This document shows positions 1-64,000 of a stretch of DNA of 64,000 nt, piece after piece. The position numbers and the translations under genes are program-made. The stretch comes from Mya arenaria. Taxonomy: Eukaryota > Mollusca > Bivalvia > Myida > Myidae. The notes beneath the pieces are model-generated. The model searched no databases, was not told the DNA's origin, and saw only the letters and a list, made by a program, of their open reading frames with translations. Numbering within the stretch: position 1 is the stretch's first letter; each line of letters begins with the position of its first letter. The DNA lies in contig NC_069135.1 in the NCBI RefSeq assembly GCF_026914265.1, forward strand, positions 6,341,001 through 6,405,000, read 5' to 3'.

Positions 1-480
1 ATGGTGCCTTTGTTAATTTTCTGTCGTATATCGTACTGAAACCATGCATGAATAGGACCAGTTCTAAATGAACATGAATATGAAAATGTCATTCGAATAA
101 AAAAAAGTCAAACATTACACAAATTAGTTTATTTTTATTTATTTTTTTGAAATAAAATGCATATTTACAATCATCATAATGAGACAATGATTTTGAAACA
201 CGTGAAAATAAAACTTAAAACAGTTTTTATAGTCTTAAACTGTAAGCAGTGAGTCTTAAGTTTTGGCATCACCATTGATAACTTTAATACAATACAACTT
301 TGTTCAAAATGTTATTAAATTGATGCAGGAATTTTCAGAGTTTTTTCAGTTAACTATTCTTTAACAATGTCATGTAAAGTACATTCATGTTCAAATTATT
401 CACTCGATTCACCATTGAATAAACAATGATTATTTCAATAATTTTTAACAAATGAACACCACAGATCTATATCCAAAGTC
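1..480. other. RUVBL1 3' UTR and downstream flank
   Basis: This AT-rich stretch lies beyond the RUVBL1 stop codon on the minus strand. TTTATT runs at about 128-150 read as AATAAA on the minus strand and are the best candidates for the RUVBL1 polyadenylation signal. I see no other gene here. Confidence 0.5.
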
Positions 481-13241
<12,761 letters not shown>

Positions 13242-13355
13242 TCAAACCAGCTATTTGAAGTTCATTTTGACTTTGAATTGGATTAAAAACATTTATTTCA
13301 ATACGACTGAAAATGAAATAACTTTATCAAAATTACGACACCCGCTGTCCACGTA

Positions 13356-13394
13356 CGCATGCGCACATGCTTAGCAACAGTTTCCGTGTTTACA
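13356..13394 (+). promoter_or_regulatory. NRF1-like, RFX half-site and forkhead motif cluster
   Basis: Within 39 bp are CGCATGCGCAC (NRF1-like palindrome), TTAGCAAC (the right half of an RFX X-box; the left half is poor) and TGTTTACA (a full forkhead site). RFX and FOXJ1 are known to drive ciliary genes, and NRF1 motifs are typical of housekeeping promoters, so the cluster fits a divergent RUVBL1/CCDC146 promoter. Motif matches alone are weak evidence. Confidence 0.3.
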
Positions 13395-14420
13395 TGTCAT
13401 GGCGGACTTGGATGAAAAATTAATGAGAACAATGATTTTGGCGTAATAAAGAGTTTCTTGCACGCGACAATCAAACAGGTTGATACTTTTAGAGCAAATA
13501 GATAATTCCATGCAATTAATTTGGTGTGACATCAATTGCCTTTATTGTTTATTTTGAAAGTCTTATTTCGTAATTTTAAAAATATTGACAATCAACGATA
13601 CAGTAACAGTGTACTTTACTTAATACAGTAGTATTTCAAAAATAAAAATGATTCTCAAAACATTTTTATCAGCCTAGGGTAGTTGCTCAGGTGGGTAGTT
13701 AGCTTTTATGAAAATATTTTTTCTGTCACTTTAATTTATGCCCAGCCATTTATGATATATGCTTTTGTCCACCTATGTGTCGGTCACTTTGTTGTCCACT
13801 CTCAAGGTTCTGGCAATTATTTTTTTAATTATTTGTTTGCCACAAAAGCCGATTCTAATGAGTCTAACCCTCTCAAAAGGGACACCAGTATAACCTTAAG
13901 TTTTTACCCATGAAGTGGACTGCTTTCACTGTATGATGCCATCATAGATTTTAGTTTATAGATTCTCTACACACAGCCTTATAGTAAATTAAAATGCATA
14001 TTTCACCAATAGTTTAATAACAGTTGCTTTTTTTTAACATTTTCATAATATAAACTGATATAAAATATGCCAATATCATATGTTGAATGAACAATAAGAT
14101 TAAAACCTATGGGACCTTAAGTTTTTATTCACTTTAATCACCACAGTACATTTATTTGCCAATTTTTTTTTACCTTTATTAGATTTCTTTAAATCTGAGT
14201 AAAGAGCGTGTCAGACATCAATAAAATTAATTGTTTTAACTAATCACATGGTCTGCAATTTATAGCTTTTGAATAAATAATGTTATTCCTTTTTCACACT
14301 AAAAGAGAAGAGAAATCTGCAGCTTTTACATTCTCATCTTAATTTCTGTATATTCAGGCATTGCGATATTATACAATCATAATTTACTATCATAATACTT
14401 ATCATTTAAATAATTACAAA

Positions 14421-14581
14421 ATGGAGTGGCGTAAGAGAAAAAATAAAAAAAATCCAAAATTGGTTTACTTGCAAGAAAACATGGAGTTATTATCGGAATT
14501 TGACCATAAGATATTTGAATTTATGTTTCGCAGTCAAAAGAATGATATCAGTTGTGAGATAAAGCATTGGTTTAAGGATCT
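14421..14581 (+). other. Possible alternative 5' exon of CCDC146
   Basis: An ATG-led reading frame (MEWRKRKNKKNPKLVYLQ...) of 53 codons plus 2 nt runs into a consensus donor at 14582 (GATCT|GTAAGT). Splicing to the acceptor at 14892 keeps the frame into the canonical ATG at 14900. It may therefore be an N-terminal extension or simply 5' leader. Human CCDC146 has no matching segment, and the canonical start already gives the usual length. Confidence 0.3.
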
Positions 14582-14899
14582 GTAAGTAGCCTGCAAATAC
14601 ATCGTCAGGACTGTATGTCCACTTATGCATAGCATATTCACAAAATGATATCTATATCTTGTTTGTGTGTTATTCAGTGTCAAAAGATTTTTCTTCATAC
14701 TATTTTCTTACTTTGTAAATTGAAACATTTTTTTTTATTTATTTGTTTCAGTCTTTTATACAAAATATATTATTAAAATATTTAAAAATAATATTTTTTT
14801 ATCTTTAGTTTTTCTGCCCTTATAAAATTCAGCATACATATATCATAATTTCCATAATTCAAATAGCTTATTTAAGCATGTTATGATTTTAGATCAAAA

Positions 14900-17800
14900 A
14901 TGAGTGATCCTGGGGCGGGGGAGAGGGGGGAAGGGTCCCCTGACGTGCTTGAGTATGCGGCCCCTATTTCTGCCCAGCCCCCTAAAGTTGTCCACCAGGA
15001 GGAGAGCCAGGTTGAGGTCTCAGCCAGCCCCGCCTTCCAGAGTCTTGATGAGGTTGGTTAATTTTATGCATACTATTAAGTGTTTTAATGATTCCATTTA
15101 TTAGAATCACGGCATGATTAATTACATTGCTTATCATTGAAGTGTAGACTCTGTAGATTGTTGTGTTTTTTTGGTATGTTCATTTCTGAAATAAGAAAAT
15201 GGATCATAACAATGTTGTAAAGAAAAATAGCAGTATAAGCAATTTACAATCATTTCAGCTATTTCACGAAGGAAAGCTCACAGGAACAAAGGTGGCCTAT
15301 CTAAAAGCAAAATACACAGAGCTTCATGAGATGCTCAAAAGGTAACTTTTAGTGTGTTTAACTTGTCAGAGCAGTTTATTGATTTATGACTTGTCTGTTG
15401 TTGTTTTTTAATTCATGTATGTCAACATGAACCAAACACTTTCATTCGCTTTAAAACTTAATTATTTAATGTGCACAGTGACAATATGAGACAGCTTGCG
15501 AGTGGATTAAGAGTTATGGAACTGAAAATCACACTCAAGACAGTGGGAGCTGGGAGGATAACTTTATTCAAAATGTTCATGTTTGATAGTTCTGCTTGTG
15601 TTCTTTATACTTTTGGCTCTCAGTCTTTTTATTACCTTGTGAAATCTCAAAATGATTTAATATAAAAATTATTTCATCAATTTCAGCACTCGTGACAGTG
15701 AAGCCAGTTTACTTAAGCAGGCTAAGGAGTGTGCGGCAGAGTTGGAACGTCAACGCTCTGAGCTTGAAAGGGCAGATAACTTCCCTGACAGCTCTAACAC
15801 AGAAGTCTCAAAGCTCCGACAGCAGCTACTGAAGTACAACAATGACCTGAAACAGGCACAGGAGAGGCAGTATCAGCAGGAATACCAGATTGAGATGTAA
15901 GGAGGAAATTTGGCTCTATAATTTGTGATTGAAGACTAGATAAAAATTTGGGTAAATGTCATATGGTACCATGCAGCATAAAAGTATACATGGTAGTGCT
16001 ACATTACCTGATCTAGCATTTAACCAACAAAATGTGCTTTGTGTAAAATTAATTTTTCAACAGCTGTATTAGATCCAAAACTCAATTGTTAAATAACTTT
16101 TTCATATTTTTTGTTTGTATCATATTGGAAAGCATTTTCTTATATTAGAATGGTAAACAGTAGGCAGAGCAGACTAGCCATGCAATAAGTAGCGTGCAGA
16201 TGCAGATAATTTTAAGTTTTATTTCAATAACTCAGAATAGTTGTCCTATTACTAGATGTAATCTCTCAATATGATATTCAACTGGGATGCTTGTAAGACT
16301 CGACATTTGATAATGTATTATTAAGGAGCAATGGAAGTTCAGAAGTCAATAAAGAGTTATGATTTATTATTTTCAGTTCTACAGAGGAAAAGAAACTTAT
16401 GGAAAGAGAATATGCAAGAATGCCCAAGGCAGGGGTAAGGAATAAATGCTTTTCTATGATATTTTCAAGCTTAGTTAATGCATGTTTAAATTCAAACCAT
16501 CTCATTTATATTGTAAGCAAACATTATTCAAAAATTTAGTATCAATCACTTTAAATCCCTGTGGAAATGTTCAAAATGGCTAACAGGACTTAACATGCAG
16601 AAGCATTTTAATCAACATTCCTAAAAATATCCACTTTCCTAGAATGTACCATGCTTATATAAATGTACAATATATTGTATTGTATTGAAAATCAGAATAA
16701 AAGCTTGATGTCTAAACTCTGAGCTAACACAAATTATTTCATTACTTTTAAAGTTAAGTTCATGTAGTTTTTACATGTAATAACTAATTAAATAAACATG
16801 ATTTAAAAAGGGATAGAAAAACCATCTGATCCACAACAGATTACAATATAGTAATATTTTTAACCAAAGGAGATTGAGAAGAAGATGAAGGAACTTCAAG
16901 CGGCATGTGATGACATGAAGAAGGAGATTGTGCAGCGTCAACTCGAGACTAAGACATTACGTGAGGACCTTGACAACTCCACGCGCCAGGTGAAAAAGGA
17001 CCAGCAGGAATATGAGAAGGAACAGGAGAAAATGGAGAATCTTAAGGTTTGTGTTTGTAAAGCAAGTTTTATCACAGCTTCTGTTAGTATAAATGTGCAG
17101 CTTTATTGGTTGTGATTTTATTCTTTATCAAAGTAACTGGGATTGTCATGTTTTAGTCGGTTTGAAAGTTATATTATTAAAGCGTTCTTCTTGTGGATAA
17201 AGAATTTTTATATCACCGATAGCATGTCTATAAATGGTTGACTGACATTAACTAATTTCAATCATTCATTTACTGTCTGTGTACGTGTCCAAACAGTTTT
17301 ATAGTTGTTTTTAGTACTAGATTGCATCTTAAAGTAACTAAATGAGAGAGCATGCGTCATGTCATGTCATGGAAACCTTTGCTCCGCAAACCAACACAAC
17401 AGTAAAGCCTTTATCCCTGTACTCCAATGTTAAAAGTTTTCAATAAACTGCCATTTATAGTGTGGTTGTTTGCCTTTTCTAGGGCGAGCTGGTCCAAGTA
17501 AACACAGTTCCAAACCAAATTGCAAAAGAGGCAGACAAAATCAACAGAAAGAATAAGTAAGTGAAGCCATATTATATTCACTTCAGACTTTAATATGAAT
17601 TTGCATCCATATGTACAGATGTAATAAATGTCCTTATCTTATATGTATAGTATATAAACTTCATAAACTTGGTGTTGCACAATGTTTAATCCCCCTGTAT
17701 TCCCTCCTGTCATTGATGTTTTACGTTCTATAAGAATGTCAGCATGAAAAGAGATTTTGCGTTATTAAAGTTTTAGTTAACATGCCAATAAAATCTCTTC

Positions 17801-20800
17801 AGAATAGTTTTCATAAAAAAATGGCAGTAAGATAATTGGTATTGCTTTTAGATAATGGAATTTCCAATGATTTTTTAGGTGGTGCCTAGTATAGTATGCA
17901 AATATCTTTGAAATCCATCTTACTTCACAGATCAATATGCAGTACCTGAATGAACCATTGATGTTTCAAACATTCTAATCAGGGAAACATGTTTGATTTC
18001 CGAGATCCAAAGGAATTTTATACAAACACAACATAGAATATAGCAATTTTAAAGCTCACTTATTCAGGTTTCACAAACCCAATGGAAATGGCATAAATAA
18101 AATCCCAGGCCCCAATTTCTTGAAGAATCATAAGCCCAACAAGCTTAAGTATCTTATATCATATAGCAAAATACTTACTTAAATATGATTCTACAAAATT
18201 AAACATATTTTAATCGTGATTATGTCAAAGATAATTTCCTTTAATTTAAAGTCTCGAAACTCCTCAAATTTAAATGGGATTATTACACAACTTAAACCAA
18301 AACAAAATAATGTGGAAAGCTTTATTCTGTTATAAGGTACTTAAGATTGTTGATGGAAATTCAGGGACCTGATTTTTAAATCATTCTTACCCTCTTGTTA
18401 GTGAGCTGGTGACCCAACTGCAAGAATATGAGAAGGAGTTCCAGGACATGGTTGCACAGAAGCGCAATGTTGAAAACAAGCTACGTGGGCTGGAGGAAGA
18501 GAAATATGACATGGACAACGAGGTGGAGAAACAGAAACAAGCACTCAATGATAAGGATAGAGAGATGGAGGTGTTACAGAAGGATTATGAGTACGCCAAA
18601 GACCGGGAGGCGGTGCTTATGGGAGACAGGTAGGGAATGAGATATTTTTACATGTGGGCTTCATTAATTCCCTGTTTCTGTTTACAAATATTCCATATTC
18701 AGGTGTCTTAACAGTTGATAATGGATGTAGAAACTCTGTTGACTACTCAGTAATGCACTATATTACATTGTGCATTTATTGTCATATAAATCAAACAACT
18801 TATGCATTTTGTGCGTGGCCTGTTACTGTTACAACACTGATACATTTGCTATTTCCCAAATAAAAAAATAAGACTTTGTTGAAAGGTTTAAAAATTGCCA
18901 TAAGTTTACGAATTAGTTTTTTTGTTTCACAGTCCATCTCTTGATATGTTATGATGTTACCAGTGGAATACACCATATATTATACAAATATGTTGCCACA
19001 TCAAAGTTGTTAATAAACTTCTCAATAATTTCTGGTCAAACTATATATGCCATTAAACATAGATTAACTAAGCTTTTTCCAAATTTAAATAAATAATAAA
19101 AACAAATACATCAAATTATAATTCCAGGGCGACCTTAGATTTGAACCTACGACACATACACCTAGAAAAGAAGAATGCCCACGATATCCATTCAAGAAAA
19201 ATGCGAGAAAAAGATCGCGACCTCAGAAATATGAAGAAAGCAGAACTTCAGCTTAGAGTGGCAGAAGAAAATCTCAATCATAATAAATTGATTTATGAGA
19301 AAATGAAATCTCAGGTAAGGGGTTTATTACCACTGTTTATACATGAGTGCTCTACTGCGTGTGTATAATTAATATCATGCTGGTTGCAGGTGACATAACT
19401 GTTTCATACAATGTACAATAAAGAGTGTGTGGTATAATTGAATAGCATTGTGTCAGTTATCTTGGCGGTAGCAAGTAGAAAGTTATGCCCATTCTACTTG
19501 TTGCCATCTGATATGGGATTGAAGACAAAATCAAAGAAAACAATTTCAAACATGGTACAACATGTACATGCAAAACAGAAATCATTTACTTAGTATTTTT
19601 GACTTGCAACTTTACAAGTTGTAATCACAATCAATGATTTACCTAGATCTGTCATAAATGTATCCTGTCACCGAATTTTAAGTCCCAAAGTACCTTTTTC
19701 GGGTGAAAATATTGACAATAATACTTCCATTATTTACCAGTAGAACAAAACATTGATATTTGGTCAAAATCGAAGCTTGCAACGTTGGGGCAAAAGACCT
19801 ATGATGCGACTCATCTGGTGATAATTTTTACCCAAGATACATAACTCTGAAATATTTTATTCTTTTACCAGGTTGACTCACTGCCAAAGGATGATGGGAC
19901 TGCCATAAAGAAGCGGGAAGAACTGCAGAAGGAGGTTGAACAGACAAAGAGGGCTCTCGCTCAACAGGTAATGGCTTATGTTGTGTCACTACCATCGATG
20001 AAATAAATCTATCAGACCAACAAGTCCAGATTCTTACATTACCTCATGGTTAATGAAATTGAGCTAATCATCACCACAGTGGCCCATTATTGTACACACA
20101 TTCATTTAGTTGGTCCATAACATTGCTTGTAATTGTAAAATTTCCAATACCTTTTTGTAAAATACACTTTAAAAAGCTTGAATATGTTATCTTTAAATGG
20201 TCTTTGGGCTCATTTTTTAGCTTGACTATTCGAAGAAAAGGTGGGCTATACTACTCGCCCCAGCGTCGGCGTCGGCGTCGGCGTCTGGTTAAAGTTTTAG
20301 GGCAAGTTGGGATTTTCACTTAAAACTCAAATACTTATCATTCAATTGAGTAAATACTTCACACATTATTTATAAATAACTTCTATACCCTTTGTTCAAT
20401 TGATTTAATACTTCACACAGTTGTTCAGGACCATCACAGAATGAGGTTACATAACTCCATATTATCCTTAATACAAGTTATGGCCCCTGATTGACTTAGG
20501 TTAAAGTTTTAGGGTAGGTTGGAATTTTCACTTAAAACTCCAATACCATTTATTCAATTGACTTAATACTTCACACAGTTATTCAGAGCCATCACATAAT
20601 GAGGTTAGATAACTCCATATTATATTTTATACAATTTATGGCCCTTGATTGACTATTGGACTTAGGTTAAAGTTTTAGGGCAGGTTGGGATATTTATTAA
20701 TAACTTCTATACCCTTCATTCAATTGACTTAATACTTCACACAATTGTTCAGGACCATCACCCAATGAGGTTACATAACTCCATATCCTTAATAAAAGTT

Positions 20801-23800
20801 ATGGCCCCTGATTGACTTAGGTTAAAGTTTTAGGCAAGTAAAAGTTAAGGGCAAGTTGGGATTTTAATAAAAAAACTTCTCCTGGTATACCTTTCATTCA
20901 ATGCTCTTAATGAAATTCAAAATTATTTACGACCATCTTACAACAAGAAACATAACTCCATTTTAACCCTAAATACAAATTATGTCCCTTGCATATATAT
21001 ATATTTTTTAAATTTCTTTTGACAGGCGCATTTTTACATTCTTAACCAGTTTTTTACCAAGGGAAAACAAGGAGGGCTATACTATTTGGCCATTGAATTT
21101 TTATTATTTTTTTTTTTTATTATTTTTTTTTTTATTTCTTTTGAAAGGCATATTTGTATATTCTTTACCACATTTTCATAATGGGAAATCAAGTTAATTG
21201 AATGACTTGCGTCATTTTTCGGGTGGTGGGAGGGCAGCATCAAAGTCACCTTATGTTTTGTTAGGTTTGACATAAATAGACCAAACTTGGTAATATTACA
21301 TTGTTATTGTATTCACTTCTATGTCAAAGCGGCCAAGTAGAGCACCCTGTCTTACGACGGCTCTTGTTTAAGATAAGAATCCACTTTGTTGAGTTGGACT
21401 GAAATGGTGCATTACATTCTTTTGTGACATTAATATAAAATAAACTGCTTGCAACACTGTTATCCATGCTTTTTTCAGAACTCTCTGACTGCTGTGGAGC
21501 ATGTAAAACTGGAGGCTAGCGCAGCTGAAGAACAGAATCTGTTGTATGAACAATCTGACCTCCGTATTGAGGTGGTTGAACTCACCAGACTTGCTGCTAT
21601 CAAGGTATTTGGTCTGCGGAGGGGTCTCTTGGGATTAATAAAGATGGAAAAATGTCTTAAGCCTGTTTGCAAAGACGGCTACAGAAATTAGATTACATTA
21701 ATTATTTACATTAGTGTATCACCCTGTCAGAATGCAGTAATGAGAGGAATAATTGTCTTACTGTAAGAACTCATACCCTATGTTAAATTAGTTTTCGTTT
21801 ATGTGGCCTTTTATGTTCTGCTGCAGATTATACATTATTAACAGATTGGATATTTTTCAACAATTATCTGTAAAAAAAATGTGTTGGTAGTTCATTATAA
21901 TGAGAAACAAGTAATAAAATATTAAACAACATCTTTACCCTTACCCTGTCAGGCTGATGAGCGTGAACAGAAGGCTCGTGACTTTATGCGTGCAGAGATG
22001 CGTTACCACAAGGCCGTAGAGGACCTGAAAACGAAACAGCTCCTCATACAGGACCATGAGAAAAAACACAAAGAAATGCAGATCAAGTAGGGGTCTTTTT
22101 ATTGATGAATTAAGGGGTGATTTCTGATTATTTATTTTTTTGAGGAAGATTTACATTTCGAAAAAGAGCTTGTTTTCTAATGTAATTTATAAAAGTGTGC
22201 ATATTTGAAGCAAGAATTGATCAGCATGAATTTGTTCATTAAAGTATTATAATATAGTAGCCGCCTTTTCTTGCACAATTATTTTTTATCATCACTCTTT
22301 CTATTTTTATGCTGCTTTAATATATTTTATTTTTTTAACATTATAAATGTCTAGTTCAGCTGTTTTGGCTTAAAATTTGATAAAAAAATGTCACAATTGT
22401 ACATATGTATGCATTGTATCTCAGGTTGAAGGACTTTGCTAAGCTGTATGATGTTATAAAGAATGAGCGAAACAAGTGTGTGAACCTAATCCAGACAAGT
22501 ACTCAGAAGGCTGCTGAGATGAGGGAGAAAATCAAGATCCTGCAGAACGAGATTGAAATCCTACGCACTGCAGTCACACAAAAAGATAGGTAAATATGCG
22601 GAACATGTTAATTATATATATATTCCAAGTTTTACTCCTTAGGTTTTGAAACTAGTTAATTTAATTCAGATTACTTTGAATAATTTTGCAAACCCCTCCT
22701 CCAGATACTTACAAAAACAGAGGTTGAAACACATGAACAGCGTTGTTATGAGAGACAGTTTACGGAATGAGGTTGCAAAGCAACAGAGAATAGAAGAAGA
22801 AATGCATGACAAGCGAGATCAGCAGAAGATGGACATCGGGAAGCTCAACATGATGATCAACTCGGCCGAAGAACAGATGACGAAGCTAAGAAACCGATAT
22901 GAGAAGGCCATTACTCACAGAAATGAAAGGTTAGAAATTCTTTTAAGAAGATTTAGGGGAATAGCAATATCAAATCAAATGTAAAGGCCTATCTGGATAG
23001 GGGTTCCGAAGAATAGTTCTATAGTGCCTATATGGAGCTACACCAGTGGTTTCCATGAAAGAATGAAACATTTTAAAGCTTTTTGCCTTTTAAGTTCTTC
23101 TAATGAAACATTTTTTGTGTGATATAAAACAGATTTATTTGTTCAAAATAATAAGTCTGCAACTTTAAATATTTTCATTTTACTTCAGGGGCATTAAATT
23201 GATAGAACGGAATGAAGAGGTCTGCATTTTCTATGAAAAGGTCAACATTCAAGGTCAGTCAATCTTTTTGTTTTTGTATTTGCAATGAATTCTGTTGTGT
23301 TGTTGTTGATTTCATTAATCAAAGAAGGATCAATGTTTATTATACACTTAATACTTCTGATGAAAAACCAGTTACACTTCTTCAAGCCTTTAAGATAGTA
23401 TCTAATTGTTATCTGTAATTGTTATCTGTAATTACTTCCCTAGAATTTACACCCATATTTTCCATTAACATTACAGACCAGATGATCCGTAATGGCTCAG
23501 TAGAACTACAGGCTCGTGAGGAAGAGATCCGCTTCATTAAGATGCAGCAGAATGAGGAGAATCGATCCATCGCCGTCCTCCGTGCTCAGCTGCCCAACAA
23601 GACAAGCCTAGAACAGGATCTAGTCACACTACAAATACAGGTATAAAGCACTCCTTATTTCAGATGTCATATAGCTTTGTCTGACAGTATAACATGACCA
23701 GAAACCTTAATCTCAAAGGCAAAATGCCCACAAAGTATTATCAATAAAGCCATAAAAATAGTTTTATCATATTAAAGTTTGTTTCAATTTCTAGAATATT

Positions 23801-25813
23801 TCAGTATAAGATATCAGTGAAGTTTGAAGTTTACCTGATTTTTTATTTTATATCATTTTTTGCTAATTTCATAATTTAATATTTTTATAATAAAAAAAAT
23901 GGATTTACAGGTATCTCTTCAATATTTAAAAAATGTAATAAGTTGATTACTACTTCCTTTTGATATTGCATCAATATCCTTCTTTATCTCACAACTTACC
24001 TCCCCTGTTGCCTTGTTACAGCTGCAGCAGTGCCAGGACCGAATGTTGGAGCTGGAGAAACAGCTGGAAAACCCGTATGACGAGAGTCGTGTCAGATATC
24101 TCGAGGGTAAAGACCTACCGCCTGCTGAGATGCACGAGAAAATTGAAGATGTGAGTATAAGCCTTGTTTCAAAATGGGGAATATGAGGGTGAGAATTTAA
24201 AATGTACAACTTCTGAACAGAGAGAAGCTGGGTGTAATTCATTTAAGAAAATGGACAAGCGCCAAACAAAATAAATGTATATGAAGGCTTTTAACAGCAA
24301 GATTTAGGCAGTAATCACTCACTTTTGTGAGCATCCAACATTCATTTTTTGTTGGATTCATGACAATGGTAATACAAGTACTAGATATTAATAGCTTTAA
24401 AAATCTTAATGACAGTTCTCTTTCCTGATTCCAGTTGGAGACTCGGCTGTCAGAGAAGGAGGAGCAGTTACTGGAGAAGGACCTTGTGTTTGAGCAAGTC
24501 ACACGGCTGGTGGGTCGGGTACGGAACAGGGCGGAGACTGGCAAAGACGATACATTAGACCTCGCAAAGAAGGTAGGTAGTTTACTGTGTAGATATTATT
24601 AAATATATCAGAATTATTGTGTAATCATTGTTCATATTGTTAAAAAAAGGAATAACTTTATTCAAAAGGGAATATTTACATTAATATGTTATGTAAGGTT
24701 TACAGTTCTTAAATAACCTAATAAATAGAACTGTATTATGTTCATTAGAATTAATATTCAATAAAACAATTACAACATGATCTAAATACTCAATAAGTAT
24801 AGTACTTGGATAAGTTAAATAGAATGCCCAAGATCTTAAAACTGGTTTATCACAATCTTTTAGGTAAATGAGCTTCAAGCCCGGATCAAGGACACAACCC
24901 GTAAGATGATGGCAATGGTTTCGGAGGTCTCAATGAACCAGGCAAATGCTATGAAGCTCCAACAGTCGCTGAAGGAGCGAGAGTCAGACCTTGAACAGTG
25001 CTACATCCGCATGGAAAAGGGCGAACCACCGAGTGAAGAGATCGAGAGGTTGTGGCTGAAGTTGCTCCGTGATGAAGAGAGGCGAATCTTTGATCAGGAG
25101 GAGAAGAGACTGGTAAGTGCTTTAGCTATTTTGTTACAATCTTATTAGAATTATGTAGTGATGTCCTGACCCACAAACCGCATTATTAATAATGCCTTCA
25201 GATCCCAATAGCGTAACATTATAAGTATTTGGAATTTGATTGTGTCGAGATTGAATTGGATATGATAATGTTGTTGATGACAAAAGGCAGGCCTAATTGC
25301 TGGGTGGTTTGTTCAATTATTGATTTGTACTTCAGGGAGTTAAATCATTGTGAATTTTGTAATAGTATGGAGTCCATACTATAGACATACATTTAAAATA
25401 TTTTTTGAATATCAGGAACACTAAACTTTCTGGTCAATGCAAGAAAAAAGCCCTTGACAGTGTCCCAATTCTATCTATATACTTGTCAGTAAAAATGTAA
25501 AAAACAAACAAAGGAAGAAGGCAGGTGTGCATTTGTGTTGATAATGATGTAGCTGCTCTTTTCATTCAAAATGAATATGACCTCTCACCTGATTATCTCG
25601 CCCTTGCAGATAGAGGAAGAGGAGGAGCAGTACCAGATAGCTGGTGGGGTAACGACGACTGCCGAGCCCCGACCCAATGCCTACATCCCTGATGATGACA
25701 GCGAGCTTCCTATCCCGCGCCCGTATGGCAAACATGCCCCCTTCAAGCCCAACGAGCAGGGCTCAACCATGCGGCATATCAGGAAACCTGTGCCTAAGCC
25801 CATTGAGATATAG
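14900..25813 (+). CDS. CCDC146: Coiled-coil domain-containing protein 146 (MBO2 homologue), complete, 19 coding exons
   Basis: Exons: 14900-15052, 15259-15341, 15687-15896, 16377-16434, 16870-17046, 17483-17556, 18402-18629, 19128-19314, 19872-19967, 21479-21604, 21953-22086, 22425-22589, 22705-22929, 23189-23253, 23477-23640, 24022-24150, 24435-24572, 24864-25112, 25610-25813. Phases close to 2865 nt, 954 aa (human 955). After a variable acidic N-terminus come [15 protein letters not shown], then near-continuous heptad coiled coil rich in E, K, Q and R (about residues 60-860). The conserved tail is [31 protein letters not shown]. The family binds centrioles and axonemal microtubules. Chlamydomonas MBO2 is needed for the normal flagellar waveform, and mammalian loss gives sperm flagellum defects. 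The start is the ATG just inside the exon at 14893, chosen because the residue count before the conserved SPAF segment matches human. No break was seen. Confidence 0.96.
20219..21368 (+). mobile_element. AGCTYGACTATTCGAAG-type non-autonomous element (CCDC146 intron 9)
   Basis: It begins AGCTTGACTATTCGAAG, followed by TATACTACTCGCCCC and a GGCGTC microsatellite (20262-20284). It holds several degenerate copies of a unit with GGTTAAAGTTTTAGGG (20288, 20511, 20670, 20820) and ends ACGGCTCTTGTTT. The same ends recur in five other places in this window. It is non-coding. It shares the CTCTTGTT/AACAAGAG end with the pearl-like elements, so it may belong to a related group. Confidence 0.6.
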
Positions 25814-25977
25814 GCTTGCCAGACTTGTGTGAATGGAGGTTCAATTGTGACAGTGGAAATACAAGTGTGTGTGGTACATTGTATAATTCACTGAAATTCA
25901 TGGTGCATGGTGCAACTGTGAACGATGTTTAAATGGAGAAAAAAAGGAAAACTTTCAATTTATGGTGTTCTTTTTGC

Positions 25978-26334
25978 ATTAAAGAAACAAACAATGTAAT
26001 TTCTATTGTTGTTTTGAATTCCCTTTAAATGACAATTCTGTTGATAAATATTCTTAAAATACAAAATTGAAATAAAGTTTGAACGTTTTTTATTTAAATT
26101 GAATAATAAGCCTTCTGTGATAAATTTCAAGTCTAAACAAATGAAAACATATATGCTTTGTAAGTTATTTATTTAGCTTATGTCAATGCAGTTGGTACAA
26201 ATTATCGTCATATAATTGTGTTTTTGTTATTCTATTTTTATGAATAGCATCTGTTATATATTGTGTATCAGTGTATTCATCTTTGATTTTCCCATTAGAA
26301 GATGCATTTGAGATGTTTACATTTCATTAATAAA
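25978..26334 (+). terminator. CCDC146: CCDC146 polyadenylation signals
   Basis: Past the TAG stop at 25811-25813 there are ATTAAA (25978), AATAAA (26071) and AATAAA (26329). Which one is used cannot be told from sequence. Confidence 0.5.
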
Positions 26335-26519
26335 GAACATTTAAAATTTTATAATTTGAGTTTTCTTTCCTGCTTTTCTGTGAAATATTAAGTTTTATCA
26401 AAGGAATAACAACTTAAAATTGCCTTTAAGACCAATCGTTGTTACTTTCCTTAGTTCAAAATTGAGTACCTAACCTCTCAAACAGCAAAATAGTATGTAC
26501 AAAAAATATTTGATATTAA

Positions 26520-27216
26520 ACAACAGAGGACAGCGTGCTCAACTAAGTCTTAACACCGCTTTGTCTTAGAAATGAATGCATAAATGATGTAGTATGTGCC
26601 TGTCAAAAACAATTAAAAAAAATAAAATTCAAATGAAAATTTCAAAATCAATATTAAGTAAGTGCCATAATTTTTTGGGATACCGCAATATGGAGTTATC
26701 TAACCTAATTCTGTGATGGCCATGAACAACAGTGTGAAGTCCATTTATTTAAAGGCTATTTCATATCAGAGTTAAAACCCAACTAGGACTAAGATCTTTC
26801 AATCAAGGGCCATTACTTGCACTTTGTGTAAAGTGGAGTTACGTTACGTAATTGTTTGATTGCCATTAACAATTATGTGGAGAATGAAGTCAATTGAATT
26901 AAGAGTATGAAATTTATTAATGAAAATCCCAATTTGCCCTAAAGCTTGAACCAAATGGCGGACATATGGTAAAATGTCCTTAAATGTTAACCTAAGTTCC
27001 TAAGTTAATTAAGGGGTTAATTTCTATTAAGGATGATATGGCGTTATGTTACCTAATTGTATGATGGTTCTGAACTACCGGTACTTTGTGAAGTATGAGG
27101 TGAATCGATTGAAGGGTATTGTAATTATAAGTAAAAATGCCAACTTGCCCTAAAGCTTGAAATGGGCGCTAACGCTGGGGAGAGTGGTTTTCTTGAAGTT
27201 AAAAGCTGGAACATTA
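26520..27216 (-). mobile_element. Degenerate reverse-oriented copy of the CTATTCGAAG-type element
   Basis: Read on the minus strand it shows the same internal phrases as 20219-21368: TTAAGGACATTT-like tracts, repeated TGGAGTTA/ATAACTCCA units and GCGTTAGCGCCC near one end. The other end has ACAGAGGACAGCGTGCTC, like the GACAGCGCGCTC end at 57537. It lies between the 3' ends of CCDC146 and ACTR8. It is too diverged for exact borders. Confidence 0.45.
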
Positions 27217-27503
27217 GCTCTTATTTGACGAAGAACATAATCATTACTAGCGAAAAGAAACAGTTGCTTAAACATTTCGGACACTGGGAGAGATTGAATA
27301 CGGTTAAACAAACTTTAAAATCCAATGTATAAAACGGTATCACTTTGGAATGGGTAAACCTTATGTTAAAAGTACTTAATTGGTATATTATGCATTCAAA
27401 AACTATGCCAGGTAGTAAGACAGTTATAACACAATTGTTCAATATCAATTTTAATATTTCAAAGCAAATCATTTATATGTAAATGTAAAAAAATTAAACA
27501 TAC

Positions 27504-27578
27504 CTCCCTATAGGAGGCACCCGCCAAAATCAATCCAACTGCTACCCTCCTTTGTTGTAGTGACATATCCCGAGCCAT
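27504..27578 (-). pseudogene. Tc1-like helix-turn-helix exon fragment
   Basis: A 25-codon frame with its own ATG reads MARDMSLQQRRVAVGLILAG then ASYRE. It stops at a splice-donor-like GAG|GTATG. The pattern (R-D-x-S-x-x-Q-R, then G-x-x-L-A-G-A-S-Y-R-E) resembles the first DNA-binding helix-turn-helix of Tc1/mariner-type transposases. No continuation is seen within several hundred bases downstream, so it is either a relic of a DNA transposon or a stray exon. Confidence 0.35.
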
Positions 27579-29487
27579 TTTGTGTTTTTCATTTGGGCAC
27601 ATGGGTTAACAGTATATTCATCCATATGCAATTCTATTTCGAGGCAATTTCCTTGTGCATTTGGGTTTGGCTATTTAAAGCACTGATGCAATTAATTGAC
27701 AAAATAATTAAATAATACCTAAATATCGTATTATATTGGTATCTCTATACTTATTCTGTGTTCCAAATTTGGTTGAATAAAATTAAGAAAAATTAAAACT
27801 AATGCAGATTTAGTAGTGTCACACTTATCAGTTTCGTTGAGTGTATTTCATTCAGTAAATAGGAACCAATGTTATTTGGTCACGTATTCATGCCCGGTTA
27901 AATTTATTTAATTTTCACATTAACAGTTACTATTTGGAACATAAATGCTTTAATAAGAGTTCATGATAAACGTTTATAAAATGTTTGTACGGGAACACAA
28001 ATGTATAATAAATTTTCATGTAGAACTATTTCTCCACAAGCCAGCATAGTAAAAAACTGCTCGTAAGGGGCCCATCTTGTGAAGCAAAAAGGTAAAACAA
28101 AAACTGTACTTTTAGAAAAATAATAAAAATAAACTTTAAGAAACAGAAAATGTTTTGATTTCAGTGTAACAATTTTTTTATTTCTCTCTTGATCACAGAA
28201 AAAATGACACTCGTGACATAAAATCTTGCACTGAAATCACCAAATATCCTCTAAGATTGTGAGTAGTTTCAAACAACTTGTAGTTCTGAAGTTGACTTTT
28301 GAGACAAAGATATCTTTGAATGAACGAATAATATTCTACTGTTGTATGTTTGTTTACATCTTTACTTAGCATTGATAGTTGTTATTGCTGGAAGCCTGGT
28401 AATGGACTTCCTTGTTTGGAATTAGGGCATTAAGTTTGATTTTTTTTCAAAGAAGACAAGTCAATCTATTGTCGTAAAGCTGGTGTCTATGTCGTTGTCG
28501 TCATCATGCAAATTGCCAAAAAATGTACCTTTTCTATACAAATAATTAACCATTTAAGATATTCAAACAAAACCTTGTATGCATTCCTTATTCTTCGCAT
28601 TTTAAAGCTTCCCAGTAACAAGACTAAAGCAACGCAAGCAAATGCAAAATCCTCACCCATTTTTTCAGCCAATCAAAGGGGCATAAGTCAACAATGATAC
28701 AATCAAGAGACACAGATTTTGCTGAGTATGTGCATATTGTCTCTTGCAACATGTGTACAAAGCACTATGTGAATCTTATAAGGTTTTAAGTTTCCAAAGT
28801 TTTTTCTACACCAACAACATCAAGGCTAAAAAACCCAGACGTATCCACATCAATGAACGAACATTTTGTATCACTTGTAAATATTGAAGCATGCATCTCA
28901 TCCATTCAGACAAACTGCAGGGAAAAAGTTGATACTATTTTTTGTATTTTATTTTACATGATTATGTTTTTAAAGTGATATTTAACATGTGTAATTCATT
29001 TTAAAATATCTAATAACAAGAAATTTTGTAAAACTCCTATCAGTTAAGCTCATCTGTTTTTATTCTTTCTAACAAAACAAATCTGATTATTCTATTTTTA
29101 ACCAATGGCAATCTCTTATTTCTTTCCAATAAATGGATAAAAAATCTGAGAATTTACTACACTGTCTTCAACCTAAATGTCACTGTCTCTTTGAATCACT
29201 TAGTTTTCATTCATAATCCTGCATACCCTTTGTTATTCTTCTAAGAAGATGCATTTTCCCCACTCCTTGAACTATGTGTCAGAATCGGTGCTGGTCCATT
29301 GTTGCAGCATGAAGCATATTTTAAAGTCCAGCTCAGACACAGCAATGAAGCCCTCCTTTCCAGGAAGCATTCAACATCCAGACCGTCCTACACAATGCAT
29401 TTTAAAGTACAGGACACCATCAGAATTCTAGAAATCCATGTTACAGCTGTTTAGCAGAAAAATCCTGTTCCTGGAGTTCTCTTCCTT
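27579..29487. other. Intergenic region and ACTR8 3' UTR
   Basis: AT-rich DNA between the convergent CCDC146 and ACTR8. The part just below 29488 should be the ACTR8 3' UTR. No gene or clear repeat element was recognised, and the short frames here lack coding character. Confidence 0.45.
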
Positions 29488-32400
29488 TCACCAGACGAAA
29501 GGAGCCCGCTCCCTTAACATGCGGACGTCAAAGGTATTCCACTCCTTCTGTTTGATGTACAACTCCTGGGTGGTGTCCAGACAAGCCAGTAGAGCTGCTC
29601 CCTTCCAACTAACAATCTCTGGATCCAAATCCTGTAAGAAATTGGAAGAGGTTTAAAAAACCCAATATTTCATGCTCCCTTTCAGCTGAAAACCTCTTGC
29701 TCCATATATATCCCATAAGAAATTGAAAGTGTTTAAAAAAAACAATATCGATCTTATGTTTTCTTTCAACCTCTAAAAAAAAATCTGTGTGAAATATGAT
29801 TGTAAAGATTAAATCATTAAGTTAGGAAGTACCATTACAGCAGTAACATTTCAAAATATTTTAGTTATTGGCATATTTGTTTTTCTTTTAAGTGGCACGC
29901 TTATTCAAAATCAATACATACACATGTATAACAAACATAAATTTTGACTGATTAACCTTGAACTTCTCACTAAATAATGCATTGATGGAAAATATTTATT
30001 ACTGATAACAAGTTTGTAACCCTGTATTTAATAACAGAAAACGCCAAAAATAATAAATGATTGGTGAATGCTAAAATATTTACTGTGGCCTATTATCGTC
30101 TAATGAGGAAGATATACCATGTTTTCTGCACCTTTCTTTCAAATTAAACTAGGTACCCTTCATAAAAACCTTTGTTGTCGACATTTATTCATCCTTTTTG
30201 TATATCAAAACAGTTGTATTAATTGTGGTAAATTTTATTTGGGAGTAAGAGTGCATCTTTAAATATGACTACATGTATCCATAAACTTCCATTTTTGCAA
30301 TTTTAATTAATTTTATTTTATTTTAGCTCCAGGTGACATAAGCTGATAGCTTATAGCATCACTCTCAAGTCAGTTACCTCTGAAAAACAAGTACTGTTAA
30401 AGTTTTTGATAGGCCATAAGAAAATGCACCCAAGAGGGCTTGAACCAACAACCTTTTGGGTGTGAGGGGGACAACACAACCACTAGACCACTCCATCCCC
30501 CTTAATGCGATAATGTGAGCTTCATTAATTTTTCATTTATATAAAGCTTAGTTTTAAATTAATAATTAACGGCTGATCTTCTTTTGGTTCAAAATTAATG
30601 AAGCTTTATTTCCATTTGTTTAGCAGTCATGAATATTAATATCAGAATGGTTCAGCATCATGCAAATTAAAATACCAAATATACTCATATCGCTACACTC
30701 ACCTTAGGTCTTGTGATGACATCCATGGTATCCAGAAGAGGCCGTATGTGTGATGGCATATATTTCCAGATACAGTACTGTAGCCAGGGCTGAGCACTCT
30801 CAAAGTTCAGGCCCCCTCCCACAACAACGATACAGCTGTACATCTTCTTCTTCATCTCATCTGAACCTTAAAAGTGTGAGGAAAAATATGAAATACATGA
30901 CTGTATGCAGAAACAATAGATTTAAACATTGTTTTTCTTAACCATTGAGCACCTGGCTCATGAACCTTTTATCTTCAGATCCCGGATTACCGAACTTTGA
31001 CAGTTGACAAGCGGGCTACCATTTAAAAACATTTGTAGCTTGATGATGTATTTTCAGACACTGAGTGTTAAAACGATTCAAACATCTTTGAATGAATACA
31101 TTTTTGGAACATGTTTGATTAAAATATAGAACATTCAAAACATACCATGTATGAGATTTTAATTTAGGTATCAGAAATGCAAAAAAATATTTTATTTTGA
31201 CACTCGTACATGAACCTAGTAGGTTAGGTATAACTATAATGAAAGTCCCAAAAGTCAATTTCCAAAACAACATATGCATCAAAACAAATTTTTGAACCGC
31301 CATTATAAGTAACAACAGTTTCACATTAAAAACACAAAAAAGACTTCATGAAGTTCATGTACCACATTTCTCTATGCTGTACAATACAGCTTGGTCAATG
31401 CCCATGAGAGGCGGGGCCACAGTCAGCTCCTCCTCCTCTGCCTCCTCCTCCAGCTCTGCCCCCCGACCACGCCCCTTAACACCTTCCGTTGTCGCCATGG
31501 TATCCGGCATGTCATTGGAGTCATCGTCATTCAGGATGTTAAGGGTAGATTCATCCATGGTCAGGTCTGGGCCTTCTCTAGTATTGTCTGCATTGTCTTT
31601 CTTCTTTGACATCTTGGTACCCTTTTTAGAGAGATAGACACTAAATAGACACTAATGGTGAAATTTGAAACAACCAAGTGAATCAGATTAACAGATATCT
31701 ATCATATAGAAATTGTCTAAATGCCAGGATACACTAACATACCCCTACATGCACTCACTGAGTAAACTTATTGATCCTAGATGGCAGATTTACATAACAA
31801 AGTATGTCCTTACAGGTTCCTGTCTGGTCTGGACCTGTTTCAGGTAGAAGTCATCATGGGGATCTGCTGGGTCTCCCTCATTATGTTTCTGAATATGGGT
31901 CAGGTTCTCACCTATAAGGCGTGGACATATTCTATATATTATGACTGTCTAAATACAAAGTGACATCAAAAACATGATGAACAAACTAGAGCATTTGCAC
32001 AACAAGAAGAAAAGCAACAAAATTTAGACAAGAAAAAAATGCTAACTTTTTTAGATATGTTTTGTTGAATAAAAGTTGTAAACTTCACAAGGATTGTCAC
32101 TTTATAACACAAAAATTAAACTAGGCTCGACCTTCTCATTATTTGGTACTGGTTGAGAAGCAGTTTCCGACGGAAAGCAGTTTCCAACAAATCGCTTTTT
32201 CGCGTACCTTCCTTAGATCTTCATAAAGAATGTACTGCAATTCAGCTATATGGTAACTAGGCAATCAAAAGTTGAAATTCTTACCGAGACACGTAAGAAA
32301 CTTTTATTATTATTTAATGTTTAATGTTTATTTTTCATTTTGTACACAAACTTGCACGTGGGGGATCTGCACCCGCAGCGTATTGCGCATGCGTGTGAAC

Positions 32401-35400
32401 CTAATTTGCATATCTATGAATAGCTACACGGTTTTCCTTAATTGACTTATACAAACGACGATCATTGTGTACATATTTGTGAACACTGGTGTCATGCTTG
32501 TTTCACATCCACATTCACTTAAATGTATACAAACACAAGTTTCCATCAGAAATGAATAAAAAAATCATTGATATTCAGTCTCTGCCTGATTTCGAGTATG
32601 AATTGAATGTCGTAAATTTTAAGGTTTAAATTTTTTGTAAATGCTGAAAAATTAAATAACATTGCTCTTATTACAGTCTTATATTTAGTTTATTAAATAA
32701 ACGGATAATAAAAACACACAACAGGCACCTCAAATATGCCCCGCATTCAAATTGTCGGAAATTGCTTCTCATCACAAGCTAATCAGAACAACGTAAGTAC
32801 CCACTTTGCGCCTCTATTAGATACACTACATGTGACGTCACACATGTTAGAAATATATCGACAATAGCAACTTGAGCTGTAGTTATATAAAATGTGAACA
32901 CTTTCAGTAGATATTTAAATATGTATAAATAATTCAATAAAAACGTTTAAAAACTGTCGGAAACTGCTTGTCAACCAGTACATATTTTGTTCTTTGATAG
33001 ATAAAACATTTACCATCAACATGTGGGAGTATTCAATGTTATGATTTAAATAAATAGGTCTTTGATAGTGAATAGATTGGTTAAAAACGATAAAATGTTA
33101 TTATTTTCTTCCTGTGTATTTTAACAAATACCATTTACTGAAAAGTGAGCCGAAATGGCGGAGTTTGTCAATGAGCTTAAATGGTAACTTGGTTGAAAAG
33201 AACCAGATTCTTGATAGCAGGCATTGAACAATAAATCTGGACAAAATCAGCAAGTCAACACTGACAGCCCTGCATTACCCTGGAGTCCGTACATGTCTGG
33301 GAAGTATAAACTGAGGGGTGCCAGGACCAGCTCATCTCCTATCTGTATCAGGTACTTGGTGATGTTCTCCCCTGGACGCTTCAACTGTATAGACTCTTCC
33401 AGGTAGCCGTATCTGTTCTGCAAATAGACAGGGACAAAAAGTAAGTTTAAAAACTTTATCATACATTCTGTGCTAAATTAAAATAGTGAAACTGGAGTAC
33501 CATAAACAAATGGGAACACTATTTTTCTCTAACAGTTTGTTAAGGGGCTTACTCAACAATGATTAAAGTCAGAGTTATGTGACCTGGTACACATATCCAT
33601 ATCATTGTTACTGGTAATGTCATGTTTTTGGAGTCATATGACTATAAGTAGGTAATCATTTCATTGCTAAGGTGGAAGCTTTTGTATGCAAAACTTTGAT
33701 TCATCAAAGTTGAAGGCAATCAACACAGAAATTTATAGAATAATTGGTTTACATGATCAAAACAGCATAATCTATCCTTCAGGTTGTGACACATGAGGGG
33801 GCCATATTCAATAGGAAACTTAGATTGAACTTAAGTTTAAGATTAGAAACTTTAAGTTGACAAATTGGCTGAATGGAATCACTGAGGCATATCTAAGGAT
33901 AAGGATAAGATCAATATTGAATACTGGCCCAGGTGTACGCTGGGGTTGAAATATAGATTGTAATAGAAATATTTTCCACATACATGATCAAAATGGCAAA
34001 GTCTCTCCTTGAGATCCTGACACATGAGAATATCTGGGTAGAAGGCCATGTTCAGGCTAGGGTTGAAGCCTAGAGTGGCTAATAAATCCTTGAACATGCG
34101 TGTAATGTCACTCCCACCAACCTCCATTGTCAGTCTGAAAGAATAAACGAAATTTATGATAACCACAAGGAACACATTGCTCATGTAAAGAAAGAGTAAT
34201 TAAACTTGTACTTTTGGACCTTTTAAGCCAAGTCCTTATATCACAACTTGGCTTAAACTTCACAGGCAGGCAATCATTTTACCATTGCACAATTCATCTC
34301 TTTTGTCCTGGAGTTATTTGTATGGTTATTAATGGACACAACACAAGAGTTATATCCCTTGCTCTGCATTCATGCAAGATATAACGAAGAATGAACATAA
34401 ACTCGACACTTGAAACTTAAACAGCAGGACATACACAAAAAGACCTTGAACTGTGCTAGCTGTAACATGCGCTCCTCAATATGGTGAACATTTGGGGTTA
34501 GTTTTACCAAAATCCTTCAAGCAGTTCAAGAGATATATAATGGACAGCATTTGTGACGGACAGACAGACGGACATCTAGACCAAAAACAATATGTCTACC
34601 CATTTATGAGGGGAAACATAATTTATGAATGAAAATCTTTCATGATGTTAATAATTATGGCAAACATAACATTGTTATATCGTTGCATTTATGCTGCAAG
34701 AATTACAGAATAAAATCAGCTCGCAAATCAAAGCAGCATGATGATTAACTGTCTGACCTTGTATTTCTGTGTGATATGCCATCCTCGATACAAGAGATGC
34801 TAGTTTTCTGGTCCCCAACATCGACGAGACAGCCACTGGGTACGCCTGCACCAAACAATGCACACACTGACTCCTGAATAGAAAAAGTATATATGCTAAA
34901 GTGAGCGGACAAAGAGTGGTTGAAACCAGGAGTGTATGAACTATGACCAACATGTATGTAAGTGAAAATATGTCAATTGCATAACATCCTTTTTTGAAAA
35001 TTAACCACATTTTCAATATTTAATGGATAAACAGTAATATTTTCTTGAAGGGAGTATGAAATTCTAACATCTATAATTATTTAATTATTGTTTTATACAA
35101 AATAATATTGAATAATTTTACTCGTACAATAATGAAAATTTAAAATAAGTGTTTTATGATACACCGTATCCCAATCTTTAACTGCCATTTTAAATTGGTT
35201 TAACACCATCAAGTTGATGTGAGTTATATCCCTTTCTTCAAACGTTAAGAAACCATTTATTATTATTATCTGAAAAGCCAAATTGGGCATGAAATCAACT
35301 TAAGAAAAAAATGTCAAAAGCTTGTTACTGCTTGTAAGACAGGCATTTTTTAGATCAAAATCACAGGAAAAAAACTGCATGTTATAACTTGTCATTTACG

Positions 35401-38400
35401 GTTCCTGATGTACTATTACACTACCATCACATACCTGATGTACTACTACACTACCATCACATGTCTGATGTACTACTACACTACCATCACATACCTGATG
35501 TACTACTACACTACCAACACATACCTGATGCACCACTACACTACCATCACATACCTGATGTACTACTACACTACCATCACATACCTGATGTACTACTACA
35601 CTACCAACACATACCTGATGTACCACTACACTACCAACACATACCTGATGTACTACTACACTATCAACACATACCTGATGTACTACTACACTACCATCAC
35701 ATACCTGATGTACCACTACACTATCAACACATACCTGATGTACCACTACACTACCATCACATACCTGATGCACTACTACACTACCAACACATACCTGATG
35801 TACTACTACACTACCAACACATACCTGATGTACCACTACACTACCAACACATACCTGATGTACCACTACACTACCAACACATACCTGATGTACTACTACA
35901 CTACAAACACATACCTGATGTACTACTACACTACCAACACATACCTGATGTACCACTACACTACCAACACATACCTGATGTACCACTACACTACCATCAC
36001 ATACCTGATGTACCACTACACTACCAACACATACCTGATGTACCACTACACTACCAACACATACCTGATGTACCACTACACTACCATCACATACCTGATG
36101 TACCACTACACTACCAACACATACCTGATGTACTACTACACTATCAACACATAACTGATGTACCACTACACTACCATCACATACTTGATGTACTACTACA
36201 CTACCAACACATACCTGATGTACCACTACACTACCATCACATACCTGATATACCACTACACTACCAACACATACCTGATGTACTACTACACTATCAACAC
36301 ATACCTGATGTACTACTACACTATCAACACATACCTGATGTACTACTACACTATCAACACATACCTGATGTACTACTACACTACCATCACATAACTGATG
36401 AACTGCTACACTACCAACACATACCTTATGCACTACTAACCTACCATCACATACCTGATGTACTACTACACTACCATCACATACCTGATGTACTACTACA
36501 CTACCATCACATACCTGATGTACTACTACACTACCAACACATACCTGATGTACTACTACACTACCATCACATACCTGATGTACTACTACACTACCAACAC
36601 ATACCTGATGTACTACTACACTACCAACACATACCTGATGTACTACTACACTATCAACACATACCTGATGTACTACTACACTACCAACACATACCTGATG
36701 TACTACTACACTATCAACACATACCTGATGTACTACTACACTACCATCACATACCTGATGTACTACTACACTACCAACACATACCTGATGTACTACTACA
36801 CTACCAACACATACCTGATGTACCACTACACTACCATCACATACCTGATGTACTACTACACTACCAACACATACCTGATGTACTACTGCACTACCATCAC
36901 ATACCTGATGTACCACTACACTACCATCACATACCTGATGTACTACTACACTACCAACACATACCTGATGTACTACTACACTACCAACACATACCTGATG
37001 TACCACTACACTACCATCACATACCTGATGTACTACTACACTACCAACACATAACTGATGCACTACTACACTACCATCACATACCTGATGTACCACTACA
37101 CTACCATCACATACCTGATGTACTACTGCACCTCCATCACATACCTGATGTACCACTACACTACCAACACATACCTGATGTACTACTACACTACCATCAC
37201 ATACCTGATGTACTACTGCACCTCCATCACATACCTGATGTACTACTACACTACCATCACATACCTGATGTACTACTACACTACCATCACATACCTGATG
37301 TACCACTACACTACCATCACATACCTGATGTACTACTACACTACCATCACATACCTGATGTACTACTACACTATCAACACATACCTGATGTACTACTACA
37401 CTACCATCACATACCTGATGTACTACTACACTATCAACACATACCTGATGTACTACTACACTATCATCACATACCTGATGTACTACTACACTACCATCAC
37501 ATACCTGATGTACTACTACACTATCAACACATACCTGATGTACCACTACACTACCATCACATACCTGATGTACCACTACACTACCATCACATACCTGATG
37601 TACTACTACACTATCAACACATACCTGATGTACTACTACACTACCATCACATACCTGATGTACTACTACACTACCAACACATACCTGATGTACTACTACA
37701 CTATCAACACATACCTGATGTACTACTACACTATCAACACATACCTGATGTACTACTACACTACCATCACATACCTGATGTACTACTACACTACCATCAC
37801 ATACCTGATGTACTACTACACTACCATCACATACCTGATGCACTACTACACTACCATCACATACCTGATGTACTACTACACTACCATCACATACCTGATG
37901 TACTACTACACTACCAACACATACCTGATGCACTACTACACTATCAACACATACCTGATGCACTACTACACTATCAACACATACCTGATGTACTACTACA
38001 CTCCCATCACATACCTGATGTACTACTACACTACCAACACATAACTGATGCACTACTACACTACCAACACATACCTGATGTACTACTACACTACCATCAC
38101 ATACCTGATGCACTACTACACTACCATCACATACCTGATGTACTACTACACTACCATCACATACCTGATGTACTACTACACTATCAACACATACCTGATG
38201 CACTACTACACTATCAACACATACCTGATGCACTACTACACTATCAACACATACCTGATGTACCACTACACTACCAACACATAACTGATGTACCACTACA
38301 CTACCATCACATACCTGATGCACTACTACACTACCATCACATACCTGATGCACTACTACACTACCATCACATACCTGATGTACTACTACATTACCATCAC

Positions 38401-41400
38401 ATACCTGATTCACCACTTCACTACCATCACATACCTGATGTACCACTTCACTACCATCACATACCTGATGTACTACTACACTACCATCACATACCTGATG
38501 TACTACTACACTATCAACACATACCTGATGTACTACTACACTATCAACACATACCTGATGTACTACTACACTATCAACACATACCTGATGTACTACTACA
38601 CTACCAACACATACCTGATGCACTACTACACTATCAACACATAACTGATGTACTACTACACTATCAACACATACCTGATGCACTACTACACTAACAACAC
38701 ATACCTGATGCACTACTACACTACCAACACATACCTGATGTACTACTACACTACCATCACATACCTGATGTACCACTACACTACCATCACATACCTGATG
38801 TACTACTACACTACCAACACATACCTGATGCACTACTACACTACCAACACATACCTGATGTACCACTACACTACCATCACATACCTGATGTACTACTACA
38901 CTACCATCACATACCTGATGTACCACTACACTACCAACACATACCTGATGTACTACTACACTATCAACACATACCTGATGTACCACTACACTACCAACAC
39001 ATACCTGATGTACTACTACACTACCAACACATACCTGATGTACTACTACACTATCAACACATACCTGATGCACTACTACACTACCAACACATACCTGATG
39101 CACTACTACACTACCATCACATACCTGATGCACTACTACACTATCAACACATACCTGATGTACTACTACACTACCATCACATACCTGATGTACTATTACA
39201 CTACCATCACATACCTGATGCACTACTACACTATCAACACATACCTGATGTACTACTACACTACCATCACATACCTGATGTACTACTACACTACCATCAC
39301 ATACCTGATGCACTACTACACTATCAACACATACCTGATGTACTACTACACTACCATCACATACCTGATGTACTACTACACTATCAACACATACCTGATG
39401 CACTACTACACTACCAACACATACCTGATGTACCACTACACTACCATCACATACCTGATGTACTACTACACTATCAACACATACCTGATGTACTACTACA
39501 CTATCAACACATACCTGATGTACTACTACACTATCAACACATACCTGATGTACTACTACACTATCAACACATACCTGATGTACTACTACACTATCAACAC
39601 ATACCTGATGTACTACTACACTATCAACACATACCTGATGTACTACTACACTATCAACACATACCTGATGTACTACTACACTACCAACACATACCTGATG
39701 TACTACTACACTACCAACACATACCTGATGTACTACTACACTACCATCACATACCTGATGTACTACTACACTACCAACACATAACTGATGCACTACTACA
39801 CTACCATCACATACCTGATGCACTACTACACTACCAACACATACCTGATGTACTACTACACTACCATCACATACCTGATGCACTACTACACTACCATCAC
39901 ATACCTGATGTACTACTACACTACCAACACATACCTGATGTACTACTACACTACCAACACATACCTGATGTACTACTACACTACCAACACATACCTGATG
40001 TACTACTACACTATCAACACATACCTGATGTACTACTACACTATCAACACATACCTGATGTACCACTACACTATCATCACATACCTGATGTACTACTACA
40101 CTATCAAAACATACCTGATGTACTACTACACTACCATCACATACCTGATGTACTACTACACTACCAACACATACCTGATGTACTACTACACTATCAACAC
40201 ATACCTGATGTACCACTACACTATCAACACATACCTGATGTACCACTACACTACCATCACATACCTGATGTACTACTACACTATCAACACATACCTGATG
40301 TACTACTACACTATCAACACATACCTGATGTACTACTACACTATCAACACATACCTGATGCACTACTACACTACCATCACATACCTGATGTACTACTACA
40401 CTATCAACACATACCTGATGTACTACTACACTACCATCACATACCTGATGTACTACTACACTATCAACACATACCTGATGTACTACTACACTATCAACAC
40501 ATACCTGATGTACTACTACACTATCAACACATACCTGATGCACTACTACACTACCATCACATACCTGATGTACTACTACATTACCATCACATACCTGATT
40601 CACCACTTCACTACCATCACATACCTGATGTACCACTTCACTACCATCACATACCTGATGTACTACTACACTACCATCACATACCTGATTTACTACTACA
40701 CTACCATCACATACCTGATGTACTACTACACTACCAACACATACCTGATGTACTACTACACTACCAACACATACCTGATGTACTACTACACTACCAACAC
40801 ATAACTGATGTACTACTACACTATCAACACATAACTGATGCACTACTACACTACCATCACATACCTGATGTACTACTACACTACCATCACATACCTGATG
40901 TACTACTACACTACCATCACATACCTGATGTACTACTACACTACCATCACATACCTGATGTACTACTACACTATCAACACATACCTGATGCACTACTACA
41001 CTATCAACACATACCTGATGTACTACTACACTATCAACACATACCTGATGTACTACTACACTACCAACACATACCTGATGCACTACTACACTACCAACAC
41101 ATACCTGATGTACTACTACACTACCAACACATACCTGATGTACTACTACACTACCATCACATACCTGATGCACTACTACACTACCAACACATTCCTGATG
41201 CACTACTACACTACCAACACATACCTGATGTACCACTACACTACCATCACATACCTGATGTACCACTACACTACCAACACATACCTGATGTACCACTACA
41301 CTACCATCACATACCTGATGTACCACTACACTACCATCACATACCTGATGTACTACTACACTACCAACACATACCTGATGTACTACTACACTACCAACAC

Positions 41401-44400
41401 ATACCTGATGTACTACTACACTACCAACACATACCTGATGTACTACTACACTACCATCACATACCTGATGTACTACTACACTACCAACACATACCTGATG
41501 TACTACTACACTACCAACACATACCTGATGTACTACTACACTACCAACACATACCTGATGTACTACTACACTACCAACACATACCTGATGTACTACTACA
41601 CTACCAACACATACCTGATGTACTACTACACTACCAACACATACCTGATGTACTACTACACTACCAACACATACCTGATGTACTACTACACTACCAACAC
41701 ATACCTGATGTACTACTACACTACCAACACATACCTGATGTACTACTACACTACCAACACATACCTGATGAACTACTACACTACCAACACATACCTGATG
41801 TACTACTACACTACCATCACATACCTGATGCACTACTACACTACCAACACATACCTGATGTACCACTACACTACCATCACATACCTGATGTACCACTACA
41901 CTACCAACACATACCTGATGTACCACTACACTACCATCACATACCTGATGTACCACTACACTACCAACACATACCTGATGTACCACTACACTACCAACAC
42001 ATACCTGATGTACCACTACACTACCATCACATACCTGATGCACTACTACACTATCATCACATACCTGATGTACCACTACACTACCATCACATACCTGATG
42101 TACTACTACACTACCATCACATACCTGATGTACCACTACACTATCAACACATACCTGATGTACCACTACACTACCAACACATACCTGATGTACCACTACA
42201 CTACCAACACATACCTGATGTACTACTACACTACCAACACATACCTGATGTACTACTACACTACCAACACATACCTGATGTACTACTACACTACCAACAC
42301 ATACCTGATGTACTACTACACTACCAACACATACCTGATGTACCACTACACTACCAACACATACCTGATGTACCACTACACTACCAACACATACCTGATG
42401 TACCACTACACTACCATCACATACCTGATGTACCACTACACTACCAACACATACCTGATGTACTACTACACTACCATCACATACCTGATGTACTACTACA
42501 CTATCAACACATACCTGATGTACCACTACACTACCATCACATACCTGATGTACCACTACACTACCATCACATACCTGATGTACCACTACACTACCAACAC
42601 ATACCTGATGTACTACTACACTATCAACACATACCTGATGTACCACTACACTACCAACACATACCTGATGTACCACTACACTACCATCACATACCTGATG
42701 TACCACTACACTACCATCACATACCTGATGTACTACTACACTACCAACACATACCTGATGTACTACTACACTACCAACACATACCTGATGTACCACTACA
42801 CTACCAACACATACCTGATGTACCACTACACTACCATCACATACCTGATGTACCACTACACTACCATCACATACCTGATGTACCACTACACTACCAACAC
42901 ATACCTGATGTACCACTACACTACCATCACATACCTGATGTACCACTACACTACCATCAGCACATACCTGATGCACTACTACACTACCATCACATACCTG
43001 ATGCACTACTACACTACCATCACATACCTGATGTACTACTACACTACCATCACATACCTGATGTACTACTACACTACCATCACATACCTGATGTACTACT
43101 ACACTACCATCACATACCTGATGTACTACTACACTACCATCACATACCTGATGCACTACTACACTATCAACACATACCTGATGTACTACTACACTACCAT
43201 CACATACCTGATGTACTACTACACTACCATCACATACCTGATGTACTACTACACTACCAACACATACCTGATGTACTACTACACTACCAACACATACCTG
43301 ATGTACTACTACACTACCAACACATACCTAGTGTACTACTACACTACCAACACATACCTGATGTACTACTACACTATCAACACATACCTGATGTACCACT
43401 ACACTACCAACACATACCTGATGCACTACTACACCTCCATCACATACCTGATGTACCACTACACTACCAACACATACCTGATGTACTACTACACTACCAT
43501 CACATACTTGATGTACTACTACACTACCAACACATACCTGATGTACTACTACACTACCATCACATACCTGATGTACTACTACACTACCATCACATACCTG
43601 ATGTACTACTACACTACCATCACATACCTGATGTACTACTACACTACCAACACATACCTGATGTACTACTACACTACCATCACATACCTGATGCACTACT
43701 ACACTACCAACACATACCTGATGTACTACTACACTACCAACACATACCTGATGTACTACTACACTACCATCACATACCTGATGTACTACTACACTACCAA
43801 CACATACCTGATGTACTACTACACTACCAACACATACCTGATGTACTACTACACTACCAACACATAACTGATGCACTACTACACTACCATCACATACCTG
43901 ATGTACTACTACACTACCATCACATACCTGATGTACTACTACACTACCATCACATACCTGATGCACTACTACACTACCATCACATACCTGATGCACTACT
44001 ACACTACCAACACATACCTGATGCACTACTACACTACCAACACATACCTGATGCACTACTACACTACCAACACATACCTGATGTACTACTACACTACCAA
44101 CACATACCTGATGTACTACTACACTACCAACACATACCTGATGTACTACTACACTACCATCACATACCTGATGCACTACTACACTACCAACACATACCTG
44201 ATGCACTACTACACTACCAACACATACCTGATGTACTACTACACTACCATCACATACCTGATGTACTACTACACTACCAACACATACCTGATGCACTACT
44301 ACACTACCAACACATACCTGATGCACTACTACACTACCAACACATACCTGATGCACTACTACACTACCATCACATACCTGATGCACTACTACACTACCAT

Positions 44401-47400
44401 CACATACCTGATGTACTACTACACTACCAACACATACCTGATGTACTACTACACTACCATCACATACCTGATGTACTACTACACTACCATCACATACCTG
44501 ATGTACTACTACACTACCATCACATACCTGATGTACTACTACACTACCATCACATACCTGATGTACTGCTACACTACCATCACATACCTGATGTACTGCT
44601 ACACTACCATCACATACCTGATGCACTACTACACTACCAACACATACCTGATGTACTACTACACTACCAACACATACCTGATGCACTACTACACTACCAA
44701 CACATACCTGATGTACCACTACACTACCATCACATACCTGATGTACTACTACACTACCAACACATAACTGATGCACTACTACACTACCATCACATACCTG
44801 ATGCACTACTACACTACCATCACATACCTGATGCACTACTACACTACTATCACATACCTGATGTACCACTAAACTACCATCACATACCTGATGTACTACT
44901 ACACTACCAACACATACCTGATGTACTACTACACTATCAACACATACCTGATGTACTACTACACTACCATCACATACCTGATGTACTACTACACTATCAA
45001 CACATACCTGATGTACCACTACACTACCATCACATACCTGATGTACTACTACACTATCAACACATACCTGATGCACTACTACACTACCATCACATACCTG
45101 ATGTACTACTACACTATCAACACATACCTGATGTACCACTACACTACCATCACATACCTGATGTACTACTACACTATCAACACATACCTGATGTACCACT
45201 ACACTACCAACACATACCTGATGTACTACTACACTACCATCACATACCTGATGTACTACTACACTACCAACACATACCTGATGTACTACTACACTACCAA
45301 CACATAACTGATGCACTACTACACTACCATCACATAACTGATGAACTGCTACACTACCATCACATAACTGATGTACTACTACACTACCATCACATACCTG
45401 ATGTACTACTACACTACCATCACATAACTGATGAACTGCTACACTACCATCACATACCTGATGTACTACTACACTACCATCACATACCTGATGTACTACT
45501 ACACTACCATCACATACCTGATGTACTACTACACTACCATCACATACCTGATGTACTACTACACTATCAACACATACCTGATGTACTACTACACTACCAT
45601 CACATACCTGATGTACTATTACACTACCATCACATACCTGATGTACTACTACACTACCATCACATACCTGATGTACTATTACACTATCAACACATACCTG
45701 ATGTACTACTACACTACCATCACATACCTGATGTACTACTACACTATCAACACATACCTGATGTACGACTACACTATCAACACATACCTGATGTACGACT
45801 ACACTACCATCACATACCTGATGTACTACTACACTACCATCACATACCTGATGTACCACTACACTACCATCACATACCTGATGTACCACTACACTACCAA
45901 CACATACCTGATGTACCACTACACTACCAACACATACCTGATGTACCACTACACTACCATCACATACCTGATGTACCACTACACTACCAACACATACCTG
46001 ATGTACCACTACACTACCAACACATACCTGATGTACTACTACACTACCATCACATACCTGATGTACTACTACACTACCATCACATACCTGATGTACTACT
46101 ACACTATCAACACATACCTGATGTACTACTACACTACCATCACATACCTGATGTACCACTACACTACCATCACATACCTGATGTACCACTACACTACCAT
46201 CACATACCTGATGTACTACTACACTACCATCACATACCTGATGTACTACTACACTACCATCACATACCTGATGTACTACTACACTACCAACACATACCTG
46301 ATGTACTACTACACTACCAACACATACCTGATGTACCACTACACTACCAACACATACCTGATGTACTACTACACTACCAACACATACCTGATGTACTACT
46401 ACACTACCATCACATACCTGATGTACTACTACACTACCATCACATACCTGATGTACCACTACACTACCATCACATACCTGATGTACCACTACACTATCAA
46501 CACATACCTGATGTACTACTACACTACCATCACATACCTGATGTACTACTACACTACCAACACATACCTGATGTACTACTACACTACCAACACATACCTG
46601 ATGTACTACTACACTACCAACACATACCTGATGTACTACTACACTATCAACACATACCTGATGTACTACTACACTATCAACACATACCTGATGTACTACT
46701 ACACTACCATCACATACCTGATGTACTACTACACTACCATCACATACCTGATGTACCACTACACTACCATCACATAACTGATGTACTACTACACTACCAT
46801 CACATACCTGATGTACTACTACACTACCATCACATAACTGATGTACTACTACACTACCATCACATACCTGATGTACTACTACACTATCAACACATACCTG
46901 ATGCACTACTACACTACCAACACATACCTGATGTACCACTACACTACCATCACATACCTGATGTACTACTACACTACCATCACATAACTGATGAACTGCT
47001 ACACTACCATCACATAACTGATGAACTGCTACACTACCATCACATAACTGATGAACTACTACACTATCAACACATACCTGATGTACTACTACACTACCAA
47101 CACATAACTGATGAACTACTACACTATCAACACATACCTGATGTACTACTACACTACCAACACATAACTGATGAACTGCTACACTACCATCACATACCTG
47201 ATGTACTACTACACTACCATCACATAACTGATGAACTGCTACACTACCATCACATACCTGATGTACTACTACACTACCATCACATACCTGATGTACTACT
47301 ACACTACCATCACATACCTGATGTACTACTACACTACCATCACATACCTGATGTACTACTACACTATCAACACATACCTGATGTACTACTACACTACCAT

Positions 47401-50400
47401 CACATACCTGATGTACTATTACACTACCATCACATACCTGATGTACTACTACACTACCAACACATAACTGATGAACTGCTACACTACCATCACATACCTG
47501 ATGTACCACTACACTACCATCACATACCTGATGTACTACTACACTACCATCACATACCTGATGTACTACTACACTACCATCACATACCTGATGTACTACT
47601 ACACTACCAACACATACCTGATGTACTACTACACTATCAACACATACCTGATGTACTACTACACTACCATCACATACCTGATGTACTACTACACTACCAA
47701 CACATACCTGATGTACTACTACACTATCAACACATACCTGATGTACTACTACACTACCAACACATACCTGATGTACTACTACACTACCAACACATACCTG
47801 ATGTACTACTACACTATCAACACATACCTGATGTACTACTACACTATCAACACATACCTGATGTACCACTACACTACCATCACATACCTGATGTACTACT
47901 ACACTACCATCACATACCTGATGTACCACTACACTACCATCACATACCTGATGTACCACTACACTACCATCACATACCTGATGCACTACTACACTACCAT
48001 CACATACCTGATGAACTGCTACACTACCATCACATAACTGATGAACTGCTACACTACCATCACATACCTGATGCACTACTACACTACCATCACATAACTG
48101 ATGCACTACTACACTACCATCACATAACTGATGAACTGCTACACTACCATCACATAACTGATGAACTGCTACACTACCATCACATAACTGATGCACTGCT
48201 ACACTACCATCACATAACTGATGAACTACTACACTACCATCACATAACTGATGCACTGCTACACTACCATCACATAACTGATGAACTGCTACACTACCAT
48301 CACATAACTGATGAACTGCTACACTACCATCACATAACTGATGAACTGCTACACTACCATCACATAACTGATGAACTGCTACACTACCATCACATAACTG
48401 ATGAACTGCTACACTACCATCACATAACTGATGAACTGCTACACTACCATCACATAACTGATGAACTGCTACACTACCATCACATAACTGATGAACTGCT
48501 ACACTACCATCACATAACTGATGAACTGCTACACTACCATCACATAACTGATGAACTGCTACACTACCATCACATAACTGATGAACTACTACACTACCAT
48601 CACATACCTGATGTACTACTACACTACCATCACATACCTGATGTACTACTACACTACCATCACATACCTGATGTACTACTACACTACCATCACATAACTG
48701 ATGAACTACTACACTACCATCACATAACTGATGAACTGCTACACTACCATCACATAACTGATGAACTGCTACACTACCATCACATAACTGATGAACTGCT
48801 ACACTACCATCACATAACTGATGAACTGCTACACTACCATCACATAACTGATGAACTACTACACTACCATCACATAACTGATGAACTGCTACACTACCAT
48901 CACATAACTGATGAACTGCTACACTACCATCACATAACTGATGAACTGCTACACTACCATCACATAACTGATGAACTGCTACACTACCATCACATAACTG
49001 ATGAACTACTACACTACCATCACATACCTGATGTACTACTACACTACCATCACATACCTGATGTACCACTACACTACCATCACATACCTGATGTACCACT
49101 ACACTACCATCACATACCTGATGTACTGCTACACTACCAACACATAACTGATGAACTGCTACACTACCATCACATACCTGATGTACTACTACACTACCAT
49201 CACATACCTGATGTACTACTACACTACCATCACATACCTGATGTACTACTACACTATCAACACATACCTGATATACTACTACACTACCAACACATACCTG
49301 ATGTACTACTACACTATCAACACATAACTGATGTACTACTACACTACCATCACATAACTGATGCACTACTACACTACCATCACATACCTGATGTACTACT
49401 ACACTACCATCACATAACTGATGAACTGCTACACTACCATCACATACCTGATGTACTACTACACTACCATCACATACCTGATGTACTACTACACTACCAT
49501 CACATACCTGATGTAGTACTACACTATCAACACATACCTGATGTACTACTACACTACCAACACATACCTGATGTACCACTACACTACCATCACATACCTG
49601 ATGTACTACTACACTACCATCACATAACTGATGAACTGCTACACTACCATCACATACCTGATGTACTACTACACTACCATCACATACCTGATGTACTACT
49701 ACACTACCATCACATACCTGATGTACTACTACACTATCAACACATACCTGATATACTACTACACTACCAACACATACCTGATGTACTACTACACTACCAT
49801 CACATAACTGATGTACTACTACACTATCAACACATACCTGATGAACTGCTACACTACCATCACATAACTGATGCACTACTACACTACCATCACATACCTG
49901 ATGTACTACTACACTACCATCACATAACTGATGAACTGCTACACTACCATCACATACCTGATGTACTACTACACTACCATCACATACCTGATGTAGTACT
50001 ACACTATCAACACATACCTGATGTACTACTACACTACCAACACATACCTGATGTACTACTACACTACCATCACATAACTGATGAACTGCTACACTACCAT
50101 CACATAACTGATGCACTACTACACTACCATCACATACCTGATGTACTACTACACTACCATCACATACCTGATGTACTACTACACTACCATCACATACCTG
50201 ATGTACTACTACACTACCATCACATACCTGATGTACTACTACACTACCATCACATACCTGATGTAGTACTACACTATCAACACATACCTGATGTACTACT
50301 ACACTACCATCACATACCTGATGTACCACTACACTACCATCACATACCTGATGTACTACTACACTACCATCACATACCTGATGTACTACTACACTACCAT

Positions 50401-53400
50401 CACATACCTGATGTACTACTACACTACCAACACATACCTGATGTACTACTACACTATCAACACATACCTGATGTACTACTACACTACCATCACATACCTG
50501 ATGTACTACTACACTACCAACACATACCTGATGTACTACTACACTATCAACACATACCTGATGTACTACTACACTACCAACACATACCTGATGTACTACT
50601 ACACTACCAACACATACCTGATGTACTACTACACTATCAACACATACCTGATGTACTACTACACTATCAACACATACCTGATGTACCACTACACTACCAT
50701 CACATACCTGATGTACTACTACACTACCATCACATACCTGATGTACCACTACACTACCATCACATACCTGATGTACCACTACACTACCATCACATACCTG
50801 ATGCACTACTACACTACCATCACATACCTGATGAACTGCTACACTACCATCACATAACTGATGAACTGCTACACTACCATCACATACCTGATGCACTACT
50901 ACACTACCATCACATAACTGATGCACTACTACACTACCATCACATAACTGATGAACTGCTACACTACCATCACATAACTGATGAACTGCTACACTACCAT
51001 CACATAACTGATGCACTGCTACACTACCATCACATAACTGATGAACTACTACACTACCATCACATAACTGATGAACTGCTACACTACCATCACATAACTG
51101 ATGAACTGCTACACTACCATCACATAACTGATGAACTGCTACACTACCATCACATAACTGATGAACTGCTACACTACCATCACATAACTGATGAACTGCT
51201 ACACTACCATCACATAACTGATGAACTGCTACACTACCATCACATAACTGATGAACTGCTACACTACCATCACATAACTGATGAACTGCTACACTACCAT
51301 CACATAACTGATGAACTGCTACACTACCATCACATAACTGATGTACCACTACACTACCATCACATACCTGATGTACCACTACACTACCATCACATAACTG
51401 ATGAACTACTACACTACCATCACATACCTGATGTACTACTACACTACCATCACATACCTGATGTACCACTACACTACCATCACATACCTGATGTACCACT
51501 ACACTACCATCACATACCTGATGTACTGCTACACTACCAACACATAACTGATGAACTGCTACACTACCATCACATACCTGATGTACTACTACACTACCAT
51601 CACATACCTGATGAACTGCTACACTACCATCACATACCTGATGTACTACTACACTACCATCACATACCTGATGTACTACTACACTACCATCACATACCTG
51701 ATGTACTACTACACTATCAACACATACCTGATATACTACTACACTACCAACACATACCTGATGTACTACTACACTACCATCACATAACTGATGTACTACT
51801 ACACTATCAACACATACCTGATGAACTGCTACACTACCATCACATAACTGATGCACTACTACACTACCATCACATACCTGATGTACTACTACACTACCAT
51901 CACATAACTGATGAACTGCTACACTACCATCACATACCTGATGTACTACTACACTACCATCACATACCTGATGTACTACTACACTACCATCACATACCTG
52001 ATGTAGTACTACACTATCAACACATACCTGATGTACTACTACACTACCAACACATACCTGATGTACTACTACACTACCATCACATAACTGATGAACTGCT
52101 ACACTACCATCACATAACTGATGCACTACTACACTACCATCACATACCTGATGTACTACTACACTACCATCACATACCTGATGTACTACTACACTACCAT
52201 CACATACCTGATGTACTACTACACTACCATCACATACCTGATGTACTACTACACTACCATCACATACCTGATGTACTACTACACTACCATCACATAACTG
52301 ATGAACTGCTACACTACCATCACATAACTGATGTACTACTACACTACCATCACATACCTGATGTACTACTACACTACCATCACACAACTGATGAACTGCT
52401 ACACTATCATCACATAACTGATGTACTACTACACTACCATCACATACCTGATGTACTACTACACTACCATCACATAACTGATGAACTGCTACACTACCAT
52501 CACATACCTGATGAACTGCTACACTACCATCACATAACTGATGAACTGCTACACTACCATCACTTACCTGGTGCACTACTACAGCTCCAAAGCCAAGGCC
52601 ATTGAGCATCATGTTCATCATCTCACGAACATGAATGTGGATGAACACATCTGGGACCAGCAGTACTGCCTTGTAGAGCTGAACAAACAAGGAGGGAGGT
52701 TTTAAGTAAAAGTGAGAACTTTTGCAAGAAATAACAGTATGCATGCCATAGATATACAAAGTAAAGAAGATGTTTAAAATAATTTGGGGAGTAAACAAAA
52801 TTGAAACACTACTTGTACGTGGAGATGTACATATAAGCTACTTTTTGAGCCTTATGTCATCCAGGTAAGTGTATGTTGGAGGTGAATGTATGGGCCACTT
52901 TTTGAGCACTATGTCTATCTGGTATGTGAACATTGGAGGTTGCGTATGGGCAACTTTTTGAGCACTATGTCATCCAGGTTTGTGTACGTTGGAGGTGTAC
53001 GTATAGGCTACTTTTTTTAGCACTATGTCATCCATGTTTGTGTACATTGGAGGTGTATGTATGGGCTACTTTTTGAGCACTATGTTACTTAGATAAGTGT
53101 ACATTGGAGGTGTACTTTTGGGCTGCTTTTTGAACACTATGTCATCCAGGTTTGTGTTCGTTAATGGTGTATGTATGGGCTACTTTTTGAGCACTATGTC
53201 ATCCAGGTTTGTATTCGTTAATGGTGTATGTATGGGCTACTTTTTCAGCACCTTGTCACTCAGGTAAGTATACATTGGAGGTGCACATATAGCTATTTTT
53301 TGAGACATTTTTCATCCAGATATGAGTATATATTGTAAAAGTTTGAAATGACATCCACAATATCAAGATGAATTGAGATTAATTAAAATATCTTTAAATA

Positions 53401-56400
53401 CAAGTTTAAACAGACTGGAAACCAGATGGTCCCAAAATCAACATATACTGTAAAGCATGGAATTGCCATTCAAGGCAGTATGAGGACGATACTACATCCT
53501 TTTACATGAATAAAACAATAACAAGAGCTAGTGATGTTCCGATGATCGATTATAATCGAAAATCGATTGGTTGGGCCTGAAATCGGCGACAATCGATAGT
53601 ATTTAGTTATAATCGATTATCGAAAAAGATTTTTTTTTATATTAGTTAGTGTTCAGATGTTATCTTTAACAAAATGGCTGATGAAAGCCACAATGAGCAA
53701 GAAAATGAACTATTTTTTATACAACAACACTTAATAACTTCAATCATAGACATAAGGTATATGCATATAATACTGTACATGAATAAAACTACAACTCAGG
53801 TACTATCTAGTATTTTAAAAACCGATTGTACCAGGGCTTTTTCACTTTCTTTGCTTGGGGCCGAAATTAGGCTACTTCACAATTGAGAAAAATTGAATAT
53901 TTTCACAATTTCCAGATATTTTTTTCACAATTCCCAGATATTTTTCCCAACAAGGAAGATCTTACTTCAAAAATTTACAATAAAAATTTGTTCTGTTTTA
54001 GCAAATTATTCTTTCGTAATCTTTTAAGTTAACAACAGAAGAATGCTGTATAATTTAAATGTTATTCGAGGACCAATTAGTCCATATATTGTTATCAATT
54101 CTTTCCCTCGATTTAGAATCAACTCTATGAAGAATAAAACTGATCTCTCTCCCTCTTTTGTCATTGCGTCATGTTAAAAAAGCGAAGTCAAAGACATGAT
54201 TTCTCCCCAAATAAGATCTACATGTGTATCAATTGGAAGTCCATACATTTAAGACTTTTCAAGCTTGACCCTGTGGAGTGTTTGTACACAATTCATATTA
54301 AAAAGGTCATAATTGAAAAATATTCAGCTAGAAGTAGACTCACATACATGCAAAATATGAGCCTGTTTTTTGTAACATAAGTTTCATATGGATACCTTGA
54401 CCCATTATATTATATGCAAGATAGAGTTATCTAACTTGATTAATTAAGAAGGTTGGGTGGTTGAGTACCATTGCATAAAGTATAAATGCAATACATCAAG
54501 TAGTTGCTTAACCTATGTGTGCTTACATGCTAAACCATAACCAGAATTTCTAAGTCAAATAATAAAGGCCCATTATTTGCATTTTATTCAAATAAGTGTT
54601 ATCTAACTTCATTAATTTAGTAGGTTACATAGTTAGGAACAAATATCCGAAGTTTCAATGCAATAAAGATACTGAGATAATGACTTACATGCAAAACCTT
54701 AACCAAGGTGTGACGCCAGGGTGAGTAGTATAGCTCTTCTTCGAATAGTGGAGCTAAAATATGAGGAAAATAATAGCTCCTTTTACATGAATAAAAGAAT
54801 CAAAAATAAGCGTTTTAGCAACTCGCTGTCATTTTAAGCAGAGTTTCGAAAGTTTCCATCAATCAATTTCAGCATTTATGATGACAGATCTGTGTTTCGC
54901 AGCAGTTTTCTGCAATGTCTTTGAAAGATGCATGTGTTTTAAGCGATGTGATACATTGGTAACTAGGTAAGTTACAATGCATTGTTCAATTTAATGTAAG
55001 TTTTTGACATTTTCTTTTTTTCTTGCACTTGTATCATCTGGTGTCTAGTCCCTTTAAATTGAATTTCATTAACAATTTATAAATCAACCACAACTTGTAA
55101 GTGTATGTTAAACTAGACCTCTCTTATATCTCTTAGCCTTATTTTAAACTTTCAATTTAGAGCTATCACTAAATGAGATGAATTACCCCAAAAAGCCGAA
55201 TCAGTAAAATATTCAGAAATCCCACATAAAAATGGCAATGCTGTGGATACGGTTATGGTTCATGCTTCCTCTCATTGTGCTTAATCATTGTATAAAGTTT
55301 AATAAAATTCTACCAGTAGTTTCCAAGCTCTAGACAAGAATAAGTTACAAAGGGCAATAACTCTGTAATTAGCTGAAATAGTTATGCTTGTACTCTGCTT
55401 GGCATATTGTTAGTGTGTGTATACTGTGTGATAAATTACGTCATATATGCTACTTCAGAAGGCAACATTTTGCTTAAAGTAAAGACTTAAATCAAAGATA
55501 ACTTTTCTTTTACTACACCATTTTAATTATTTTTTTCATTTTTCAGTCATTTTAGACTGTGCTATGTTTCATTTAAAATGGTGAATAAATAGGAAAGTTA
55601 TCTTTATTTTAAGTCTTCATTCAAATAAAAAATATTGCCTTCCGACGTAGCATTTATGACCCAATTTGTCACGTGCTATACACACACTGATTGTGCTTAT
55701 CATTGTTTGAAGTTTAATTAAATTCAAACAAGTGTTTTTCAAGTTATGCTTTGGACAAGGAAATTTCAAGGGACAGACCACAGAGCCACCACAGCTTAAC
55801 TCCAAAATACCCGCTAAGGGGCATGATAAGGTCTGCCCAAGCTAATTAAAGATCAAGTTTACTTGGTCACACAAGGAAGCTTGAAGAGTCAAGTTAACTT
55901 AGTCACACAAGGAAGAAATTGCCCATACCATTAGACAATTATCATTCTCTCCCAAAATCTATAAAAAGACAATAAACTGATCTTAAGTGGTTTAACAATT
56001 GTTTCGGAAACTTTGTGGACATAATGTCAAAAGGTACCAAAGCACAGAGTGGTTTGAAACAGGCATTTAAGTCGTACAATTTCTTCTCCAAACAATTAGC
56101 AAACCCTTCATATCCAAAGATAATGATGCCATTAAGTTTACTTTGAGATCTTTGAGAGGGATATCGAGCATGTCCTGCATAACAGTTCCCCAGATGTCCT
56201 GGAGGTCAGCCATTATTGAGGTCAGTGTGCCAGATGGGCCGGGATGTACGTTCAGGTGACCCCGTGCCATTGGCCACTGGATGTTGTATCCAGTCCCTGG
56301 CTGTACGTATAGGGCCTGCAAAATAGATGCACCTCACTCAAAGACCTTGCTACAATCTAAACCTCAGCACACATTATTGTCTTTTGACATTTAATTGCCT

Positions 56401-59400
56401 TGTCTGCATTTACCAGTATTTCTAACTTGCTTTGAAGCTTAACTAACCTTGCCATTTGAGGGAGGAAAAAATACATCCCCAAAATATTTCAAATTCTTTG
56501 TAAATCATTAGAAATCATGCAACAATTAAATTAGTACATTAGGGGCAAGTAAATCTGCAATTTAAAAGTTAAACTATTATTAACATAATAGGAAATAAGA
56601 AAATGTGAAAGAGTTAAAAGTACCTCTTCTCCAACAACAAACTCCGGTTTATGGTCTGTGTTTGTCCAGCGTAATGGACACGGCACATCAGTACGCTCCC
56701 CCTTCACGCGTACATTATGGCTGTATAGCTGTTATAAAGGACAGTAATAGTGAGATTATCATTCAAATTCTATTTAATTTATTTATTTAAGATCATAGTG
56801 TACAATAGTATATTTCTTCTCATATATCTTCTCAGCATATGGTGAAAATATTGTTTATTAAAATAATGAATTTACTGAAGACAGTAAAAACTGTTGATTA
56901 TCATGGATATTACATATATATTTCAACCAGAGCTCCAGATATTTTTCAGGATAAATAGTAATGTACCCAATGACCATTCTGGTCAAAAGCTACTGTACCC
57001 CCTGACATTCAGCTTTAAAGAGAATTCTAAACTCTTAAGGGGTAACATTAAAGGGTATTTATGTTTTCTTCAATACATGTACATGCAATTTATTTTTTTA
57101 ACTGTCAATACCGACAATAGTAATATATCAAGAAAATATCTTATAAAATAGCAAGAACGACAGAAATTGCTACAATTTACTTTAAGCTGTTATTGGTAAC
57201 ATTTGAGACAAGATAATCGCAAATGGAATACTGATATTTATTTCCAACATTCATAGCATTTCTTCATGAATTGAAAAAGGGCGTGATATTTAAAGTTCTC
57301 TAAAAGGCATGACCGTTACAAAACACTATTTACCCTTTCCTAAAACAGCACCCTAGAACATCTGACATTTTATCTTCTACAAGCTCACCTGGCAACTGTA
57401 TGTAATACATAATATTTCTTAAACTGAGTGTGCAATCAAACCCTGCACCCAGACAATGATGTCAAACAAGTCAGTTATCAGGGTTTTTTTCCTGGTATTT
57501 CAGGAATATGATCTTAACCTTTATAACTTTAAAAAACAACAACAAGAGCTGTCACAGAGACAGCGCGCTCGACTATTCCGCCACTTTTCAGTGTAAGGAT
57601 TGAAAAGTTTTTGCGAAACATGCATAGATCACATTTAAAATTAGATTAGAATGATGCCATTATTTGAATTTAATGCAAACTAGAGTTACCTTACTATATT
57701 GAAGTAGATTGTATAAAGTCTCAATGCAATACATCAATTAGCATATCAAGTAAATGTGGTTACATGCAAAACCTTAAACAGAATTGTTAAAGTCAAATAA
57801 TTAAGGGCAATTATTTTGAATTAAATGCAAACTAGAGTTATCTAACTAGGTTAATTAAGTAGTTTGGATGGTTGAGTACCATTGTATAAAGTCTCAATGC
57901 AATACATCAAGTAGTTGCTGAGATATTTACCTATGTGTGCTAACATGCAAAACCTTAACCAGAATTTCTAAGTCAAATAATAAAGGCCCATTATTTGCAT
58001 TATATTGAAATAAGTGTTATATAACTTCATTAATTTAGTAGGTTACATAGTTGGAAATACATATCCAAAGTTTCAATGCAATACATGATGCATTTACTGA
58101 GATAATGACTTAAAAGTGCTTACATGAAAAACCTTAACCAAGGTGTGAAGCCGACGCCCGTTGAGTAGTATAGCTCTCCTTATTCTTCAAATAGTCGAGC
58201 TAAAAATAATTTTAATTGGAAGCCTTAGATAAGGCAGTACGGCTCACTTTGGGAGTCAAAGGGCAGCACTGCACAAAGAAGTGATCAATAGGCCTGGAAG
58301 AATAACTTATTCAGGTGTTTGCTGACAATTACTGTATACATGGCACCAAGGCTATGGCAACAACTTCATTGTTTTGCTATATAGACGATATAAACAGACA
58401 GCTATCAAAGACCACAGTTACTACCTGTCTGACAGAGGATGGTGGTCGAACCTCACCAGAATCCATTGGTTTCATCTCCACAGCATTGTTGGCTGCTTTC
58501 AGCCCTCTGTCCTTCTGGTGCTTATGCCCCTGATGCTTTAAACAGAATTTCAACATGAGAAACAATATGTTTTTAATAAGTGAAAATAAATCATTATGTA
58601 ATATAAAGATATTTGATTAAAAAAATACAAAAGAGGGGTGTTTTTTTTCAGTGTTTTGGGAATGTCTTAAACTCTTGGAATTGAGAATTTTTGTGTCATT
58701 TCTCACATAATTGAGAATTTTTTATAATTACTTAAGCAAAATGAATATAATGAAATACTCTTTTAAACCATTTTTTTTTTTTTTTGGGGGGGGGGGGGAG
58801 TGGGGTCTTTTATAACTGAACATCAATAAATTTAATTAATATACCATATTTTTATTGGGTATTTTGGGGGGACAAAACATTCTTTTTGGCATTGGGAAAA
58901 AAATAAATATCAGCTTTATACATGGCCCAAAAGATCTGAAAGTTAAACAAGCATGAAAATTTGTTCCTTGGTAATCTATAATTTTACATCTGTTTTTATT
59001 CTTATAAGATTCAATCAATCATGAACTTCAAATCTATATTTATAAACTGTAGATTAAATTTAGTAGAATCTCTTTCAAGATTTTTTTAGCCTTAAGTCAA
59101 TATCACATATGTTTGACTCATGTTAACACTGATAAACAAAGGTAATTTTATGTTTGGCTAGGTTTTAAAATTGCAAACATGTGTAAATATATGGCCAAAT
59201 ATTGCAAATTTTAAAATGGCGAAATCAAACACAAATAGCCTATATACGATACCTATACACTTGACATACGTGCAATCCTTCCAGTTGTTACCTGTCTTTC
59301 TTTCCTAAGCATCCATGTTGATTTCTCCTCTGTTGCATTAGGTTTTAGCCTTCTGGCTATGCAGTGGTGAACAGTGACTGGGAAAGGATCTGATGCTCTT

Positions 59401-59847
59401 CCAATCCGCAAATTTAACGAACCAGGATGGATTACCACCACTGTGTTTACTTGAACCGGCTGGAAATATCAAATATGTAAAATATGTGAGAACCAACATC
59501 AAAACTTTAAAGACATATCGGTAACGTTTTGACAGTCACCAAAAAAGTAAATATTTCAGTGGAATATTGGTCGCGAAAATATATGATTTTACTTGAATTT
59601 TCAGATTTTCTCTATGAATTTGAATTAACTTCATAGTTAAGTACTAAATTGTAATGGATCAATAAACCTCATTGATGCAGTCACTTGCTGCTTGTGTATA
59701 TAACCTCTTAGATGCGTTAACTGGCATTCTTTTTTTTTTAATGGAAATGAAATACTATCGGAAAATATTTTTGTACACAAACATATTCGAACCATAAACG
59801 GTACTTGTACAGAATACCCCTTGTACATTTCGTCTGAAATACGCCAT
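29488..59847 (-). CDS. ACTR8: Actin-related protein 8 (INO80 subunit), 12 solid exons plus a tentative first exon
   Basis: Exons: 59847-59818 (tentative, MAYFRRNVQG), 59459-59292, 58529-58425, 56728-56624, 56315-56142, 52678-52568, 34873-34758, 34134-33984, 33417-33279, 31911-31814, 31621-31363, 30866-30703, 29631-29488. All junctions are GT-AG with closing phases. Total 587 aa with the tentative exon (human 624). Recognisable segments: VVVIHPGSLNLRIGRA, EEALYVQPG, LNVHPGPSGTL, VVVHQ|ESVC, the phosphate-binding DVGDQKTS, a GDPADPHDD loop, an acidic insert (ELEEEAEEEE), VVVGGGL, DVITRPK and the C-terminal RMLRERAPFVW. ARP8 sits with ARP4 and actin on the INO80 HSA domain and helps the remodeller bind nucleosomal and linker DNA in the nucleus. 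Its intron 6 (34874-52567) is almost wholly a 30-bp array made from the exon 6 end. The N-terminus is the least certain part. Confidence 0.94.
30325..30503 (-). mobile_element. tRNA-derived SINE
   Basis: On the minus strand it has an A box within GGAGTGGTCTAGTGGTTG and a B box GGTTCAAGCCC (30436-30446), spaced as in a tRNA, then a non-tRNA tail ending near CACCTGGAGCT. It lies in ACTR8 intron 12. It differs in sequence from the SINE at 736-890. Confidence 0.65.
32147..32980. mobile_element. 834-bp non-autonomous element with terminal inverted repeats
   Basis: The left end 32147-32171 (TACTGGTTGAGAAGCAGTTT...) and right end 32956-32980 are inverted copies over 25 bp with one mismatch. If the outermost TA is the target duplication, the inverted repeat starts CTGGTTG. 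GTCGGAAA-type motifs recur inside, for example near 32753. No reading frame of note. It lies in ACTR8 intron 9 and is likely a MITE or deletion derivative of a TA-targeting DNA transposon. Confidence 0.65.
34230..34622 (+). mobile_element. Possible pearl-like fragment
   Basis: The right part has GTGACGGACAGACAGACGG, a degenerate tetranucleotide tract followed by TCTACCCATTTATGAGGGG, which resembles the tail of the pearl-like elements at 4239-6790 and 7236-7683. The left border is unclear. It lies in ACTR8 intron 7. Confidence 0.3.
38341..40680. repeat. Higher-order duplication inside the array, offset 2190 bp
   Basis: A rare run of variant units (TTACCATCAC, then ATACCTGATTCACCACTTCA, then TACCACTTCA) occurs at 38371-38460 and again at 40561-40650, exactly 73 units apart, with matching neighbours. 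This indicates duplication of a block of units rather than independent mutation. Confidence 0.8.
47491..51060. repeat. Higher-order duplication inside the array, offset 2820 bp
   Basis: The order of unit variants over 47491-48240 (25 units) appears identical to 50311-51060, 94 units away, and diverges at both ends. A further copy pair, 49651-49980 and 51631-51960 (offset 1980 bp), shares the rare ATATACTACT unit and continues with a one-unit shift. These are traces of unequal exchange or block duplication. Confidence 0.8.
52553..52582 (-). other. ACTR8: Founder unit: native ACTR8 exon 6 end and 5' splice site
   Basis: The last 15 nt of exon 6 (52582-52568, GTAGTAGTGCACCAG) and the first 15 nt of intron 6 (52567-52553, GTAAGTGATGGTAGT) together are one full 30-bp unit, and the array continues from it without a gap. 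The native donor is CAG|GTAAGTG. I saw no other unit with GTAAGT. Confidence 0.9.
52812..53325. repeat. 57-bp minisatellite, about 9 copies
   Basis: Units of about 57 bp of the form GTGTACATTGGAGGTGTA then TGGGCTACTTTTTGAGCA then CTATGTCATCCAGGTTT repeat about nine times with substitutions and small indels. It is unrelated in sequence to the 30-bp array. It lies in ACTR8 intron 5, about 130 bp from exon 6. Confidence 0.85.
53521..54755 (-). mobile_element. CTATTCGAAG-type element with a nested hAT-like end
   Basis: The right end is TATAGCTCTTCTTCGAATAG then TGGAGCTAAAA, and the left end is AACAAGAGC, the two ends of the family seen at 57537-58204. At 53530 a different sequence starts with TAGTGATGTTCCGATGATCG, the CAGTG/TAGTG-type terminal repeat of hAT transposons, with AT-rich ATCGATTAT palindromes. 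A short frame beginning MADESHNEQENE (53674) follows. The simplest reading is a truncated hAT piece inserted in the older element. It lies in ACTR8 intron 5. Confidence 0.45.
57537..58204 (-). mobile_element. CTATTCGAAG-type element, near full length
   Basis: Left end AACAACAAGAGCTGTCACAG then GACAGCGCGCTCGACTATTC; right end TATAGCTCTCCTTATTCTTC then AAATAGTCGAGC. The interior has repeated phrases AGTTATCTAAC and TAAGTCAAATAATAAAGG. Both ends contain CGACTATT-type motifs in opposite orientation. Non-coding, in ACTR8 intron 3. Confidence 0.6.
58771..58802 (+). repeat. Poly-T/poly-G tract
   Basis: About 15 T followed by about 14 G and GAGTGGGG, a homopolymer run prone to slippage and sequencing error. 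It lies in ACTR8 intron 2. Confidence 0.9.
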
Positions 59848-60317
59848 TATTTATAATATCATAGTAAACGTAGTGATTATTTTTTTAAGATACATTTTAA
59901 AAGTGGTGATTGAGCGATTGTAAGTTAGTTATAATAATAAATGGATATACCATACAAAGAGGGCGGTACGATATTGTACGGTGAATATAATATAACCCTT
60001 ATATCGAATTTATACGGAGAAGGAGGAAAACAATCGACCTGTCAAGATTTATTTTACGTAAATAACGTTGTTCCTGCTTCCTGCTATATTTTAAAGTAAC
60101 ATTACAGCAGGTATAAAAATTAACAAGTTTATTTAAATCTTTAAGGAAGTCATGGAATGACATGACGAAGTTGTGGTAATCAGTTGCTTTAACTGAAAGA
60201 CGCTTCGTAACCTAATTAGTTCGTACCAATACATCCAGCCTAGATCCGGATACTTTTAGAACCATATCGATACATTTGAGAATCATGTTAAGGCTTAGTC
60301 CATGTTTTTACTTTTTA
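59848..60317 (-). promoter_or_regulatory. ACTR8 upstream region
   Basis: Unique AT-rich sequence just upstream of the first ACTR8 exon candidates, bounded by a repeat element at 60318. It should contain the ACTR8 promoter and possibly leader exons. No TATA box or initiator can be assigned with confidence. Confidence 0.35.
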
Positions 60318-62149
60318 GCTCGACTATTCGAAGAATAAGGAGAGCTATCTTAGTCACCCGAGCGTTGGCGTCGGCGTAGCCACTTACGTTAAAGTTTTAG
60401 TAAGTGTTTGTGTACCACCTCAAATATTTTCAAAGTCCATTGAGATATGGCTTTGAAACTTTGCACACTTGTTCATCATCATGCCCCCAACCTGTACACA
60501 AGAGGAGGTAACTCTATCAAGCATTTTGACAAAATTATGCCCCCATTTGACTTAGAAATAACGTTAAAGTTTGCGTACCACCTCAAATATTTTCAAAGTC
60601 CATTGACATATGGCTTTGAAACTTTGCACACTTGTTCACCATCATGCCCCAACCTATACACAGGAGGAGGTAACTCTATCAAGCATTTTGACAAAATTAC
60701 ACCCCTTTTTCTACTTAGAATTTACGTTAAAGTTTGCATCCACCTCAAATATTTTCAAAGTCCATTGACATCTGTCTTTGAAACTTTGCACGCTTGTTCA
60801 CCATCATGCCCCAACCTGTACACAGGAGGATGTAACTCTATCAAGCCTTTTAGAATTTATGTTAAAGTTTGCGTACCACCTCAGATAATTTCAAAGTTCA
60901 TCGATATATGGCTTTGAAACTTTGCACACTTGTTCACCATCATGATCTCAATCTGTGTACAGGAGGAGGTCACTGAATATTATTCCCCTTCTTTTACTTA
61001 GAACTTTCGTTAAAGTTTGTGTACTACCTCAGATATTTTCGAAGTCCATTGACATATGGCTTTGAAACTTTGCACACTTGTTCACCATCATGCCCCCAAC
61101 CTGTACACAGGAGGAGGTAACTCTATCAAGCATTTTGACAAAATTATGCCCCCATTTGACTTAGAAATAACGTTAAAGTTTGCGTACCACCTCAAATATT
61201 TTCAAAGTCCATTGACATATGGCTTTGAAACTTTGCACACTTGTTCACAATCATGCCTCCAACCTGTACACAGGAGGAGGTAACTCTGTCAAGCATTTTG
61301 ACAAAATTATGCCCCTTTTTCTACTTAGAATTTACGTTAAAGTTTGCGTACCACCTCAAATATTTTCAAAGACCATTGACATCTGGCTTTGAAACTTTGC
61401 ACACTTGTTCACCATCATGCCCCAACCTGTACACATGAGGATGTAACTCTATCAAGCATTTTGACAAAATTATGCCCCTTTTTCTACTTAGAATTAACGT
61501 TAAAGTTTGCATCAATCTAAAATATTTTCAAAGTCCATTGACATCTGGCTTTGAAACTTTGCACGCTTGTTCACCATCATGCCCCAACCTGTACACAGGA
61601 GGAGGTAACTCTATCAAGCCTTTTAGAATTTATGTTAAAGTTTGTGTACTACCTCAGATAATTTCAAAGTCCATCAATAAATGGCTTTGAAACTTTGCAC
61701 ACTTGTTCACCATCATGATCTCAATCTGTGTACAGGAGGAGGTCACTGTATCAAGCTTTTTTACAATATTAATCCCCTTCTTTTACTTAGAACTTACGTT
61801 AAAGTTTGCGTACTACCTCAGATATATGCCTTTCAAACTTTGCACACTTGTTCACCATCATGATCTGAACCTGTGGGACTTTATACAATGGTATTCAACC
61901 ACCCAGCCTAATTGAATAACCAAGTTAGATAACCGTATTTTGCAAATAATGGCCCTTTATTATTAGACTTAAAAATTCTGGTTTAAATTTTGCATGTTAC
62001 CAAATTTATGTTAATATCTCAGCACATCATGTATTGCATTGAAATCTAATCTAACAGTGATCCATGCATGTTTCGCCCAAACTTTTCAATCCTTACACTG
62101 AAAAGCGGCGGAATAGTTGAGCGCGCTGTCTCTGTGACAGCTCTTGTTT
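60318..62149 (+). mobile_element. CTATTCGAAG-type element with an expanded tandem core
   Basis: It begins AGCTCGACTATTCGAAGAAT and ends GCGGAATAGTTGAGCGCGCT then GTCTCTGTGACAGCTCTTGT, the two family ends. The core has ten units containing GGCTTTGAAACTTTGCACAC at 60448, 60611, 60773, 60909, 61057, 61220, 61384, 61546, 61682 and about 61827. The spacings 163, 162, 136, 148 then 163, 164, 162, 136, 145 show a duplicated block of about 610-770 bp. It lies between the divergent ACTR8 and APEH. The short frames in it are repeat translation, not genes. Confidence 0.7.
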
Positions 62150-62964
62150 TATGAATAATTGATATGACGTCTTTTGCCATTGTCTCAGATATTTGTATAT
62201 AGAAATGTAATTAGTTATTACATTAGTGTGAACCTACTGACAATAATGAGCATTGAGGGAACTTATTAGTATTGTTTCAATAATGCATTCATCAGTTCAG
62301 GGTTTGACATTTAGGCCTGACCAAATGACATTCACTAGTTGAAATATGGTCTAGTCTAACTATGTCTGAGGCAAGCTAGCTGGATAGGTCATGTTCTGAA
62401 TCGGTCAAAGTTTGCAGAAATAATGTCTTTAAACTAATAAAAGCACAAAATATCTGTGAAAATTGTAGGCTTTTCTAAAAACCTGTTGCAAATGTACTAT
62501 ATTTAGTACCAATCTTAACACATGTTAACTGATTGATTTGCATGTAAAACAGTAAATGCTTACTGAAATTTGTGAATTAAAAGTAATGGTTCTGTTAATC
62601 TAAGTATGACTTTGTATGTACAGGTATTTTATTTCTTTAACACTTTTTTAATGACTGTTGCATTATGTGTTTAAGGTTTTTTCAAGGCTTCAGCAGTGTT
62701 CAGAAAGTTGGTTAAAACACTCAAACGAGCTTATTTTGTATTTGTTACAATTTTGCCAACTCCAATTAATCTTATCTTTTTATTTTATCTTTAAAGCGGC
62801 TTTTACTGATCATAGTGTTTTTCTTTTGAAAACTTCTGTATTAATTCTGATCAAACAATCAAACAGTTTGTAAACACACCAATTTAAAAACATGCTTTGA
62901 TGTCCTTTTTCCTTGAATATTTACATGTAGATCCAGTATCTAATAACCTTTCTTTGGACTTTCA
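62150..62964 (+). other. APEH upstream region
   Basis: Unique AT-rich sequence ending in a splice acceptor (GGACTTTCAG at 62955-62964). The APEH start codon therefore lies in a second exon, and the leader exon and promoter should be in this region or to its left. None can be placed by eye. Confidence 0.35.
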
Positions 62965-62987
62965 GAAAAATCTTGATTCTCAGCAAA

Positions 62988-63468
62988 ATGGAAAAGGCTG
63001 TGACTTTATATCGAGACCTTGTACAGTATGCTTCTACCAGCTACATTGGTATCAGTAAGCCAGACTCTGCTGGCAGCATCAAGATTCGTGCTGGACAGAC
63101 ACAGCGTGACCTTGAGAGAGCAGAAAAGGTCAAGTTTGCAAGGTCATATATGGTCAAGACCAATGGGGATGTGTGTGATGTGGTATATGAATCCAGTCCT
63201 GAAGAACTTAGTAATGAGTGAGTTTTTTTAGAGCATGTTAGCATGTTCACACATATAGAACTGTTGCAATTTATTCAGTTGAGTGAGTTTGATGATAGTC
63301 ATCAAGCCAGACAATTTGGTTTGGGAAACTTGTTTTCATCTGCAACACCTGTTTCTGTTGACCTGTTACTATTTTAGAATTTGGAATAAAGAGTCCCCCT
63401 CGGGCAAGTACCGGGCCGTGATGAGGAAGGTCACAGACAAGAAGAAAGAAGACAAGTACTTTCTCGAG
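62988..63468 (+). CDS. APEH: Acylaminoacyl-peptide hydrolase, N-terminal two coding exons (partial)
   Basis: Exon 62988-63217 (after an acceptor at 62964) encodes MEKAVTLYRDLVQYAS and TQRDLERAEKVKFARSYMV. Exon 63378-63468 encodes ESPSGKYRAVMRKV to DKYFLEV. The junction is GT-AG in phase 2. These match the N-terminus of APEH (human: TQRDLERMENIRFCRQYLV, ESPSGTMKAVLRK, FLEV), a 732-aa cytosolic serine peptidase of the prolyl oligopeptidase family S9C that removes N-acylated residues from peptides. Only about 107 residues, from the start of the beta-propeller part, fall in the window. The catalytic Ser-Asp-His domain must lie beyond 64000. The start is the first ATG after the acceptor, in frame with conserved sequence. 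Confidence 0.88.
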
Positions 63469-63493
63469 GTATATATACAGGGTTTGGAACTTG

Positions 63494-63930
63494 TTAGCTC
63501 GACTATTCGAAGAATAAGGAGAGCTATACTACTCGCCCTAGCGTCGGCGTCACACTTTGGTTAAGGTTTTGCATGTAAGCACCTTTAAGTCATTATCTCA
63601 GTAAAAACATCACTTATTGCATTGAATCTTTGGACTTGTATTCCCAACTATCTAACCTACTAAATTAATGAAGTTAGATAAGACTTATTTGAATATAATG
63701 CAAATAATGGGCCTTTATTATTTGACTTAGAAATTCTGGTTAAGGTTTTGCATGTAAGCACACATCGGTTAATATCTCAGCAACTACTTGATGTATTGCA
63801 TTGAATCTTTATACTATTATACTCAACCATTCAATCTACTTAAATAATCAAGTAAGATAACTCTAGTTTGCATTAAATTCAAATTATGGCCCTTTATTAT
63901 TCATCTTAGAAATTCTGCTCCACTGTAATT
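63494..63930 (+). mobile_element. CTATTCGAAG-type element in APEH intron 2
   Basis: It starts AGCTCGACTATTCGAAGAAT 25 bp after the APEH exon 2 donor, then GAGCTATACTACTCGCCC and the interior phrases TAAGGTTTTGCATGTAAGC and ATAATGGGCCTTTATTATT, which match the complement of 54420-54755 and 57830-58204. The right end is not clear. Confidence 0.55.
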
Positions 63931-64000
63931 GAGGAAAACATGGTTACTCCTGCATTATTGTACACAACCTATAATCCTTTAATGTATTGCATGCTATTTC

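Follow-up and report, generated by a model that had tools for sequence, protein, structure and literature searches.

A 17.2-kb tandem array in register with the exon 6–intron 6 border of ACTR8, probably a very large and tolerated mirage with in-frame decoy splice donors

Intron 6 of ACTR8, as found in the stretch of DNA analyzed here (64,000 nucleotides, in the following called the window), is occupied over most of its length by a 30-nt tandem array, which starts within the last 15 nt of exon 6 and repeats the exon–intron border together with its 5′ splice site several hundred times. We consider it quite probable that this array is a very large mirage, i.e., a minisatellite-like tandem duplication of an exon–intron boundary, which has grown by unequal exchange, has no evolved job and is tolerated by its host gene. 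Arrays of this kind are known; what is new is that the array is in frame, its unit measuring ten codons and the exon ending in phase 0.

The host gene was recognized from exon peptides which were joined by hand and which match the PDB chain 4fo0_A, Actin-related protein 8 (E 2.3e-22, 3.8e-72, and 3e-49 for three queries), confirming the assignment to ACTR8 made in the first-pass annotation. We take this chain to be the human protein. The gene lies on the minus strand of the window, with its VIHPGS exon near 59.4 kb and its C-terminus near 29.5 kb. Four coding exons were located upstream of exon 6, whereas the first exon was not identified within the window, and the number 6 is that of the first-pass annotation. 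Direct reading of the splice sites of exon 6 yielded the acceptor TTTGTTTGTTCAG|CTC and the donor CAG|GTAAGT, and the peptide junction with exon 7, VVVHQ|ESVCA, aligns to VVHQESVCA in ARP8 4fo0_A. Intron 6 extends from 52567 to 34874 (17,694 nt), and its first 17,163 nt (97%) are covered by the array. Directly 3′ of exon 8, the sequence reads GTATGT. The features located are the following:

29491–59459, minus strand: ACTR8 coding exons in the window, from the VIHPGS exon to the C-terminal APFVW, outer bounds approximate
52568–52678, minus strand: ACTR8 exon 6 (LYKAVLLVPDV...GAVVVHQ), 111 nt long and in phase 0 at either end
52568–52582, minus strand: putative founder half-unit inside exon 6, GTAGTAGTGCACCAG (VVVHQ), 13/15 to the unit consensus
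52562–52567, minus strand: authentic donor, with GTAAGT as in no other of the 572 units, predicted U1 duplex −13.2 kcal/mol
35405–52567, minus strand: intronic array of 572 units, consensus GTATGTGATGGTAGTGTAGTAGTACATCAG, GT at the donor position in 478
34874–35404, minus strand: remainder of intron 6 outside the array, 531 nt, acceptor ending TTTTTCTATTCAG
34758–34873, minus strand: ACTR8 exon 7, encoding ESVCALFGAGV...GISHRNT(R), with a match to ARP8, donor read as AAG|GTCAGA

According to TRF, the 30-nt array at 35404–52583 comprises 572.6 copies, with a match rate of 95% and an indel rate of 0%. When units were cut in phase from the exon 6 border, the last one ending at 35405, 571 of the 572 intronic units were exactly 30 nt long and a single one measured 33 nt, in agreement with the approximately 572 copies over 17.2 kb that had been counted before. 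Array and gene share the minus strand, which also confirms the sense orientation stated previously. The first hexamer reads GTATGT in 477 units and TTATGT in 91, while GTAAGT, TTGTGT, GAATGT, and ACATGT occur once each. GT is thus present at the donor position of 478/572 units, the true donor included, and the remaining 94 are broken, among them the unit directly following the true donor (TTATGT). Exact CAG|GTATGT is found in 473/572 units, the same number as obtained by a plain string count, and the earlier estimate of roughly 480 such units therefore holds. At its far end, the array breaks off with CAG|GAACCG. The sequence of the window contains no N.

The first-pass annotation had proposed that the array was founded on the end of exon 6 and its donor. 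This is supported by the repeat register, which enters exon 6 by 15 nt (13/15 identical), whereas the 15 exon bases preceding these match at only 6/15. Among 93,680 positions outside the array, taken on both strands, none reaches 13/15, with 12 matches at a single position and 11 at 10 positions; in any rotation, the full unit matches outside the array at no more than 20/30. Since VVVHQ is conserved coding sequence, aligned to VVHQ of ARP8 4fo0_A, the exon half of the unit appears to be older than the array, and exon 6 would accordingly predate it. The intron side of the founder is readable at the exon side only, because of the CAG|GAACCG at the far end. The proposal has to be modified in one respect, as exon end and donor indeed seem to seed the array, but the array donors read GTATGT, unlike the true donor with its GTAAGT. 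A kinship of the 30-nt unit with a 57-bp array in intron 5 is not claimed, since shuffles matched equally well in 19/300 (plus strand) and 267/300 cases (minus strand). No known RNA family was found in the window at gathering score, and the exact consensus unit is absent from viral and prokaryote collections, as expected for an animal locus.

Variation among the units is mostly confined to the six unit positions 1, 8, 11, 20, 21, and 24, and the remaining 24 positions differ at 47/13,704 bases in the 571 units compared, the 33-nt unit being left out. Neighboring units resemble each other more than distant ones (mean Hamming distance 1.47 at lag 1 and 2.57 at lag 400). Variants are also unevenly distributed, with T at position 8 in 24% of the 208 units next to the exon and in 54% of those beyond, and T at position 1 in 37 and 4%, respectively. 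In addition, a long block recurs without any change:

50318–51067, minus strand: 25-unit block with an identical copy at 48247–47498, at a distance of 94 units (2,820 bp)

Three 300-bp intervals at this block (900 bp in all) display 99.7–100% identity at the offset of 2,820 bp, in contrast to 89–97% in-register identity at this offset elsewhere in the proximal part, which is the ordinary level of the array. While the inner units exhibit a pattern of concerted evolution, the edge unit is distinct, being the sole carrier of GTAAGT. The pattern of variants and block repeats is the one that unequal exchange combined with local duplication would be expected to leave.

A feature absent from the first-pass annotation is the reading frame of the array. 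With a unit of ten codons following an exon that ends in phase 0, the exon frame stays open throughout the array as VCDGSVVVHQ repeats, with one exception, and is also preserved by the sole length variant:

43328–43330, minus strand: only in-frame stop of the array, CAG to TAG, from frame reading
42935–42967, minus strand: sole length variant, a 33-nt unit with a 3-nt insertion, frame preserved

Past the donor, the frame is open for 3,079 codons up to the TAG at 43330 and then again to the end of the array; counted from intron 5 via exon 6 into the array, it amounts to 3,169 codons, with 2,643 more after the stop. There are 224 GT decoys before the stop and 253 after it. Any of the former, if used, would insert 10n residues in frame, and the nearest ones, at 52507, 52447, 52357, and 52267, would add 60, 120, 210, and 300 nt. 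This openness is given by construction, with 0.73 stops expected and one seen. No sign of codon constraint was observed: the 33 distinct site variants comprise 9 synonymous and 23 nonsynonymous changes and 1 stop, and the 90 possible single changes that served as reference comprise 20, 68, and 2, respectively, so that 9:23 agrees with the 20:68 expected under neutrality (p 0.53), with 33 variants being weak against mild constraint. Nor was there any sign of indel avoidance, with indels to substitutions at 1:33 compared to 10:123 in four other arrays of the window (2 to 12 copies, automatically cut; Fisher p 0.46). Protein-level selection and avoidance of indels are therefore not supported. Units of 3n length at a phase-0 exon may instead explain why the array survived, as decoys could be used without a frameshift.

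For the strength of the donors, duplex energies were calculated with the U1 5′ end, resulting in −13.2 kcal/mol for the true donor, −9.2 kcal/mol for the array donor (−10.4 kcal/mol with T at position 8) and −2.5 kcal/mol for the broken form. Eight other ACTR8 donors, placed by their peptide ends, gave −8.5, −9.5, −5.7, −3.2, −5.4, −2.9, −6.0, and −13.3 kcal/mol, the one at −6.0 kcal/mol being less surely placed, and two ambiguous exon ends (candidate sites at −4.8 and −4.1 kcal/mol) were left out of this set. The array donor at −9.2 kcal/mol thus outpairs six of the eight, and exon 8 is itself followed by GTATGT, wherefore the decoys appear competent by sequence. This bears out the previously noted match of the array donors to U1 (−9.2 to −10.4 kcal/mol), but not their description as equivalent to the true donor, which is about 3–4 kcal/mol stronger.

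RNA folding as a means of hiding the decoys was considered and rejected, as 187/477 decoys are predicted to be more accessible than the true donor with a folding window of 120 nt; the corresponding numbers are 224/477 at 80 nt and 375/477 at 200 nt. For the 9 nt of the true donor, a local accessibility of 0.0099 is predicted, and the 477 decoys have a median of 0.0070. A single 300-nt piece of the array was found to fold more stably than all of 200 shuffles (z −5.0). Splicing between copies within the array was likewise rejected, since the sense array contains no pyrimidine run longer than 4, making the array copies poor acceptors.

The broken donors accumulate close to the exon:

46328–52567, minus strand: exon-proximal 208 units, containing 77 of the 94 broken donors

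GT is retained in 131/208 of these units compared to 347/364 of those beyond (77 and 17 broken, respectively), with the cut at 208 units having been picked after the bins were viewed. In a circular-shift test that preserves clustering, 17/571 shifts were as extreme as this excess. The broken variant is linked to C20 and T24, and 56/66 units with C20 precede a unit starting with T. Both hitch-hiking with C20/T24 and selection against close decoys are possible causes of the exon-proximal donor loss.

These observations can be accommodated by the following course of events. The minisatellite would have begun when the border between exon 6 and intron 6 of ACTR8 was duplicated in tandem, and presumably expanded to 17.2 kb via unequal exchange and renewed local duplication. 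Every round of ACTR8 transcription would then yield the array as intron RNA, and the spliceosome would be expected to take the first donor, CAG|GTAAGT, which lies directly at the exon and forms the strongest pairing with U1, with the CAG|GTATGT donors of the array acting as weaker, though by their sequence competent, decoys. If a decoy were used, the exon would be extended by 30n nt and the protein by 10n in-frame residues in the form of VCDGSVVVHQ repeats, as far as the stop at 43330. Such in-frame use would avoid frameshift and nonsense-mediated decay, and a long insert within the actin fold would probably harm the ACTR8 protein. It appears likely that the array is tolerated because the true donor is both nearest and strongest. 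Still, weakness does not guarantee that the decoys remain silent, given that the array donor beats six of eight other ACTR8 donors, and selection may have left its mark in the exon-proximal excess of broken donors, an excess that would not be predicted if the array were purely neutral.

Rather than being tolerated, the array could generate isoforms if several of its donors were used, with ACTR8 mRNAs then encoding 10n additional residues inserted after VVVHQ and before ESVC. There are 477 GT decoys available for this, the nearest at +60 nt (20 residues) and 224 of them ahead of the only stop; phase 0 and the 30-nt unit of 10 codons would keep the product in frame; the decoys outpair most of the placed donors of ACTR8, one of whose exons, exon 8, is followed by the very same GTATGT; and IFI6 takes two downstream repeat units as donors (PMC4526556). 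We nevertheless regard this as unlikely, since the true donor is closest and 3–4 kcal/mol stronger, the immediately next unit is broken, the insert would presumably land in the actin core, codon constraint has left no sign in the array, and the mirages described so far are said to splice normally (PMC3087553, PMC3902484). That the decoys form a live ladder of splice sites, giving rise to ACTR8 proteins with 20, 40, 70, 100, or more additional residues in the actin fold and with an output that would depend on the array length of the allele and on the pattern of breakage among the proximal donors, is in our view distinctly unlikely. With regard to the assembly, such arrays pose difficulties for assembly, one mirage appears to be aberrantly assembled in a draft genome (PMC3087553), and the exact 25-unit block 2,820 bp away could also come from misassembly. 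However, it is very unlikely that the assembly overstated or misarranged the length of a real, shorter array, as position-8 T and position-1 T are unevenly distributed along it, identity around the 25-unit block falls to its ordinary level, as real exchange predicts, and no N is present.

Having 478 GT donors in a single transcript, the RNA might also work by binding U1, be it for nuclear holding, for shielding the long intron from early polyadenylation or for titration of U1. Yet neither AATAAA nor ATTAAA occurs in the 17,163 nt of the array, so that nothing in it needs protection from these signals. The U1 pool of a human cell comprises about a million molecules, of which one locus would engage a small fraction, and 94/572 sites are broken without any sign of upkeep. 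We therefore deem this role highly improbable; the splice-site reservoir or U1-binding RNA suggested in the first-pass annotation finds no positive evidence at the locus. Finally, the open frame of 3,169 codons, continued by 2,643 past one stop, might be taken to indicate a coding repeat, i.e., a giant VCDGSVVVHQ domain in ACTR8. This is extremely improbable considering that a stop is located mid-array, that the ratio of 9:23 fits neutrality, that the openness is expected by construction, and that VVHQ joins ES directly in ARP8 4fo0_A.

At the ACTR8 locus, a conserved chromatin gene has its one true donor followed, in phase, by hundreds of decoy donors which are nearly identical and U1-competent. 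Since each decoy can be scored by ordinary RNA reads, the locus constitutes a natural experiment on the selection of one 5′ splice site by distance, donor strength, and exon definition. The mirage type would thereby extend to a far larger array, and the locus suggests how a unit length of 3n together with the exon phase could make such arrays survivable.

Mirages were described from amphioxus globin genes, with units of 10–160 bp, AG/GT signals in many repeats, and length instability, and RT-PCR suggests that regular splicing is undisturbed (PMC3087553). BflGb9 is another globin with a mirage, and one in amphioxus Adh3 is known as well (Canestro et al. 2002, cited in PMC3087553); a troponin C mirage and similar repeats in PGBD5 are further amphioxus cases (PMC3902484). 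By the features tested, the ACTR8 locus would be classified as a mirage as well, since the array is in register with the exon–intron boundary and overlaps it (15 nt, 13/15), its units carry a splice signal (478/572 with GT, 473 with CAG|GTATGT) and it displays concerted evolution with a distinct edge unit. For BflGb6, however, 6 and 3 units are given, whereas the ACTR8 array contains 572, each of 30 nt, which take up 97% of an intron of 17.7 kb. The earlier statement that no array of this size seeded on a splice donor has been described is thus to be narrowed, as the kind is known from the amphioxus mirages and IFI6, whereas the claim as to size holds within the literature searched: in open-licence reports, judged mostly by titles and abstract openings, none of an array near the size of that in ACTR8 was noticed. 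Regarding ACTR8 itself, one monkey study is said to have found an Alu-derived transcript (PMC7275561).

A minisatellite of multiple splice donors in human IFI6 was reportedly described by Turri et al. in 1995. Its 12-bp unit is present in about 26 copies, compared to 572 copies of 30 nt in ACTR8. In both cases, a tandem repeat is found at a donor, and its units are able to act as donors themselves, which for ACTR8 is judged from the predicted competence of the array donors. In IFI6 (6-16, G1P3), two downstream units are used as donors and three mRNAs result (PMC4526556), a multi-donor use that frame and donor strength of the ACTR8 array would permit. Tandem copies with AG|GT are also common to the ACTR8 array and to intron gain by tandem AGGT duplication, known from the Rogers model and ATP2A1 as well as from fission yeast, in which introns span two or four copies of 24-bp repeats (PMC4974935). 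There, however, exonic segments are duplicated and a new intron is formed, whereas the ACTR8 unit is half exon and half intron and its copies are poor acceptors. Variable human tandem repeats at exon–intron boundaries may form novel introns, too (PMC2812944).

The 30-nt array in intron 6 of ACTR8 (35405-52567) shows a GC skew of about -0.66 on the + strand across most of its length, and its sense strand contains only 7% C. This strong strand asymmetry could favour R-loops. When one 300-nt piece of the array was folded, the result was 5 standard deviations better than that of shuffles.

Tandem-repeat search of the window and inspection of open frames further yielded the following features.

4415-6747, 181-bp tandem array between TIP49 exons (12.9 copies, 94% matches)
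15661-25810, + strand (opposite ACTR8), open frames of an apparent long coiled-coil protein
52837-53328, 57-bp tandem array in intron 5 of ACTR8 (8.6 copies, 78% matches)
57751-58140 and 63558-63917, family of ~179-bp repeats in two places
60406-61761, family of ~162-bp repeats
62931-63218, + strand, open frame MEKAVTLYRDLVQYASTSYIGISKPDSAGS...

The 57-bp array sits within intron 5, some 160 bp upstream of the acceptor of exon 6, so that this exon is flanked on both sides by arrays. Copies of the 57-bp array contain CCAGGTAAGT-like words on the + strand; in a comparison of this strand with the 30-nt unit, 19 out of 300 shuffles were equally good, and the likeness is therefore not clear of shuffles.

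On the - strand, which also carries ACTR8, a Pfam scan matched three open frames at 2392-9257 to the P-loop domain of TIP49 (RUVBL). ACTR8 and TIP49 are both subunits of the INO80 complex, and their nearness may therefore reflect conserved synteny, or chance.

The frames at 15661-25810 look like a long coiled-coil protein resembling CCDC146, and the frame at 62931-63218 appears to be a coding exon belonging to a + strand gene. Pfam scans of two frames from the former region and of the latter frame returned no match over the cut-off and no match, respectively. By eye, the 179-bp consensus units of the two places appear to be mutual reverse complements.
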